Assembly (NCBI RefSeq): GCF_003609775.1
Contig: NZ_AP018049.1
Span: 434,001-498,000, forward strand
DNA: 64,000 nucleotides
Reading direction: 5' to 3'
Source: Prevotella melaninogenica
Lineage (GTDB): Bacteria > Bacteroidota > Bacteroidia > Bacteroidales > Bacteroidaceae
Shown: positions 1 to 64,000 of the stretch, in pieces
How the letters are laid out: each line of letters begins with the position of its first letter
Numbering within the stretch: position 1 is the first letter of the stretch
Position numbers and translations under genes: made by a program
The notes under the pieces: generated by a model
The model's input: only the letters and a program-made list of their open reading frames with translations
Database searches by the model: none
Told to the model about the DNA's origin: nothing

Positions 1-583
1 AACACCAGAGCACCGTTTCTTCAGCAATGGCGAATGGACACCGATTGAGGAACTAAATGTTAATGACACCCTACAACTGAAAGATAATTCTATCGTTGTC
101 ATTGAGAATAAGATTATTTTCCCTACCTTTGTCGAGGTCTATAATCTGGAGATTGAGGACAATGAGAACTATTATGTCACAGAAGAAGGAGTGCTGGTGC
201 ATAATGGGTATGCTGATGCAAATGAATTAAAGAAAATAGAGGAAAGAGGCTTTCATGACGTTAAAGCTACGAAAAATGGAGGACTTGATTATGCCGATAG
301 TGATGCTTTATATCCTATAAAGGAAGGACAAAAAAATATTATATCAATAGAGTACTCTGGGGTATATAGTACAGATTTTGAAAATGCAAGTCTATCAGCA
401 CTTGGCCAGAAAAGTACACCTAAGGGATATGTATGGCATCATTTGGATGATTATGATCCTAAAACAAATAGAGGAACTATGCAGTTAGTCAAACAAGAAG
501 CACATTCTGGCATTTCTCATATTGGTGGTTGCAGCCAATACAAACAAGCAACAGGAAAATCTTATATTTTTAAAACTTGGTAA
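1..583 (+). CDS. T6SS effector C-terminus: end of HINT domain plus WHH-type nuclease tip (5' partial)
   Basis: The reading frame is already open at base 2, so the N-terminus lies outside the window. The first about 70 residues match the second half of the HINT domain seen complete near 3015-3413 (TPEHRFFSNGEWTPIEEL, ending in VLVHNG). HINT domains in polymorphic toxins release the C-terminal tip by autoproteolysis. After VHNG comes a tip of about 125 residues with GYVWHHLDDYDPKTNRGTMQ followed by H-S-G-I-S-H-I-G-G, the pattern of HNH/EndoVII-fold nucleases with a conserved WHH motif. Likely role: DNase toxin delivered by type VI secretion. An immunity gene starts 1 nt after the stop. Domain calls rest on motif recognition; nuclease activity is inferred. 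Confidence 0.8.
   Translation, partial: TPEHRFFSNGEWTPIEELNVNDTLQLKDNSIVVIENKIIFPTFVEVYNLEIEDNENYYVTEEGVLVHNGYADANELKKIEERGFHDVKATKNGGLDYADSDALYPIKEGQKNIISIEYSGVYSTDFENASLSALGQKSTPKGYVWHHLDDYDPKTNRGTMQLVKQEAHSGISHIGGCSQYKQATGKSYIFKTW
72..210 (+). repeat. HINT 3'-end homology block, copy A
   Basis: A 139-nt segment coding for the last part of the HINT domain up to the VHNGY junction. It recurs at 1241-1379 and 3280-3418 with only a few mismatches, mostly synonymous. The sequence diverges completely right after the junction, where the toxin tip begins. This is the expected footprint of tip swapping by homologous recombination. Confidence 0.85.
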
Positions 584-584
584 T

Positions 585-1001
585 ATGGAATTTGAACAAT
601 CAGAACAACAGTTGATAATCACAGAGTTAATTACTTTTGAAAAGTCTTTTAGTAGAAATATCCCGATAGATTTCAAAGAGCATTATCTTAAATATAACGG
701 AGGATATCCTCCATACGAAAATGTGAAAGGGTTACAGAATATTTTCACAATAAACGGATTCTATCCTATTAAATATGGTCGTCTTCCCATTGAGAAAATA
801 ATTAAAGATTATAAAAACAGTGGTATTGATTTTATCGATAAGATACCCTTTGCTTATGACAATGGTGGGAATATCTACCTTATATCAATAGAAACAAATA
901 CATACGGATATATATACATTTTAGAGGTGGACTTCTTAGAAGAAAAGAATTACATATTAGTGTCAAAGTCTTTTTCGGATTTTCTTAATTCATTTTATTA
1001 A
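585..1001 (+). CDS. SMI1/KNR4 (SUKH) family immunity protein
   Basis: A protein of 138 residues. The segment IPIDFKEHYLKYNGGYPPYE is the usual SUKH opening (proline, D-F/Y-K, then YNGG), and the C-terminus ends in SKSFSDFLNSFY, also typical of the family. SUKH proteins neutralise nuclease toxins in polymorphic toxin systems. The frame is open further upstream from 522, but that stretch lies inside the toxin gene; the ATG at 585, one base after the toxin stop, is preferred. It is presumably the specific antidote to the WHH nuclease just upstream. Family call is strong, partner assignment inferred from position. Confidence 0.8.
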   Translation: MEFEQSEQQLIITELITFEKSFSRNIPIDFKEHYLKYNGGYPPYENVKGLQNIFTINGFYPIKYGRLPIEKIIKDYKNSGIDFIDKIPFAYDNGGNIYLISIETNTYGYIYILEVDFLEEKNYILVSKSFSDFLNSFY

Positions 1002-1227
1002 TTTTCCATATCAGAGTTTACATTCGATTAGATATTTATTTTTATATCTATTATAATATATTACTGTTTGGTAAAACATAATTCACATAGAAATCCTTGT
1101 GGGATTGCCTTTATATAGGTAATCCTACATTGTTTTTAAACCATGCTTTCTGAGCAAATATGACAAAAAACTCTTACCATCAAATAACAAAGATTATCAG
1201 AGGGACAACCATTCAAAAACAATTTGA

Positions 1228-1749
1228 TCGAATGCAATTTTACAACTGAAAGATAATTCTATTGTTGTCATTGAGAATAAGATTATTTTTCCTACCTTTG
1301 TCGAAGTCTATAATTTGGAGATTGAGGACAATGAGAACTATTATGTCACGGAAGAGGGAGTGCTGGTGCATAATGGGTACAAAAAGGGAAGTACTCCTAT
1401 AAAAGAGAATGAGGTTACTACGTATCAAGATTTTTTTGACCGTTCTGTTGTCGGTGATGGATTGGAGGGTCATGAAGTATTACAAAATTCTTGGTTAAAA
1501 AAACATGGAGTTATTTCAGGTCCAAGATTGGCTGAAGAAGCTTCTAAGAAAAATCCAGTTATTGCCTTACCACATGATGTTCATGTCTCTGTAAACCAGG
1601 CACAACGTAGTTTAGACGTCACAAGTCAAACCGCCCTAGAAAATGTCAATAGTAATATAAAAATATTAAAGGAACAAGGAATTCCACAAGGTACATTAGA
1701 CACCTTAAAAGAGCAAGCTATAAAACATATACAAGATTTAGGAATATAA
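1228..1749 (+). pseudogene. Orphan HINT-toxin cassette without start codon or HINT N-terminus
   Basis: The frame opens after a TGA at 1225-1227. At 1240 it joins HINT-coding sequence at L-Q-L-K-D-N-S-I and runs through VLVHNGY into a tip of about 120 residues. There is no in-frame ATG; the only candidates are TTG at 1315 or GTG near 1360, both inside the HINT domain, so this is unlikely to be expressed alone. The tip contains GLEGHEVLQNSWL, then NPVIALPHDVHVSVNQAQRS, which looks like an HNH/EndoVII-type nuclease with GHE in place of GHH; this family call is weak. An immunity gene follows 12 nt later. It looks like a stored module that could be recombined onto an active effector. Confidence 0.65.
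1241..1379 (+). repeat. HINT 3'-end homology block, copy B
   Basis: Same 139-nt block as 72-210 and 3280-3418. Here homology starts abruptly at 1241, with unrelated sequence before it, so only the last third of the HINT coding region is present. Confidence 0.85.
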
Positions 1750-1761
1750 AAACAAATACCA

Positions 1762-2193
1762 ATGGACAAAATTTTAGAATTAAAAAAAGAATTAGAGCTT
1801 ATTGAAACTGTCGATGACTCTAATTGTATTCGTTTAGATTCGTTATGCGAAGATATAATTAAAATAAATAAGGAAGGTTTAGATACATCTATACTTATAG
1901 AATCATTATTTAGAATTCTCGAAAACAATTCGGAATATGATTTTGGTATGCCTGGTGAAATAGTACATGCACTAGAAACATATTATAAAAAAGGGCTTGA
2001 ACAAGAATTATTAAAGTCTCTTGATAGAAAGCCTACATTTTATACTGTATGGATGTTAAATAGGATACTAAATGGAACTTCTGAACTTAAAGAACAAGAA
2101 CACTATTTGGAAACACTAAGAAAAATTCATAATATGGAAATTCCTGTTTATCTTAAAAAACAGGTACAGCATTTAATAGAGTTACATTCTTAA
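1762..2193 (+). CDS. Probable immunity protein for the orphan cassette
   Basis: A 143-residue, apparently all-helical cytoplasmic protein with no signal peptide or membrane segment. It begins 12 nt after the orphan toxin tip, the position held by immunity genes in the two other modules. The segment PGEIVHALETYYKKGL and the following TVWMLNRILNG resemble helical immunity proteins of polymorphic toxin loci, but the exact family could not be fixed. It differs from the SUKH proteins of the neighbouring modules. It may still be translated, since the cassette could protect against incoming sister-cell toxins even if its own toxin is silent. Confidence 0.6.
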   Translation: MDKILELKKELELIETVDDSNCIRLDSLCEDIIKINKEGLDTSILIESLFRILENNSEYDFGMPGEIVHALETYYKKGLEQELLKSLDRKPTFYTVWMLNRILNGTSELKEQEHYLETLRKIHNMEIPVYLKKQVQHLIELHS

Positions 2194-2318
2194 TTTTATA
2201 GTTGTAGCTTTAATAACTTATTATTACTACAAGATGATCTTTTTTATATAATATAATAAGAGAAAGGTTAAAATCTTCGCATGGATTTTAGTTTTTTGAT
2301 TGAGGCTGAAGAGGCTAA

Positions 2319-2588
2319 ATAAACTTCATCCGTGCTGTTAGTGTGGCTTTTGCCGCTAGAGCCGCAGCAGGAGTAGCCACAGCCGTGTGTGCATTCATTC
2401 CTGGTCCAGGCTGGATAGTAGCGGCAATCATCGCAGCTGCAGTAATAGCGGGGCTGATAATAGCGGGAGGGAAGTGCGCAGCTGCTGCAGCCACTCGCTA
2501 TTGGGATAGCAGTACGGTCTCTCAGCGTTCCAAGCTGAATGGAGCCCATCTACTGACACTTTCCTCACGGATGATCTGTCCTGCTTAG
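2319..2588 (+). pseudogene. Interrupted N-terminal (PAAR-like, membrane) part of the HINT effector
   Basis: This open stretch is in the same frame as the gene at 2595 and separated from it by a TAG at 2586-2588. It encodes a Gly/Ala-rich hydrophobic segment (GPGWIVAAIIAAAVIAGL) and then SRMICPA, stop, GGVITAEPTF. The aligned part of the PAAR-like gene at 6456 reads SQLECSNGGLLIASETF, so the stop sits inside a conserved C-x-x-(x)-GG motif. The frame is closed by several stops before 2319 and the usual PAAR-like start is missing, so the 5' end has also been lost. The best reading is a decayed effector N-terminus. Confidence 0.65.
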
Positions 2589-2594
2589 GGAGGA

Positions 2595-3773
2595 GTGATT
2601 ACTGCCGAGCCTACATTCTGGTCTGCTTGGGGTACACAGACCCTGACGAATCTGGGGCATGTATCGAACTTTGCTTTTGGATTCCTGGTTGGTAAAGGCT
2701 GTGCAAATATGGCTATCGGAGCTGGTAGTGCTGCAGCAGGTGCATCAACTGCAGGAGAGGCTGTGACAACATTTGGAAAGACTTTTGCCAAGGACTTTGC
2801 TATGACAGCCAAGGATAACTTCCTTCAGCAGTTTACTGGCTGGAATCAGGGAGGACTTTTCTGCCGTTTCATGAAAGGCTTCGGTCTTTATGGTCAAGCC
2901 AAAGAACACTATGACATTTGGACAGATGATGAAAAGAGCACTTGGGAGAAAATCAAGGCAAGTGGTATGTCGCTTATCCTTGATGTCTTTGCAGCCAAGG
3001 GTGCGACAACAGTCTGTTTCCCTACTGGCACGAAGGTGCATACGCAGTGGGGACTGGCAGATATAGAAAAACTGGAGATTGGTGTACCTGTGCTCACATA
3101 CAATGAGGAAACAGGTGAGCAGGAGTACAAGAAGGTAAAGAAGGTCATGCGCCGTATGACACGCCGTATGTGCGCCTTGGAACTTTCTAATGGTTCAACA
3201 ATTGAAGTAACACCCGAACACCGCTTCTTCAGCAACGGCGAATGGACTCCAATTGAGGAACTAAATGTTAATGACACTCTTCAACTGAAAGATAATTCTA
3301 TCGTTGTCATTGAGAATAAGATAATTTTCCCTACCTTTGTCGAGGTTTATAATCTGGAGATTGAGGACAATGAGAACTATTATGTCACAGAAGAAGGAGT
3401 GCTGGTGCATAATGGGTACAAAGACAAACCAAAAAATTCTCCTGATCCTAAGAAATGGAAGGAAAAAGGTGGAACGATAAAAGTTTCTGATGATGGAAAA
3501 GTTTGGGAGTATACTGATTGGGAGGGGAATACTGTAAAGTACAAAGATGGCTACCCTGACTTCAGTCCATATGAGAGACAACGCGTAGACATCGATATGA
3601 AAGGAAATCGTACATCTGATTTCACAGAAGCTAATAATAAGGCTCCAAAAGGCAAAAAACTTCCAGAGAATACTTGGCATCACAATGAAAATGGAACTAC
3701 TATGCAAGAGGTTCCGACAGATATACATCGGAGATTTACGCATCGTGGTGGAGTTTCTATTAAAAAAAAATAA
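2595..3773 (+). CDS. HINT-domain polymorphic toxin with WHH nuclease tip (5' part disrupted)
   Basis: A stretch of 392 residues from a GTG at 2595. Residues 1-140 are the linker after the PAAR-like region. Residues 141-273 form a complete HINT domain, from the nucleophile in CFPTGTKV to the terminal VHN. Residues 274-392 are the tip, with NTWHHNENGTTMQEVP followed by H-R-R-F-T-H-R-G-G, a WHH-type HNH/EndoVII nuclease. The tip differs from that of the first module outside the motif. The GTG is probably not a true start, because the frame continues upstream past a TAG. The gene is therefore likely unable to make a full T6SS-loaded effector unless the stop is suppressed. A SUKH gene follows 15 nt later. 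Confidence 0.7.
   Translation: MITAEPTFWSAWGTQTLTNLGHVSNFAFGFLVGKGCANMAIGAGSAAAGASTAGEAVTTFGKTFAKDFAMTAKDNFLQQFTGWNQGGLFCRFMKGFGLYGQAKEHYDIWTDDEKSTWEKIKASGMSLILDVFAAKGATTVCFPTGTKVHTQWGLADIEKLEIGVPVLTYNEETGEQEYKKVKKVMRRMTRRMCALELSNGSTIEVTPEHRFFSNGEWTPIEELNVNDTLQLKDNSIVVIENKIIFPTFVEVYNLEIEDNENYYVTEEGVLVHNGYKDKPKNSPDPKKWKEKGGTIKVSDDGKVWEYTDWEGNTVKYKDGYPDFSPYERQRVDIDMKGNRTSDFTEANNKAPKGKKLPENTWHHNENGTTMQEVPTDIHRRFTHRGGVSIKKK
3280..3418 (+). repeat. HINT 3'-end homology block, copy C
   Basis: Third copy of the 139-nt block (others at 72-210 and 1241-1379). In this module and in copy A, homology extends further upstream through the HINT coding region, at lower identity. Confidence 0.85.
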
Positions 3774-3788
3774 TTAATATATAAATCT

Positions 3789-4229
3789 ATGATTTTTAGT
3801 ACTTTATCAAAAAATAGAGCTACCTTCAAAGAAATAGAAGGTAATTTTTCTTTCACTTTCCCTGAAGATTACAAGTCATTCTTGACTAAATATAATGGGG
3901 TCAATATGGAAGATTATTATGTCAAAGTGAAGGATTTAGACGAAGAAGTTCTTATAAACAACCTCTTTAGTACTGATAACGAGTTGAATAGATCACTGAC
4001 ACTTACGTTTTGGAATCATGAGTATGAAGAAGATATACCAGAGCGTTCTTTGCTTATAGGAGACTTTCAAGATGGAGCTTTCTTACTCTTAATTTCTGAA
4101 GGAGAAAATAAAGGAGTATATTATTATGACCATGCGTATTCCTTTGAACAGTCCGATGATGATTGTAATACATATTTCTTGGCAGAAACATTCAGCGACT
4201 TCTTGGACTGTATAAAACAGAATGTGTAG
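3789..4229 (+). CDS. SMI1/KNR4 (SUKH) family immunity protein
   Basis: A protein of 146 residues. FTFPEDYKSFLTKYNGVNME is the characteristic SUKH N-terminal motif, followed by a mid-protein GDFQDGAFLLLI strand region and a final ETFSDFLDCI helix. It lies 15 nt after the second WHH nuclease tip and is presumably its antidote. It is clearly a paralogue of the SUKH gene at 585 in fold but only distantly similar in sequence, as expected for matched toxin specificity. Confidence 0.8.
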   Translation: MIFSTLSKNRATFKEIEGNFSFTFPEDYKSFLTKYNGVNMEDYYVKVKDLDEEVLINNLFSTDNELNRSLTLTFWNHEYEEDIPERSLLIGDFQDGAFLLLISEGENKGVYYYDHAYSFEQSDDDCNTYFLAETFSDFLDCIKQNV

Positions 4230-4391
4230 TCATCATCTATAGGCATTTCGTCCTCGATTTATAATTATATATTTACTATACTTACCAGAAGTTTAGGTAC
4301 ATAGATTCAAGTTTATTAGGTAAGATATATGTGTAAAATTATTTTGCAACTAAGAGGATGCGGTCAATAGATTAAGAAGTTATGTGAAAAT

Positions 4392-4446
4392 AAGGTGTTT
4401 GATTGAACCTAAGTAAGATTTTATTTGTGCTTCAATTAAGCACCTT
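4392..4446 (+). terminator. Imperfect hairpin with T-rich tail
   Basis: AAGGTGTTTGATTGAA (4392-4407) pairs with TTCAATTAAGCACCTT (4431-4446), 14 of 16 positions, with the mismatches able to form G-U pairs. Several T follow. It probably ends transcription of the toxin/immunity module. A related hairpin lies at 9063-9143. Confidence 0.5.
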
Positions 4447-4473
4447 TTTCCCGTTTATGTAAATGGTAATTAA

Positions 4474-5517
4474 CGTAATCAGACAGCTGAGACACATTAT
4501 ATCACAGCAGAGAGTCAGGTGCCAACCCTACGTGTCGGTTCTGTGGTAAGCCTTTACAGTTCTTTCTTGGAGCGTGTAGGAAACATATCTAAGGAGAGTT
4601 TGGGTAACTTCATCATTACCGAAATAACCCACGAGGTGAGCCAAGGAAGCTACTACAAGAACCGCTTCAAGGCTATCCCTGCAACGATAAAGGCACTGCC
4701 AAGTCCAAAGGTGCGTATGCCGCTTGCAGAGACACAGATGGCAACAGTGCTCAGTAATGCTGACCCACAGGGTAAGGGCCGTGTGCGTGTGCGTATGAAC
4801 TGGCAAACGAATGGTATGCAGACAGGTTGGGTGCGTGTGATGACACCAGATGGCGGTAGCAGTGACGATGTAAAGAGCAACCGTGGTTTTGTATTCATCC
4901 CAGAGGTAGGCGACCAAGTCCTCCTCGGCTTCCGCCATGGAGATCCAGCAAGACCATACGTTTTGGGTAGCCTCTTTAATGGAACAACAGGTGGTGGCGG
5001 TGGCCAGGGCAACAACTGCAAGAGCCTCACCACACGAAGCGGCAGCTCCTTGAAACTTGATGACTCTGCAGGTAGCGTAACACTACACGATAAAGGTGGC
5101 GTAAAAATGAATTTTGATGGTGCAGGAAATCAAACTTTAGCCACCAAAGCATCTGCAACAACAACTGTTGGTAAAGATGCAAGTCTTTTACAAATGGACA
5201 AGGATGGTAACATAGAATTGAAAGCTAACACGAAAATAACATTAACAATAGAGGGTAGTAAGATAATTATAACCAAGGATAAGATTACTCTTGAAAGTCC
5301 AGAGATAGAGGTGAATGGTACTACATCTGCAACAGTAAATAGTTCCGCTATAAATATGCAAGGTGGGACAACAAATATTACAACTACGACAATTAATTTA
5401 AAGCCTAAACCAGCAGAAATCCCAAATGATGGTGGAACATATTTAGTAGCAACAAGATCCGTAAATATTGAAAGCCAAAATGTAGATATAGTTGGTGGTA
5501 CTGTAGAGATTAACTAA
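4474..5517 (+). pseudogene. vgrG: 5'-truncated VgrG spike protein
   Basis: The frame opens after a TAA at 4471-4473 and enters VgrG sequence almost at once (ETHYITAESQVPTLRVGSVV). Residues then show the end of the gp27-like region, the OB-fold (VLSNADPQGKGRVRVRMNW, GFVFIPEVGDQVLLGF) and a C-terminal beta-helix rich in T, N and V. VgrG proteins are usually about 600 residues; here only about 345 can be read and the N-terminal gp27-like half is absent. No ATG exists near the 5' edge; the first in-frame ATG lies near 4720, inside the OB-fold. It is followed 18 nt later by the gene at 5536 in an apparent operon. Probably a relic created when effector modules were exchanged next to an intact vgrG elsewhere. 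Confidence 0.7.
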
Positions 5518-5535
5518 TAATAATTTAGTAAGAAA

Positions 5536-6459
5536 ATGACTGGTTTACATAATAAATGGGAGGTCAAAGATCATCATTCCACTTTGGAGAAGAAGAATGC
5601 ATTGGATCTTTTATCTGAGAATCATATAGAGTCCTTGGATAGTTCTGCACACTATCGTTTTAAACAGATTAATGTTATCCGTTATGAAGATATTCCTATA
5701 AGTAATTCTACAATACGCGCTCAATATCTTTTTGAACGTGCAAATCATAATGTCCATACAAAATGTGAAGAAAGTTATTATACTTTTACACCACAGCAGA
5801 ACAAAATTGGTGATTTTCTGAGCCTTTCTGATCAAATTAGAAAAGAGGTATATTGGCGTATAGATAAAAATGGAGAACCTCTACGTATTTTGAATGAGGG
5901 AGAGTTGAAGGAAAGTTGGGAAAATGCTAAGAGAGAAACTCTTCCTAACAATGAGTTTATGAACTCTTTGGATAAAGAACAGTATCAAAAGATTATTCAA
6001 GCTGGAGATACGGAGTTCCAAGATATGAGTTTATTTATACGTAATTATAGAACAAATCTTTTTTTTAGAGAGCTATTTGGACAATACTTAATGAAATCAC
6101 CAGAGAATTTTGAATTTGAGAAATTACAAACAATGTCTAACTTTTTCAAAGATATTGTTATAGAAGCAAATTTCACATATTCAAAGTTGAAAGAGGACGA
6201 GAAATTTATATTTATAGTGAAAGAAAGCGAACTTGACCGTAATAAGCTTGATGAGATAGAGATGGTAAAACAATACAATAAATTATATAAACCAAAAATT
6301 AAATATGACTTTACAGAATATGATTATAAATATAGGGCAACTATGAAGTTAAACAAAGAGGACGGATTGATTGAAAATCTAACTCTAAGTCTTACAGAAA
6401 AAATTAAAAATAATCTAATTTGTGATATCAGTTTTGATTTAAAGCGTATAGAGTCATGA
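5536..6459 (+). CDS. Unknown protein between vgrG and PAAR-like gene, possible T6SS effector adaptor
   Basis: A protein of 307 residues with no signal peptide or membrane segment; rich in K, E, N and aromatic residues. No family motif was recognised. It sits between the vgrG fragment (18 nt upstream) and the PAAR-like gene (ATGA overlap downstream). In other T6SS loci this place is often taken by a chaperone or adaptor that loads an effector onto VgrG/PAAR, so such a role is plausible but inferred only from position. The reading frame is intact, unlike its two neighbours. Confidence 0.6.
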   Translation: MTGLHNKWEVKDHHSTLEKKNALDLLSENHIESLDSSAHYRFKQINVIRYEDIPISNSTIRAQYLFERANHNVHTKCEESYYTFTPQQNKIGDFLSLSDQIRKEVYWRIDKNGEPLRILNEGELKESWENAKRETLPNNEFMNSLDKEQYQKIIQAGDTEFQDMSLFIRNYRTNLFFRELFGQYLMKSPENFEFEKLQTMSNFFKDIVIEANFTYSKLKEDEKFIFIVKESELDRNKLDEIEMVKQYNKLYKPKIKYDFTEYDYKYRATMKLNKEDGLIENLTLSLTEKIKNNLICDISFDLKRIES

Positions 6460-7250
6460 AAGGTTATATAGAAGAGGGAGGCTGGGTTTCTTGCACAATG
6501 GATAGTTTCGGAACTCCCAGACAGTTAGTAGCACGGCGTGATGCTCAGGTTAAACGGCATAATGGTAAAATCTTATTAACAAAAATAGATACAGCAATTG
6601 ATAAACAATTTGTTTGTAACTCCCCTGTTAAATTCTGGACGGGTTTGGCTGCACTTGCTGTAGGTATAGCAATTGCTTTATCTGGTCCTGTAGGCTGGAT
6701 AGCTTTGGGAGCGTGTGCTGTGGCTGCTGTTGCGATTACTATCCAATCTGTAACGTCTCATGCTTGTAATGGGTGTTTAGAAGGGGCTGAATGGGATAAC
6801 TCTCATAAAAGGGTTTCTTGGGGTGCCCAGAATGCCATATTATACAATTATTCTCAGTTAGAATGCAGTAATGGAGGACTTCTTATTGCGAGTGAGACAT
6901 TCGATGAAGCAAATAGTATTTCTAATCAGATGGCTCTAAATAACTGGAAAGCAAATGCAATAAATATTGGACAACATCTTGCGAATGGAATTATTGATGG
7001 TCTTATGGGCTTTTCTTTCACAGCAGTAGATGTTACATTTGAGTTGGCTGGAGAGTACCTTGGAGAAAATAATATCGTAAGTGGAGAAACATGGTTTGGA
7101 GTTGGATTAGGCAAAGATGCAACTACTACGATATTAAAAGCTGCACCTGCTGAGCGAGCTCTATCAAAAGAGATAGTAAGTAGCATATTTACTGCAGAAT
7201 TTTGGGCTGTCTTAAAAAAAAAGCCCAAGACTAACCCTTCAATTAATTAG
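6456..7250 (+). CDS. PAAR-like (DUF4280-type) T6SS protein with hydrophobic segment
   Basis: A 264-residue frame. Residues about 8-65 look like the first half of a PAAR-like domain (GGWVSCTMDSFGTPRQL). A Gly/Ala-rich hydrophobic pair follows at about 67-97, then a second half with WGAQNAILYNYSQLECSNGG. The C-terminal about 110 residues should hold an effector region but no toxin motif was recognised. The frame ends shortly after a run of nine A at 7214-7222; sequence in the +1 frame stays open to 7431. With eight A the protein would be about 325 residues and end in a lysine-rich tail. The annotated end is therefore probably a frameshift product. Confidence 0.65.
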   Translation: MKGYIEEGGWVSCTMDSFGTPRQLVARRDAQVKRHNGKILLTKIDTAIDKQFVCNSPVKFWTGLAALAVGIAIALSGPVGWIALGACAVAAVAITIQSVTSHACNGCLEGAEWDNSHKRVSWGAQNAILYNYSQLECSNGGLLIASETFDEANSISNQMALNNWKANAINIGQHLANGIIDGLMGFSFTAVDVTFELAGEYLGENNIVSGETWFGVGLGKDATTTILKAAPAERALSKEIVSSIFTAEFWAVLKKKPKTNPSIN

Positions 7251-7431
7251 CCCTACTTCGCTTATTAAAGATGTAGGCAAGGGACTACTAAAAGGTTCAG
7301 CCGTCGGCATTCCACAATTAATAGTAAACAATATGATAGATGCGGAAGAAGAAAAATTGAAGGATAAAAATGAAACAGCTATTATGCATCAAATAAATTC
7401 AAATAGTGATATTATAGCTAAGAAAATATAG
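7221..7431 (+). pseudogene. Out-of-frame 3' continuation of the PAAR-like gene
   Basis: From 7222 the +1 frame reads S-P-R-L-T-L-Q-L-I-S-P-T-S-L-I-K-D-V-G-K-G and stays open for about 69 codons to a TAG at 7429-7431, with normal composition for the neighbouring gene. It is joined to the gene at 6456 if the nine-A run is shortened by one base. A sequencing error, a real frameshift or phase variation would all look like this. Confidence 0.5.
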
Positions 7432-7513
7432 TTAAATAAAAATGAGTATTTTATAAGAACGTCAAAAAGCTTAACTTTGTTGTAAGTTTGTTATTAATAT
7501 AACGCTTTTTAAA

Positions 7514-7521
7514 TATTTTTG
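7514..7521 (+). promoter_or_regulatory. Possible -7 element (TATTTTTG) for the 172-aa gene
   Basis: TATTTTTG fits the Bacteroidetes TAnnTTTG element and lies 37 nt before the start at 7559. The nearest TTTG upstream (7487-7490) is 23 nt away, slightly longer than usual, so the match is moderate. Confidence 0.4.
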
Positions 7522-7558
7522 CTTAGATAATAATATAACAACCATTAAATAATAAAAG

Positions 7559-8077
7559 ATGAAGAGTTTCAAAATTAATGCACAAGGAATAGGTGCAGCT
7601 ATAGGCTTATTGTTGGTAAACGGGATAGTCTATCTGATTTTTCATCGTACACCAGCAAGCGAGGAAGAGATTAACGCATATATTCAGAACTCGGAAGTTG
7701 TAGAACTAACCGATTTCACTTTTTTTGATGTGGAAAGAATGGTAAGGTATGCAAGACAGCCTTTGAGACGCAACCATAGTACACTGTATAAGAATATAGC
7801 AAAAGTTTATTCGCCAGATAGTAAGAAAAATTTTGTTTTAGAGACTTACGATGTCCCTGGCAGAATATCAGTAAATGCAGAACTTTTGCGAAGGAGTCCC
7901 AAAATCTATCTTGTTGTTAATAAGGATGATTTGCATAATCCAAAATTAGGAAGTAAGGAAAAGCCTGTTCCTGCATTATTGTGGTACACAAGTCCAGATA
8001 GTAAGTTTAATCAACTTCCTGAAGACGATTACAAAAATAATGTAAAGGAATACCTTACCTATTGCCGAACTGAATAA
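7559..8077 (+). CDS. Membrane-anchored protein of unknown function, tandem copy 1
   Basis: A protein of 172 residues. After a short basic N-terminus, a hydrophobic segment at about residues 10-28 (GIGAAIGLLLVNGIVYLIF) should anchor it in the inner membrane with the rest outside the cytoplasm. No known family was recognised. It is nearly identical to the gene at 8173, differing mainly in the last third, and a third broken copy follows. Duplicated small membrane genes beside T6SS effectors are often immunity proteins against toxins that act in the periplasm or membrane; that role is inferred from context only. Confidence 0.7.
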   Translation: MKSFKINAQGIGAAIGLLLVNGIVYLIFHRTPASEEEINAYIQNSEVVELTDFTFFDVERMVRYARQPLRRNHSTLYKNIAKVYSPDSKKNFVLETYDVPGRISVNAELLRRSPKIYLVVNKDDLHNPKLGSKEKPVPALLWYTSPDSKFNQLPEDDYKNNVKEYLTYCRTE

Positions 8078-8172
8078 AGAAAGAGTATAATAATTGGTTA
8101 ATGGGAAAACTGAAAGGTTAGATAATATAGAAAAGCAAAGATAGATTTAAGCAAAAGAGTTCTATCAAAAAT
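8078..8172 (+). repeat. Duplicated spacer between tandem copies
   Basis: This 95-nt spacer reappears almost unchanged at 8692-8786, so the duplicated unit is gene plus spacer, about 614 nt long. Equal spacing points to unequal crossing-over. Confidence 0.8.
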
Positions 8173-8691
8173 ATGAAGAGTTTCAAAATTAATGCACAAG
8201 GAATAGGGTCAGCCATAGGCTTATTGTTGGTAAATGGGATAGTCTATCTCATTTTCCATCGTACACCAGCAAGCGAAGAAGAAATTAACGCATTTATTCA
8301 GAACTCGGAAGTTGTGGAACTGACAGATTTTACTTTTTTCGATGTGGAAGACATGGTAGTATATGCAAGACAACCTTTGAGACGCAACCATAGTACACTG
8401 TATAAAGATATAGCAAAAGTTTATTCGCCAGACAGTAAGAAAAATTTTGTTTTAGAGACTTATGGTGTCCCCGGTAGAATATCAGTAAATGCAGAACTTC
8501 TGCGAAGGAGCCCCAAAATCTATCTTGTTGTTAATAAGGATGATTTACATAATCCAAAATTAGGAAGTAAGGAAAAGCCTGTTCCTGCATTATTATGGTA
8601 TACGGACCCAAATTATAAAAATTATGAAGTTTCTGAAAGAAATTATATACATAGTGTAAAGGAATACCTTACCTATTGCCGAACTGAATAA
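8173..8691 (+). CDS. Membrane-anchored protein of unknown function, tandem copy 2
   Basis: A protein of 172 residues with the same N-terminal membrane anchor and most of the same sequence as the gene at 7559. Changes cluster near residues 58-62 (DMVVYA against RMVRYA) and in the stretch after LLWYT, where copy 1 has SPDSKFNQLPEDD and this copy DPNYKNYEVSERN. The last residues (VKEYLTYCRTE) are again identical. The pattern suggests diversification of one surface after duplication. Confidence 0.7.
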   Translation: MKSFKINAQGIGSAIGLLLVNGIVYLIFHRTPASEEEINAFIQNSEVVELTDFTFFDVEDMVVYARQPLRRNHSTLYKDIAKVYSPDSKKNFVLETYGVPGRISVNAELLRRSPKIYLVVNKDDLHNPKLGSKEKPVPALLWYTDPNYKNYEVSERNYIHSVKEYLTYCRTE

Positions 8692-8786
8692 AGAAAGAGT
8701 ATAATAATTGGTTAATGGGAAAACTGAAAGGTTAGATAATATAGAAAAGCAAAGATATATTAAAGTAAAAGAGTTCTATCAAAAAT

Positions 8787-8960
8787 ATGAAGACTTCCAA
8801 AATTAATGCACAAGGAATAGGTGCAGCCATAGGCTTATTGTTGGTAAATGGGATAGTCTATCTCATTTACCATCGTACACCAGCAAGCGAAGAAGAAATT
8901 AACGCATATATTCAGAACTCGGAAGTTGTGGAACTGACAGATTTTACTTTTGAAAAATGA
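8787..8960 (+). pseudogene. Truncated third tandem copy
   Basis: The frame starts like its neighbours (MKTSKINAQGIGAAIGLLL) and reaches VVELTDFTF at residue 55, then ends at E-K-stop. Only the membrane anchor and a short stub remain (57 residues). The sequence after the break is unrelated to the full copies, so the 3' part was deleted or replaced. Confidence 0.75.
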
Positions 8961-9062
8961 TTACATAATTTCAAATAAAACATCTACAAATAACGGCAAA
9001 AACACATATAAAAGATAAGTTTGTAACAAACGGTAAATCAGTCAGTTATAAGTTTGTGTAAG

Positions 9063-9143
9063 AAAAGATGCTTAATTGGACTTCAAAAGGGCGTTAGTAA
9101 GACCTCTAAAGGGCATCTTTTGTAAGTCAATTAGGCGTCTTTT
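9063..9143 (+). terminator. Double hairpin with alternative pairings
   Basis: AAAAGATGC (9063-9071) can pair with GCATCTTTT (9113-9121), or the longer 9063-9083 arm can pair with AAGTCAATTAGGCGTCTTTT (9124-9143) with one bulge and G-U pairs. The two structures exclude each other. The simplest role is termination after the island; a switch-like role is possible. Confidence 0.5.
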
Positions 9144-9339
9144 AGAAACCAAAAGAGCATGTGTTATTTTTGAGTTGCATGAAAATAGTTTACAAGTATT
9201 AGTTGGTATGGGAATAAGTAACTTGTAGAAGACGGAAAGATATTAATAATATGAGATTTCTTGAGAAGATATTTAATGTGATATAACGTTTAGATTTTAT
9301 TTTTTGGTTACATTTGTTGCCAAATATGAATTACGCAAA

Positions 9340-9355
9340 GGTAACAAGTGTTACC
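9340..9355. promoter_or_regulatory. Palindromic operator upstream of norB
   Basis: GGTAACAAGTGTTACC has perfect 7-bp arms (GGTAACA/TGTTACC) around AG. It is 147 nt before the norB start. The size and symmetry fit a dimeric CRP/FNR-family regulator; NO-responsive members of that family (for example HcpR-type) commonly control norB. The regulator itself is not in this window. Confidence 0.5.
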
Positions 9356-9502
9356 TAATAAAGAGTTTTCTCTTTCTTTGATTATGTTTACAAACTTATG
9401 GCATATCTATTGTTGTTCATTGCAGTAAGAGGAGGGCATGGTATGCCCTAATTTAATATAAGCTCTTAAAATATAAATAAACATTAATCAGAATAAAAAA
9501 AA

Positions 9503-11761
9503 ATGACACCAAAGAAATTATGGTTGACTTTGGCAGCGGTCATTATAGGATCGTTTGCCGTTTTATGCTTCTATGGCGTTGAGATTTTCAGAGAGATGCC
9601 ACCTTTTCCTAACAAGGTGGTAACAGAGAGTGGTGAAACGTTGTTTGAAGGACAAGATATAAAAGATGGACAGAACGTTTGGCAGTCTATTGGAGGTCAG
9701 ACAGTAGGTAGTGTTTGGGGACATGGCGCATACGTAGCTCCTGATTGGACAGCCGACTATTTGCATCGTGAGTCAGAATTGATGTTAGCCGAATTAGCTA
9801 AGAAATATGGTAAGGTATATAACCAGTTGGACGAGGCAGACAAGGCTAAGTATAAGGTATTGTTGCAAAAAGAGCTCCGTAAGAATACATATGACGCACA
9901 GACAGGCATTATCACCTTTAGTAAGATGCGTGCTAAAGTGGCAAAGCAATTGCATAATTATTATGCCAAACTATTCTTAAATGACCCATCTATGGCTAAA
10001 TTGCGCAATGCGTATGCTATGCGCGATAAATCTGTAGAAGCAGTAGACGGACTTTCTGCTGAGAAGCGTTTTGATAAGATGGACGCTTTCTTCGCATGGT
10101 CAAGCTGGGTATGTGTGACCAACAGACCTAATAGCGACGTTAGTTATACCAATAACTGGCCACACGACCCTGTCATAGGCAATGTTGCCCCTACTTCGTT
10201 ACATCTCTGGTCAGGCTTTAGTGTGTTATTGTTACTCTTCTGTGTAGGAATTTTAGTTTACTATTATGCACAGCATAAAGAAGAACATGTATCAAAGGTG
10301 CCAGAATCAGATCCGATGAGAGATCTTAAACCTACAGCATCGATGCGTGCCGCGCTGAAATACATTTGGGTAGTAGGTGCATTGATGCTGGTTCAGATGC
10401 TTTCTGGTGTGATTACAGCTCATTACGGTGTAGAGGGAGATGCTTTCTTTGGGTTACCCATACAAAACATTTTCCCTTATGCCGTATCGCGTAGTTGGCA
10501 TGTCCAGTTGGCTATTCTTTGGATTGCAACCTCGTGGTTGGCTACAGGTTTATATATAGCTCCAGCAGTTTCGGGAGTTGAACCAAAATATCAAGCCTTA
10601 GGTGTAAACATTCTCTTTGGAGCATTGGTTTTCGTAGTTGCAGGTTCATTAGCTGGTCAATGGTTCGGAGTAATGCAAAAGCTTGGTTTGGTAGAGAACT
10701 TCTGGTTTGGTCATCAAGGATATGAGTATGTTGAGCTGGGACGTCTATGGCAGATACTATTGCTTACAGGTTTAGTTCTTTGGCTATTCTTGATGATTCG
10801 CGCACTTATTCCTGCACTCAAACGAAAGGACGAAAATCGTCATTTACTTACGCTTTTTGTTATTGCCTCATTAGCTATCGCATTCTTTTATGCAGCAGGT
10901 TTGATGTATGGACGCCAAACCCATATGGCTGTTGCTGAATACTGGCGTTGGTGGGTTGTTCACCTTTGGGTTGAAGGCTTCTTCGAGGTATTTGCTACGG
11001 TGGTTGCATCGTTCTTATTCTGTCGTTTAGGACTACTTAAGATTAAGAGTGCCACAGTTTCTGTGTTATTCTCTACTATCGTCTTCCTTGCAGGTGGTAT
11101 TTTAGGAACATTCCATCACTTGTATTTCAGTGCGACTCCAACTGCAGTATTAGCACTTGGAGCTACATTCAGTGCTATGGAACTTGTTCCGCTCGTACTG
11201 ATAGGAATAGAAGCATATCATAATTATCAACTGAGCCGTTCTGCCGATTGGATAAAATCCTATAAGTGGCCGATATATTGCTTCATTGCAATGTGTTTCT
11301 GGAACTTCTTGGGTGCTGGTATCTTTGGTTTCTCAATTAATCCGCCAATCGCCTTGTATTATTTGCAAGGACTGAATACTACTGCCGTTCACGGACATGC
11401 AGCTCTTTTCGGAGTCTATGGTATCTTAGGAATAGGCTTAATGCTATTTGTTTTGCGCGGTCTTTATCCAAATAATGAGTGGAACGATAAGCTTATAGGA
11501 TCTGCTTTCTGGTGTATGAACGTTGGTTTACTGCTAATGACGGTGGTAAGTATTTTACCTATTGGTATCCTACAAGCCAACGAAAGCATCACCAACGCTT
11601 ACTGGTCGGCAAGGTCGGCTGAATTTATGCAACAAGATTTCATGCAAACATTAAGATGGCTACGTGTACCTGGAGATATATTTGTAGCTTTGGGTGAAGT
11701 TCTATTTGTCTTGTTTGTCATCGGTTTACAGTTTGGCTGGTCGAAGAAAGGTAAACGCTAA
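9503..11761 (+). CDS. norB: Quinol-dependent nitric oxide reductase
   Basis: A 752-residue inner-membrane enzyme of the haem-copper oxidase superfamily; it reduces two NO to N2O using quinol electrons. The length and the extended N-terminal periplasmic domain after the first helix (QSIGGQTVGSVWGHGAYVAP) mark the single-subunit qNor type rather than cytochrome-c dependent NorB, and no norC is adjacent. Histidine landmarks are visible: SWHVQLAILW (about 333), WWVVHLWVEGFFEVFATV (about 487, with the glutamates near the Fe-B site), FHHLYF (about 537) and VHGHAALFG (about 630, haem ligands). It is monocistronic, with a palindromic site upstream and a terminator downstream. Likely function: detoxification of host or nitrite-derived NO. 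Confidence 0.95.
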   Translation: MTPKKLWLTLAAVIIGSFAVLCFYGVEIFREMPPFPNKVVTESGETLFEGQDIKDGQNVWQSIGGQTVGSVWGHGAYVAPDWTADYLHRESELMLAELAKKYGKVYNQLDEADKAKYKVLLQKELRKNTYDAQTGIITFSKMRAKVAKQLHNYYAKLFLNDPSMAKLRNAYAMRDKSVEAVDGLSAEKRFDKMDAFFAWSSWVCVTNRPNSDVSYTNNWPHDPVIGNVAPTSLHLWSGFSVLLLLFCVGILVYYYAQHKEEHVSKVPESDPMRDLKPTASMRAALKYIWVVGALMLVQMLSGVITAHYGVEGDAFFGLPIQNIFPYAVSRSWHVQLAILWIATSWLATGLYIAPAVSGVEPKYQALGVNILFGALVFVVAGSLAGQWFGVMQKLGLVENFWFGHQGYEYVELGRLWQILLLTGLVLWLFLMIRALIPALKRKDENRHLLTLFVIASLAIAFFYAAGLMYGRQTHMAVAEYWRWWVVHLWVEGFFEVFATVVASFLFCRLGLLKIKSATVSVLFSTIVFLAGGILGTFHHLYFSATPTAVLALGATFSAMELVPLVLIGIEAYHNYQLSRSADWIKSYKWPIYCFIAMCFWNFLGAGIFGFSINPPIALYYLQGLNTTAVHGHAALFGVYGILGIGLMLFVLRGLYPNNEWNDKLIGSAFWCMNVGLLLMTVVSILPIGILQANESITNAYWSARSAEFMQQDFMQTLRWLRVPGDIFVALGEVLFVLFVIGLQFGWSKKGKR

Positions 11762-11804
11762 AAGGCAGATTTATCTGCTTGCGTTATAGATGTTGATTTC
11801 GTGT

Positions 11805-11843
11805 GTTTCAAGGGCTTCAACTGTGTGCTTTAGCCCTTGAAAC
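11805..11843 (+). terminator. Terminator hairpin after norB
   Basis: A perfect 12-bp stem, GTTTCAAGGGCT (11805-11816) with AGCCCTTGAAAC (11832-11843), with a 15-nt loop and a short T-rich tail, 44 nt past the norB stop. Confidence 0.65.
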
Positions 11844-11974
11844 TATTTTGAAGGATGTATAACCTATTAGCCCCTATCTCAACTGATTCTTTTTTTATAA
11901 AATAATACTTCTTCCTTCCATATCTATCTCTTTTGTTATTCTATTGGTTAGAGGTAAAAACTTTTGTAGTTAGA

Positions 11975-12006
11975 TTTGGGCAAATGACTTTAATGTATTA
12001 TCTTTG
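11975..12006 (+). promoter_or_regulatory. Bacteroidetes-type promoter for the DUF3467 gene
   Basis: TTTG (11975-11978), 20 nt, TATCTTTG (11999-12006). This matches the sigma-ABfr consensus of a -33 TTTG and a -7 TAnnTTTG. The start codon follows at 12047. Confidence 0.75.
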
Positions 12007-12046
12007 CATAAAAGAAATAAAGTATTATCTAAATCATATTAACAAA

Positions 12047-12376
12047 ATGGACAATAACAATCAGAATCAAGAGGGACAGCAGTTGCAGATTGATCTCTCA
12101 CCAGAAATTGCTAAAGGTGTTTATACAAACTTTCAGATAATCTCTCATTCAAGCTCAGAGTTTGTACTTGATTTTGCTACACTTCTTCCAGGTGTACCAA
12201 AGGCAACAGTAACAAGCCGTGTTATTATTGCTCCTGAGCACGCATTACGTCTCCTTGCAGCTTTGCAGGACAATGTAGTTCGCTATGAGAAAGAGTTTGG
12301 TAAAATTGATCGCCACGAGCCAGAGCAGGAGCCACGTACGATTGCTCCATTTGGTCCTGGTAAGGTTGATGCATAA
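12047..12376 (+). CDS. DUF3467 family protein
   Basis: A small soluble protein of 109 residues. The core IDLSPEIAKGVYTNFQIISH, then FVLDFATLLPGVPKATVTSR and RVIIAPEHALRLLAALQDN, is the DUF3467 pattern; the function of this family is not established. The frame is open from 11933, but the promoter at 11975-12006 lies inside that extension, so the ATG at 12047 is the start. It is followed by a terminator and appears monocistronic. Confidence 0.85.
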   Translation: MDNNNQNQEGQQLQIDLSPEIAKGVYTNFQIISHSSSEFVLDFATLLPGVPKATVTSRVIIAPEHALRLLAALQDNVVRYEKEFGKIDRHEPEQEPRTIAPFGPGKVDA

Positions 12377-12400
12377 GCAGACTTCTTACTGATAAATAAT

Positions 12401-12440
12401 AAAGCCGTTCGAGTAATCGGGCGGCTTTGTTGTTTTTGAT
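12401..12440 (+). terminator. Terminator after the DUF3467 gene
   Basis: AAAGCCG (12401-12407) pairs with CGGCTTT (12422-12428), followed by a T-rich tail (TTGTTGTTTTTG). A typical intrinsic terminator 25 nt past the stop codon. Confidence 0.7.
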
Positions 12441-12534
12441 AATCTCGGTTGATATAGAATGTGCTGTTCTCGAATTACTTGCGTTTCAAACAATGGTAGG
12501 AAATATGTTTGTCGACTATTTGGGCGTAATGGAT

Positions 12535-12720
12535 TTAACCTCGAAAGGCAAATTTATAAATAAAGATGCCAACAAGAGGTGTGAAAACAAGGCTTAGTCC
12601 TATAAGTATGAAGCACGATAGCCAGCCCCAATCTCTCCACTTGATGACAAAGGGCATAAGTATAAGTGTAATGATGAATTCTATAAATGTCCACTTAATA
12701 AGAATTATTTTGAAAGACAA
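12535..12720 (-). CDS. Possible small two-helix membrane protein
   Basis: A 61-residue frame with two hydrophobic segments at about residues 3-24 and 33-56 around KWRDWGW, ending KFAFRG. Composition and charge placement look like a genuine tiny membrane protein. The only start that gives the full length is a TTG at 12718-12720. A TATCTTTG motif overlaps that start, which would place transcription downstream of it and favour a shorter product. Coding status is uncertain. Confidence 0.35.
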   Translation of the reverse strand: MSFKIILIKWTFIEFIITLILMPFVIKWRDWGWLSCFILIGLSLVFTPLVGIFIYKFAFRG

Positions 12721-12847
12721 AGATAAATAAAAGCAATGTAATTACAAAGTGATTATATCTTATTTTTATTCAATCGTGTCTGATAGGCTGTTCTAAAACG
12801 GAGAGCACACCTTGTCGGTAATCCCATTATGAAGTTCTGGAAAAGAC

Positions 12848-12874
12848 AACGGACGCACAAATAGTGCGTCCGTT
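12848..12874 (-). terminator. Terminator of the susCD-like operon
   Basis: An 11-bp perfect stem (AACGGACGCAC with GTGCGTCCGTT) and a 5-nt loop, 27 nt past the susD-like stop on the minus strand, followed in that direction by a short T run. Confidence 0.7.
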
Positions 12875-12900
12875 ATAGATAATATAGTTAAATGATATGC

Positions 12901-14187
12901 TTATAGTCCTTGGCTTTGTAACTCTTTCTCAGGCATTGGTAGCCATTTGATTTTACGGCTTGCCCAAGTTGTTGCGGCAGAACCTTGCTCCAGTCCACGA
13001 CGGATATCCGCTGAACGTTCACCACGGAACGCAAGGAAGATACGGCGCAGTTCGGCTATTTGTGCAAGGGTAGGGGTTGTTGAAAGTTGACTTGCAGCGT
13101 CATACTTGCTAATGACCTTATTAACTTCTGTCATTGCATTACCAACCATAATACCTCTCACAATGAGTTCAGCTTTGATAAGATGGATGTCATCATCGTT
13201 TGAGAGTATCATTGAACCCTTTCTCGTTAAGGCAGACGCATAAATATTATAGCGGTTAGGGTTCTTCTTGTCTACACCAGCGTGAGCCAGTGGTAAAGCT
13301 TTCTTCTCAGCATCTGTTATTCTTGCAGCTTCAAGAGAAGGGCTTACCTGTACGTCACGGCTGTTAGGACCAATAGCACTATATAATGGATTATCAGCAC
13401 CATCATTGTTGTAGATTACTTCTACACTCTCACCATCTTTCAGTGCTTCTTCAATTAATGCCTTAGCGTCTGCATACTGGCCACGATGCAATGCAAGTTT
13501 CAGGTTATAGGTTTTTACCTGTCGGATAGCAGCATCTTGATCAAAACCTTTAAAGGTCTTCAAAGCGTCAGATTGTGCAGCTTTTAGTGCCGCCTCATAT
13601 TGCTCCTTAGCTTGATTTAGTATGGCTTCGTGTGATACGACAGCTTTGTTGAGAATTACAGAACCTCCTTCTGCTGCTGGAGTTGTTGAGAATGATTCTG
13701 CAAGCAATTGAAGAGCATAACCTGCATGAAGATGTCCTACATAATTACCATATTCTTTCGCTATCTTGGTTTGCTCTGCATTCGTCCCTGTTATCTGTCC
13801 AGCTATCTCTGTCAGTTCAATACTGCGTGCATAATAGTTGTGGATTTTATTCCAGAGATTATTCTGAGTTCCAGAGGTTGGGGTGAGATTGTCTGTTGCT
13901 ATCTGACGATAGAGGAGTGCATTAGGAATTGTTCCTTCTGTCAATTCATCAACAGTCGTTCCCAGTGCAAGGAAAGCCGCTGCAGCAGCATCACCTTGAA
14001 GTGTTTTTACATAAGCAACCAATGGACCATCACTGATAGTGTTGGACTGAATGTTTGCTATCATCGTAGACTTACTTAATTGGTCTTTTGTAAGAGTATT
14101 ACTTGGTGTCTCAGCATTTTCTACCCACGAGTCACAACTTGCGAACAGCATAGATAGGGCGAGAATGGCATATATTGATTTTTTCAT
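12901..14187 (-). CDS. SusD/RagB-family outer-membrane lipoprotein
   Basis: A protein of 428 residues with a lipoprotein signal (ALSMLFASCDS; Cys at about residue 19). SusD proteins are surface lipoproteins that form the lid over a SusC transporter and bind its substrate. Segments such as HNYYARSIELTEIAGQITG and the C-terminal EIAELRRIFLAFRGERSADIRR fit the SusD/RagB helical scaffold. It lies 14 nt downstream of the susC-like gene, so they form one operon. The protein is shorter than many SusD members (about 500-600), and no carbohydrate-active enzyme is next to it, so the substrate cannot be named. Confidence 0.85.
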   Translation of the reverse strand: MKKSIYAILALSMLFASCDSWVENAETPSNTLTKDQLSKSTMIANIQSNTISDGPLVAYVKTLQGDAAAAAFLALGTTVDELTEGTIPNALLYRQIATDNLTPTSGTQNNLWNKIHNYYARSIELTEIAGQITGTNAEQTKIAKEYGNYVGHLHAGYALQLLAESFSTTPAAEGGSVILNKAVVSHEAILNQAKEQYEAALKAAQSDALKTFKGFDQDAAIRQVKTYNLKLALHRGQYADAKALIEEALKDGESVEVIYNNDGADNPLYSAIGPNSRDVQVSPSLEAARITDAEKKALPLAHAGVDKKNPNRYNIYASALTRKGSMILSNDDDIHLIKAELIVRGIMVGNAMTEVNKVISKYDAASQLSTTPTLAQIAELRRIFLAFRGERSADIRRGLEQGSAATTWASRKIKWLPMPEKELQSQGL

Positions 14188-14201
14188 TGTAGCGTCTTCT
14201 T

Positions 14202-17021
14202 TTATAATGTGAAACTTAATGTTGCTGTATATGTACGTGGATGTGGTGTATTGGTGATGTCACGTGATAGACTTCCAATACCTCTCTGCTTACGGTTTCC
14301 GCCGTTACCTTCTACTTGTGGGTCAGCACCAGAGTAGTTGGTAATGACGAATACATTTTGTACTGCAAACGAGAAACGCATACCATTGACAACGTTTCGT
14401 GTCCACTTACGTGAGAGTGACGATAAGTCATAACCCAAATAGAGAGTTGAAAGGCGCAAGAAGTTAGCTTTCTCAATGTAGTTAGCTCTGAATCGTGCGC
14501 TGTGAGCCAGTTCTTCTGCAATCTGGTTATATTCTGCAGTACCAACAGTTGTATTAGCAAGTGCCTGCAGTTGGTCGTTGCGTTTCTTGAGGTTGTCGCC
14601 TAATCCTGCTACGTTATAGAAACTTTGGTTATAGACAGATGCACCCAAAGCATAATTCCACTTCGTACCAAAAGTAAAGTGGCTGAATAACTTTAAGTCG
14701 AAACCAAACGAACCATTGACAGATGGGAATGGCTTACCAAGATACTGATAGTCATTACTCTCTATTGCACCTATTTTCTGGTTGTATGTTCCGTCTGCAT
14801 TGAAGGCTGGCTTCTCAACAGTGTGATAATAGAAGGCATAGACAGGTTGCCCCTCTTTTACAACGTTTGGATAGTTGTTAATATCCTTTCCACCTGTGTC
14901 AGTCACTTTATTTGCCTGATAGTTAAGATTGGCATATACATCAAGAGAATGGCGATTTGCCTGCTTCCAAAGATTACCATTATAGCTGATTTCAAGACCA
15001 TGTCCCTTTACTTTTCCTACGTTACGTGGAACACTTCCAATCCATCCATCACTTGAAAGGAGGTCGTCGTAGATGATGGCATCAGAGGTGTATTGTGCAT
15101 ATAGCGTAAGTGCCAATGTATGTCTGTTATGGATAGTCCAGTCTGTACCCAATTCAATCTCTCGCATACGCTCTGGCTTGATGTCAGGGTTACCTTTGTA
15201 TTGAGGTTTAACAATTGGACCATAAGCACTGATTCCGTCCATGACGTAAGATGTACGGGCGTCTGTAGGGTAGGGAAGGCGTCCGCTCTCACCGTATGCA
15301 ATACGGAACTTCTGATTCTTGAGGTTGTATGATGCGCTCAAAGATGGATAATAAATGCTTGCTACATTGCTACCGATGAGATTTGATGCATCACGTCTTA
15401 GTCCAGCATTGATGAATAATCGATTGTCATAGTTAAGGAAAGCCTCACCATAGAGACCCCATGTGCGCTGTTCGAAGGTAGACTCCGAAACTGTACGCTC
15501 TGTAGCAGCTGAGATATTGTCGATGTCACTTCTAAAGCGAGAAGCTGATATGCTGTTTAGAGTTTCATACTGGCGTGCAATTTGTGAGAGAAGCGTCGCT
15601 GTGAGATCCCATTTGTCTGCAAGATGGAACTTACGAGTAGCTTTAATGTCCCAATTGAAGTTAGAGTTTCTACGATTGCTAATATTTTTAGCACCTTCAG
15701 TATTGTTTCCTAACTTGTAACCGAAAGGTAGACGATAGGTTCCTTCTGTATGGTTAACGTCTGCACCAATGATAGTTTCAAGCTTTATGTCTGCTGGAAG
15801 CATATAGCTAAGACGAAGATTACCGATGAAGCGGTCATTTCCATAGGTCCAACTCTGTGCTCGCCATGTACTCTCGTCAACGTATGGCCAAGGTGTCTGA
15901 TTAATCATTAGGTTCCAAATTGCGTCATATCTACCCATTGCAGTCTGAGGAAGACTGATGTTGCCATGTATGTATGAAGCAGTAGCACCGAGAGAAAATC
16001 GGCCTGAGCGAAGGTCGTAAGCAAGTTTTGTACTATGGCGCTTGTCTTTGTTGCCTGGTACGACACCTGCTATGTCATTCATGTTATAGGAGAAGAAGAT
16101 ATTCTGATTCCCCTTGAATGCTTTTGAAACAGAGGTGTAGAGTGTTTTCTGCCAACCAGTTTGGAAGAAGTTGTTGATAGGATCGTTATTTACAAACTGA
16201 TCATATTTTCTTGCAAGTGTAGCAGCACCTAACGACATCTTTACTTGTATGTCAGCCTTTCCGTTTTCAGGGTTGTTATTCTTTCCTCTTTTGGTTGTGA
16301 TAACGATAACACCGTTAGCAGCTTCTGCGCCATAGCTGGCTGCAGCAGAAGGACCCTTTATGACATCGATAGTTGCGATGTCATCAATAGTTAAGTCGTT
16401 GAGTGCGCTGAGTGCATCTTGTGAACTATTGATATCAGAGATGTGAGAACTATTGTATTTCACGCCATCAACATAGATAATAGGGTCACGCTCCATGCTC
16501 ATTGTGGCACCACTACGCATATTAAAACGAATTGGCATACCAACTTTACCATTGCTTTGGTACATTTGAACACCACCAATCTTACCATCAAGCATATCGC
16601 TGAGTGAATTGGTATGGGCATTCTTACTTAGGTTGGCAATGTCGATATGATCAACCTTACTTCCAAGTGCTTTCTGACTACGTGCACTGGAAATACTGGC
16701 AGTGACCTGCACCTCCTGAAGGTCGATACCAGGAATAAGACTGATAGTAGGTTGTCCTTTTAGTGATTGTGCTTTTATGTTCTGTTCTTTAAAGCCGATA
16801 TAGCTGATGTGGAGCATTTGGTCGTCATTAGTGTTCAGTGAAAAGAAACCGTCCTCATTGGTTACAGTTTCAACACCTTTGTTACCTCTTACTACAGCAC
16901 CAATAATAGGTTCTCCTGTATCTTGGTTAATTACACGCGCCTTGTAAGTTGTCTGTGCGCTTAGGTTGACGGCAGAGGCTATCGACAGCATGGCGATACC
17001 TCTTTTAATGTTATGTATCAT
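14202..17021 (-). CDS. SusC/RagA-family TonB-dependent outer-membrane transporter
   Basis: A protein of 939 residues. A signal peptide ends near residue 23. Residues about 25-105 are a carboxypeptidase-regulatory-like domain (ARVINQDTGEPIIGAVVRG, SYIGF). The plug follows (LQEVQVTA, DMLDGKIGGVQMYQS, and GAEAANGVIVITTKRGK at about 230-246), then a long 22-strand barrel ending in aromatic/Leu (TATLSFTL). It imports a ligand too large for porins with TonB energy and pairs with the SusD-like lipoprotein downstream. A promoter precedes it. No sensor or anti-sigma gene is nearby, and the substrate is unknown. Confidence 0.93.
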   Translation of the reverse strand: MIHNIKRGIAMLSIASAVNLSAQTTYKARVINQDTGEPIIGAVVRGNKGVETVTNEDGFFSLNTNDDQMLHISYIGFKEQNIKAQSLKGQPTISLIPGIDLQEVQVTASISSARSQKALGSKVDHIDIANLSKNAHTNSLSDMLDGKIGGVQMYQSNGKVGMPIRFNMRSGATMSMERDPIIYVDGVKYNSSHISDINSSQDALSALNDLTIDDIATIDVIKGPSAAASYGAEAANGVIVITTKRGKNNNPENGKADIQVKMSLGAATLARKYDQFVNNDPINNFFQTGWQKTLYTSVSKAFKGNQNIFFSYNMNDIAGVVPGNKDKRHSTKLAYDLRSGRFSLGATASYIHGNISLPQTAMGRYDAIWNLMINQTPWPYVDESTWRAQSWTYGNDRFIGNLRLSYMLPADIKLETIIGADVNHTEGTYRLPFGYKLGNNTEGAKNISNRRNSNFNWDIKATRKFHLADKWDLTATLLSQIARQYETLNSISASRFRSDIDNISAATERTVSESTFEQRTWGLYGEAFLNYDNRLFINAGLRRDASNLIGSNVASIYYPSLSASYNLKNQKFRIAYGESGRLPYPTDARTSYVMDGISAYGPIVKPQYKGNPDIKPERMREIELGTDWTIHNRHTLALTLYAQYTSDAIIYDDLLSSDGWIGSVPRNVGKVKGHGLEISYNGNLWKQANRHSLDVYANLNYQANKVTDTGGKDINNYPNVVKEGQPVYAFYYHTVEKPAFNADGTYNQKIGAIESNDYQYLGKPFPSVNGSFGFDLKLFSHFTFGTKWNYALGASVYNQSFYNVAGLGDNLKKRNDQLQALANTTVGTAEYNQIAEELAHSARFRANYIEKANFLRLSTLYLGYDLSSLSRKWTRNVVNGMRFSFAVQNVFVITNYSGADPQVEGNGGNRKQRGIGSLSRDITNTPHPRTYTATLSFTL

Positions 17022-17100
17022 AAAAGTTTTTTTGTTATCCCCTCTAAGGATTATTTTTGCGACTACATTTATACTAAGGTGTAATCTTTATTTTATGGCG

Positions 17101-17131
17101 CAAAGTTACCTTATTAATAATAATAATACAA
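17101..17131 (-). promoter_or_regulatory. Promoter of the susCD-like operon
   Basis: On the minus strand TTG (17131-17129), 20 nt, TAACTTTG (17108-17101), matching the Bacteroidetes consensus, with a leader of about 70 nt before the susC-like start. Confidence 0.65.
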
Positions 17132-17132
17132 T

Positions 17133-17784
17133 ACCTAAAAATCGTGATTTTGTGCGACTGGTAGTTTGTTTGTCCTAATGAAAAGAGAATTTTGTTGGGT
17201 GAATGATGTGCAAAACCTTTTAAAAGAAGATTCATTTAATGCTAACTTGTATTTTGTCTTTCAGTTTTCTATAGATGTGTTGATGGTTAGCACAAGTGGT
17301 GCTGATGGTTAGCACCAATGGTGTTGATGGTTATTTACTTTATTGTATTTTATTAGAGAGGAGGCTCCTTGTTGTTAGGGAAGTGTTGTTCTACTAATAT
17401 TAAGCGACAAGCTATTAGTAAGAATGTATGCACTTTTGGTTCTGGTGAGTTATCATTGTCTGTAAGAGGTTTAGTATGAGTGATAAAGATATAGTGGGCT
17501 TCTTGGAAAGTAATAGTTTTAATAGTGTTATGCATGCAGAAAATTAATCATACCGCAGATAGATTATAATAGCTTTTGGGACAGTTTTCAGAGTGTTTTA
17601 TCGTTTTTTTTAGTCTTATTTTTTAGAAGGGGCACTTCATTTTTTTATTGTTTTTAGGCTTGAACGGATGCCAAAACAGCTTTTTAAAGTGTTAAATAAT
17701 AAATAAAAAGTTATTTATTGTTAACATGGGCGGTTTAAAAGATTATTCTTTTTCTTATTATTAGGTCATTTAAGGGAATTTTTG
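17133..17784. other. Intergenic region between susC-like promoter and rpsL promoter
   Basis: No convincing gene. A 60-codon minus-strand frame at 17353-17535 lacks family features and is not called. The region carries 22-nt dyad repeats at 17286-17329 and several poly-T runs around 17600-17665. It separates two divergent transcription units. Confidence 0.5.
17286..17329. repeat. 22-nt-period dyad repeats, locus 1
   Basis: Two adjacent 22-nt units begin GTTAGCAC at 17286 and 17308 and end in TGATG; each holds a small dyad (AGCAC...GTGCT or close). A degraded half unit precedes them. The same family occurs at 48972, 52165 and 60747. Confidence 0.7.
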
Positions 17785-17792
17785 TACCTTTG
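17785..17792 (+). promoter_or_regulatory. -7 element of the ribosomal block
   Basis: TACCTTTG matches TAnnTTTG and gives a leader of about 100 nt before rpsL. The -33 region is weak (TTAG at 17761-17764, 20 nt upstream). Confidence 0.6.
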
Positions 17793-17899
17793 CAACCCGA
17801 AACGACAGAGTGAATTATAGCGTTTTTAGTGTGTATCGCTTGTGTTCGTAATGGATTGAAAATAAACAAAATAAATATATAACAATAAAAAGTAAAATT

Positions 17900-18283
17900 A
17901 TGCCTACTATTTCACAATTAGTAAGAAAAGGCAGAAAGGACATCGTAGACAAGAGCAAGTCTCCGGCTTTGGACAACTGTCCACAGCGTCGTGGCGTATG
18001 TGTTCGTGTTTACACTACAACTCCTAAGAAGCCTAATTCGGCAATGCGTAAGGTTGCCCGTGTTCGTTTGACCAACCAGAAGGAAGTTAACTCTTACATC
18101 CCAGGAGAGGGTCATAACTTGCAGGAGCACAGTATTGTTCTCGTTCGTGGTGGTCGTGTTAAGGACCTTCCTGGTGTGCGTTATCACATCGTTCGTGGTA
18201 CTCTTGATACCGCAGGTGTTGCCAATCGTACACAGCGTCGTTCAAAGTACGGTGCTAAGCGTCCAAAGGCAGCTAAGAAGTAA
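17900..18283 (+). CDS. rpsL: 30S ribosomal protein S12
   Basis: A 127-residue S12, part of the decoding centre. [18 protein letters not shown] and [17 protein letters not shown] are diagnostic. The lysines equivalent to E. coli K42 and K87, where streptomycin-resistance changes occur, are both the wild-type residue. It is the first gene of the str part of the cluster, with the block promoter upstream and rpsG 218 nt downstream. Confidence 0.97.
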
Positions 18284-18501
18284 TATTTGCGTTGCCTAAA
18301 GGCAGCAAAAGAAACTTCAATCCATAAAGCCGAGGTGCAACGGCCGGTGATGGTCGATGCTCCAAGGCTCTTTAAAAGAAGAAACTAAAAACAAACAGTT
18401 TTGCTGGAGATTTGTAATCACAAAGGTTGAGTAAATGCCCAAGAGAGGGTGTTGAAGAACGTAAGACGACAGCCTCCGCAGAATTAAAGTTTAAAATTAA
18501 A

Positions 18502-18978
18502 ATGAGAAAAGCAAAACCAAAGAAGCGTGTAATCCTTCCAGATCCAAAGTTCAATGATCAGAAGGTATCAAAGTTCGTAAATCACTTGATGTATGATGGT
18601 AAGAAGAATACCTCATACGAAATCTTCTACGCAGCCCTCGATATCGTAGGCGGTAAGTTGAAGGGTGAAGAGAAGTCTCCACTTGAGGTGTGGAAGCAGG
18701 CTCTCGATAACATCACTCCACAGGTAGAGGTAAAGAGCCGCCGTATCGGTGGTGCTACTTTCCAGGTACCAACAGAGATTCGCCCAGATCGTAAGGAGAG
18801 TGTTTCTATGAAGAATATGATTGCTTTTGCACGTAAGCGTGGTGGTAAGAGTATGGCTGATAAGCTTGCTTCTGAGATCATGGATGCTTTCAATAACCAG
18901 GGTGGTGCTTACAAGCGTAAGGAAGATATGCACCGTATGGCTGAGGCTAACCGTGCATTTGCTCACTTCAGATTCTAA
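18502..18978 (+). CDS. rpsG: 30S ribosomal protein S7
   Basis: A 158-residue S7, an assembly initiator that binds the 3' major domain of 16S r[20 protein letters not shown] and the C-terminal [20 protein letters not shown] are clear S7 segments. The frame is open from 18427, but homology starts at the ATG at 18502. In E. coli S7 represses its own operon; no equivalent site was recognised in the 218-nt spacer before it. Confidence 0.96.
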
Positions 18979-19006
18979 TCAAGTTATTATAATAAGGTAA
19001 AAGGAA

Positions 19007-21124
19007 ATGGCAAATCACGATTTACATTTGACTCGTAATATCGGTATTATGGCACACATTGATGCCGGTAAGACGACAACATCTGAACGTATTCTTTTTT
19101 ATACAGGTAAGACTCACAAGATTGGTGAGGTTCATGACGGTGCTGCTACCATGGACTGGATGGCACAGGAGCAGGAGCGTGGTATCACTATCACATCTGC
19201 TGCTACAACATGTAACTGGAACTATCTCGGCAAGTCTTATAAGATTAACTTGATTGATACTCCGGGACACGTTGACTTTACTGCTGAGGTAGAGCGTTCA
19301 CTCCGTGTCCTTGATGGTGCAGTTGCTACTTATTCTGCAGCTGATGGTGTACAGCCACAGTCTGAGACTGTATGGCGTCAGGCTGACAAATATAATGTAC
19401 CACGTGTTGGTTATGTTAACAAGATGGACCGTTCTGGTGCTGACTTCTATGAGACAGTACAGCAGATGAGAGACATTCTTGGTGCTAATCCTATCGCTGT
19501 TCAGATTCCTATCGGTGCAGAGGAGAACTTCAAGGGTGTTGTTGACCTCATCAAGATGAAGGCTATCTTGTGGCATGATGAGACAATGGGCGCTAAGTAT
19601 GACATCGAGGATATCCCAGCAGATCTCGCTGATGAGGCTGCCGAGTGGCGCGAGAAGTTGCTCGAGGGTGCAGCTAACTATGACGATGAGTTGATGGAGA
19701 TGTACCTTGAGGGTCAGGATATTCCTGAGGATAAGATTATTGCAGCACTCCGTAAGGGTTGTATCGCAATGGAATGTTGTCCAATGCTCCTTGGTTCTTC
19801 TTACAAGAACAAGGGTGTTCAGACTCTTCTCGATTATGTTTGTGCTTTCTTGCCTTCTCCACTGGATACACCAGCTATCGTTGGTATAAACCCAGACACA
19901 GAGGAGGAAGAGGATCGTAAGCCAAGCGAGTCTGAGCCTACATCTGCTTTGGCATTTAAGATTGCTACTGACCCATTCATGGGCCGTTTGGTATTCTTCC
20001 GTGTCTACTCAGGTAAGATCGTTGCTGGTTCTTACGTATTCAATACACGTTCTGGTAAGAAGGAGCGTATCAGCCGTCTGTTCCAGATGAACTCTAATAA
20101 GGAAATTCCTATGGAGTCAATCGATGCAGGTGATATCGGTGCTGGTGTAGGTTTCAAGGATATTCGTACTGGTGATACTCTCTGTGATGAGAACGCTCCA
20201 ATTATCCTCGAGTCTATTACCTTCCCTGATACTGTGATTTCTATCGCAGTTGAGCCAAAGAGCCAGGCTGACGTTGCTAAGCTTGATAACGGCCTTTCTA
20301 AGCTTGCTGAGGAGGATCCTACATTCACCGTTCGTACTGATGAGCAGAGTGGTCAGACCATTATCTCTGGTATGGGTGAGCTTCACCTCGATATTATTAT
20401 CGACCGTTTGAAGCGTGAGTTCAAGGTTGAGTGTAACCAAGGTAAGCCTCAGGTTAACTACAAAGAGGCTATTACTAAGGCAGCTCAGAGCCGTGAGACT
20501 TATAAGAAGCAGTCTGGTGGTCGTGGTAAGTTCGCATGTATCGACGTAACTATCGAGCCAAAGGACGAGGATTACGAGGAGGGCGACTTGCAGTTTGTAA
20601 ACGTTGTTAAGGGTGGTAACGTACCTAAGGAGTTCATCCCTGCAGTAGAGAAGGGCTTCAAGGATTGTCTTGGCAACGGTGTGCTCGGTGGCTTCCCATT
20701 GACAGGTCTTAAGGTTACTTTGACTGATGGCTCTTTCCACCCAGTTGACTCTGACCAGTTGTCATTTGAGCTTGTAGCTCACCAGGCGTTCAAGGTTCTT
20801 TGTCCTAAGGCAGGTCCTGTTCTTATGGAGCCTATCATGAAGGTAGAGGTTGTTACTCCAGAGGAGAATATGGGTGATGTTATCGGTGACTTGAACAAGC
20901 GTCGTGGTCTTGTACAGGGTATGGATGAGGCTCGTAGCGGTGCTCGCATCGTTAAGGCTATGGTTCCATTGTCAGAGATGTTCGGTTACGTAACAGCTCT
21001 CCGTACAATTACTTCTGGTCGTGCTACTTCTTCTATGGAGTATGATCACCACTCACCAGTATCAAGTACTCTCGCTAAGGAGATTCTTGATGAGTTGAAG
21101 GGTAATTCAGATCTCGTTAAGTAA
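19007..21124 (+). CDS. fusA: Elongation factor G
   Basis: A 705-residue translational GTPase that drives translocation on the ribosome. G1 is AHIDAGKTT (16-24), G3 DTPGH (84-88) and G4 NKMD (138-141). The C-terminal domains include [20 protein letters not shown] and [13 protein letters not shown]. Full length for bacterial EF-G. It lies 28 nt after rpsG. The usual next gene, tuf, is absent; rpsJ follows after a hairpin. Confidence 0.97.
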
Positions 21125-21139
21125 ATAATATAAGGTACT

Positions 21140-21173
21140 GCTCTCTCATAGCGAATGACTCTTATGAGAGAGC
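21140..21173 (+). terminator. Hairpin between fusA and rpsJ
   Basis: An 11-bp perfect stem (GCTCTCTCATA with TATGAGAGAGC) with a 12-nt loop. The T tail is poor. It could be an attenuator that separates str and S10 expression or a partial terminator. Confidence 0.5.
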
Positions 21174-21212
21174 AACCTTTACGTATATTCAATAATAAAT
21201 AATAAATTAAAC

Positions 21213-21518
21213 ATGAGTCAGAAGATTCGTATTAAGCTGAAGTCTTACGACCACCAGTTGGTTGACAAGTCAGCAGAGAAGATTGTGAAGGCTGTTAAGG
21301 CTACTGGCGCTATCGTTAGCGGTCCAATTCCATTGCCAACACACAAGCGTATTTACACAGTAAACCGCTCTACATTCGTTAACAAGAAGTCACGTGAGCA
21401 GTTCCAGCTCTCAGATTTCAAGCGTCTCATCGATATCTATAGCTCTACAGCAAAGACTGTTGACGCTTTGATGAAGCTTGAGTTGCCTTCAGGTGTAGAG
21501 GTTGAAATCAAGGTGTAG
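21213..21518 (+). CDS. rpsJ: 30S ribosomal protein S10
   Basis: A 101-residue S10 ([20 protein letters not shown], and [17 protein letters not shown]), a 16S-binding protein that also partners NusB in antitermination in other bacteria. First gene of the S10 section; rplC follows after 71 nt. Confidence 0.97.
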
Positions 21519-21589
21519 TCATCTGTTGATAAATAAGAAACAAATTAATACAAAAAGCATTTACATTCATTTTTAAATCATTAATTGAA

Positions 21590-22204
21590 ATGCCAGGATT
21601 ATTAGGAAAGAAAATCGGAATGACATCCGTTTTCAGTGCCGACGGTAAGAATGTACCGTGCACTGTTATCGAAGCTGGTCCTTGTGTTGTAACCCAGGTT
21701 AAAACCGTAGAGAAGGATGGTTACAAGGCTGTTCAGTTAGGTTTCGGCGAGGCTAAGGAGAAGAGAACTTCTAAGCCACAGCAGGGACACTTCAAGAAAG
21801 CCGGCACAACACCAAAGAAGCACTTGGCCGAGTTCAAGTTTGACGAGGAGTATAACCTCGGTGACACTATTACTGTTGAATTGTTCAGCAATGAGAAGTT
21901 CGTTGACGTTGTAGGTACATCTAAGGGTAAAGGTTTCCAGGGTGTTGTTAAGCGTCACGGATTCGGTGGTGTAGGTCAGTCTACTCACGGTCAGGATGAC
22001 CGCGCACGTAAACCGGGTTCTATTGGTGCTTGTTCTTACCCAGCTAAGGTCTTCAAGGGCATGCGCATGGGTGGCCAGATGGGAGGCGATAGAGTTACAA
22101 CTCAGAACCTTCAGGTGTTAAAGGTTATTCCAGAGCACAATCTTATTCTTGTTAAGGGTAGTGTTGCTGGATGTAATGGTTCAACCGTAATAATTAAGAA
22201 GTAA
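21590..22204 (+). CDS. rplC: 50S ribosomal protein L3
   Basis: A 204-residue L3. [12 protein letters not shown] opens the protein and [20 protein letters not shown] carries the loop that reaches towards the peptidyl-transferase centre. Its stop codon overlaps the rplD start by one base (TAATG). Confidence 0.97.
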
Positions 22205-22833
22205 TGGATATTAACGTATTAGATATCAAAGGTCAGGAGACCGGCCGTAAGGTAACTCTTAACGAGAATATCTTCGGAATTGAGCCTAACGATCACGTCC
22301 TCTATCTCGCAGTTAAGCAGTATCTTGCTGATCAGCGTCAGGGTACAGCTAAGTCTAAGGAAAGAAGTGAGCACGCTGGTTCTACTCGCAAGTTGGGTCG
22401 TCAGAAGGGCGGCGGCGGTGCTCGTCGTGGTGATATCAATTCTCCACTCCTTAAAGGTGGTGGTCGCGTATTCGGTCCTAAGCCACGTGATTACAGCTTC
22501 AAGTTGAATAAGAAGGTTAAGGTTCTTGCTCGTAAGTCTGCATTGGCTTATAAGGCACAAGATAATGCTATCGTTGTAGTTGAAGATTTCAATCTCGACG
22601 CACCTAAGACTAAAGATTTCGTAAATATTGCAAAAAATCTTAAAGTTGATAGCAAGAAGGTCCTTCTCGTTTTGCCAGAAGTAGAGAAAAACGTATATTT
22701 GTCGGCTCGTAATCTACAGAAAGCTGAGGTTATGACTGCTGCTCAGGTGAATTCATACAAAGTTTTGAACGCTGACGTAGTGGTTATTACAGAGAACTCT
22801 CTGAAGGTTATCGACGAAATCTTAACCAAGTAA
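22204..22833 (+). CDS. rplD: 50S ribosomal protein L4
   Basis: A 209-residue L4 that lines the exit tunnel. The extended loop ([20 protein letters not shown]) is present. Translation is probably coupled to rplC through the overlapping stop and start codons. In E. coli L4 represses the S10 operon; nothing in this leader shows that directly. Confidence 0.96.
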
Positions 22834-22855
22834 TAATTAGGAGACAAGAAGAATT

Positions 22856-23200
22856 ATGGGATTTATCATTAAACCAGTGGTCACTGAGAAGATGACCAAG
22901 TTGACTGACAAGTCTTCTGAGGATAAGGTTGTAAAGCACAAGGGTGAGAAGAGAACTATTTTGGCTCAGCCAAAGTATGGTTTTATCGTTAAGCCTGAGG
23001 CCAACAAGCTTGAGATTAAGAAAGAAGTTGAGGCTTTGTACAACGTTACAGTAGTAGATGTGAATACGATTCGTTACGCAGGTAAGCGTCAGGCACGTTA
23101 TACCAAGGCGGGTCTCGTTAAGGGGCAGAAGAACGCATTCAAGAAGGCTATCGTCACTTTGAAGAATGGCGATTCAATCGATTTTTATAGCAATATTTAA
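22856..23200 (+). CDS. rplW: 50S ribosomal protein L23
   Basis: A 114-residue L23 at the tunnel exit, where SRP and trigger factor dock. IIKPVVTEKM and YGFIVKPEANKLEIKKEVE are diagnostic. Compared with the about 95-100 residue form of E. coli it has an insert of roughly 15 residues near 19-40 (SSEDKVVKHKGEKRT). The spacer to rplB is only 7 nt. Confidence 0.95.
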   Translation: MGFIIKPVVTEKMTKLTDKSSEDKVVKHKGEKRTILAQPKYGFIVKPEANKLEIKKEVEALYNVTVVDVNTIRYAGKRQARYTKAGLVKGQKNAFKKAIVTLKNGDSIDFYSNI

Positions 23201-23207
23201 ATAAAAA

Positions 23208-24035
<828 letters not shown>

Positions 24036-24057
24036 TCAAAGTAATTAAGAGTAAATT

Positions 24058-24327
24058 ATGAGTCGTTCATTAAAAAAAGGTCCATACATCAACGTATCAC
24101 TCGAGAAGAAGATTCTTGCTATGAATGAGAGTGGTAAGCAGAATGTAGTAAAGACATGGGCCAGAGCATCAATGATTTCCCCTGATTTTGTGGGTCACAC
24201 TGTTGCAGTTCATAACGGAAATAAATTTATCCCTGTTTACATTACTGAGAATATGGTAGGTCACAAGCTCGGAGAGTTCAGCCCTACACGCCGTTTCGGT
24301 GGTCACTCTGGTAATAATAAGAGGTAA
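24058..24327 (+). CDS. rpsS: 30S ribosomal protein S19
   Basis: An 89-residue S19 ([33 protein letters not shown]) that binds 16S rRNA next to S13 in the head of the small subunit. Gap of 22 nt after rplB. Confidence 0.97.
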
Positions 24328-24363
24328 GCAGGTCATAATCCATTTAGAAAATAGAAAAATATA

Positions 24364-24777
24364 ATGGGAGCAAGAAAACATATAAAGGCTGAAGCTCGTA
24401 AAGAAGCTTTGAAAAGCCAGTATTTTGCAAAGCTCAAGGACTGTCCTTCTTCTCCACGTAAGATGCGCTATGTAGTAGACATGGTTCGTGGTATGGAGGT
24501 CAATCGTGCCCTTGGCGTGCTGAGATTCTCCAAGAAGGCAGCTGCCCAGAACGTTGAGAAACTTCTGCGTTCAGCTATCAACAATTGGGAGATAAAGAAT
24601 GACCGCAAGGCTGAAGACGGTGAACTTTATATCTCTAAGATCTTCGTTGATGAAGGCGTTACAATGAAGCGCATGCGTCCTGCACCTCAGGGCCGTGGCT
24701 ACAGAATCCGCAAACGTTCTAACCACGTCACTCTCTTCGTTGATTCGAAGGCTGACGCTAATAATGATGATAAATAA
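24364..24777 (+). CDS. rplV: 50S ribosomal protein L22
   Basis: A 137-residue L22. [20 protein letters not shown] and the beta-hairpin segment [19 protein letters not shown], which lines the exit tunnel, are clear. It has a slightly longer C-terminus ([11 protein letters not shown]) than E. coli L22. Confidence 0.96.
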
Positions 24778-24785
24778 ATAGTAGA

Positions 24786-25514
24786 ATGGGACAGAAAGTT
24801 AATCCAATTAGCAACCGTCTTGGTATCATCCGCGGTTGGGAGTCAAATTGGTTCGGTGGCAAGAATTTCGGGGATAATCTCGTAGAGGATCGCAAGATTC
24901 GTACTTACCTGAACAAGCGTTTGGAAAAAGCAAGCGTTTCCCGTATTGTCATTGAGCGCACATTGAAGCTCGTCACCATTACTATTTGCACCGCTCGTCC
25001 GGGTATCGTTATCGGTAAAGGTGGTCAGGATGTTGATAAGCTTAAAGAAGAGTTGAAGAACCTTTTCAAGAAGGAGATTCAGATTAATATCTTCGAGGTT
25101 AAGAAACCTGAACTCGATGCAAACATCGTTGGTAACAATATCGCTCGCCAGGTAGAAGGTAAGATTGCTTACCGTCGTGCTATCAAGATGGCAGTAGCTA
25201 ACACTATGCGTGCTGGCGCTGAGGGTATCAAAGTTCAAATTACAGGTCGTCTGAACGGTGCCGAAATGGCTCGTAAGGAAATGTTTAAGGAGGGTCGTAC
25301 TCCTCTGCATACATTCCGTGCAGACATCGATTATTGTCAGACAGAAGCCCTTACAAAGGTAGGTCTGCTGGGTATTAAGGTATGGATTTGCCGTGGTGAA
25401 GTTTACAACAAGGTAGATCTTACTCCTAACTTTACTCAGGAGAAGAGCAATGGCCGTTCTAACAATGGTGGCCGTTCTGGAAGAGGTAATCGTAGAAGAA
25501 ACAATAACCGTTAA
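24786..25514 (+). CDS. rpsC: 30S ribosomal protein S3
   Basis: A 242-residue S3, part of the mRNA entry site. [18 protein letters not shown], the KH domain ([20 protein letters not shown]) and the S3 C-terminal domain with [18 protein letters not shown] are visible. The tail is rich in Arg, Asn and Gly, as often in Bacteroidetes. Confidence 0.97.
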
Positions 25515-25528
25515 AAGAAGAAGCTATC

Positions 25529-25957
25529 ATGTTACAGCCAAAAAGAGTAAAATATAGAAGACCTCAAGACGGACGTGGCAATAAAGGCAACGCCCACAGA
25601 GGTACACAGCTGGCTTTCGGCTCATTCGGCATCAAGACACTTGAGGCTAAGTGGATCGACAGCCGTCAGATTGAGGCCGCTCGTATAGCAGTAAACCGCT
25701 ATATGAACCGTCAGGGCCAGGTCTGGATTCGCATCTTCCCTGATAAGCCAATCACTCGCAAGCCTGCCGATGTTCGTATGGGTAAGGGTAAGGGTGATCC
25801 AGCAGGATGGGTAGCACCAGTTACTCCAGGTCGTGTTCTCTTTGAAGTAGAGGGCGTAAGCTTTGATATTGCAAAGGAGGCTCTCCGCCTCGCTGCACAG
25901 AAGCTGCCTGTTAAGACAAAGTTTATTGTTAGACGTGATTTCGATAAAAACGCTTAA
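25529..25957 (+). CDS. rplP: 50S ribosomal protein L16
   Basis: A 142-residue L16 ([34 protein letters not shown]) that helps form the A-site tRNA elbow contact. Gap of 14 nt from rpsC and 5 nt to rpmC. Confidence 0.97.
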
Positions 25958-25962
25958 GAAAG

Positions 25963-26157
25963 ATGAAGATTAAAGAAGTAAAAGAACTCGAGACCAAGGA
26001 CTTGGTTGAGAAAATTGAGAACGCTGAGACAGCTCTCGCAAAGATGAAGCTGAATCATCAGATTACTCCGCTTGAGAATCCATCTCAGATTAAGGCCGCT
26101 CGTCGTGATATTGCACGTATGAAAACAGAACTTTCTCAGAGAGAACTTAATAAATAA
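25963..26157 (+). CDS. rpmC: 50S ribosomal protein L29
   Basis: A 64-residue, mostly helical L29 ([37 protein letters not shown]). It sits beside L23 at the tunnel exit. The next start is only 2 or 11 nt away. Confidence 0.95.
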
Positions 26158-26168
26158 CAATGGTCCAG

Positions 26169-26426
26169 ATGGAAACAAGAAATTTAAGAAAAGTAAGACA
26201 GGGTGTCGTTATCAGCAACAAAATGGATAAAACCATCGTTATTGCAGCTAAGTTCAAGGAGAAGCACCCTATTTATGGTAAGTTTGTCCAGAAGACAAAG
26301 AAGTACCATGCTCATGACGAGAAGAATGAGGCTAATGTAGGTGATACAGTACTCATTATGGAGACTCGTCCTCTTTCTAAGACAAAGAGATGGAGATTAG
26401 TTCAAATTGTAGAAAAAGCTAAGTAA
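26169..26426 (+). CDS. rpsQ: 30S ribosomal protein S17
   Basis: An 85-residue S17 ([52 protein letters not shown]), a primary 16S-binding protein. The ATG at 26169 gives the usual M-E-x-R-N-L start; an in-frame ATG at 26160 would add three residues and cannot be excluded. Confidence 0.94.
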
Positions 26427-26428
26427 TT

Positions 26429-26794
26429 ATGATACAGACAGAATCAAAACTTACAGTATGTGATAACAGCGGTGCTCGTGAAGCTAAGTGCATTCGTGTG
26501 CTCGGTGGTACTCGCCGTCGTTACGCAAGTGTTGGTGACGTTATCGTAGTTGCTGTACAGAACGTCATCCCATCAAGTGAATTGAAAAAGGGTGCAGTAT
26601 CAAAGGCTTTGATCGTTCGCACAAAGAAGGAAATTCGTCGTGCTGATGGTTCATACATCCGCTTCGATGATAACGCATGTGTATTGCTGAACAATGCTGG
26701 CGAAATTCGTGGTAGCCGTATCTTCGGCCCTGTTGCTCGTGAGCTGCGTGCAGTGAACATGAAGGTCGTTTCTTTGGCACCTGAGGTTCTTTAA
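26429..26794 (+). CDS. rplN: 50S ribosomal protein L14
   Basis: A 121-residue L14 ([51 protein letters not shown]), a highly conserved protein at the subunit interface. It starts 2 nt after rpsQ. Confidence 0.97.
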
Positions 26795-26814
26795 TTATTA
26801 AATTGAATAATAAA

Positions 26815-27132
26815 ATGGCAAAATTCCATATAAAGAAAGACGATCAGGTCATTGTTCTTGCTGGTTCAGACAAGGGCAAGACAGGAAAGGTGCTTAAGGT
26901 CATCGCAGATAAGGAGCGTGCTATCGTTGAGGGTGTGAATATGGTCTCTAAGAGCACAAAACCTTCTGCTGCTAACCCTCAGGGTGGTATCGTTAAGCAG
27001 GAGGCTGCAATTCATATCTCAAATTTAAGTCTCATCGATCCGAAGAGCGGTAAGGCTACACGTATCAAGATTGAGCGTGAAGGCAAGACTGTTAAGCGTA
27101 TCGCTAAAAAGTCAGGGGAGGAAATTAAGTAA
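26815..27132 (+). CDS. rplX: 50S ribosomal protein L24
   Basis: A 105-residue L24 with the KOW segment ([20 protein letters not shown]), an early assembly initiator. A TTG at 26803 would extend the frame, but the ATG at 26815 begins the conserved MAKFHIKK. The stop overlaps the rplE start by one base. Confidence 0.95.
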
Positions 27133-27686
27133 TGAACACAGCTCAGTTAAAGAAACAGTATAAGGAGCAGATTGCTCCTGCTTTGCAGAAGCAGTTCAAT
27201 TATTCTTCAGCTATGCAGGTACCTGTTTTGAAGAAGATTGTTATCAATCAGGGTCTTGGTGACGCAACTCAGGATAAGAAGCTTATCGAGGTTGCTGTTA
27301 ATGAGATTTCTTCTATTACAGGTCAGAAGGCTGTTGCAACTTATTCAAGAAAGGATATTGCAAACTTCAAACTGCGTAAGAAGATGCCTATCGGCGTTAT
27401 GGTAACTCTGCGTCGTGAGCGTATGTATGAGTTCCTCGAGAAACTCGTTCGCGTATCTTTGCCACGTATCCGTGACTTCAAGGGTATCGAGAGCAAGTTT
27501 GATGGTCGTGGAAATTATACTCTCGGTATTACCGAGCAGATCATCTTCCCAGAGATTAATATCGATCAGGTTGACCGCATCCAGGGTATGAACATTACCT
27601 TCGTTACTTCAGCTAAGACTGATGAAGAGGGTTATGCTTTGCTGAAGGGCTTCGGACTTCCATTCAAGAATGCTAAAAACGATTAA
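27132..27686 (+). CDS. rplE: 50S ribosomal protein L5
   Basis: A 184-residue L5 that binds 5S rRNA ([59 protein letters not shown]). One-base TAATG overlap with rplX suggests translational coupling. Confidence 0.97.
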
Positions 27687-27691
27687 TTGAT

Positions 27692-27994
27692 ATGGCAAAA
27701 GAATCAATGAAAGCTCGCGAAGTAAAGCGTGCAAAGCTTGTTGCTCGCTATGCTGAGAAACGTGCAGCTCTGAAGAAGATTATCGCTACTTCAAATGATC
27801 CTGAAGAGGCTTATAAGGCAGCTCGCAAGTTGCAGTCTATTCCTAAGAATGCTAATCCTATCCGTTTGCACAACCGTTGCAAGATTACAGGACGTCCAAA
27901 GGGTTACATTCGTCACTTCGGTCTCTCTCGTATTCAGTTCCGCGAGATGGCATCTCAGGGACTCATTCCAGGAGTAAAGAAGGCAAGCTGGTAA
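27692..27994 (+). CDS. rpsN: 30S ribosomal protein S14, long zinc-free type
   Basis: A 100-residue S14 ending in [26 protein letters not shown] sequence. It lacks the CxxC pairs of the short zinc-binding form; only one Cys is seen ([20 protein letters not shown]). The gene is followed by an unusual 124-nt gap with an inverted repeat. Confidence 0.96.
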
Positions 27995-28008
27995 TCAAAT
28001 ATATCGAC

Positions 28009-28060
28009 GCGGATAGTGAATTGTGAAATTAATTTTGTATCTTTGCAGTTCATTATCCGC
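28009..28060 (+). promoter_or_regulatory. Inverted repeat around a -7 element before rpsH
   Basis: GCGGATAGTGAA (28009-28020) and TTCATTATCCGC (28049-28060) match in 11 of 12 positions as an inverted repeat. Between them lies TATCTTTG (28038-28045), a -7 type element. In read-through RNA the arms would form a hairpin. Could be an internal promoter, an attenuator, or an autoregulatory r-protein site. Confidence 0.5.
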
Positions 28061-28118
28061 TTTCAAGCGATTTTTAATATTGTCGGGGTAGTCCCGATTA
28101 ATTAAACATTTATATTTT

Positions 28119-28514
28119 ATGACAGATCCAATAGCAGATTATCTGACAAGACTCAGAAACGCAATCATGGCTCATCACCGTGTCGTTGAGGTTCCTGCGT
28201 CTAACTTGAAGAAGTCTATTACAAAGATTCTCTTCGAGAAGGGTTACATCTTGAACTACAAGTTCATTGAGGATGGTCCCCAAGGTTCAATCAAGGTCGC
28301 ACTTAAGTACGATCCTGTAACAAAGCAGAGCGCTATCAAGAAGTTGAAGCGTGTTTCTACCCCAGGTCTTCGCCAGTATACTGGTTACAAAGACATGCCG
28401 AGAGTAATTAACGGACTTGGAATTGCTATCCTTTCCACGTCTAAAGGTGTAATGACAGACAAGGAAGCTGCTGCTGAGAAAATTGGTGGTGAGGTTCTTT
28501 GCTATGTTTATTAA
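28119..28514 (+). CDS. rpsH: 30S ribosomal protein S8
   Basis: A 131-residue S8 (MTDPIADYLTRLRNAIMAHH; LGIAILSTSKGVMTDKEA), which organises the central domain of 16S rRNA. In E. coli S8 represses the spc operon. The leader before it here (28009-28118) has its own -7 motif and inverted repeat. Confidence 0.97.
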   Translation: MTDPIADYLTRLRNAIMAHHRVVEVPASNLKKSITKILFEKGYILNYKFIEDGPQGSIKVALKYDPVTKQSAIKKLKRVSTPGLRQYTGYKDMPRVINGLGIAILSTSKGVMTDKEAAAEKIGGEVLCYVY

Positions 28515-28528
28515 TTGGAGGATTGAAT

Positions 28529-29095
28529 ATGTCAAGAATAGGAAAATTGCCAATTAGTGTTCCAGCTGGCGTTACAATTGCTCTTAACAATGGTGTTGTT
28601 ACAGTAAAGGGTCCTAAAGGTGAGCTCTCTCAGAAGGTAGATTCTTCTATCAAGACTATCATTGAGGACGGTCAGGTAACATTCGAAATTGATGAGAATA
28701 GCCCAGTAAACTACAAGCAGAAGCAGGCCTTCCATGGTCTTTATCGTTCACTCGTTAACAATATGGTTGTTGGTGTAAGTGAGGGTTATACAAAGACATT
28801 GGAACTTGTTGGTGTAGGTTATCGTGTTTCTAACCAGGGCAACTTGGTAGAGTTCTCTCTTGGTTATACTCACCCAATCTTTATTCAGCTTCCTTCAGAA
28901 GTTAAGGTTGAGACAAAGAGTGAGCGTAACCAGAATCCAATCATCACTCTTGAATCAGCTGACAAGCAGCTGCTTGGTCTCATCTGTGCAAAGATTCGTT
29001 CTTTCCGTAAGCCTGAGCCTTACAAGGGTAAGGGTGTCCTGTTCCGGGGTGAGGTTATTCGCAGAAAGTCTGGTAAGACAGCTGCAGCTAAGTAA
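28529..29095 (+). CDS. rplF: 50S ribosomal protein L6
   Basis: A 188-residue L6 (MSRIGKLPISVPAGVTIALN; ELVGVGYRVSNQGNLVEFSL; IRSFRKPEPYKGKGV) near the factor-binding site. The frame is open from 28499 but the conserved start MSRIGKLP is the ATG at 28529. Confidence 0.96.
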   Translation: MSRIGKLPISVPAGVTIALNNGVVTVKGPKGELSQKVDSSIKTIIEDGQVTFEIDENSPVNYKQKQAFHGLYRSLVNNMVVGVSEGYTKTLELVGVGYRVSNQGNLVEFSLGYTHPIFIQLPSEVKVETKSERNQNPIITLESADKQLLGLICAKIRSFRKPEPYKGKGVLFRGEVIRRKSGKTAAAK

Positions 29096-29116
29096 CTTTA
29101 ATACATCATTACGATT

Positions 29117-29461
29117 ATGACAACAAAGAAAGAACAAAGAAGAATTAAGATAAAGTTCCGCATTCGTAAGAGTGTGAACGGTACTGCTGAGCGCCCACGT
29201 TTGAGCGTTTTCCGCAGTAATAAGCAGATTTATGCACAGGTTATTAACGATCTGACCGGAACAACCCTCGCTTCAGCTTCTTCACTTGGCCTTGAGAAAA
29301 TGGCTAAGATTGAACAGGCTAAGAAGGTAGGTGCGCTCGTTGCTGAGCATGCTAAGGCTGCTGGCGTAGAGCAGGTTGTTTTCGACCGTAACGGTTATCT
29401 CTATCACGGACGTGTACAGGCTTTGGCTGATGCTGCACGTGAGGGAGGACTTAAATTCTAA
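29117..29461 (+). CDS. rplR: 50S ribosomal protein L18
   Basis: A 114-residue L18 ([60 protein letters not shown]) that binds 5S rRNA with L5. The spacer to rpsE is 6 nt. Confidence 0.96.
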
Positions 29462-29467
29462 ACGATT

Positions 29468-29980
29468 ATGGCAATGAATAGAGTAAAAGTAAATAGTGAC
29501 GTAGAACTGAAAGATCGCTTGGTTGCTATCAACCGTGTAACTAAGGTTACTAAGGGTGGTCGTACTTTCACATTCGCAGCTATCGTCGTTGTAGGTGACG
29601 GTAAGGGCGTTATTGGCTGGGGTCTTGGTAAGGCTGGTGAGGTTACAGCTGCTATCCAGAAGGGTACAGATTCAGCAAAGAAGAATCTTGTAAAGGTTCC
29701 TGTTTTGAAGGGTACTGTTCCTCATGAGGCAGAGGCTCGCTTTAGCGGTGCTCATGTTCTTCTTAAGCCAGCTGCAGCTGGTACTGGTTTGAAGGCCGGT
29801 GGTGCTATGCGTGCTGTTCTTGAGAGCGCAGGTGTTACTGACGTGATTGCAAAGTCAAAGGGTTCTTCTAACCCACATAACCTTGTGAAGGCTACTATCG
29901 CTGCCCTCGCTGTTATGCGTGATGCATATACTGTAGCAGGCGAGCGTGGTATCAGTATGGATAAAGTATTTAACGGTTAA
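29468..29980 (+). CDS. rpsE: 30S ribosomal protein S5
   Basis: A 170-residue S5 ([32 protein letters not shown] segment; [17 protein letters not shown]), involved in decoding accuracy and mRNA unwinding. The start at 29468 gives M-A-M-N-R-V; the second ATG two codons later is an alternative. Confidence 0.95.
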
Positions 29981-29999
29981 TTTTTGGAGGTATTATATT

Positions 30000-30176
30000 A
30001 TGGCAACAATTAAGATTAAGCAGATTAAGAGCCGTATTGGTGCTCCTAAAGACCAGAAGGATACTTTGCATGCATTGGGACTTCGTAAGATTTCTCAGGT
30101 TGTTGAGGTAGAGGATACTCCAAGCTGCCGCGGTATGATCCGTAAGGTGCATCACCTGGTATCAGTAATTGATTAA
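30000..30176 (+). CDS. rpmD: 50S ribosomal protein L30
   Basis: A 58-residue L30 ([39 protein letters not shown]). The frame is open into rpsE from 29946, but the conserved ATG is at 30000, preceded by a TTTTTGGAGG stretch that resembles a ribosome-binding site. Confidence 0.95.
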
Positions 30177-30202
30177 TTAATCTTTTAAAGAAAACAGTAA
30201 TT

Positions 30203-30649
30203 ATGAAATTAAATAATTTGAAACCAGCTGTTGGCTCTACACATTCACGTCGTCGTATTGGTCGTGGACCAGGTTCTGGACTCGGTGGTACCTCTACTCG
30301 TGGTCACAAGGGTGCAAAGTCACGTTCTGGTTATAAGAAGAAGATTGGCTTTGAGGGTGGTCAGATGCCTCTCCAGCGTCGTGTACCGAAGGCTGGTTTT
30401 AAGAACATCAACCACAAGGAATATTTCGCTGTAAATCTTTCTACTCTTCAGGCCCTTGCTGAGAAGAACAACCTTACTAAGATTGGTGTTGAGGAGCTCA
30501 AGGCTGCTGGACTTACCAATGGTAAGGAACTTGTTAAGGTTCTTGGTAATGGCGAGTTGAAGGCTAAGTTGGAAGTTTCAGCAAATGCTTTCTCTAAGAC
30601 TGCTGAAGAGGCTATTAAGGCAGTAGGTGGTAACACAACTATAATCTAA
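30203..30649 (+). CDS. rplO: 50S ribosomal protein L15
   Basis: A 148-residue L15 (MKLNNLKPAVGSTHSRRRIG; GTSTRGHKGAKSRSGYKKK; FEGGQMPLQRRVPKAGFKN). It precedes secY by 4 nt, the standard order. Confidence 0.97.
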   Translation: MKLNNLKPAVGSTHSRRRIGRGPGSGLGGTSTRGHKGAKSRSGYKKKIGFEGGQMPLQRRVPKAGFKNINHKEYFAVNLSTLQALAEKNNLTKIGVEELKAAGLTNGKELVKVLGNGELKAKLEVSANAFSKTAEEAIKAVGGNTTII

Positions 30650-30653
30650 GTTA

Positions 30654-31994
30654 ATGAAAAAGTTTATTGAGACACTGAAGAACTGTTGGAAAATTGAGGA
30701 TTTGCGTCAGCGACTTCTCATTACTATTCTGTTCACAGCTATTTACCGTTTTGGGTCGTTTGTGGTGCTTCCTGGCATCGATCCTGCCCAGTTGGAAAAA
30801 TTGCAGGCACAGACCAAGGGCGGTCTTATGTCACTTTTGGACATGTTCTCCGGTGGTGCATTTTCTCATGCGTCAATTTTCGCATTGGGAATTATGCCAT
30901 ACATCTCAGCTTCTATCGTTATGCAGCTCCTTGCTGTCGCTGTTCCTTATTTTCAGAAGATGCAGCGTGAAGGCGAGAGTGGCCATAAGAAGATAAACTG
31001 GTATACGCGTGTCCTGACAGTAGTAATCCTACTGTTTCAGGCACCGTCTTACCTGATGAACTTAAAAATGCAGGCTGCTGGTGCATTAGCATCAGGTATT
31101 GACTGGACTACATTTATGATTCCTGCTACAATTATTCTTGCTGCGGGATCTATGTTCATTCTTTGGCTCGGTGAGCGTATTACGGATAAAGGTGTCGGAA
31201 ACGGTATCTCTATTATCATTATGATTGGTATCATTGCTCGACTACCACAAGCTATTATTTTGGAATTCGGTAATCGTGTTTCAGAGGCTATTGGTGGTGG
31301 TATTGTAATGCTTATTATAGAGATTATCATCCTTTATGCTGTTGTATGTGCGGCTATACTTCTCACACAGGGTACTCGTAAGATTCCTGTGCAGTATGCT
31401 AAGCGTGTTGTTGGAAATAAACAATATGGTGGTGCACGTCAGTATATTCCATTGAAACTTTTTGCTGCTAATGTAATGCCTATCATCTTTGCGCAAGCTT
31501 TGATGTTTATTCCATTGGCAATTGTTCAGTATTCATCTGATAGTACCAGTTCTGTACTTCAGTCTTTGATGAACACAAAGAGTTTGGCATATAACTGTAT
31601 CTATGTGCTTCTTATCGTAGTGTTTACTTATTTCTATACAGCGATTACACTTAATCCAACTCAGATGGCTGAGGATATGAAGCGTAACAACGGATTTATC
31701 CCTGGCGTTAAACCTGGAAAGGATACTGCAGATTACATTGATACTGTTATGTCTCGTCTTACGGGACCAGGAGCTTTGTTTATCGCTTTTATTGCTATTA
31801 TGCCAGCATTAGCAGGATATTTAAATGTTGCTGATGCTTTTGGTCAGTTCTTTGGTGGTACTTCATTGTTGATTCTGGTTGGTGTTGTTATTGATACACT
31901 TCAGCAGATTGAGTCACATTTAATGATGCGTCACTATGATGGACTTCTCAATTCTGGACATACACGTGGCAATGGCGGCGTTGCAGCCTATTAA
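30654..31994 (+). CDS. secY: Protein translocase subunit SecY
   Basis: A 446-residue channel subunit of the Sec translocon with about ten membrane segments. Visible landmarks are FGSFVVLPGIDP in the first helix/plug region, LGIMPYISASIVMQLL, QGTRKIPVQYAKRVVG in the large cytoplasmic loop, and ADYIDTVMSRLTGPGALFIA. Length and order match the family. It lies between rplO and map. The adk gene that often follows secY is absent. Confidence 0.97.
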   Translation: MKKFIETLKNCWKIEDLRQRLLITILFTAIYRFGSFVVLPGIDPAQLEKLQAQTKGGLMSLLDMFSGGAFSHASIFALGIMPYISASIVMQLLAVAVPYFQKMQREGESGHKKINWYTRVLTVVILLFQAPSYLMNLKMQAAGALASGIDWTTFMIPATIILAAGSMFILWLGERITDKGVGNGISIIIMIGIIARLPQAIILEFGNRVSEAIGGGIVMLIIEIIILYAVVCAAILLTQGTRKIPVQYAKRVVGNKQYGGARQYIPLKLFAANVMPIIFAQALMFIPLAIVQYSSDSTSSVLQSLMNTKSLAYNCIYVLLIVVFTYFYTAITLNPTQMAEDMKRNNGFIPGVKPGKDTADYIDTVMSRLTGPGALFIAFIAIMPALAGYLNVADAFGQFFGGTSLLILVGVVIDTLQQIESHLMMRHYDGLLNSGHTRGNGGVAAY

Positions 31995-32010
31995 ATCTTT
32001 ATCTTAAGAA

Positions 32011-32811
32011 ATGAGTATATTTCTAAAGACTGAAGATGAAATTGAACTCATGCGTGAGGCCAACCTGCTGGTCGGTAAAACACTAGCAGAAGTTGGTCGT
32101 CATGTTAAGCCTGGTGTCACAACTCTCCAGTTAGATAAAATAGCTGAAGAGTTTATTCGTGATAATGGTGCTATACCTACTTTCAAAGGTTTTCCTAGTT
32201 CTTATGGCCCCCCCTTTCCTGGTAGTATCTGTGCGTCTGTAAATGACGTTGTAGTACATGGTGTGCCAAGTGAGGATGTTGTTTTGGAGGATGGAGACAT
32301 TATTTCTATTGATTGTGGGACTTTACTAAATGGTTTCAACGGAGATAGTTGTTATACTTTTTGCGTTGGAGAGGTTAGTGAAGATGTCAAGAAATTACTT
32401 CGCACAACGAAGGAGTCCCTTTATAAGGGTATTGAAGTAGCACAAGCAGGTCATCACGTAGGTGATATTGGTCAGGTTATTCAGGATTATTGCCAAGCAG
32501 AAGGTTATGGTATTGTCCGTGAATTAACAGGACATGGTATTGGACGTGAGATGCATGAGGAACCATCAGTTCCCAATTATGGTAAGCGGGGAAGTGGAGT
32601 GTTACTCAAGGCAGGAATGTGTATTGCTATAGAGCCAATGGTTACTATGGGTAAGCGAGAAATCGGACTACTACCTGATCGTTGGAGTATTGTTACACGT
32701 GATCGTCGCCCAGCAGCTCATTTTGAGCACACAATTGCGATTAGAGCTGGTAAGGCTGATATTTTATCTTCTTTTGAGGAAGTTGAACATTTAGAAGGAC
32801 AAAATTTTTAA
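32011..32811 (+). CDS. map: Type I methionine aminopeptidase
   Basis: A 266-residue enzyme that removes the N-terminal Met from new proteins. All five metal ligands are present: D101 (SIDCG), D112 (NGDSC), H175 (GHGIG), E208 (IEPM) and E239 (FEHT). Short bacterial type without an N-terminal SH3-like extension. It sits between secY (16 nt gap) and infA (7 nt gap), so it is co-expressed with translation genes. Confidence 0.96.
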   Translation: MSIFLKTEDEIELMREANLLVGKTLAEVGRHVKPGVTTLQLDKIAEEFIRDNGAIPTFKGFPSSYGPPFPGSICASVNDVVVHGVPSEDVVLEDGDIISIDCGTLLNGFNGDSCYTFCVGEVSEDVKKLLRTTKESLYKGIEVAQAGHHVGDIGQVIQDYCQAEGYGIVRELTGHGIGREMHEEPSVPNYGKRGSGVLLKAGMCIAIEPMVTMGKREIGLLPDRWSIVTRDRRPAAHFEHTIAIRAGKADILSSFEEVEHLEGQNF

Positions 32812-32818
32812 TTAGTAT

Positions 32819-33037
32819 ATGGCAAAGCAAACTGCAATAGAGCAGGACGGAACAATTCTTGAAGCACTTTCAAATGCAATGTTCCGTGTGGAATTAGAGA
32901 ATGGTGTTGATATCACCGCTCATATTTCCGGTAAGATGAGAATGCACTACATCAAGATTCTTCCTGGTGATAAGGTGAAGGTTGAGATGAGTCCATACGA
33001 CCTGACTAAGGGTCGAATCGTTTTCAGATACAAATAA
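32819..33037 (+). CDS. infA: Translation initiation factor IF-1
   Basis: A 72-residue OB-fold protein that binds the A site of the 30S subunit ([54 protein letters not shown]). Full length, 13 nt before rpmJ. Confidence 0.97.
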
Positions 33038-33050
33038 ACAACATAGAGAT

Positions 33051-33167
33051 ATGAAGACAAGAGCATCATTAAAGAAGCGTACAGCCGATTGTAAGATCGT
33101 TCGTCGTAAGGGTCGTCTGTTCGTTATCAACAAGAAAAACCCTAAGTTCAAAATGCGTCAGGGTTAA
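33051..33167 (+). CDS. rpmJ: 50S ribosomal protein L36, zinc-free type
   Basis: A 38-residue L36 ([20 protein letters not shown], then [18 protein letters not shown]). Of the C-C-C-H zinc ligands in the classical protein only one Cys (residue 14) remains; the others are T, N and F. This is the zinc-independent form. Confidence 0.95.
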
Positions 33168-33209
33168 GTTAAAAAAGCGTAAAGAGGTATGTTTCTCGTA
33201 AATTATGCT

Positions 33210-33217
33210 TACTTTTG
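33210..33217 (+). promoter_or_regulatory. Possible internal promoter before rpsM
   Basis: TACTTTTG fits TAnnTTTG and lies 48 nt before the rpsM start, in a 97-nt gap. The -33 region is not convincing, so this may be a weak secondary promoter for the alpha section. Confidence 0.4.
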
Positions 33218-33264
33218 CATGCTTTTTAGCGCTAAATGACATTTATTTATTTAATTATCAAACA

Positions 33265-33645
33265 ATGGCAATAAGAATTGTTGGAGTAGATTTGCCCCAG
33301 AATAAGCGTGGCGAAATCGCATTGACCTATATCTATGGTATTGGTCGAAGTAGTTCAGCAAAGATATTGGATAAGGCTGGTATTAGCCGTGACCTGAAGG
33401 TCAGCGAGTGGTCTGATGACCAGGCAGCCAAGATCCGTGAAATTATCGGTGCTGAATTCAAAGTTGAAGGTGATCTCCGTTCTGAGATCCAGATGAACAT
33501 CAAGCGCCTCATGGATATAGGTTGCTATCGTGGTGTTAGACATCGTAATGGTCTTCCTGTTCGCGGTCAGAGTACTAAGAACAATGCTCGTACCCGTAAG
33601 GGAAAGAAGAAGACTGTTGCTAATAAGAAGAAGGCTACTAAGTAA
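33265..33645 (+). CDS. rpsM: 30S ribosomal protein S13
   Basis: A 126-residue S13 ([51 protein letters not shown]) that contacts the P-site tRNA and 23S rRNA. The frame extends to 33205, but the conserved start is the ATG at 33265. Confidence 0.96.
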
Positions 33646-33665
33646 TTCTAAGGAGGAAATTAATT

Positions 33666-34055
33666 ATGGCAAAGAAATCAGCAACATCTAAGAAAAGAAA
33701 TGTAAGAGTTGACGCACTTGGACAGCTCCACGTGCACAGCTCATTCAATAACATCATTGTATCTTTGGCTAACAACGAGGGTCAGGTTATCTCTTGGTCT
33801 TCAGCTGGTAAGATGGGATTCCGTGGATCAAAGAAGAACACTCCTTACGCTGCTCAGATGGCAGCAGAGGATTGCTCAAAGGTAGCTTTCGATCTCGGTC
33901 TTCGTAAGGTTAAGGCATTTGTTAAGGGCCCAGGTAACGGTCGTGAGAGCGCTATCCGTGCGGTGAATGCGGCAGGTATTCAGGTAACTGAAATCGTTGA
34001 CGTTACTCCGTTGCCACACAACGGCTGCCGTCCTCCAAAGCGTCGTCGTGTATAA
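33666..34055 (+). CDS. rpsK: 30S ribosomal protein S11
   Basis: A 129-residue S11 ([53 protein letters not shown]) on the platform of the small subunit. The C-terminus is the typical invariant one. Confidence 0.97.
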
Positions 34056-34092
34056 TCACATCTTATAACAATTAAAAGAATTCATATTAATT

Positions 34093-34701
34093 ATGGCAAG
34101 ATACATAGGTCCAAAATCACGAATCGCACGCCGTTTCGGTGAGCCAATTTTCGGCGCAGATAAGGTATTAGCTAAGAGAAACTTCCCTCCAGGACAGCAC
34201 GGTAATAACCGTCGTCGCAAGGTATCTGAGTATGGTGCTCAGCTTGCAGAGAAGCAGAAGGCTAAATACACTTATGGCGTTTTGGAGCGTCAGTTCCGTA
34301 ATCTGTTCGACAAGGCTGCTAAGGCAGAGGGTATTACTGGTGAGGTTCTTCTTCAGAGCCTCGAGAGCCGTCTGGATAATGTAGTGTTCCGTCTCGGTAT
34401 CGCTCCTACTCGCGCAGCTGCTCGTCAGCTCGTTAGCCACAAGCACATTGTTGTTAACGGTAATGTCGTAAATATTGCTTCATATCAGGTAAAGGCTGGT
34501 GACGTTGTTGGCGTTCGCGAGAAGGCTAAGTCACTTGAGGTTATTGAGGCAGCTTTGGCTGGCTTCAACCACAGCAAGTATCCTTGGCTTGAGTGGGATG
34601 ATAACGCTAAGTGCGGTAAGTTCCTTCATCGTCCAGACCGTGCTGACATCCCTGAGAACATTAAGGAGCAGTTAATCGTTGAGTTGTACTCTAAACAATA
34701 A
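34093..34701 (+). CDS. rpsD: 30S ribosomal protein S4
   Basis: A 202-residue S4, a primary assembly protein and fidelity factor. [20 protein letters not shown], the S4 RNA-binding fold ([34 protein letters not shown]) and the C-terminal VELYSK are visible. It lacks the N-terminal Cys cluster of zinc-binding forms. Confidence 0.97.
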
Positions 34702-34715
34702 AATTCATTAAATTA

Positions 34716-35714
34716 ATGGCGATATTAGCATTTCAAAAACCTGATAAAGTAGTGATGCTGGAGGCCAATGACCATTTCGGCAAGTTCGAATTCCGTCCTC
34801 TTGAGCCTGGCTTTGGTGTTACCATTGGTAACGCTCTTCGCCGCATCCTCCTTTCATCGCTGGAAGGTTTCGCAATCAACACTATCCGTATAGCTGGTGT
34901 TGAGCACGAATTCTCTTCAGTTCCAGGTGTAAAGGAAGATGTTACCAACATCATCTTGAATCTCAAACAAGTTCGATTCAAGCAAGTAGTAGAAGAATTC
35001 GAGAATGAGAAAGTTAGTATCACCGTAGAGAATTCCACCGAATTCAAAGCAGGTGATATCGGTAAGTATCTGACTGGATTTGAAGTGTTAAACCCTGATT
35101 TGGTGATTTGTCATTTAGACTCCAAGGCTTCTATGCAGATTGATTTGACCATCAACAAGGGACGTGGTTACGTTCCTGCTGAGGAAAATCGTGAATACTG
35201 CACTGATGTAAACGTACTCCCAATCGATTCCATCTACACCCCAATTCGTAACGTAAAATATGCCGTTGAGCCATATCGTGTTGAACAGAAGACCGACTAT
35301 GACAAATTGGTTGTTGAAGTTACGACTGATGGTTCCATTCACCCAAAGGATGCACTGAAAGAGGCTGCAAAGATTCTTATTTATCACTTCATGTTGTTCT
35401 CTGATGAGAAGATTACTCTTGAGAATCCAGACCAGGAGGGCAACCAGGAGTTTGATGAGGAGGTTCTGCACATGCGACAGCTCTTGAAGACCAAGTTGAC
35501 CGACGCAAGTCTCAACTTGAGTGTTCGTGCACTCAACTGCTTGAAGGCAGCTGATGTAGAGACGTTAGGCGACCTCGTACAGTACAACAAGACGGATCTC
35601 CTTAAGTTCCGTAACTTTGGTAAGAAATCGCTTTCTGAGCTTGATGATTTGCTCGAGAGTCTGAATCTGTCGTTTGGAACCGACATTACAAAGTATAAAT
35701 TGGATAAAGAATAG
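34716..35714 (+). CDS. rpoA: RNA polymerase alpha subunit
   Basis: A 332-residue alpha subunit. The N-terminal dimerisation domain contains [20 protein letters not shown] and [20 protein letters not shown]. The C-terminal domain (about 265-325) has [20 protein letters not shown] and [20 protein letters not shown]. It nucleates polymerase assembly and contacts regulators. It lies between rpsD and rplQ, as in most bacteria. Confidence 0.97.
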
Positions 35715-35772
35715 TTGACGAGTTGTCTAAACGACAAGTTGACGGGTTTATCCACAACAAGTTAAAAACAAA

Positions 35773-36255
35773 ATGAGACATAATAAGAAATTCAACCATT
35801 TGGGTCGTACTGCTGACCACCGCGCTGCGTTGCTTTCAAACTTGGCAGTTGCTTTGATTCAGCACAAAAGAATCACTACGACTCTTGCTAAGGCAAAGGC
35901 TCTTAAGAAGTATGTTGAGCCGCTGATTACACGTTCTAAGAATGATACAACTAACTCACGTCGCGTTGTATTCCGTTATCTTCAGAACAAAGAGGCTGTT
36001 ACTGAGCTCTTCAAGGAGATTTCAGTAAAGGTAGCTGATCGTCCAGGCGGTTATACACGTGTTATCAAGCTCGGTACCCGTCAGGGTGACGCTGCTCAGA
36101 TTGCATTTATTGAGCTGGTTGACTACAATGAGAATATGGCTAAGTCTCCAAAGGCTGATGCTAAGAAGACTCGTCGTAGCCGTCGTTCTACAAAGAAGGC
36201 TGATGCTCCTGCAGAGGCTGTTGAGAACGTTGCAGAAGAGGCAAAGGCTGAATAA
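35773..36255 (+). CDS. rplQ: 50S ribosomal protein L17
   Basis: A 160-residue L17 ([60 protein letters not shown]). The core is about 120 residues, and the C-terminal 40 form a Lys/Ala/Glu-rich tail ([20 protein letters not shown]), a common Bacteroidetes extension. Last gene of the ribosomal block. Confidence 0.96.
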
Positions 36256-36282
36256 TCCGAATAGAATTTATCTCTATAATAG

Positions 36283-36318
36283 AAAACTCCCGGTACTTAA
36301 TGTATCGGGAGTTTTTAT
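36283..36318 (+). terminator. Terminator of the ribosomal block
   Basis: AAAACTCCCGGTAC (36283-36296) pairs with GTATCGGGAGTTTT (36302-36315) around a short loop, followed by TATTTTAT. A strong intrinsic terminator 28 nt after rplQ. Confidence 0.8.
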
Positions 36319-36596
36319 TTTATAAATAGTTGCCACGTTGCCAATGTATTTACTTTGGATTTAATAACGTCTTGATTGTTACTTCTTGTTTTTTCTTGAA
36401 GTTTCTTGGTGCATCTACGAAAAAAATCTTTTTAAAGTTGCTTTTTATAACGATTTTTTTTATTTTTGCGATGTAAACCTGATATATGTTACGATGTAAA
36501 AGCACACTCGTAATAATATTCACGATTTATTAGGAAAGTATACTATTGCTTTTCCTTCATTTAATCTTTAATCTCAGTGCTGATAATTGAAAGCTT
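36319..36596. other. Leader region before the LRR gene
   Basis: AT-rich, no gene seen; contains the promoter at 36438-36468 and a leader of about 120 nt. Confidence 0.5.
36438..36468 (+). promoter_or_regulatory. Promoter of the LRR/T9SS gene
   Basis: TTG (36438-36440), 20 nt, TATTTTTG (36461-36468), matching the Bacteroidetes consensus. Confidence 0.6.
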
Positions 36597-39572
36597 ATGA
36601 AGAATCTATTACTAATTATTTCTTTGTTTGTGACTTTAACTACTTTTGCACAAACTGGTGGTGAAATGAGGATTGCAACATCTACATCCGTAGGGCAAGA
36701 CTTTGAATTCCGTGTTACTCGAACCAATGATGCCAGTAAAGTTTATGTTGACTGGGGAGATGGTAATAAACAAGAGGCAACGTTAGAAGGATGGAGTAAT
36801 AATAAGAAGGTAACAGGAAAGTTACTGAAAGACACAATTATTGTTTATGGTGATTTTTCTGCTGTTGAGGTCTCTGAGGCAAAAGCAACATATCTTGCTT
36901 TTAAGAATCAGCCTAATTTAAAGCAAGTTGAAGCTAAGAGAAATGAATTAACCTACGAAGGTATTGATTTCTTAGGTGCCCCTAATCTCGTTACACTTGA
37001 CCTTAGCTATAATAAAATTACGCGTTTAGACCTGCGTAATTTTAAGAAGTTAACTAACTTTACAGCTAATCATAATACAATTTTGGCAACTGTTTTATTT
37101 CCAGATGGCAGTACAGAACTGCGTAATATCGACTTGTCAGATGGAGATATTACACACTTTTATCCTGTTAGTCTTCCTAACCTACGTTATCTTAATCTTG
37201 CGAACGGTAGTTTGTTAGAATTAGAATTGGGTAATAATTATCCAGAGTTACGTGATGTTGATATCACAGGGAATGTTGGAATAACATCTATTGATGTTAC
37301 GCAACAAACTAAACTTGAAAAGCTTCTTATAAAGGGAACGAAGATAACTGAGCTAAACCTTATTAATAACCCAGAGCTTATTATGCTTGATGCGTCTAAT
37401 ACCGACATTGCAAAGCTTGACTTAAGTGGTAATAAGAATGTAACAACGCTTGAACTCGGTGATTCTAAATTGTCTCGTTTAGATGTGTCTAACCTTGCAA
37501 ATCTTTATACAATTAATATTGATAATACCAAGATACAACGTATTGATTTATCTCACCAACGCTTTTTACGTAGTGTGAGCGTACGGAATACTGGAATACA
37601 ATTCCTTGATATGCATGGTGCTATCGGTACTAATCGACTTAATTACCTTGATATGCGTGACTGTAAGAATACTACTCCTCAGTCACTTAACTTCACCTTC
37701 AAAGCAATGCCGTCACATACAGGCAATTCTTATCGTACGAATGTTTTCCTATCAGGGACTAACTACGAACACGCCAATACTGGGATTTTAGATGATGATG
37801 CCGACAATTCCTATAAACTCGATGTTCATGGTGATGCTACTGCTTCTATGGATTCTGTTTCTATAACTATGCTAACATCCGAAAATGGAGGTAGTTATAC
37901 ATTAAGTCAAATCCCTGATGATGGGTATTTTGCAACTTATGAACCTGTTACTGGGAAAGTTTTGCCTGGTTTCCCAATTAAGATAGATGTTACAGCACCT
38001 ACTGGTTCAAAGTTTGTTGGTGTAGAGGTGAATGGCAAATTAATAGCTGATAGTATCTTTGTCGTGTCAGAAGCGGCAGTTGTAAAACCTGTTTTTAGTG
38101 TTTCTGGTGATGATGATTATATCAAACTAACAGTTCCTACAGGTATAGACCAACAGTATTTTCTTTCTGTTAATGGTGAGGATAAAGATGTTTCAATTGA
38201 CTGGGGAGATGGTGAACTTGTAAAAGTGAAGGTTAAATCGACTCCAACAACAGTAGAGGGGCAAACATCTGGAGCGACTGTAACGATATATGGTGCTGTT
38301 ACAGGAGCTGATTTCTCAAGTTATCCAGGTGTAGGTGTTGATAATAAGATAACTGCTGTCGATTTGAGTCATAATATTCATTTGCGTTCTCTTTCTACGT
38401 ATATGAATCCTATTACGTCCATAGATGTTTCTAAACTATCGAATCTTGAATCTCTTGATTGTTCTTATTCAGACCTTAGTTCCTTGGATGTTAGCAAGAA
38501 TAGTAAACTTATTAATTTACGTGCTTATGGTAATCAATTAGATAAAATAGATGTTAGAGGTGCTGTCGATTTAGCTTATCTTGATGTCAAAAATAACTGG
38601 TTAGAAAGCTTAGATTTAAGTCATAACAAGAAACTTGTTTATTTGAATATGAGTAGTAATGAGATAGAGGCGCTTGACGTGAAGGATATGCCAGAACTTG
38701 TAGAACTTTATGTTTCAAATAACAAGATTACGACTCTTGATGTTAGCAAGAATCCTGCATTGAAGACATTGCAGCTTTCTAATAATTCAGTCTCAAATTT
38801 AGACTTAAAGAATAATCTTCAACTTGTGACACTTACTGTTGATGGCAATAGATTAGAGGGGCTGGACCTTACGGGGCATGAACAATTGACCTATCTGAAT
38901 GTAGGTGGTAATAGATGGGATGCATGTACTTTAAATGATCTTTATTATAGCCTTTCACGTTATCCTAAACTTCAGAGTGGAAAGAAGCCACGTGGTAACA
39001 CGCTTTTCGTTCATGGTGAAAAAGCAGGAGAGTATAATGACGCTGAGCATGCAGAATCATCTATCGCTAAGTCGAAGGGTTGGACAATTGATTATGAGGG
39101 CGATGGAACTGGTTGTAACATGGCATATATTACAATACAGGAGCCTGAAAATGGAACGTTAAAGGTGTTTACAGCAGAGGGTGTTGAGGTTCTGACAGGT
39201 ACAAAGGGGGCAAAGAATACAGATCTTGTTATTAAAGCAATTCCTCTATCTGGATATAAGCTTGAAACTTTGACACTTAATGATGAAGAAGTAGATTCTC
39301 CTAATTTTAAGCTTACTTCTTCTGTGAAAATTGGAGCAATTTTCACGGTTTCATCACAAATAGAAGCTCCTACTACTGATGCACTTAAAGTGTTTGGGGG
39401 TAAGAATTATCTAAGTTTTATGACAGGAACGCCTACACACTTGCAAGTCTATACCTTAAGTGGCAAATTGATGTTCTCTACTATTGTAAGAGAGCATAAG
39501 ACGGTTAGTCTACCATCAGGTATCTATATCGTTAAAACGAAGGGCTATTCAAAAGTTGTAGCAGTCGAATAG
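36597..39572 (+). CDS. Secreted leucine-rich-repeat protein with type IX secretion sorting domain
   Basis: A protein of 991 residues. A signal peptide (LLLIISLFVTLTTFAQ) covers about 1-19. Two large modules each begin with a DWGDG motif (VYVDWGDGNKQ near 51, VSIDWGDGELV near 540) and continue into arrays of 21-23-residue LRR units such as LKTLQLSNNSVSNLDLKNN. A linker with internalin-like beta segments lies between them. The last about 70 residues (LQVYTLSGKLMFSTIV, VSLPSGIYIVKTKGYSKVV) resemble the T9SS type A sorting domain, so the protein is probably exported across the outer membrane and held at the surface or released. LRR surface proteins of oral Bacteroidales often bind host proteins; the ligand here is unknown. 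Monocistronic. Confidence 0.85.
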   Translation: MKNLLLIISLFVTLTTFAQTGGEMRIATSTSVGQDFEFRVTRTNDASKVYVDWGDGNKQEATLEGWSNNKKVTGKLLKDTIIVYGDFSAVEVSEAKATYLAFKNQPNLKQVEAKRNELTYEGIDFLGAPNLVTLDLSYNKITRLDLRNFKKLTNFTANHNTILATVLFPDGSTELRNIDLSDGDITHFYPVSLPNLRYLNLANGSLLELELGNNYPELRDVDITGNVGITSIDVTQQTKLEKLLIKGTKITELNLINNPELIMLDASNTDIAKLDLSGNKNVTTLELGDSKLSRLDVSNLANLYTINIDNTKIQRIDLSHQRFLRSVSVRNTGIQFLDMHGAIGTNRLNYLDMRDCKNTTPQSLNFTFKAMPSHTGNSYRTNVFLSGTNYEHANTGILDDDADNSYKLDVHGDATASMDSVSITMLTSENGGSYTLSQIPDDGYFATYEPVTGKVLPGFPIKIDVTAPTGSKFVGVEVNGKLIADSIFVVSEAAVVKPVFSVSGDDDYIKLTVPTGIDQQYFLSVNGEDKDVSIDWGDGELVKVKVKSTPTTVEGQTSGATVTIYGAVTGADFSSYPGVGVDNKITAVDLSHNIHLRSLSTYMNPITSIDVSKLSNLESLDCSYSDLSSLDVSKNSKLINLRAYGNQLDKIDVRGAVDLAYLDVKNNWLESLDLSHNKKLVYLNMSSNEIEALDVKDMPELVELYVSNNKITTLDVSKNPALKTLQLSNNSVSNLDLKNNLQLVTLTVDGNRLEGLDLTGHEQLTYLNVGGNRWDACTLNDLYYSLSRYPKLQSGKKPRGNTLFVHGEKAGEYNDAEHAESSIAKSKGWTIDYEGDGTGCNMAYITIQEPENGTLKVFTAEGVEVLTGTKGAKNTDLVIKAIPLSGYKLETLTLNDEEVDSPNFKLTSSVKIGAIFTVSSQIEAPTTDALKVFGGKNYLSFMTGTPTHLQVYTLSGKLMFSTIVREHKTVSLPSGIYIVKTKGYSKVVAVE

Positions 39573-39620
39573 AATGAAATCAAACTTGTCTGCATGAGAA
39601 AACGGAAAGGTTAGAATTAT

Positions 39621-39662
39621 CAATCCCGAAGGTTATTATAAAACTTTCGGGATTGTTTTTTG
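39621..39662. terminator. Bidirectional terminator
   Basis: CAATCCCGAAGG (from 39621) pairs with CTTTCGGGATTG (to 39655), followed by GTTTTTTGG. It lies between the LRR gene and the convergent minus-strand gene pair, and can serve both. Confidence 0.75.
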
Positions 39663-39674
39663 GCATAAGTGTTT

Positions 39675-40193
39675 TTATTTTAACATCCTTGGCACATAGC
39701 CATTGTGGCGGAACCATTTATGCGCCCAGTTAGGTACCATAAAGATATAGCCAGAGATGTCTTCGTGCGGCGCGCAATCAAGTTGGTTACCTATGATGTC
39801 TGCTGCTTCTTGTACAGATGTTCCGTATAAACGTGCTAATTCTTCGCGTATGAGCGTATATGTGATGTTACGGATAGTAGCAGCGTTGATGGGTTGATTT
39901 CCTAATAGAGCCAATAATTCTTCTTTAGAAGGGATTTTCACCTTTGGCCCTACACGTAGCCCTTCAAAGCAGTATTCCCCATCTACTTTATACATCGTAA
40001 ACCCATCTCTGCTGTTACGTTCGTTACATTCCTCTGCCATTTGTCGTGCAATAGGGTGGGTGATACGTTGTATTATCTCTGTGATAATGGGTTGATGGCG
40101 TAATTGCCCGTATGTATACCCTTCACCATTGATACCACCAGAACCTGATGGGATGTCTGAGTCGGAGATTATGCATAACTCTTTTCTTTCCAT
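39675..40193 (-). CDS. Hypothetical protein
   Basis: A 172-residue soluble protein, not recognised. N-terminal CIISDSDIPSGSGGINGEGY looks like a flexible Gly/Ser region; the middle contains DGEYCFEGLRVGPKVKIPSK; the C-terminus ends HEDISGYIFMVPNWAHKWFR and then HNGYVPRMLK. The His/Trp-rich end could be a binding or catalytic motif, but no family match could be made by eye. It lies 10 nt after the gene at 40204 on the same strand, so the two are probably co-transcribed. Confidence 0.65.
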   Translation of the reverse strand: MERKELCIISDSDIPSGSGGINGEGYTYGQLRHQPIITEIIQRITHPIARQMAEECNERNSRDGFTMYKVDGEYCFEGLRVGPKVKIPSKEELLALLGNQPINAATIRNITYTLIREELARLYGTSVQEAADIIGNQLDCAPHEDISGYIFMVPNWAHKWFRHNGYVPRMLK

Positions 40194-40203
40194 TTATTCT
40201 TGT

Positions 40204-40869
40204 TTAAGTATTCTGATTAAATTTTAGTTCAAACTTTGTGTAGAAGTCCCTAACATAAATGAAGTCGAAGATGCTGAAGTTTGTATGGTCATATAGATTG
40301 TGAAAATGCTGATTAAGGTGTAGGTCGTAACTCCATTCTCGGTCTAACCCTTCATTCCAACAATCATCAGCATCTTGCATTCCCATGAGTTCCATTTCAG
40401 TCTTGTCATCTTCCTCTCCATGATATCCGTCGAAGCTCATACAGCAACCATATTTGCAATAGATGTCGTTATAACTTTCATCATTGAGAATCTCCCATAT
40501 CATTTCTGATTCTTCTCCTTGAAAAGGATTACTTTTCGAGTATTGTCTGTCTTTTCCTAAGAAGATTTTACACTCTACACCCTCAAACAGCAAACTACTT
40601 CCACAATCTGCCAACATTTTCTTTGTATTGTAATACAACTCTCTGCTTTGTTGATAGTTTTTAATTACTACTTCTTTAAGTCTTTCATTGAATTCCTTTA
40701 ACAACTGATAGTTTTCATCTGTTGGCTTGAATAGTTGGTTAAGGAGCATTCGACGATTAAAGATGAGTGCTTCCATCTTCTCGTCACATGTTATTAATTG
40801 TGGGTTCTCGTAATAGGTCAGAAGTAAAGACTCAGTCTTATTGATTTCGCGTTTTACTGTTTTATTCAT
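40204..40869 (-). CDS. Hypothetical protein
   Basis: A 221-residue soluble protein of unknown family. The N-terminal half is helical and lysine/asparagine-rich; the C-terminal half is acidic and aromatic (GYHGEEDDKTEMELMGMQDA, then NQHFHNLYDHTNFSIFDFIY). The ATG at 40869 is chosen; a TTG two codons upstream also opens the frame. No promoter of the usual type was found right upstream. Partner of the gene at 39675. Confidence 0.65.
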   Translation of the reverse strand: MNKTVKREINKTESLLLTYYENPQLITCDEKMEALIFNRRMLLNQLFKPTDENYQLLKEFNERLKEVVIKNYQQSRELYYNTKKMLADCGSSLLFEGVECKIFLGKDRQYSKSNPFQGEESEMIWEILNDESYNDIYCKYGCCMSFDGYHGEEDDKTEMELMGMQDADDCWNEGLDREWSYDLHLNQHFHNLYDHTNFSIFDFIYVRDFYTKFELKFNQNT

Positions 40870-40974
40870 TCTCAATATTAAATCTGTTTATGTGTGTAAT
40901 AGATATTATTTAATATCGTTTTCTGAAAACATCTACACAAAAAATTTTAAAGACTTAATTATGCCCTTTTGTAA

Positions 40975-41013
40975 CAAAAGAGTACGACAGAAGATTACTG
41001 ACGTACTCTTTTG
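40975..41013 (-). terminator. Terminator of the dynamin-like operon
   Basis: A 12-bp perfect stem (CAAAAGAGTACG with CGTACTCTTTTG), 34 nt past the last operon stop on the minus strand, with a T-rich tail in that direction. Confidence 0.75.
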
Positions 41014-41046
41014 ATGAATTATTCTTGGTTTCAAAGTCTTTATAAT

Positions 41047-43143
41047 TTACGAAAGTTCTATTTGCAATGCTTGAATATCTTCTATTTGCTTTGCTATATC
41101 CCTTTTTGTTTCTTCTAAGACTTTACATTCTTCTTTTGCATTATGTAGTTCTTGTTCTTTGTTATTAATTTTTGAACGTACACTTGTTAATTGCTCTTGA
41201 AGTGGCTCAATCAGTTTATTAATAAACCTATTACGAACATACTCGATAATCTTATCTTTGCTCTTGAAAGCCTGATTTAAGTATGGTTCAGGGTTGAATT
41301 CCCGACTTATAGAGTTAATATTGTCTGATACTTCTTTTACCTTTGCACTGTGGTTTATTAAATTCATAGTTCCCAATGTGTATACATTAAGGAACGTTTG
41401 GAATATCGAGCCAATAATATCACTCCAAGTAATCTGTTCTTCATCATCATTTGCAAAAGAAAATAAATCATTTTCCTCCATTTCCATATTTATTTCCCTC
41501 TGAGTGGATTTTACGAAATCTCGATTGTCAAAATCAGGTATATATTTTAAAAGTATATCTTCTGTGTCAGAGAAAAACTCTTCGATGCTACGTTTTATTT
41601 TTCTTTCGCAGTCGACAGAAATATTTTCTGTTGCACGTTTCAGTTTTCTTGTTTTTAAATCTTGAAATTCCGTATCAAGTCTTGGACTTATACTATCAAA
41701 GCTCTTAAAAATTCCCCATTCGTTTTGTACCATATTAAGCATTCTACGGCAGCTTGCATCAACAATGTCTTCTAACTCGTATCTTCCTTTTCTTACAAGA
41801 TTACGAATCTCTGCGTCAATATCTTTTTCTAAAGAATCAATTTTCCTTGATAACCTTCTATTTGCTTTTGAAAGATTTTCCGCTCTTTCTTCTATATCAG
41901 AATCTGGAGCTAAAAGAAGAGTAATCTTGTTAGAAAGTAGACTGAGTGCGTCTTCATTTTCAACTCTTAGTTTCTCTCCTGCTGCAAGTATTGCATTCAT
42001 TGGCTTTTTGAAGAGGATTTTTCCTTTCTCATTGTCAATCAAATTCTGTACAGCTTTGCTAAACTGATCTATGTGGCTCCACTTGTACATCTCAGGCTGT
42101 GTACTAATCCCAAAGTTAGTGCAATGACGTTTCCATGCAAATTCAAAGCTATCAGAAGAGGTGATTTTACACATTGGTAATTCAGAGAGTAACGCCATCT
42201 CTGCGGATAGTGGTATGGGCTCAACATCATTTAATATCTCAACAAGTGTATTATCATTACATTCACGACAGGCTTTCTTTATTTCCTGTTTTACATAATC
42301 CTTAATTTGGTTTTCATCCTCAGGGTTAGTTTCGCTGCAATATGGTATATCGTATTTATTAATACCTACAAGGACTTTACCAATTCCGCATTGGCGTACA
42401 TTCTTGAAGATAATGTCTCTGTCTGTTGCATCAAATGGTCGACCTGCATAAAGCATCATGATGACAACATCTGCTTTTGCAAGAAATGCTTTGGTTCGTT
42501 CTTCGCGAGAAACAATTGGATCGTTGAATCCAGGAGTATCAACGACTTCAACTCCCTTTAAACATTCATTAGGATAATAGATAGTGACAGACTTTGTTAT
42601 AGAGACATATTTACCCTCAGCTCCAACGTATTCTATGAGTTGATCAAAACTATCTTCTTTTGTCTTACCAAGGTAACTATCCAGTGATGTCCCTAATTTG
42701 TTAGCTTTAGAAACCAACTCTTTTGCTGCTTTTATTTTTGAGGCATCAAGTGTGTCAGTCGCTTCACTCTCTTCTCTTAAGGCTTGCATCTTTTGTTCAG
42801 CCCATTCGTCAGCAGTATAAAATTCAGCTACGATATGTTCTTTCTCTCCATACGTAATAACTGAAAGTGCAGCAGTCATAGGTGTAGTTGCTGCAGGAAG
42901 AACATCATCTTTAAAAACAAATGAATTTAAGAAGGTAGATTTTCCACATTTCATCTGTCCAATGACACCAATAGTTAGAGTGTCCTTTTCTATTTTTTCT
43001 TTTATCTCTTCTAAGGAGATTATCCCTTTGTGCGTTGCTTCTTCTTTTGTTGCAGGAATCCATCCATATTTTTCAGCTTTTGTTGCGAATGCAATGAGTT
43101 GCTGTTTTTTTGCTTGTAACTTTTCAAACATGTTGTGTTCCAT
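41047..43143 (-). CDS. Dynamin-family GTPase (third of the operon)
   Basis: A protein of 698 residues. The GTPase motifs are G1 GQMKCGKS (62-69), a threonine-rich G2 region at about 86-91, G3 DTPGF (202-206) and G4 NKYD (262-265). A long insert between G2 and G3 (about 105-180) is unusual. Long helical stretches follow (about 380-480 and 640-698). A hydrophobic patch (SDIIGSIFQTFLNVYTLGTM, about 575-595) could be a membrane paddle. This arrangement fits bacterial dynamin-like proteins, which bind and remodel membranes on GTP hydrolysis. It is 3 nt downstream of the second dynamin gene. The specific role is unknown. Confidence 0.8.
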   Translation of the reverse strand: MEHNMFEKLQAKKQQLIAFATKAEKYGWIPATKEEATHKGIISLEEIKEKIEKDTLTIGVIGQMKCGKSTFLNSFVFKDDVLPAATTPMTAALSVITYGEKEHIVAEFYTADEWAEQKMQALREESEATDTLDASKIKAAKELVSKANKLGTSLDSYLGKTKEDSFDQLIEYVGAEGKYVSITKSVTIYYPNECLKGVEVVDTPGFNDPIVSREERTKAFLAKADVVIMMLYAGRPFDATDRDIIFKNVRQCGIGKVLVGINKYDIPYCSETNPEDENQIKDYVKQEIKKACRECNDNTLVEILNDVEPIPLSAEMALLSELPMCKITSSDSFEFAWKRHCTNFGISTQPEMYKWSHIDQFSKAVQNLIDNEKGKILFKKPMNAILAAGEKLRVENEDALSLLSNKITLLLAPDSDIEERAENLSKANRRLSRKIDSLEKDIDAEIRNLVRKGRYELEDIVDASCRRMLNMVQNEWGIFKSFDSISPRLDTEFQDLKTRKLKRATENISVDCERKIKRSIEEFFSDTEDILLKYIPDFDNRDFVKSTQREINMEMEENDLFSFANDDEEQITWSDIIGSIFQTFLNVYTLGTMNLINHSAKVKEVSDNINSISREFNPEPYLNQAFKSKDKIIEYVRNRFINKLIEPLQEQLTSVRSKINNKEQELHNAKEECKVLEETKRDIAKQIEDIQALQIELS

Positions 43144-43146
43144 ATC

Positions 43147-45051
43147 TTATAGTTCTTTAGTTATTTTTTTGTATTGTTCTAAACATTTACTGATACTCTG
43201 CTGTGCTAATCTCATATTGTATAACTTAGAATATGTTTTTTGAGTTTTTTCCGAATTATCTCTAAGATTATCTATTTTAGGGGCAATTGCTTTAGGTCTT
43301 TCTACAGCAATGTTATCAAGAAGTTGGATTAATTGACCATATTCTTCTTCAGACATTTCATAACGATCGCTACTGAAGAAATGGGTTTCCCATCGAGGAA
43401 TTTGAAGAACAGCCTCACAATCCTTGTATAGCAAATTGAAGTCTTCAGCTAAATCATCAATAATCTTATTACCTTCTTCTCTCTCTTCTTCAGATGATTT
43501 TTTTAGTTTACCTACTTTCTCTTCGCGTTCTTTGAGTAGATATTCTAAGTCTTCTTTTATTTCAGAAATAAAATTCTCACGAGATTCTATCTTTTTGACA
43601 CTATGAATAGGTGTCATAATATCTTCGATTGATGCTTTAGATGAGAATCTAATGAACTGCTCAATTTTAAGTCCTTCTTTTTTCAAGGTTTTTTGAATAA
43701 GTTCTTCAACTTTTTGAATTTCGGTTTCAGACTTCGTGTCAACTTTGTTAATGACAATATATAATGGTTTATTAAGTTTCTCCTTGATAATAGAGATTGA
43801 ACTTCGATTTACGGTTCCATCATTTACATCAAATACCCAAAAAAGTGCATCGCACTCATTAATGACATCAATGGTGCGGTCACGGTCTTCGCTGTCATTA
43901 GAATTGAATCCTGGTGTATCAAGAATACTTAATCCATTGAGATTAGGATTTTTATACGTCATTACAAAGTATTTTATAAGTGAAGATACACCTTTTATTT
44001 GGTCAAGAACTTCTTTTGAAACTTTTTTAAATGTGTCTTCAAGAATTTCTTTACGCCTTCCGTCACCTGATATAAAACTATAGGATACAACAGAACCTCC
44101 TGCAATATATGTAGGAATAGCGGTTGTAGCCTTTGTACTAACAGGAAGTTCTGGTATGTCAGGATTATCTTGAGTCAGAATTCTATTGACGATAGAAGTT
44201 TTACCAGCTGAGAACTCTCCTACAAATGCTATTGTTCTTTTCCCATCCAACCAGCTTTTACGCTTAGTAGCAGTCCATTGGTCACAATGGTCTATGACGT
44301 ATTGCTTCTTAGGAACAATAGCTTGCTTTCCTATAAACTCTTTCCAAGGTATATCATAACGATTGTATAAATAAGAGTTTAAATCAAGATATGATCCTTT
44401 TACAAAAGATTCAAAAGTGTTAATTCTTTTGTATAACTTCTGTGTATCTTCTGTACTGATTTCTTTTGCGGAAAGAATCTCCTGAATGAAATCCAAAGAT
44501 CCCATCTTGATTTTTAGTTCTTTAACTTTCTCTTCAAGTGCTTGACGAGCAGAAGAAAGCTCCTCTCTAAGATTTGTTGTTTGCTTTTTTTCTTTTCTTA
44601 GATTTTCTTGAAGTTCCTCATTTTCTTTCTTCTTAGAGTCGATTTTATTTTTCAAGTCAGAGATATCATCTTCATTCTCCTCAAGTTCTTCTTCAAGGTC
44701 CTCTATCTTTTTTTTCAATTCCTTTGTTTGCGCTAATTGTTCTTTGATAGAGTTGTCTGATTTTCCATCTATAGCATTCTTTAGCTGTTCATCAAGCTGT
44801 GCACATTGTTCATTTGCTTCTTTCAGCAAAGCCTTGTATTTTGACTCAATTTTGTCCAACTCGTTCTCAAGGTCAACGCTGTTAGTAAGTTTCTTTTCTG
44901 TTTCAGCTAATTTGGTCTTCAACCTCTCATTCTCTACTGAAAGTTGAGAAGCCAAGGTTTTACTATTTGATGTCTGACCTGAACAATAAAGCCAAATGAA
45001 AACCGCTATAATAATATCTACAATTATGTATATGATTATTGTTGAATCCAT
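43147..45051 (-). CDS. Membrane-anchored coiled-coil dynamin-like GTPase (second of the operon)
   Basis: A protein of 634 residues. An N-terminal membrane segment (IIIYIIVDIIIAVFIWLYC, about 5-23) is followed by a long coiled coil (about 32-185, many Leu/Glu/Lys heptads). The GTPase domain has G1 GEFSAGKT (278-285), a threonine-rich G2 near 306-313, G3 DTPGF (378-382) and G4 NKVD (435-438). The rest is helical. The anchor plus coiled coil before the GTPase domain is unlike eukaryotic dynamins and unlike its two neighbours. It is followed by the third GTPase after 3 nt and preceded by a small coiled-coil protein with a 1-nt gap. Probably the membrane-tethered member of a GTPase complex. Confidence 0.8.
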   Translation of the reverse strand: MDSTIIIYIIVDIIIAVFIWLYCSGQTSNSKTLASQLSVENERLKTKLAETEKKLTNSVDLENELDKIESKYKALLKEANEQCAQLDEQLKNAIDGKSDNSIKEQLAQTKELKKKIEDLEEELEENEDDISDLKNKIDSKKKENEELQENLRKEKKQTTNLREELSSARQALEEKVKELKIKMGSLDFIQEILSAKEISTEDTQKLYKRINTFESFVKGSYLDLNSYLYNRYDIPWKEFIGKQAIVPKKQYVIDHCDQWTATKRKSWLDGKRTIAFVGEFSAGKTSIVNRILTQDNPDIPELPVSTKATTAIPTYIAGGSVVSYSFISGDGRRKEILEDTFKKVSKEVLDQIKGVSSLIKYFVMTYKNPNLNGLSILDTPGFNSNDSEDRDRTIDVINECDALFWVFDVNDGTVNRSSISIIKEKLNKPLYIVINKVDTKSETEIQKVEELIQKTLKKEGLKIEQFIRFSSKASIEDIMTPIHSVKKIESRENFISEIKEDLEYLLKEREEKVGKLKKSSEEEREEGNKIIDDLAEDFNLLYKDCEAVLQIPRWETHFFSSDRYEMSEEEYGQLIQLLDNIAVERPKAIAPKIDNLRDNSEKTQKTYSKLYNMRLAQQSISKCLEQYKKITKEL

Positions 45052-45052
45052 A

Positions 45053-45445
45053 CTATCCTATTTTTTCTTTCAAAAGAGAAATTTGAGCCGCTTGTGCTTC
45101 ACATGCATCTTTATATTCTTTTACTTTACGTGCAAGTTCGTCATTCTGTTGACGAAGGGACTTTAACTCGAATTTAGCTTTATCGAGTTCGTCTTCTAAG
45201 TCTTCTTGTTCTTCATTGTTCTCTTTTGCCTTTTTTCGGATTCTTTCCAATTCAGCCATCAGATCCTCTACTTGACGTTCAGCCTCTTTGTTACGCTGAC
45301 GGAATTTTTCATTTTCAGCATAAAGTGTTTCTAACTCTCTTTGTTTATTATCATACTGTGAAGAATTCCCTAAGATTTTGTCTTTAAGAGCTACTCCAGC
45401 AACGCCACCGACAACAAGTCCACCAATTAGTTCTATCATTTTCAT
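45053..45445 (-). CDS. Small membrane-associated coiled-coil protein
   Basis: A 130-residue protein. The first 20 residues are Gly/Val-rich and hydrophobic (MKMIELIGGLVVGGVAGVAL); residues about 35-128 form a continuous coiled coil rich in Glu, Lys, Leu and Gln. No enzymatic motif. It fits between two dynamin-like genes with gaps of 1 and 5 nt, so it is likely a structural partner, perhaps pairing with the coiled coil of the protein encoded at 43147. Confidence 0.75.
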   Translation of the reverse strand: MKMIELIGGLVVGGVAGVALKDKILGNSSQYDNKQRELETLYAENEKFRQRNKEAERQVEDLMAELERIRKKAKENNEEQEDLEDELDKAKFELKSLRQQNDELARKVKEYKDACEAQAAQISLLKEKIG

Positions 45446-45450
45446 TTGCT

Positions 45451-47268
45451 TTATATAGTTAATAATAATGTTTTATATTCTCGTAATTGACTTATTCTTT
45501 GTTCAAATTGTTCTTTTTGTTCTTTACGTTCTGTTTTCAATTGATTAAGAGAATTTGTTTTCTGGTTAATAATTTCAGTAGCTTCTTCATTCAAAGAAAC
45601 CCTAACTATATTAACTAATTCTTGCGAAATCTCCTTTAATCTGTTATTGAAATCGGGTGATAAAGATGAGTCTATATAATTATGTACTGCGCGAACACGT
45701 TGTGGCTTGGAAAGGAGTTTATCTGTAACGAAACCAACCATGCTGTCTATTAGCCCCTTGTCGCTTCCAACTTTTCCCGATAGAGTTTGTGCTCCATTTT
45801 CAATAGTTTCATATTTTTGAGTAACTTTTGTTGTAAACGTAACTATCTCCCCTATTCTGTCAGCAGCTTTCTGGTTAGAAACAATACTAACTATATCAGA
45901 AGCAGCGTCAATAGCATCAATAGCTTTTCCACTTGCTAATGCTCCACCTGCTGCGGCTGCTCCTCCTGCAGTTGCTGCAACAGCAGCAACAGTTCCAACA
46001 GCGGCTGCAGCAATTACACCCACCTTTATCCATTGGTCATATTCATGTCCCATTCCATTCAAATCCATATTATAAGTTAAGCCTGTCATTTGGATGTTTG
46101 AGAGGTTCATACTTTTTAGAGATTCTAATGAAATGCCATCTTCTTTTTCACGCTCACTCTGAGTTCTTGCTTTCTCACAGATAGCAGCTTGTATACCATT
46201 TTTGTAGCTATTCATTAATAATGAAGCTGTATTATTAATAGTTGTCATTGCTTCATTGTCGAAATCTGAACTTTTTCCTGTTACAAGCGTGTTAAGTTTA
46301 TCGAATATTATATCTTCAAATTTACGTGTGGTTGTGCGTTCCTGTTCATCAATATCATCGGCAACAGAATCAACTAAACGTTCTATTTGTCGTTTGACTC
46401 TGTCAAGTTCTTGCTGACACATTCTGATAGCTTCGTCAGTGTTTTCGTCGGATAAAGAGGCAGACATTAGTTCTTCAACCTGCTTGAGCATCATTTTTGA
46501 TATATTTTTCAGGCGTTGATCATCAACACGTTTCAGAATATCTTTCTTTTCCTTCTGAATAGAATCAAGTAAGGTGTATAACTCTTCGAGTGAGTCTTTT
46601 GTTGCAGATACAACAGCTACTTGCTTTAATGGAATTTTACAGTTTTTGCAGATATATTCTTTAGCAGACTCAATATCTTCCTTTGACTTAGTGTCACTTT
46701 TGGTAAGTATCAAATAAATCGGGCGTTGAGATAATTTTATCATCTCAATAAAGTCTGTCAGTGAACGTGTTATCTGCTGGTTTATATCGGTAACAAGTAA
46801 TATCCCATCAGCCTTAGGTAGAAAATTGACAAGTGTTTGTTTGTGTTGAGGATCGGGAGATGAAAGTCCAGGGGTATCAACAATTATAGTAGAAGCAGGA
46901 ATGCGTTTAGAAGTGTCAAATACTGTCACAACTTTTGCATCTGCTAATTCTTTGTTTTTTAAGTCATTTATATTTTCTACTTCTATACAGTTACCATTGG
47001 CATCAATTACTTCTGCGTGACAAGAATCACTGCCAAAATGCACTTCGTAAATTGTTGCTGTTGTAGGTTTAGTAGCACTTTCCAAACCCTTACTATCAGT
47101 CAGTGCATTGATAAGCGTTGTTTTACCCGAGCTAAATTCGCCGACTAAAGGAAGGATAATGTTTGCATTTTCCTGCTTAGACCGCAATTCTATTAATGTT
47201 AACTCTTCAACTATGCTGGTTAGTCCTATGGACTCTGCAATAGAACGTAAGTCTTCAATCTTATTCAT
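45451..47268 (-). CDS. Dynamin-family GTPase (first of the operon)
   Basis: A protein of 605 residues. G1 is GEFSSGKT (43-50), G2 lies in TKPTTATIYEV (about 66-76), G3 is DTPG (131-134) and G4 is TKSD (189-192). A helical region follows, then a Gly/Ala-rich hydrophobic stretch (VGVIAAAAVGTVAAVAATAG, about 408-430) that could insert in membrane, and a C-terminal helical bundle. This is the compact bacterial dynamin-like architecture. It starts the series of three GTPases after the small gene at 47296 (27 nt gap). Nucleotide type is inferred from the G4 motif. Confidence 0.8.
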   Translation of the reverse strand: MNKIEDLRSIAESIGLTSIVEELTLIELRSKQENANIILPLVGEFSSGKTTLINALTDSKGLESATKPTTATIYEVHFGSDSCHAEVIDANGNCIEVENINDLKNKELADAKVVTVFDTSKRIPASTIIVDTPGLSSPDPQHKQTLVNFLPKADGILLVTDINQQITRSLTDFIEMIKLSQRPIYLILTKSDTKSKEDIESAKEYICKNCKIPLKQVAVVSATKDSLEELYTLLDSIQKEKKDILKRVDDQRLKNISKMMLKQVEELMSASLSDENTDEAIRMCQQELDRVKRQIERLVDSVADDIDEQERTTTRKFEDIIFDKLNTLVTGKSSDFDNEAMTTINNTASLLMNSYKNGIQAAICEKARTQSEREKEDGISLESLKSMNLSNIQMTGLTYNMDLNGMGHEYDQWIKVGVIAAAAVGTVAAVAATAGGAAAAGGALASGKAIDAIDAASDIVSIVSNQKAADRIGEIVTFTTKVTQKYETIENGAQTLSGKVGSDKGLIDSMVGFVTDKLLSKPQRVRAVHNYIDSSLSPDFNNRLKEISQELVNIVRVSLNEEATEIINQKTNSLNQLKTERKEQKEQFEQRISQLREYKTLLLTI

Positions 47269-47295
47269 AATAATTTAAGTTGTATTGTATTCTTA

Positions 47296-47514
47296 TTATA
47301 TCTTTTCTACATTTAAATACGCAGGGGTCAAAGCATTCATCTTCTTTAAGTCTACACCAAAGTGGTTAAAGAAGAGACTGTTTATTTTCTCTCGTTCTTG
47401 ATTGTTTGAAAGAATGTTTGAAAACATCGAAGCATACTGGATGCTCATGCCTGGTTCTATAACCATACCATCACAGTGCTTTGACATCTTCACGGTAATT
47501 TTGAAAAGTACCAT
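47296..47514 (-). CDS. Small DUF6140-like protein, first gene of the dynamin operon
   Basis: A 72-residue protein. It starts MVLFKITVKMS, has an EPGMSIQYASMFSNILSNNQ centre and ends FGVDLKKMNALTPAYLNVEKI-like. This pattern recalls small DUF6140 proteins of Bacteroidales, whose function is not known; the assignment is from memory of the pattern and not certain. It is the first gene behind the operon promoter and could be a regulator or a substrate-binding partner. Confidence 0.65.
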   Translation of the reverse strand: MVLFKITVKMSKHCDGMVIEPGMSIQYASMFSNILSNNQEREKINSLFFNHFGVDLKKMNALTPAYLNVEKI

Positions 47515-47578
47515 ATTTTGTTTTTAAGGTTTACTAATACTCGAGTGGCTGACTCGTGTTATTCTATAATATCTGTTG

Positions 47579-47609
47579 CAAACGTAAAGGCTTTGTTATG
47601 AATAGCAAA
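47579..47609 (-). promoter_or_regulatory. Promoter of the dynamin-like operon
   Basis: On the minus strand TTTG (47609-47606), 19 nt, TACGTTTG (47586-47579); a leader of about 55-60 nt precedes the first start. A close match to the Bacteroidetes consensus. Confidence 0.75.
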
Positions 47610-47747
47610 ATAATTATAAAATAAAAGGAGTGTGCAGGGGCGTTTTGTTGTGCGGAGAGAGCGTTCACCCTTCTGTGCTGTTATGCTCGTTAGAAGTACG
47701 TGATGCCTTTCGCTCTTTCTTTTAGCAGCCCCTTGGATAGTTATCTG

Positions 47748-47972
47748 TCAGGTATTATGCTTTTTACCCTCGTCTATACTTTCCCATATTTCTTTATATA
47801 GTTTTGCCTTTCCTGTCCCCAAGCCTAATATTCCAACAGGGTATGTGTGGAAACTTTTGCATTGGGGACATTGTAATGGTGCGGTGAGTGCGGTAGCTCT
47901 CCATTCAACATCAAGTCCCCAAAACTTTTTAGAACACTCGTTGCACTTAAATCTTGTAAATCCTCTAATCAT
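47748..47972 (-). CDS. Small zinc-ribbon protein, paralogue 1
   Basis: A 74-residue protein with two Cys pairs, FKCNECSKKFW at 9-19 and LQCPQCKSFHT at 33-43, spaced as in a rubredoxin-like zinc ribbon. It ends in a charged helix (AKLYKEIWESIDEGKK). It shares the MIRG start, both CxxC pairs and the Y-K-x-I-W-E end with the gene at 48646. Function unknown; such ribbons commonly bind nucleic acid or protein. Confidence 0.7.
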   Translation of the reverse strand: MIRGFTRFKCNECSKKFWGLDVEWRATALTAPLQCPQCKSFHTYPVGILGLGTGKAKLYKEIWESIDEGKKHNT

Positions 47973-48000
47973 AATGTGACTTTTATCTGTTTGAAATTAG

Positions 48001-48183
48001 TTAGTGAGTTTTAAATAAAATATAAAGTATAAATGCTATGATAGGTGTTGCGCACCCACATCCAGCAGACTGTCTTGTTTCATCTTGATTGTACATCCAA
48101 ATGATATTAATAGCCCACAGGATGAAGATGATGAGCCAATGTTCATCAAAAAGTTGAACATAGCGATGTGCGAAGTCTTCCAT
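48001..48183 (-). CDS. Small membrane protein
   Basis: A 60-residue protein starting MEDFAHRYVQLFDEHW at the ATG at 48183. Two hydrophobic segments (WLIIFILWAINIIWM and PIIAFILYILF) flank a polar loop with a C-G-C motif (SAGCGCATP). The frame extends further upstream but through the structured-RNA region, so the ATG at 48183 is preferred. The gene lies 29 nt before the zinc-ribbon gene at 47748 and may share its transcript. Confidence 0.55.
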   Translation of the reverse strand: MEDFAHRYVQLFDEHWLIIFILWAINIIWMYNQDETRQSAGCGCATPIIAFILYILFKTH

Positions 48184-48222
48184 TGCCGTTATATTGTTTT
48201 TAGTTATGTTTGTATTAGACGA

Positions 48223-48471
48223 GGATAAAAGAAGAAAGGGGACACGGCCCGCTTTATCTTTATTTATCCGGTTCGGTTCTGGAAAACACCTTGGAGTCAA
48301 AATAAAGTAAAGACAGTCCATGCCCCCATATAGGATAGGGGCACAGAACCTGCCTAAACTCGATTAGTGACGACTCCTTAGTTGAATTTTCCAGATTTAA
48401 CCGGGTCGAATAACCTCGTTTGCAAGTTTTGTGCAGTGAATGGCGAGTGATTTCTAGGTCATCCGCCAAAT
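48223..48471 (-). ncRNA. Structured RNA, possibly 6S-like, or long structured leader
   Basis: A good minus-strand promoter (48478-48508) predicts an RNA starting near 48471. The region folds into a rod: 48387-48404 pairs with 48268-48286 (CCGG..., TCTGGAAAA core), then GGAGTC (48293-48298) with GACTCC (48372-48377), then TGCCCC (48321-48326) with GGGGCA (48338-48343), with internal bubbles between. A first hairpin (GGCGGATGA with TCACTCGCC, minus strand) and a final one (48223-48238 with 48252-48269) flank it. A long irregular hairpin with a central bubble is the 6S RNA shape. Alternatively it is a leader for the small membrane gene at 48183. By-eye folding only. Confidence 0.45.
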
Positions 48472-48477
48472 ATGGCA

Positions 48478-48508
48478 CAAATATAAGGAAATTGTTAGAC
48501 ATAACAAA
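48478..48508 (-). promoter_or_regulatory. Promoter of the structured RNA
   Basis: On the minus strand TTTG (48508-48505), 19 nt, TATATTTG (48485-48478). One of the best promoter matches in the window; no start codon follows until 48183. Confidence 0.75.
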
Positions 48509-48645
48509 ATAATATCGAAATAAAGTAAAGAAAAACAAAAATGCCATCTCCGAAGAGAGTGGAGTTATAATCTTGCTTGATATAGGTTGAATCATTTGAA
48601 GAGTATGGAGATCTGTCCTGTATTCAACAGAATGAGATATACTTG

Positions 48646-48882
48646 TTAGACTTCGTTAAGTTTATTTTTGTCCATTTCTTCCCAAATCTTTTTATAGATG
48701 TCACGGTCGTTGCCGAAAGGGTAAAAGCCGAATATACTTAGACTTGGGATATAAGTGTGTCGACTGTTACACTTTGGACAAGGCATTGGGACAGAGAATG
48801 CACTTGCATTGTACTCAATGTCGAATGCGCGAAAGGTGTTGTTGCAGTTGTCGCATGTGAAAGTGATATGACCTCTAATCAT
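48646..48882 (-). CDS. Small zinc-ribbon protein, paralogue 2
   Basis: A 78-residue protein with CDNCNNTFRAFDIEYNASAF near the start and PMPCPKCNSRHTYIP, giving two CxxC pairs as in the gene at 47748, and a similar Y-K-K-I-W-E-E-M end. About half the positions match the paralogue. The intervening 0.7 kb holds the structured RNA and the small membrane gene. Function unknown. Confidence 0.7.
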   Translation of the reverse strand: MIRGHITFTCDNCNNTFRAFDIEYNASAFSVPMPCPKCNSRHTYIPSLSIFGFYPFGNDRDIYKKIWEEMDKNKLNEV

Positions 48883-49446
48883 AAGTGATATGATTTTAAA
48901 GTATAAATATTTTATTATGATATAATGACCTTAAAGCGTCATTCTTTGCTTCTATTGCTGATGTCTTGTTGCTCATCACACGTGGTGCTGTTGGTTAGCA
49001 CGAGTAGTGCTGTTGGTTAGCACCAATGGTGCGGAGGCTTAGCACGTCGTAAGATGTTGTGGAGTTAGGGTGCAACGAGTTGTTAGGAGTTGTTTTGCAG
49101 CATTCAGAATACGTCTTAACTGATTGATAGCTTTTGTCTGTCAAGATATATTTGCTTACGAATAATGCTTGGTTTTTGTTCATTTTCTTTAACTATTTTG
49201 TTTCTGTTTGCAAAATAAATGCTTAATTGTGAGAGGCACAAAGGATTTAATTTGTATTTTTGTGACAGAGTAGCTTTATTGTTGCAATTAGTAATATATG
49301 AAGAAAGGAAGTTTAGATCTGTATGAATTGTCTTTTTGGGACATTCTTTAAGGATTGAACTTTGTAGCTGTAAAAACTATTGAAGATGAAAAGGAGGTGA
49401 TCTGTCAGATAGTTTATTACTTTCAGATAAGATGATAGTGTAAAGG
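48883..49446. other. Intergenic region with dyad repeats
   Basis: No convincing gene; a 62-codon minus-strand frame at 48995-49183 runs through the repeats and is not called. Contains the 22-nt repeats at 48972-49059 and a TATTTTTG at 49255-49262 that may be a -7 element for the gene at 49447, though without a matching -33. Confidence 0.5.
48972..49059. repeat. 22-nt-period dyad repeats, locus 2
   Basis: Four contiguous units start at 48972, 48994, 49016 and 49038, each exactly 22 nt, with the core (G)TTAGCAC...GTGCTGTTG. GGGTGCAAC follows at 49068, a string also found after locus 3. Confidence 0.75.
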
Positions 49447-50889
49447 ATGAAAGATATGAATAGAGATGATAAGACTGTTAAGATGATAGATAAGCGGGAT
49501 GAAACTCAGACAATAATGTCTAAGGCTACTGCTGAAGACGAGGCAATAAAGGCAAAGCTGAATGCAGTGTATCGCCTTAGACTATTATATAATAGTGGTG
49601 AAGAGCTGTGGAAACATATAGGAAAATCGGGTAGTGGAAACAATTCCTTTGGTCGTGTTGGTGGAAAAGATGCTTTTTTACGCAGAGCCGTATTTCACGA
49701 GTTGGAGCGTGAATGGTATGACGAAACGGGCATTATTCTTAATGGGTTGTTAGATGCTTATGCACAAGCAGCAAAGTTTATGGAGAGGTATAATCCTTTG
49801 CATGAGGATGAAGAAGAGGGTGTGAGGATTGAATATTGTGAGCAAATCATCAATGTTTGTGTTTTTGATGATGAGATAACAGATAAGCATGGTGCGAAGA
49901 TGAGGGAACTTCTTTTGCGTTTGCAGGAAGAAGATACTTATTGCCTTGCGGTTTTGTTGTTGATGTTGCTTGGCGTATTGCCTTTGTCTTTTGATACTCG
50001 ACAAGGGGATGCGAAGCAGATGAAGGGGAAATACGAGCAGGTTTATAACTTCTTTCTGCGCGTATGTCATCGTAATATTCTTTTTGTGCAAACGCCAAGG
50101 ATGACACTCTTTCATAAAGCTTTAAAGGAGTCGGAAGAGAAACTGACACGTATTCGATTGGTTAAGTTTACGGCTGATGTACTTTGCAATCTGTCAATTC
50201 TTGCAAGTGCAGAGCAGATAGCAGAGAATGGACGGCGTGTTCAGTGGGACCAGTTGTATCCTAATCTCGATGGTTATTGGTTGAGTGAGCAGCATAGTGA
50301 GCAATGTCCAGACTATTGGCAAGTAGAAGAATTAGCAACAAGCTACCAGTTCTGTCATTATTTTCAGAAGGAAGGTGAGGCTGGTAAACTGCATCAGCAA
50401 GAGTTCACTGTAAGCTTCTATAGTAATGGTGAGGATTATGCTTGTGTGCAGCACCCCCGTTCAGTATTGCAATGGTTGAACAATGAAAAGCTGTCAAAGG
50501 ATGATATCACTTATCCACACTTTGTTTTTTGGGGAGGAGAAAAACCAACGAAGATAGCTTTTGAGTCGTTTATGATGGATGTGTCGTGGTTTCGTCCGAT
50601 GCAATTGACACGTGCAAAAGATGATTGGAATCCTCCAATAGAAAAAGGAATGAAGGTGACAAATGACTTTGAAGCTTATTCCTATACTTTCTATCTTGGT
50701 CTGGAAGCTATTACACCAGATTTTATCTCTGTAAAAGATGAGAATGGAAAGTCGTATAGAGTTTCTGTTTCTGAGCATGAAGAATTAAGAAACTGTACGT
50801 TGAATGATGCAATCGGTATTATCACTTGGGCTGATAAACGTTATATAGCATTTGATCATCTGATGTTGTATCTTCCGATAGAGGAATAA
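49447..50889 (+). CDS. Hypothetical protein of 480 residues
   Basis: A large soluble protein, not recognised. The N-terminal half (about 30-240) is helical, with EELWKHIGKSGSGNNSFGRV and a hydrophobic stretch LAVLLLMLLGVLPLSF (about 167-182). The C-terminal half (about 260-480) is rich in aromatic residues and beta segments (PHFVFWGGEKPTKIAFESFM). No signal peptide. The start at 49447 could also be the ATG at 49459 (MNRDDK). Monocistronic by position; convergent or parallel neighbours offer no functional hint. Confidence 0.7.
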   Translation: MKDMNRDDKTVKMIDKRDETQTIMSKATAEDEAIKAKLNAVYRLRLLYNSGEELWKHIGKSGSGNNSFGRVGGKDAFLRRAVFHELEREWYDETGIILNGLLDAYAQAAKFMERYNPLHEDEEEGVRIEYCEQIINVCVFDDEITDKHGAKMRELLLRLQEEDTYCLAVLLLMLLGVLPLSFDTRQGDAKQMKGKYEQVYNFFLRVCHRNILFVQTPRMTLFHKALKESEEKLTRIRLVKFTADVLCNLSILASAEQIAENGRRVQWDQLYPNLDGYWLSEQHSEQCPDYWQVEELATSYQFCHYFQKEGEAGKLHQQEFTVSFYSNGEDYACVQHPRSVLQWLNNEKLSKDDITYPHFVFWGGEKPTKIAFESFMMDVSWFRPMQLTRAKDDWNPPIEKGMKVTNDFEAYSYTFYLGLEAITPDFISVKDENGKSYRVSVSEHEELRNCTLNDAIGIITWADKRYIAFDHLMLYLPIEE

Positions 50890-50982
50890 TATTTTTTATT
50901 GCTTTTTACTTCTGGAAATCAGAGTAGTGGAAGATATGTTTAGGTATTTTAGGGTTTTCCCCTCGTTGAGTAGGGAAATATC

Positions 50983-51014
50983 TTTGTAAGTGTGAAAATA
51001 TGTAGCTAATTTTG
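50983..51014 (+). promoter_or_regulatory. Promoter of the glycine-zipper lipoprotein gene
   Basis: TTTG (50983-50986), 20 nt, TAATTTTG (51007-51014), 23 nt before the start at 51038. A near-ideal Bacteroidetes promoter. Confidence 0.8.
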
Positions 51015-51037
51015 CCAACGTTAAGAATTTGAAAGTT

Positions 51038-51886
51038 ATGAAGAAGGTTTTAGTTCTCTCCCTTTCCGCAGCCGTGGTGCTTAGTAGTTGCAGCACATAC
51101 GCAGGCTCAGGTGCAATCACAGGTGGCTCATTAGGAAGTATCCTTGGAAGTGCTATTGGTGGCATTGCAGGTGGAGCACGAGGCTCAGATATCGGTTCGA
51201 TAGTCGGCATGGCTGGTGGTGCTATTATTGGTGCCTCTACCGGTGCAAAGGCTGACAGACGTGCGAAAGAGGATGTACACGACCATTATGAGAAGGTGCA
51301 ACAGCGTAAGGCACGTGAGAAGAGAAACCGAACAGAATACGACTATTATAATCAGACAGACGACTATGGACGGTCAGGCAGTGTAGACGGCAGCGGCTTT
51401 GATAATACAAACTCTGGCGACGACCGTATTTATGATTTCCAAAGCAGTGATTATACTGGTAGTTACAGCGCTGCACAGCCAAACACAAAGGCTCCAGCTG
51501 AGTCAAGTGTTGATAAATTGGCTGGTAATTACCAATATACTCCAAGTATCGAGATTGTTAATGCTCGCTTTGTTGATAACAACCAAGATGGTGTATTATC
51601 ACGTAATGAGGTAGGTAAGATTATCTTTGAGGTGATGAATCGTGGAGACAAGGTTATCAGCGATGTACAGCCTTCAGTGTTGGAAACAACCGGTAATGCT
51701 CATATTTATGTCAGCCCTTCTATCCACATTGAGAGTATTGCACCCGGTAAGGGCGTTCGCTATACAGCTCTTGTGAAGGCTGATAAGAAATTAAAGAATG
51801 GTATGGCACGATTTGCTTTAACTGTTCTGCAAGGTCAGAAGAGTATAAGTAAGGTGACAGAATTTAATATAAAGACCAGCAAGTAA
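51038..51886 (+). CDS. Glycine-zipper lipoprotein
   Basis: A 282-residue protein. The signal ends in a lipobox (AAVVLSSCST, Cys at about residue 17). Residues about 22-70 are a Gly/Ala/Ser-rich glycine zipper (GGSLGSILGSAIGGIAGG), which tends to insert in membranes. A polar Tyr/Asp/Ser linker follows. The C-terminal 110 residues form a beta domain that includes VDNNQDGVLSRNEVGKI, resembling a calcium-binding loop, and PSIHIESIAPGKGVRYTALV, similar to proteins with an Ig-like fold. The ATG at 51038 is used rather than a TTG at 51029, which lies just after the promoter. Likely an outer-membrane or periplasmic structural protein. Confidence 0.75.
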   Translation: MKKVLVLSLSAAVVLSSCSTYAGSGAITGGSLGSILGSAIGGIAGGARGSDIGSIVGMAGGAIIGASTGAKADRRAKEDVHDHYEKVQQRKAREKRNRTEYDYYNQTDDYGRSGSVDGSGFDNTNSGDDRIYDFQSSDYTGSYSAAQPNTKAPAESSVDKLAGNYQYTPSIEIVNARFVDNNQDGVLSRNEVGKIIFEVMNRGDKVISDVQPSVLETTGNAHIYVSPSIHIESIAPGKGVRYTALVKADKKLKNGMARFALTVLQGQKSISKVTEFNIKTSK

Positions 51887-52027
51887 GATTGTTGAGCTAC
51901 TATAAGGAGGATATTCAACCGTTATCTTATTGCTCGGGATTAAAAAGAATAGTAATTGATAGAGATTATAAAGATATTATTGTGTAAGTACTAACTACTG
52001 ATAACTAAGGCTTTAAATGACGGAATG

Positions 52028-52067
52028 GGGCTGTATCATTAAACTGGTGCAGCCTCTATTTCTTTTT
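52028..52067 (+). terminator. Probable terminator
   Basis: GGGCTGTATCA pairs imperfectly with TGGTGCAGCC and is followed by a T-rich tail (CTATTTCTTTTTG). About 140 nt past the lipoprotein stop. Confidence 0.5.
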
Positions 52068-52164
52068 GTATAGTCTGGTAGTTTTCTTCATCTTCGTTAG
52101 CTATTAGCGTGTTATTATTGTTCTATCATATTCTTTCTTCCCATCTTCAAGCGACGTGTTGATG

Positions 52165-52207
52165 CTTAGCACATGTCGTGCTGTTGGTAAACACCAATGG
52201 TGCTAAG
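52165..52207. repeat. 22-nt-period dyad repeats, locus 3
   Basis: Units begin at 52165 (CTTAGCACATG...) and 52187 (GTAAACACCAATGGTGCT, 21 nt), with a degraded further copy. GGGTGCAAC follows at 52239, as after locus 2. Confidence 0.65.
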
Positions 52208-52402
52208 CACTAAACACCTTGGCATAGGTTATTAATATGGGTGCAACTTGTTATAAGAAACGAGTTATAACATAGATAATACTTGTACAGAGATACTAAA
52301 GAATTAAAGGGATATGGTAGGGAGTATAAAAATATGAAAGCAATATAGCTTTTAAAGGTAAAGTATCAAATATTATTTGTGTGGGGATATACACGGTATT
52401 TA

Positions 52403-52442
52403 CGCCCCTCCCCTATAGAAGGAGGGAACGGGGGAGGGGGGC
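52403..52442. terminator. GC-rich hairpin between convergent ends
   Basis: GCCCCTCCCC (52403-52412) pairs with the G-rich run at 52431-52442 (one extra G). In an AT-rich setting this very GC-rich stem stands out. It lies just past the rlpA stop and probably ends its transcript. Confidence 0.5.
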
Positions 52443-52460
52443 TGTTGTTTTTATACTTTT

Positions 52461-53267
52461 CTATTCAAAGAGTCCAGTCACACTTTCCTTGACACGTTTG
52501 AAAAAGTTGGTCCAGCTACTACTTGATTCGTTCTTTGGAGTAGTTGGTTGTGTGGTTGGCTTATTCTGTTGCACAGTCTGCTGTCGGTTGGTCGTAGCAG
52601 GAGTAGTGCGGACTGGTGTTGTCTGAGTCTTAGCCTTAGCTGCCTGCTGATTGGTAGGAGTAGAGGGCTGCACCTGCTTATGTGGGTCGGTGTTATTCTC
52701 CTTGTTATCTTTTTCTGTCTTAGCCTGCTGTGGAGCTTTGTTATTATTTAAGCGTGTATCCACTTTGCGTTCAATCTCCTTAGGTTTGTCCTCTTCAACC
52801 TTTTCCCATTCAGGGATAAACTCATAGCATACGCCTGCAGTACCATATTCGATTTCAGGCATTTCAATTGTTCCAGTTGACTCAGAAGGGAATGGAATCT
52901 CTGTTTCTTTACGTACAAGCTCAACCTTTACGTAGGCCACGCCGCTGGCAAGTGTACCCAATTCACGTGCAGCAGCGTATGACAAGTCAACGACACGACC
53001 ACGAACAAAGGGGCCACGGTCCGTTACACGGACGATGACAGACTTGCCATTGCGAGGGTTTGTAATCCTCAGACGAGTACCAAAGGGAAGTGTACGGTGT
53101 GCACAAGTAAAGGCATTACGATCGTAACGTTCGCCATTGCTCATTCGGCGACCGTGTAATCCGTTACTATAATAAGAAGCTTTACCATCTGACTGTGCTT
53201 GTATTGTCAGTGTAAAGATGTTGCATAGCGTAAATAACGCTATAAGGAGAAGTTTGGTTCTATACAT
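52461..53267 (-). CDS. rlpA: RlpA-like septal lytic transglycosylase family protein
   Basis: A 268-residue protein. The signal peptide (LLLIALFTLCNIFTLTIQAQ) ends near residue 25. Residues about 28-118 are a double-psi beta-barrel: GKASYYSNGLHGRRMSNGER, FTCAHRTLPFGTRLRITNP, VRVTDRGPFVRGRVVDLSYA. These contain the H and D residues used by RlpA enzymes to cut denuded peptidoglycan. The rest is a long Thr/Gln/Pro/Lys-rich linker and a short amphipathic end, and the SPOR domain of E. coli RlpA is absent. No lipobox Cys is evident, so it is probably periplasmic or secreted. Activity is inferred from the fold. Confidence 0.85.
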   Translation of the reverse strand: MYRTKLLLIALFTLCNIFTLTIQAQSDGKASYYSNGLHGRRMSNGERYDRNAFTCAHRTLPFGTRLRITNPRNGKSVIVRVTDRGPFVRGRVVDLSYAAARELGTLASGVAYVKVELVRKETEIPFPSESTGTIEMPEIEYGTAGVCYEFIPEWEKVEEDKPKEIERKVDTRLNNNKAPQQAKTEKDNKENNTDPHKQVQPSTPTNQQAAKAKTQTTPVRTTPATTNRQQTVQQNKPTTQPTTPKNESSSSWTNFFKRVKESVTGLFE

Positions 53268-53314
53268 ATTTATTATTTAATATCGCCAGCCTTCTCTTAT
53301 AAAAGCTAAGGTTA

Positions 53315-53365
53315 GTTCTATAAATTGCCTAAATGGATAAAACCATCAAAGCTAATTTATAGAAC
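53315..53365. repeat. Long inverted repeat between gdhA and rlpA
   Basis: GTTCTATAAATT (53315-53326) and AATTTATAGAAC (53354-53365) form a perfect 12-bp inverted repeat, and the flanking GGTT/AACC extends it after one mismatch. It lies upstream of rlpA and could be an operator or RNA hairpin. Confidence 0.5.
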
Positions 53366-53373
53366 AAACCTTT

Positions 53374-53406
53374 ATCCCCTTCCTGCTTTGTAGAGCAGGA
53401 GAGGGA
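53374..53406 (-). terminator. Terminator of gdhA
   Basis: TCCTGCT (53381-53387) pairs with AGCAGGA (53394-53400), with an outer CCC/GGG extension, 19-50 nt past the gdhA stop on the minus strand. Confidence 0.6.
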
Positions 53407-53424
53407 ATAGAAAGACTGGTCTAT

Positions 53425-54762
53425 TTATACGACACCCTGGGCAAGCATAGCCTTCGCTACCTTCATGAAGCCCGCAATATTGGCGCCCTTAATATAATCA
53501 ATGTAACCATCAGCCTGCTTGCCATACTTCACGCACTGCTCATGGATAGAACTCATGATGTAATGGAGCTTCTGATCAACCTCTTCCGGACTCCATGAGA
53601 GGCGGAGAGAGTTCTGTGACATTTCGAGACCTGATGTAGCCACACCACCTGCGTTAACAGCCTTACCTGGAGCAAAGAGCTGCTTCGCTGCAGTGAACTT
53701 ATCAGCAGCCTCTGCTGTACAACCCATATTTGAAACCTCAGCTACGCACAATGGCTTGTAAGCAAGAATCTTGTCTGCATCCTCACCATTAAGCTCGTTC
53801 TGAGTAGCACATGGCAAATAGATGTCTGCCTGCTGCTCCCAAGGTTTACGACCCTTGAAGAACTGTGAACCTGGATATTTCTCTGCGTATGGCTCACAAA
53901 CGTCATTACCACTGTTGCGGAGTTCGAGCATGTACTCAATCTTCTCACCGCTGATGCCTTCTGGGTCATAGATATAACCATCAGGACCACTTAATGTGAT
54001 AACCTTTGCACCAAGTTCGGTAGCCTTCTTAGCAGCACCCCATGCAACGTTACCGAAACCTGAGATAGCAACAGTCTTACCCTTAATGTCAAGACCATGA
54101 GTCTCCATCATCTGGTGAACGAAGTAGAGTGCACCATAACCAGTAGCCTCTGGACGGAGGATTGAGCCACCCCATTCTCTACCCTTACCTGTGAGCATAC
54201 CCTGGAACTGGTGAGTCAGCTTGCGATACTGACCGAAGAGATAACCAATTTCACGACCACCAACACCGATGTCACCTGCAGGAACATCCTCGTCAGGACC
54301 GATGTGGCGATACAACTCGTTCATGAAAGCCTGGCAGAAACGCATGATTTCAGCATCACTCTTACCACGTGGAGAGAAGTCTGAACCACCCTTACCACCA
54401 CCCATAGGCAATGTGGTGAGTGCATTCTTGAATGTTTGCTCGAAACCGAGGAACTTCAGAATGCTGAGGTTTACTGATGCGTGGAAACGCAGACCACCCT
54501 TGTAAGGGCCAATAGCACCATTAAACTGTACGCGGTAACCAATGTTTACCTGAACCTTGCCCTGATCATCAACCCAAGGTACACGGAATGTGATGATGCG
54601 CTCAGGCTCTACGATACGCTCAATAATACTTGCGCGCTCAAACTCTGGGTGCTGATTGTAAACATCCTTTACAGACATAAGTACTTCATGTACAGCCTGC
54701 AAATACTCTGATTCACCTGGATGCTTCTGCTCCAGTGCTTGCATGATTTTTTCGACTTCCAT
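53425..54762 (-). CDS. gdhA: Glutamate dehydrogenase, hexameric type
   Basis: A 445-residue enzyme that interconverts 2-oxoglutarate plus ammonia and glutamate, a main entry of ammonia in Bacteroidales. Substrate-site residues are visible: K88 in GPYKGGLRFH, K124 in MGGGKGGSDF and D164 in PAGDIGVGGREIGY. The Rossmann motif is GFGNVA (235-240). Length and the GGSDF motif match the small hexameric NADP(H)-type family, but coenzyme choice cannot be fixed here. Its promoter at 54822-54853 faces away from the PEP-synthase-like gene. Confidence 0.95.
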   Translation of the reverse strand: MEVEKIMQALEQKHPGESEYLQAVHEVLMSVKDVYNQHPEFERASIIERIVEPERIITFRVPWVDDQGKVQVNIGYRVQFNGAIGPYKGGLRFHASVNLSILKFLGFEQTFKNALTTLPMGGGKGGSDFSPRGKSDAEIMRFCQAFMNELYRHIGPDEDVPAGDIGVGGREIGYLFGQYRKLTHQFQGMLTGKGREWGGSILRPEATGYGALYFVHQMMETHGLDIKGKTVAISGFGNVAWGAAKKATELGAKVITLSGPDGYIYDPEGISGEKIEYMLELRNSGNDVCEPYAEKYPGSQFFKGRKPWEQQADIYLPCATQNELNGEDADKILAYKPLCVAEVSNMGCTAEAADKFTAAKQLFAPGKAVNAGGVATSGLEMSQNSLRLSWSPEEVDQKLHYIMSSIHEQCVKYGKQADGYIDYIKGANIAGFMKVAKAMLAQGVV

Positions 54763-54821
54763 AGTAAATTGACTTTTATTTGTTTATGTTAGATAGTATC
54801 ATTCAGTTCAGAATGGTACGG

Positions 54822-54853
54822 CAAATATATCCAAATTCTATCAAAGGTCCAAA
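54822..54853 (-). promoter_or_regulatory. Promoter of gdhA
   Basis: On the minus strand TTTG (54853-54850), 20 nt, TATATTTG (54829-54822); leader about 50 nt. A perfect consensus match, in line with strong gdhA expression. Confidence 0.8.
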
Positions 54854-54990
54854 TGAAAATCAAAAATTTTTTATTTTTTTCTTTCTTTTTGAAAGTAGCT
54901 TTGGTCGCAAAAGATGGTAACCAGTATGCAAAGTAATAAAAAATATATTATTTAACTTGCGAAAAGATAGGTTGACTTGTATTTATTTTG

Positions 54991-54998
54991 TATTTTTG
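54991..54998 (+). promoter_or_regulatory. -7 element of the PEP-synthase-like gene
   Basis: TATTTTTG, 21 nt before the start at 55020. The best TTG upstream (54972-54974) is 16 nt away, shorter than usual, so this is a partial match. Confidence 0.45.
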
Positions 54999-55019
54999 TC
55001 CAATATTAAGTTTTGGAGT

Positions 55020-58000
55020 ATGAGTGAGCAAGTTCCTGCACAATGGGGTAATTTTTACCTAAAAGACGTCAGTTTCGTCAATTTGATGATGCGACGAATT
55101 TATAATGTTCTGATTGTAGCTAATCCATACGACGCCTTCATGTTGGAAGACGATGGACGTGTCGAAGAGAAGATCTACAATGAGTATATGGAATTAGGTC
55201 TGCGCTATCCGCCAACCTTTACACAGGTGTCTACAACCGAAGAAGCCTCTAAGGTGCTCAATACTGTAGATATCGACCTTGTTATCTGTATGCCGGGTAA
55301 TGCTGATAATGATGCTTTTGATGTGGCAAGAGCTGTAAAAGCAGAGTTCCCAGACATCCACTGTGTGGTACTAACTCCCTTCTCTCATGGTATCACAAAG
55401 CGTATACAAAATGAAGACCTCAGTATCTTTGACTATGTCTTCTGTTGGTTGGGAAATACCAATCTCATCCTCTCTATCATTAAGTTGATGGAGGATAAGA
55501 TGAATATAGAGAATGATATCCATGAGGTGGGAGTACAGATGATTTTGCTTGTAGAAGATTCTATCCGTTTTTACTCATCTATTCTACCTAACTTATATAG
55601 CTATATCCTTACGCAGAGTCAGAACTTTGCCACAGAAGCCTTGACCCGACACGATGCCTCTTTGCGCCAGCGTGGACGTCCAAAGGTAGTCTTAGCACGT
55701 ACATACGACGAAGCATGGGATATCTATCAACGCTATAAGGATAACTGCTTGGGTGTTATCTCTGATGTAAGATTCCCTATTAATGATGTAGAGGGGAAGG
55801 GTTCTTCTGCGACAGAAGGGAATATTTCTGTAACGGAGAAAGATCCAGAGGCAGGCTTAAAACTACTTCGTGCCATTAGGGAAGAAGATGAATACCTCCC
55901 TTTGATAATTGAAAGTTCAGAGAGTGAGAACCGTGAGAAGGCTGAGGCAGAAGGTTTCCACTTTGTAGATAAGAACTCGAAGAAGATGAGTGTAGACCTT
56001 CGCCACCTACTCGAAGAACACATGGGCTTTGGCGATTTCATCTTCCGTAATCCAGAAACACGTGAGGAGGTGATGCGCATTCGAAGTTTGAAAGAGTTGC
56101 AGGATAATATCTTTACGATTCCACGTGACTCTATGCTCTATCATATTTCCCGCAATCACATGAGTCGTTGGCTCTCTGCACGTGCCATTTTCCCAGTTTC
56201 TTCCTTCCTAAAAGGGATTACATGGCATAAACTGCAGGATGTAGATATGCACCGACAGATTATCTTTGATGCCATTGTTGCTTATCGAAGGATGCGCAAT
56301 GTGGGTGTTGTAGCCCTATTTGATAGACGAAAATTCGACCGATATGCCCATTTTGCTCGTATTGGAGACGGTTCGTTAGGAGGTAAGGGACGTGGTTTGG
56401 CTTTCCTTGATAACGTTATTAAACTCCGACCAGACTTCAATCGCTTCCTCAATGCAAAGGTACAGATTCCGAAGACAGTCGTTCTTTGTACGGATGTCTT
56501 TGATAGCTTTATGGAACAGAACAATCTTTACCAGATTGCTTTGAGTGATGCAAGCGATGAAGAGATACTCCAAGCCTTCCTTCGTGCCCAGTTGCCAGAT
56601 GAATTCATAGGCGACTTCTTTACCTTCTTTGAAGCTACTCGCTCACCAATAGCCGTTCGTTCCAGTTCGTTATTGGAAGATAGTCACTACCAACCCTTCG
56701 CTGGCATCTATTCTACCTATATGATTCCTTATCTTGAGGATAAGTATGAAATGCTCCGAATGTTGGCTTGTGCGATCAAGGCTGTCTATGCTTCGGTTTA
56801 TTATCGTGACTCCAAAGCCTATATGACTGCCACAAGTAATGTCATTGATCAGGAGAAGATGGCTGTTATCTTACAGCAGGTAGTTGGCAAGGAGTATGGC
56901 GATCATTTCTATCCGAACATCTCTGGCGTTCTTCGTTCTCTCAACTATTATCCGATAGGAGAAGAGAAAGCAGAGGAAGGTATAGCCTCTTTGGCATTGG
57001 GTTTAGGTAAGTATATCGTCGATGGTGGGCAGACGCTGCGTGTATGTCCGTTCCATCCGCATCAAGTCTTACAGATGAGTGAAATGGAAATAGCCCTACG
57101 CGAAACCCAAACTCAGTTCTATGCACTTGATATGAAGCATATCAGTGAGGACTTTAAGGTGGATGATGGTTTTAATATCCTCAAACTACGTGTGAAAGAT
57201 GCTGAGGCTGATGGCAGTCTACAATATATCACCTCCACTTACTCTCCCGAAGATCATGCTATTTACGATGGACTCTACGAGGGTGGAAGAAAGGTTATCT
57301 CTTTCTGTGGCGTACTCCAACAGAACGTCTTTCCACTACCAGAGTTGTTGCAAATGGCAATGACATACGGTGCTGAGGCTATGCGTCGCCCTGTGGAGAT
57401 AGAGTTCGCTGTTAATCTGAATGATAACCGAACGGGTGAATTATATCTCTTACAGATTCGTCCAATCGTTGATTCTAAGCAGATGTTAGATGAAGACCTT
57501 ACTGCAATACATGACGAAGAATGTCTCTTGCGGAGCCATAACTCTTTGGGACATGGGGTTTCTGATGATGTGCAAGATGTTGTATATGTAAAGACCGACA
57601 GTTCTTTTACAGCATCTAACAACCCAACTATTGCGGATGATATAGAACGGATAAATCGCAAATTCCTTGATACTGACAAGAATTATGTGCTCATTGGGCC
57701 TGGCCGTTGGGGGTCAAGTGACCCTTGGTTGGGTGTTCCTGTGAAGTGGCCACATATCTCGGCAGCCCGTGTTATCGTTGAGGAGGGACTGGAACACTAT
57801 CGTGTAGACCCAAGTCAGGGAACACATTTCTTCCAAAACCTCACCTCTTTCGGTGTGGGCTACTTTACTATCAATCCTTATAAGGAAGATGGATTCTATC
57901 AGCGCAGCGTTCTTGATGCCCTTCCAGCTGTGGAAGAAACTCAGTGGGTACGCCACGTCCGTTTCCCGAAACCATTGAAGATAATGATGGATGGTAAGAA

Positions 58001-58043
58001 ACAAGAAGCCCTTATCATGCTTCCTCAAGAAAAAAAGGAATAG
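55020..58043 (+). CDS. PEP-synthase-like protein with two N-terminal receiver-like domains
   Basis: A protein of 1007 residues. Residues about 24-165 (YNVLIVANPYDAFMLEDDGR, then DLVICMPGN) look like a receiver fold, and about 175-335 like a second one (MILLVEDSIRFYSSIL, then GVISDVRFPINDVEGKG and FHFVDKNSKK). The PPDK/PEP-synthase nucleotide-binding region follows (about 420-830: SLGGKGRGLAFLDNVIK, SPIAVRSSSLLEDSHYQPFA, ELYLLQIRPI). The C-terminal about 150 residues (YVLIGPGRWGSSDPWLGVPV) are a separate domain. The swivelling phosphohistidine domain and PEP-binding barrel of true PEP synthase were not seen. Role unknown; perhaps a phospho-signalling or regulatory ATP-grasp protein. The frame opens at 54957, but that extension overlaps the -7 element, so the ATG at 55020 is chosen. 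Confidence 0.75.
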   Translation: MSEQVPAQWGNFYLKDVSFVNLMMRRIYNVLIVANPYDAFMLEDDGRVEEKIYNEYMELGLRYPPTFTQVSTTEEASKVLNTVDIDLVICMPGNADNDAFDVARAVKAEFPDIHCVVLTPFSHGITKRIQNEDLSIFDYVFCWLGNTNLILSIIKLMEDKMNIENDIHEVGVQMILLVEDSIRFYSSILPNLYSYILTQSQNFATEALTRHDASLRQRGRPKVVLARTYDEAWDIYQRYKDNCLGVISDVRFPINDVEGKGSSATEGNISVTEKDPEAGLKLLRAIREEDEYLPLIIESSESENREKAEAEGFHFVDKNSKKMSVDLRHLLEEHMGFGDFIFRNPETREEVMRIRSLKELQDNIFTIPRDSMLYHISRNHMSRWLSARAIFPVSSFLKGITWHKLQDVDMHRQIIFDAIVAYRRMRNVGVVALFDRRKFDRYAHFARIGDGSLGGKGRGLAFLDNVIKLRPDFNRFLNAKVQIPKTVVLCTDVFDSFMEQNNLYQIALSDASDEEILQAFLRAQLPDEFIGDFFTFFEATRSPIAVRSSSLLEDSHYQPFAGIYSTYMIPYLEDKYEMLRMLACAIKAVYASVYYRDSKAYMTATSNVIDQEKMAVILQQVVGKEYGDHFYPNISGVLRSLNYYPIGEEKAEEGIASLALGLGKYIVDGGQTLRVCPFHPHQVLQMSEMEIALRETQTQFYALDMKHISEDFKVDDGFNILKLRVKDAEADGSLQYITSTYSPEDHAIYDGLYEGGRKVISFCGVLQQNVFPLPELLQMAMTYGAEAMRRPVEIEFAVNLNDNRTGELYLLQIRPIVDSKQMLDEDLTAIHDEECLLRSHNSLGHGVSDDVQDVVYVKTDSSFTASNNPTIADDIERINRKFLDTDKNYVLIGPGRWGSSDPWLGVPVKWPHISAARVIVEEGLEHYRVDPSQGTHFFQNLTSFGVGYFTINPYKEDGFYQRSVLDALPAVEETQWVRHVRFPKPLKIMMDGKKQEALIMLPQEKKE

Positions 58044-58079
58044 ACATCCTCTCTAAGAAAGGGTATGATTCTATAAAAG

Positions 58080-58122
58080 TAAAGCCATCATCTACGGCAA
58101 TAGACTGTGGATGATGGCTTTA
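58080..58122 (+). terminator. Terminator of the PEP-synthase-like gene
   Basis: A perfect 13-bp stem, TAAAGCCATCATC (58080-58092) with GATGATGGCTTTA (58110-58122), followed by TTGTTAG. Confidence 0.75.
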
Positions 58123-58213
58123 TTGTTAGTGTATGAAAGAGACAGCAAGGATCTTTTCCACTCTCTTGGTCCTCCTATATTGATTTTATCTTTTGATTGT
58201 TCTCAAATTATTT

Positions 58214-58291
58214 TCATGAAAAGAAATATTTATTGTCGTGAAGAAAAATGTTTTCTTTCATGAAAATAATTCTTTTTTATCATGAAAAGAA
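58214..58291. repeat. Four-copy 22-nt array of TCATGAAAA
   Basis: TCATGAAAA-type cores begin at 58214, 58236 (variant TCGTGAAGAAAA), 58258 and 58280, exactly 22 nt apart. The first is the palindrome TTTTCATGAAAA. It lies just downstream of the terminator and about 40 nt past the convergent ligase gene. Confidence 0.7.
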
Positions 58292-58330
58292 CTCAGAACT
58301 GTTTGTATTTGGAGTTAAGACGGAGCACTT

Positions 58331-59842
58331 TTAATGCAACTTCTGCTTGCCAGTAGAGAGCATTTCAATGGTTTTGAAGCGGATGCTATGTGGCATTTCA
58401 GCACGTGACAGTTGTGGGCGGAGCCAGTCGAGGAGTGTTACCTCTGTTAGTGTTGCCTTTGGCGTACACTCTATTTCCGTGTGGATGACATTACCAAAGT
58501 TAGGGTCGGGAACGTTAAAGGCACGTGCAGCCATAATCATAGGGTGGGAGAGAAGAACCTGTTCAATGTGTTCTGGCTGAACGTTCTCACCTCCACAGAC
58601 TACCATTCGATCGGCTCTTCCATGATGAAAGAAGTAACCTTCGCTATTCTGAGAAACTAAATCGCCAGTATTTTGCCATTGATTCTGTTTTCCATGCATA
58701 GCCCAACGAGAACGTACCCAAAGTGTTCCTATTCCTTCTTCATTGAGATTTTTTATTTTACAGTCAACTCCTTGGATAGGCTTACCTAAGGTGGTCTCTT
58801 CAAAGGAAGCTAATTCTTTGGGTGTTGCCAGCATAAAAAATCCTGCTTCAGACGTACCATAAAGGTTAAAGAGTACCTCACCAATTTGTTGATGAGTCAT
58901 GTCGATGAGGCATTTAGGAAGTTTATCACCACCGCTTATAAGACAACGTAGACTCTTCATCTTCTCCTTTGCATTTTCAATCTGCCAAAAACGTGAGAGC
59001 ATAGCAGGAACAATTGGCATGACCTCAATCTGTTCACGCTGAATAATCTCTAAGGTTTTGATAGCATCGAAGCGTTTTTGTAGGCATACCTTCTTACCCA
59101 TAAGTAAGGAGATAATAAGCGTTGAAAGTCCGAAACCATGATAAAATGGCAGTGAAATCAGTACACTCTTATATTCGTAGATTCTGATGTTGTGTAGTAA
59201 CGCAAGTAATGGAGGGAGAAAAGAGGTAACAGAAGGACGACGGGCAATACTCTTAAAGTTGCCACTTGTTCCCCCTGAGTGAATGGTTATTTCTCCTCCT
59301 CGCCAGATTTTAGGGAGTTTTGTATCTCTTGTTTGCGCCTCCTTAGATAAAAGGATGTCGCTTAGTGTCTCTGTTGTAACAGCCGTACAAGGAGTTTCTA
59401 TGGGAATCTGTTTGAGGTCTTCGTCATATATAAAGAGTTGATAATGATGCTTTTGTAAGGCTGCTGTTATCTGTTCTGTGCCTAAGTCTGTGCTAAGCAA
59501 GGTGGTGTGTATGCCTAATCGTGAGAGTGCATGAAGAAGGATAGTTAAGGTAAGACTGTTACGTCCTATCAAAGCCACTCTCGTTTTGGGTTGGAGGTGG
59601 TATTTTGTGTGGAGAATTTGTGCGAGTTGACGAGTACGAGTGTAGAGTTCTCGATAGGTCAAAGATTGGCAGTCATCAATGATTGCACAGCGTTGTGGAT
59701 AGAAATAAGCAACAAAGCGAAGTAGCGCCATTAGGCTAATACCTTCCAAGATGAGGCTTTTTGCCCACACAAATAAGCCCTTTGGGGAGATTATGTGTAA
59801 GCGATAGAGGATTGAAAGGATAGCTTCATTCTTTCTTCTCAT
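58331..59842 (-). CDS. AMP-forming acyl-CoA synthetase/ligase family protein
   Basis: A 503-residue adenylate-forming enzyme. Visible motifs are the P-loop ITIHSGGTSGNFKS, FYHGFGLSTLI, NLYGTSEAGFFML (A5), NTGDLV (A7 region), GRADRMVVCGGENVQPEHIE (A8 hinge) and a terminal STGKQKLH that supplies the catalytic lysine (A10). About 40 extra N-terminal residues include a hydrophobic helix, suggesting membrane association. It would activate a carboxylic acid as acyl-AMP and pass it to CoA or a carrier. It overlaps the SDR gene by 4 nt (59839-59842), so they are translated together, SDR first. The substrate is unknown; lipid or secondary metabolism is likely. Confidence 0.85.
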   Translation of the reverse strand: MRRKNEAILSILYRLHIISPKGLFVWAKSLILEGISLMALLRFVAYFYPQRCAIIDDCQSLTYRELYTRTRQLAQILHTKYHLQPKTRVALIGRNSLTLTILLHALSRLGIHTTLLSTDLGTEQITAALQKHHYQLFIYDEDLKQIPIETPCTAVTTETLSDILLSKEAQTRDTKLPKIWRGGEITIHSGGTSGNFKSIARRPSVTSFLPPLLALLHNIRIYEYKSVLISLPFYHGFGLSTLIISLLMGKKVCLQKRFDAIKTLEIIQREQIEVMPIVPAMLSRFWQIENAKEKMKSLRCLISGGDKLPKCLIDMTHQQIGEVLFNLYGTSEAGFFMLATPKELASFEETTLGKPIQGVDCKIKNLNEEGIGTLWVRSRWAMHGKQNQWQNTGDLVSQNSEGYFFHHGRADRMVVCGGENVQPEHIEQVLLSHPMIMAARAFNVPDPNFGNVIHTEIECTPKATLTEVTLLDWLRPQLSRAEMPHSIRFKTIEMLSTGKQKLH

Positions 59843-60687
59843 GGCAATCGCTTATAATATAGGTGAATAATCGGAGCAAAGAGATAGGCTATTGGGGCTG
59901 ATAACTTTGCCCACCAAGGTTTATAAGTTCTAATCTTTCGTATGGCAAGTTTCAACAGAATATGGGCTGCATCAGTTGGAGTGTAAGCTGGTAAGTGCTT
60001 GTATTGTTCGTTAACATCTGACATTGCTGTGTGAACCAAGGGTAAATAGGCTATCTGTACACGGACACCTAATGGGGCAAACTCGCTGTTCGCTGTCTCA
60101 CACCATGTGTTCGCAGCACTTTTTGAAGCATGATAAGCCGACCAGCCCGGTGCCATTGGATAGAGCGTACTCACTGATGAAGAATAGATGATTTGTCCTT
60201 TGCTCGCCTTCAAAGCAGGTAAGATAGCTAATGAAAGTGCAACCAAGGAACGATAGTTGAGGTCCATCGTACGGTCATAGTCGTGTAGACGATCCTGCGC
60301 ATCATTGATTTTGCGATGGATAGATTTACCCGCATTGCAGAAAAAGTAATCCAACTGTGGTAGTGTTTCTTTTAGTTTTTGGCAAAGCTGTACCAGTTTT
60401 TCTCTGTCTCTTAGGTCTATTGCGCAGTAGTCTGCACTACTTCTCGTTTGCTTAGCCTTGGCACATAAGAGGCGTAAGTCCGCTTCACTTCGAGCAATGA
60501 GGAAGACATTTGCACCTGCATTGATTAGTTTTTCGGTTAATGCTCGCCCTATCCCATGCGATGCACCCGTCACAAGTACCCACTTCCCATAGAAGTGTTC
60601 TCTTGTAATATTAGGTGTTAACCTTATGGATGGGTAAGCCAATGCAGCCCCAATAGCGATTATCTTTTTTCTGAGAGACGTCATCAT
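59839..60687 (-). CDS. Short-chain dehydrogenase/reductase
   Basis: A 282-residue classical SDR. VTGASHGIGRALTEKL (about 38-53) is the NAD(P)-binding TGxxxGIG motif, FFCNAG holds the NxG element, SSSVSTLYPM supplies the serine, and AYHASKSA the YxxxK pair. The N-terminal hydrophobic stretch (IIAIGAALAYPSIRL) and a C-terminal hydrophobic tail suggest peripheral membrane attachment. It oxidises or reduces a hydroxyl/keto group, probably on the product or substrate of the co-translated acyl ligase. Confidence 0.85.
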   Translation of the reverse strand: MMTSLRKKIIAIGAALAYPSIRLTPNITREHFYGKWVLVTGASHGIGRALTEKLINAGANVFLIARSEADLRLLCAKAKQTRSSADYCAIDLRDREKLVQLCQKLKETLPQLDYFFCNAGKSIHRKINDAQDRLHDYDRTMDLNYRSLVALSLAILPALKASKGQIIYSSSVSTLYPMAPGWSAYHASKSAANTWCETANSEFAPLGVRVQIAYLPLVHTAMSDVNEQYKHLPAYTPTDAAHILLKLAIRKIRTYKPWWAKLSAPIAYLFAPIIHLYYKRLP

Positions 60688-60746
60688 AACTCTTTTCTAA
60701 CGATCAGTAGTGCTTGTTTTGATTACCAATTGCGATGTGATTAATG

Positions 60747-60812
60747 CTCCGCACATCATGTGCTTATCGTCAGCACCATGCGTGTTGGGCATCCGCACAT
60801 CATGTGCTAAGC
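60747..60812. repeat. 22-nt-period dyad repeats, locus 4
   Basis: Three contiguous 22-nt units at 60747, 60769 and 60791. The dyad GCACATCATGTGC is perfect in the first and third units; the middle one has GCACCATGCGTG. It lies between the SDR gene and the RDD gene. Confidence 0.75.
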
Positions 60813-60953
60813 AATAATACGTTGGATGAAAATGGGTAGAACGCTTTATAGTTGTCGTTATGACATGGCATCGTAAGGCACTAATACCAAAGTTATACAG
60901 CGCAGTTCTCTTAGATATTCATGCTGTTTTATACTTTCCTATTCCCTATTTCT

Positions 60954-61679
60954 TTATATTATTTCCAACGTGAAATGCTGGTAATCACGTACGATTGTAT
61001 AAAGGAACTTCTCATCAGCTGTGTTCGTGTCAGATATTTTGAGATGTTCTCGTACCTTAGTTGCAAGGGAAGCAATACGACGTTCGCGCTCGTATCCGTA
61101 TTCAGAGTTGAGGGTACGTTGGATGACATCAAGTTGGTTAAGAGAGAGGTCTTCAGCTTGTGGATAGACAGGTTTATACTTTCTATCAAGGTAATAGAAC
61201 TCGTCGAGTGATACTTGAATCTTGCGATAGTCATTAAGTTGGATGATCATTGTTCCTGCTGCGAGGTCACCGAGACGTTGTGAATTCTTAGAAATGAGAA
61301 TGACAAGTGCGCCAACACCAGAGAAGCCAAGGTCGACAAGTTGCAGAAGCCAACGCATAAAAAAGTCACCAATGCCCGGTGTTGTTCCGTCTTTCTTCAC
61401 AACACGAATACGCATCACCATCTTACCAACACTTTGTCCATGGTTGAAAAGTTCCATAAGGAAGTGGTAAAAGATGGCAGGAAGGTAGATACCTAATAGA
61501 AAGAACAATTCATTTGAGACAAAAGAAAGGTTCGATTCAGCTATTAGGAGCGTTACACCAACCAGATAGCAGATAATTAGGAAATTATCAATTATTTGTG
61601 CAACGATACGCTCTCCTAAACTTGCCGGCGACTGACTTATCTGGACGTACTGTCCTGTTATGATATTGGCTTCGGGCAT
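60954..61679 (-). CDS. RDD family membrane protein
   Basis: A 241-residue protein starting MPEANIITGQYVQ at 61679. The RDD core is visible: GERIVAQIIDNFLIICYLVG (first helix with conserved R and D), a second helix LLGIYLPAIFYHFLMEL, then GQSVGKMVMRIRVVKKDG and LGDLAAGTMII. The cytoplasmic C-terminal about 80 residues follow. The family function is unsettled (ion transport has been proposed). The frame extends upstream past the divergent promoter region, so the ATG at 61679 is chosen. It is divergent from the SpoIIM-like gene, a common pairing in Bacteroidetes. Confidence 0.85.
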   Translation of the reverse strand: MPEANIITGQYVQISQSPASLGERIVAQIIDNFLIICYLVGVTLLIAESNLSFVSNELFFLLGIYLPAIFYHFLMELFNHGQSVGKMVMRIRVVKKDGTTPGIGDFFMRWLLQLVDLGFSGVGALVILISKNSQRLGDLAAGTMIIQLNDYRKIQVSLDEFYYLDRKYKPVYPQAEDLSLNQLDVIQRTLNSEYGYERERRIASLATKVREHLKISDTNTADEKFLYTIVRDYQHFTLEII

Positions 61680-61706
61680 TTTCTTGATAATTAAATGTTG
61701 TTTCTG

Positions 61707-61737
61707 TTGCAAATGTAAGAAAAAAACTCTACTTTTG
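61707..61737 (+). promoter_or_regulatory. Promoter of the SpoIIM-like operon
   Basis: TTG (61707-61709), 20 nt, TACTTTTG (61730-61737), then the start at 61782. On the other strand TACATTTG (61717-61710) may serve the RDD gene, so the two promoters overlap. Confidence 0.65.
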
Positions 61738-61781
61738 TTGCGTAAATGATAATTAATGTGTAAAATACGTGCGAAGTTTGC

Positions 61782-62762
61782 ATGAAAGAGATTCTTTTCA
61801 TACGAAATAATATTGAGAAATGGCGGGCAATGGAAGGCATGATAGATAATGTCAAGTTTGAGATGCCTGACCAGTTGGCTGATGCTTATACAGAGCTTAC
61901 AGCCGATCTCGCTTTTGCACAGACACATTATCCTCGTTCACGTATTACCATCTATCTCAACAAACTTGCTTCTGCACTTCATAATGAAATCTACCGTAAT
62001 AAGCGGGAGAAGTGGTCGCGTTTGTTAACTTTCTGGACGCAGGAGGTTCCTGACGTGATGTGGAAAGAGCGTAAGTTGTTGCTTCTCTCATTCATCATTT
62101 TTATGGTGAGTGTGCTGATTGGCGTTGTTTCAACCTTAGGAGACGAGTCCTTCCCACGCTTGATACTTGGCGATGGCTATATGGATATGACCCTTGATAA
62201 TATTGCGAAGGGAAAGCCGATGGGCGTGTATGGCAATGAAGAAGAGGGAAGTATGTTTATTAGTATTACGCTGAACAATATCATGGTATCGTTTAACGTG
62301 TTTGTTTCGGGCGTATTGACGAGTTTTATGTCGGGCTTCCTTTTATTCAGAAATGGTATCATGGTTGGTTGTTTTGATACTTTCTTTTATCAGCATGGAT
62401 TATTAGGTGAAAGCCTTTTAGCGACGATGTTGCACGGTACGTTGGAACTTTCAGCGATCATTGTGGCTGGTGCTGCAGGCTTGGCAATCGGTAATGGTTG
62501 GTTATTCCCTGGTACCTACTCGCGCTTGGTTAGCTTTCAGCGAGGTGCAAAGAGGGGAATGAAGATAGTTGTTGGAACTGTACCTATCTTTATCTTGGCA
62601 GGTTTTATTGAAGGATTTATAACTCGTCATACCGAGTTGAATGACTTTATCCGCATTGGTATTATACTTGTATCATTGGCGTTTGTCGTGTATTATTTTA
62701 TTTACTTACCTTATAAGCGTAATTATCATTTAGAAAATGCAAATAGAAAGACCAAAGATTGA
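61782..62762 (+). CDS. SpoIIM (stage II sporulation protein M-like) family membrane protein
   Basis: A 326-residue protein. A cytoplasmic N-terminal region (about 1-100) is followed by LLLLSFIIFMVSVLIGVVST, then SITLNNIMVSFNVFVSGVLT, FLLFRNGIMVGCFDTFF, HGTLELSAIIVAGAAGLAIG and two further helices. The H-G-x-x-E-L motif is typical of the SpoIIM/DUF95 family, which exists far outside spore formers. Its stop overlaps the next start by 26 nt. Together with RDD and DUF4129 genes it forms a conserved Bacteroidetes membrane cluster that often also has MoxR and DUF58 genes. Confidence 0.85.
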   Translation: MKEILFIRNNIEKWRAMEGMIDNVKFEMPDQLADAYTELTADLAFAQTHYPRSRITIYLNKLASALHNEIYRNKREKWSRLLTFWTQEVPDVMWKERKLLLLSFIIFMVSVLIGVVSTLGDESFPRLILGDGYMDMTLDNIAKGKPMGVYGNEEEGSMFISITLNNIMVSFNVFVSGVLTSFMSGFLLFRNGIMVGCFDTFFYQHGLLGESLLATMLHGTLELSAIIVAGAAGLAIGNGWLFPGTYSRLVSFQRGAKRGMKIVVGTVPIFILAGFIEGFITRHTELNDFIRIGIILVSLAFVVYYFIYLPYKRNYHLENANRKTKD

Positions 62763-63729
62763 ACTTTATCAAGTTCGTAGTTTCGGCGAGAAGTTCTCAG
62801 CGATTTTTGAGTTTATTCGTGAGAACTTTAAGTTTTTGTTGCGTGCATGTACCTATCTACTCTTGCCGCTTTGTTTGATACAAGGCTTCGCAATGGAGAT
62901 GATGATGAAGGTCTTAGCACCTTATTATAACAATACTTTCGATATGGGAGGTGGTGCAGACATGGCGCAGAGTATGATGCTTAGATTAGGTGCTTCGTAC
63001 TTGGGTTATGGTATTTGTCTGCTGATAGGTTCTACCTTGTTGGCTGGAATCTGCTATAGTATGGTGAAATACTACCATAAGAGTCCAAATAGGCTTCGTA
63101 ATACGAAACTGAGCGACTTAAAACCTTTAATCATTCAGGTGATTAAACGCTCGTTATTAATGACCGTGGTTCTTGTAGCTCTGTTTATCGTAGTTTTGGT
63201 TCTTGTCTTCTCTTTTGCTGCAATCGTAAGTGCACCGGTATTAGCCGTTATACCAATTCTTGCATTACTTGTGTGCTGCTTGCCGGTTTCTATGGCATTA
63301 CCTGTCTATATTTTTGAAGATAAGGAAACGTTGTTTAGTTCTATATTACGTGGCTTAAAACTTGGTTTCCACTCTTTTTGGTCGTTGTTTGGTTTGATGT
63401 TTGTGATAGGATTCTTGACTAATATCCTGTCTTCATTCACATCAATTCCTTGGTATATCTTGACTGTTGTGAAGTCTGTTTTGCTGGCTACTGATACCAC
63501 TCAGAGCTCTTTTGCAACAAGTCCGGTATATAGCTTCTTCGTTTATTTGTCATCTGTATTCATGAATTTTGGTATGTATCTTACGATGACAATCTCTACC
63601 TTTGCCTTAGCTTTTCACTATGGAAGCATCGCAGAGGAGGAAGATGGCTTCTCTGTAGAGGACGACATACAGCACTTTGAGGAGTTAGCAGAGAAAGATA
63701 CAGATATTGATAACTTCGGTAAACTCTGA
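62737..63729 (+). CDS. Multi-pass membrane protein
   Basis: A 330-residue protein with about six hydrophobic helices (for example TYLLLPLCLIQGFAMEMMMK, YGICLLIGSTLLAGICYSMV, LFIVVLVLVFSFAAIVSAPV) and a polar C-terminus (EEEDGFSVEDDIQHFEELAE). No enzyme motif. It overlaps the SpoIIM-like gene and precedes the DUF4129-like gene by 12 nt, so it belongs to the same operon. Function unknown. Confidence 0.8.
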   Translation: MQIERPKIELYQVRSFGEKFSAIFEFIRENFKFLLRACTYLLLPLCLIQGFAMEMMMKVLAPYYNNTFDMGGGADMAQSMMLRLGASYLGYGICLLIGSTLLAGICYSMVKYYHKSPNRLRNTKLSDLKPLIIQVIKRSLLMTVVLVALFIVVLVLVFSFAAIVSAPVLAVIPILALLVCCLPVSMALPVYIFEDKETLFSSILRGLKLGFHSFWSLFGLMFVIGFLTNILSSFTSIPWYILTVVKSVLLATDTTQSSFATSPVYSFFVYLSSVFMNFGMYLTMTISTFALAFHYGSIAEEEDGFSVEDDIQHFEELAEKDTDIDNFGKL

Positions 63730-63741
63730 TAATTCAGTCCT

Positions 63742-64000
63742 ATGTTACAGCCATTAAGTGATACTTTGTCGTGTGATTCAGCGTTACTTCATCAGTACCG
63801 TTCTGATGATGCGTACAACTATGCGCGAGAGTTACAGGCACCTGAACTTGGTTGGTGGGATTGGCTGATGTCAAAGATAGGCGAATTCCTGTCTGAGATA
63901 TTCAATATTCAAGGCAAAGGGGATTTCCGTATAGTGATCTACATCATTCTTGCGCTTGCTATTATTGCCCTAATCGCTTTCATTTTGTACCGTTATCAAT
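63742..64000 (+). CDS. DUF4129-like membrane protein (3' partial)
   Basis: Only the first 86 residues lie in the window. They start MLQPLSDTLSCDSALLHQYR, contain a Trp-rich stretch (ELGWWDWLMSKIGEFLSEIF) and a membrane helix (IVIYIILALAIIALIAFILY). A signal-less beginning followed by a single helix before a cytoplasmic domain fits DUF4129 proteins, which commonly follow SpoIIM-type genes in Bacteroidetes. The call depends largely on context. Confidence 0.6.
   Translation, partial: MLQPLSDTLSCDSALLHQYRSDDAYNYARELQAPELGWWDWLMSKIGEFLSEIFNIQGKGDFRIVIYIILALAIIALIAFILYRYQ

What the first reader, a model, noticed from the sequence alone, without database searches (positions are those of the whole stretch)
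41047..47609. Single-promoter operon with three different dynamin-family GTPases
Five genes with gaps of 27, 5, 1 and 3 nt encode a small DUF6140-like protein, a compact dynamin-like GTPase with a Gly/Ala membrane patch, a small anchored coiled-coil protein, a GTPase with an N-terminal membrane helix plus long coiled coil, and a third GTPase with a long insert. All three GTPases keep G1, G3 and G4. Bacterial dynamins are often found in pairs, and some pairs act in phage defence (LeoA/LeoBC-type, Eleos). A trio with matching coiled-coil partners and one promoter looks like a dedicated membrane machine of unknown purpose, possibly defence against phage or envelope damage.
Basis: partly seen in the sequence, partly recalled or inferred. 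Interest (0 to 1): 0.75.

Follow-up and report, generated by a model that had tools for sequence, protein, structure and literature searches.

The report
Three-dynamin membrane operon, likely phage defence
This Prevotella-like bacterium carries a mobile block of genes for three different dynamin-like membrane-remodelling enzymes that travel as a set through distantly related bacteria, probably as an undescribed relative of a known anti-virus system.

Summary
The operon is real: DUF6140 gene, GTPase A, coiled-coil K, GTPases B and C, gaps 27, 5, 1 and 3 nt, one Bacteroides-type promoter, a strong hairpin at the end. All three GTPases are Dynamin_N proteins with intact G1, G3 and G4. A-K-B-C stands in this order in 46 of 47 loci that hold A, B and C (Bacteroidota, Spirochaetota); the other has B-A-C. 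The GTPases are co-inherited (distance correlation 0.86-0.94). Seven further operons (four plasmid lineages, three Bacteroidaceae) each hold one A-, one B- and one C-type dynamin, and a G-domain tree keeps the types apart: an old three-member set. Three other clusters looked incomplete. It is not Eleos: true LeoA/LeoBC score 263-524 bits, these 32-66, and fall outside the A/B/C clades. Defence is supported only indirectly: patchy distribution, low GC, a swappable chromosomal site, WYL regulators (8 of 30 loci, 0 of 22 control regions), Eleos pairs beside the same neighbour family, a plasmid trio beside ZorC. Against: displayed flank families are mainly housekeeping, and no phage test exists. 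Most likely an inner-membrane, GTP-driven defence machine in which B and K anchor and A and C act; the mechanism is inferred.

The parts
47579..47609 (-). Bacteroides-type promoter TTTG-N19-TAnnTTTG (consensus recalled)
47296..47514 (-). D: DUF6140 protein, 72 aa, loose companion
   Evidence: PF19637 48.6 bits; directly upstream of A in 21 of 47 loci with A, B and C
45451..47268 (-). A: dynamin-like GTPase, 605 aa, Gly/Ala hydrophobic patch
   Evidence: Dynamin_N 69.4 bits; AF2 model pLDDT 70, pTM 0.47; Foldseek best matches IniA, BDLP, SynDLP, Cj-DLP pair, MxB, mitofusin
45053..45445 (-). K: 130 aa, N-terminal glycine-rich membrane helix plus coiled coil
   Evidence: between A and B in 46 of 47 loci; hydropathy
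43147..45051 (-). B: 634 aa, N-terminal membrane helix, about 220 aa coiled coil, GTPase domain
   Evidence: Dynamin_N 60.2 bits at 274-434; membrane helix in 42 of 46
41047..43143 (-). C: 698 aa dynamin-like GTPase with long G1-G3 insert
   Evidence: Dynamin_N 74.9 bits; PADLOC LeoBC 66.3 bits over 43-691; PDB 5owv_A over 44-654
40970..41022 (-). strong hairpin after C, possible terminator
   Evidence: dG -20.6 kcal/mol, z -7.7; not listed by the pattern scan
40204..40875 (-). x1: 223 aa, no Pfam/NCBIfam family; accompanies the block in P. jejuni
   Evidence: related genes clustered in L015, L037, L039, L052, by profile only L015 and L037 of 52
39675..40193 (-). x2: 172 aa, no Pfam/NCBIfam family; accompanies the block
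47748..47972 (-). zn1: small zinc-ribbon-like protein of the site (weak matches only)
48646..48882 (-). zn2: relative of zn1
49447..50889 (+). E: 480 aa, no Pfam or NCBIfam family over cut-off; divergent neighbour, relatives beside the operon in 15 of 52 loci (12 of the 46 with complete A-K-B-C)

Best explanation
A horizontally moving operon for an inner-membrane dynamin machine built from three non-interchangeable dynamin-like GTPases. B and K are fixed in the inner membrane by N-terminal helices, and their cytoplasmic coiled coils form the scaffold (inferred). A, with a dynamin trunk and a Gly/Ala membrane patch, inserts into the bilayer; C, the LeoBC- and Cj-DLP-like partner, completes the hetero-oligomer (inferred). 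GTP-driven assembly is triggered by membrane disturbance during phage attack and either seals the inner membrane and delays lysis, as reported for B. subtilis DynA, or disables it. The unit is thus most likely an anti-phage system, a three-dynamin cousin of Eleos. Shown: gene set, order, co-inheritance, membrane segments, G motifs, mobility, neighbours. Inferred: contacts, trigger, outcome.
For: Order kept in 46 of 47 loci; mirror-tree r 0.863/0.907/0.936, permutation maximum 0.357. One A-, one B- and one C-type dynamin in each of 7 further complete operons (L134, L160, L161; Pseudomonas, E. coli, Calditerrivibrio, Photobacterium plasmids). G-domain tree with 13 of the 46 class sets plus these 7 and L066: all 21 A, 21 B and 21 C group by type, the only intruders being the A-like and C-like proteins of a Moraxella plasmid. 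Patchy: C in 3 of 247 order genomes, own included; no A orthologue in 35 same-genus genomes, 4 of which had weak matches, the best 27% identical; but P. jejuni of the same genus has it. GC 0.346 against 0.399 for the window. Same chromosomal site with other payloads in G365 and G401. WYL genes in flanks of 8 of 30 loci, 0 of 22 same-genome control regions, with a profile seeded from such loci; PADLOC WYL 5 and Pfam WYL 4 of 120 flank genes. E relatives flank dynamin-like genes in 6 of 24 fetched loci, two of them true Eleos pairs. Pseudomonas plasmid trio follows a WYL gene beside ZorC and a helicase. Precedents: DynA, PMC8844932 (abstract); tethering pair, PMC6104087 (passages).
Against: No phage experiment. 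PADLOC on 120 of 333 flank genes: 92 families touched, of the 25 shown WYL in 5 members, Cas3c in 3, the rest single (type I methyltransferase, AbiEii, candidate PDC models); 120 of 236 control genes: 34 families, single hits including REase_III and PycTM, so no clear defence island. Pfam families shown for the flanks (25 of 115) are mainly metabolic or transport. Not found in phage records or viral contigs. E is not specific to this operon. The ZorC copy is short and no zorA/zorB is listed beside it. B, C and K were not modelled; no complex was predicted. The hydrophobic patch of C is weak (24 of 46 at or above 1.0).
Confidence: 0.5

Rival explanations
1. An accessory envelope-maintenance machine: the trio reseals or remodels the inner membrane under antibiotic, bile or peptide stress, or makes vesicles, with no dedicated anti-phage role.
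For: DynA, Cj-DLP1/2, IniA and LeoABC are linked to membrane surveillance or repair, drug tolerance or vesicle release (PMC8844932 abstract; PMC6104087 and PMC4159319 passages). Displayed flank families mainly housekeeping.
Against: Patchy (3 of 247), in a low-GC movable block, WYL link, relatives on plasmids, E relatives also beside Eleos.
Confidence: 0.27
2. A conflict device aimed at other mobile elements or at neighbouring cells (plasmid exclusion, killing under stress) rather than at phages.
For: Photobacterium trio lies between traU and traN; alternative payloads at the site include AAA/nuclease-like sets (by eye) and a HerA-type ATPase.
Against: No toxin domain recognised in A, K, B, C or D.
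Confidence: 0.13
3. An Eleos system with an extra dynamin, that is a member of Eleos.
For: PADLOC LeoBC reaches C at 66 bits over nearly full length; LeoA reaches C at 50, B at 40 and A at 32 bits.
Against: Real LeoA/LeoBC score 263-524 bits, gave no hit to the A/B/C profiles (L136, L138 and L201 proteins), and lie outside the A, B and C clades.
Confidence: 0.06

Closest known systems
Eleos (LeoA + LeoBC)
   Same: Dynamin-family GTPases side by side; C reaches the LeoBC profile over nearly its whole length; two Eleos pairs stand near relatives of E (L136, L138)
   Different: Two dynamins, not three; no K; A/B/C score 32-66 bits against 263-524; separate clades
LeoABC of enterotoxigenic E. coli (PMC4159319, passages)
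   Same: Three adjacent dynamin-like genes, one with a membrane anchor
   Different: There LeoC (206 aa) and LeoB (572 aa) are one dynamin split in two; here each of the three has its own G1, G3 and G4
Cj-DLP1/Cj-DLP2 of Campylobacter (PMC6104087, passages)
   Same: Hetero-oligomeric bacterial dynamins; C matches 5owv_A over 44-654, the A model matches 5owv/5oxf
   Different: A pair; no third dynamin or anchored coiled coil mentioned in the passages read
B. subtilis DynA (PMC8844932, abstract)
   Same: Bacterial dynamin linked to phage resistance; A and B touch its NCBIfam model at 44 and 54 bits
   Different: Two dynamins fused in one protein (passages); model cut-off is 1600 bits
Mycobacterial IniA
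   Same: Best PDB sequence and fold match of A
   Different: Other operon context (recalled)

Membership tests
Dynamin superfamily (Pfam Dynamin_N) | Dynamin_N above the gathering score | tested here: met
   A 69.4, B 60.2, C 74.9 bits, cut-off 27
Dynamin superfamily (Pfam Dynamin_N) | G1, G3 and G4 motifs kept across homologues | tested here: met
   some A homologues have degenerate G4
Dynamin superfamily (Pfam Dynamin_N) | Helical neck/trunk with membrane insert | tested here: inconclusive
   A only: model pLDDT 70, pTM 0.47, residues 409-518 under 50; Foldseek E 1.5e-14 (IniA), 3.1e-14 (BDLP) but TM-scores about 0.3. B and C not modelled
Dynamin superfamily (Pfam Dynamin_N) | GTP-dependent membrane remodelling | not testable with these tools
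   needs biochemistry
Eleos | LeoA subunit | tested here: not met
   best 49.6 bits (C), A 32.5; true LeoA 498 and 524
Eleos | LeoBC subunit | tested here: not met
   C 66.3 bits; true LeoBC 263, 320, 344
Eleos | Two-dynamin composition and common clade | tested here: not met
   three dynamins plus K; L136 and L201 proteins outside the A/B/C groups
Eleos | Protects against phage | not testable with these tools
   needs plating
DO-GTPase conflict systems (PMC7159879, passages) | Double-GTPase domain | tested here: not met
   only DO-GTPase2 at 15.7 bits on A, cut-off 27
Anti-phage defence systems in general | Patchy, horizontally moving distribution | tested here: met
Anti-phage defence systems in general | Neighbourhood enriched in defence genes | tested here: inconclusive
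   WYL 8 of 30 loci against 0 of 22 regions; PADLOC on 120 of 333 flank and 120 of 236 control genes, 92 against 34 families touched, mostly single hits

The most novel reading that the evidence does not exclude
An old, obligate three-paralogue dynamin machine (one A, one B and one C type), spread as a set through Bacteroidota, Spirochaetota, Pseudomonadota and, by single examples, Deferribacterota and Aquificota, forms a distinct class of membrane-level antiviral system, sister to Eleos and not named in the papers searched, with a Bacteroidota/Spirochaetota branch that has gained an anchored coiled-coil scaffold K.
Probability: 0.45. Interest if true: 0.82.

Novelty: new variant of a known kind. 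Interest (0 to 1): 0.68.

Why it matters
Bacterial dynamins are mostly described as pairs (PMC4159319, PMC6104087, passages read). A deeply conserved trio with fixed roles would extend that rule, give a hetero-oligomeric dynamin to study in anaerobes, and tie dynamin biology to antiviral defence in host-associated bacteria. It makes a direct prediction: all three GTPases are needed, and phage lysis or membrane integrity is the read-out.

Tried and rejected
Rejected: that the five genes are a chance cluster (46 of 47). That the divergent gene E is a fixed part of the system: suggested by its relatives in 15 of 52 loci, weakened when they appeared in 28 of 329 family genomes, of which 6 had any C match; in the order sample only the own genome had E, 1 of 247. 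That the operon sits in a clear defence island: not supported. That it is carried by phages, viral contigs or plasmids in near-complete form: no match in phages or viral contigs, and on plasmids only diverged G-domain matches. That DUF6140 is essential: it occurs without the GTPases.

No result or limits: no paper held mentions DUF6140. In the titles and abstract starts listed I saw no three-dynamin operon of this kind; two searches listed nothing. Seven papers were opened, in passages or abstract only: PMC4159319, PMC6104087, PMC7159879, PMC8844932, PMC11811056, PMC12595487, PMC12629846. Many subscription papers and all bioRxiv preprints are outside the library, so absence from print is not claimed. 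E gave no Foldseek match under 0.001, and the second look gave middling barrel matches. One search kept the best 80 of 132 relatives. Profiles for WYL, E, K and the other small genes were seeded from the test loci, and the Eleos profiles were built from L136, L138 and L201 themselves, which favours finding them there; PADLOC is the independent check. In one search part of the output was cut and was reprinted. Incomplete clusters left out of the count of complete trios: L135 (C-like plus one unassigned 560-aa GTPase; my stretch begins inside the cluster), L162 (B- and C-like, no A-like found), L195 Moraxella (A- and C-like, no B-like found). L057, labelled Bacillales, sits beside a Paludibacteraceae locus in the tree and is probably misbinned (inference). 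Gene names at the site (rplQ, rpoA, SusCD-type, radical SAM, transposase, nuclease-like) are by eye from the translations, not from a family search. Control regions L188, L190 and L192 were dropped before counting (short, or on the operon's own contig), leaving 22.
Full report
What is there. On the minus strand five genes are read in one direction: D (DUF6140, 47296-47514), A (45451-47268), K (45053-45445), B (43147-45051), C (41047-43143), with gaps of 27, 5, 1 and 3 nt. A TTTG-N19-TAnnTTTG promoter match lies at 47579-47609, 65 nt before D; the window has 13 such matches against 4.1 expected from shuffles, and one other minus-strand match lies inside C at 42111-42141. A hairpin of -20.6 kcal/mol (z -7.7) follows C; the pattern scan, which found no excess of promoters or terminators, did not list it. 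GC of the operon is 0.346, of the window 0.399, of the ribosomal region 29321-36316 0.429.

The proteins. A, B and C pass Pfam Dynamin_N with 69.4, 60.2 and 74.9 bits, cut-off 27; D passes DUF6140. G1 and G3 are kept nearly throughout the families (49, 47 and 47 sequences) and G4 in most; some A homologues have a degenerate G4 and one is truncated. B has an N-terminal hydrophobic helix in 42 of 46 homologues and a coiled coil of about 220 residues before the G domain; K has an N-terminal glycine-rich hydrophobic helix (31 of 49 at or above 1.6) and a coiled coil; A has a Gly/Ala hydrophobic patch (40 of 46); the patch of C is weak (24 of 46 at or above 1.0, 9 at or above 1.6). The AlphaFold2 model of A (pLDDT 70, pTM 0.47, residues 409-518 under 50) has the G domain, long helices and a 100-residue C-terminal helix. 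Its best solved matches are IniA, Nostoc BDLP, SynDLP, the Campylobacter pair, MxB and mitofusins, with E-values down to 1.5e-14 but TM-scores of only about 0.3, so the superfamily is clear and the overall shape is not.

Conservation. A scan of species genomes with an A profile found 132 relatives, of which the best 80 were kept. L067-L094 are single large GTPases, mainly of Eremiobacterota, and were set aside. Of the other 52 (L015-L066), 47 hold A, B and C; 46 of these have A-K-B-C in order on one strand (one of them, L025, with A in two pieces); the remaining one, L066 (Hydrogenothermaceae), has B-A-C. Five are incomplete: four are cut by a contig end and L038 is a 4.5-kb contig. Median gaps A-K, K-B and B-C are 5, 2 and 3 nt, with outliers. 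Tree distances of A, B and C over 46 sets correlate at 0.863 (A-B), 0.907 (A-C) and 0.936 (B-C), permutation maximum 0.357; 22-27 of 43 splits are shared; the spirochaete loci L040, L048, L058 and L062 nest among Bacteroidales loci. The unit thus moves and evolves as a set. It is patchy: no A orthologue in 35 same-genus genomes, 4 of which had weak matches, the best 27% identical; C in 3 of 247 order genomes, own included; in the family 12 of 329 with a C match, own included, 7 of them over 500 bits and 5 diverged at 130-163 bits.

A wider class of trios. The diverged C relatives led to other three-dynamin operons. In the Bacteroidaceae, L134, L160 and L161 have A-, B- and C-like genes in that order. 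On plasmids, Photobacterium (between traU and traN), Calditerrivibrio, Pseudomonas aeruginosa (after a WYL gene, beside an EH-signature protein that PADLOC calls ZorC at 702 bits and a helicase; the ZorC is short and zorA/zorB are not listed nearby) and E. coli (near-identical DNA in 5 of 5426 E. coli genomes, all on plasmids) carry three dynamin genes. Scored with the window's family profiles, each of these 7 complete sets has one protein best matched by A, one by B and one by C. A G-domain tree of 13 of the 46 window-class sets, these 7 and L066 puts all 21 A, 21 B and 21 C sequences in three groups (local supports 0.83, 0.97, 0.996), the only intruders being the A-like and C-like proteins of a Moraxella plasmid. 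L162 (B and C only), L135 (C and one unassigned) and Moraxella (no B found) did not show a complete trio. The trio therefore looks old and its members not interchangeable. K was found only in the window's class.

Site and mobility. In P. jejuni (L015, identical to the end of a G500 contig) the block x2-x1-C-B-K-A-D, 93% identical to window 39647-47526, directly follows the ribosomal genes (rplQ by eye). In the window an LRR gene (36597-39572) lies between them. G365 and G401 have the same flanks on both sides (83-96% identical) but other payloads: by eye a SusCD-type pair and an AAA/coiled-coil/nuclease-like set in G365, a radical-SAM gene and transposases in G401. A second P. jejuni contig carries the other flank with a 668-aa dynamin-like protein and a HerA-type ATPase; that its two contigs form one site is inference. 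This is an exchangeable chromosomal site.

Is it defence? For: mobility, patchiness, plasmid relatives, WYL genes in the flanks of 8 of 30 loci against 0 of 22 same-genome control regions (the profile was seeded from such loci), PADLOC WYL in 5 and Pfam WYL in 4 of 120 flank genes, Eleos beside E relatives, ZorC beside the Pseudomonas trio. Against: beyond WYL and Cas3c (3 members) PADLOC showed single hits in 120 of 333 flank genes (92 families touched, 25 shown), and 120 of 236 control genes gave single hits as well (34 families, 25 shown); the Pfam families shown for the flanks (25 of 115) are mainly metabolic or transport, with colicin-DNase and WHH nuclease in 2 members each. Precedents: DynA delays phage lysis (PMC8844932, abstract); the Campylobacter pair tethers membranes (PMC6104087, passages). 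I rate defence at about 0.5 and envelope maintenance at about 0.27.

Is it Eleos? No by three tests: score (C 66 and A 32 bits against 263-524 for real members), composition (three dynamins and K) and phylogeny (L136 and L201 proteins outside the A, B and C groups). LeoABC of ETEC is also not a three-dynamin set: LeoC and LeoB are one dynamin in two pieces (PMC4159319, passages). It may still work like Eleos.

Mechanism offered. Anchored B and K form a coiled-coil scaffold under the inner membrane; A and C assemble on it through G-domain and trunk contacts; GTP hydrolysis remodels the membrane at a site of damage or phage action. Gene set, anchors (by hydropathy), motifs and co-inheritance are shown; contacts, trigger and outcome are inferred.

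Noticed in passing
49447-50889: 480-aa protein family without Pfam or NCBIfam entry that stands at varied loci next to Eleos pairs, dynamin clusters, AAA and hydrophobic-protein gene sets; may mark a payload site.
   Followed up: partly
36597-39572: 991-aa leucine-rich-repeat surface-type protein (by eye) within the exchangeable site; its place relative to x1/x2 differs between the window, G365 and P. jejuni.
   Followed up: partly
48985-49032: 47-bp repeat also at 17277-17323 and 52156-52203.
   Followed up: no
L103 9339-9557 (genome G000 C1, about 593350-593556): Second DUF6140 gene of the same genome, with no A/B/C-type gene in the 19 kb fetched around it.
   Followed up: partly
L136 13754-17231; L138 11617-15637: Full Eleos pairs (LeoA, LeoBC) near relatives of E and DUF6140, without the A/B/C trio.
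   Followed up: yes
L109, L110, L112, L113: 4 of 9 fetched DUF6140 loci without dynamins (L103, L106-L113) carry a WYL regulator.
   Followed up: partly
L025 10001-12933: In Tannerella forsythia ATCC 43037 the A gene is in two pieces about 1.1 kb apart.
   Followed up: no
L067-L094: A separate family of large single dynamin-like GTPases, mainly in Eremiobacterota.
   Followed up: no
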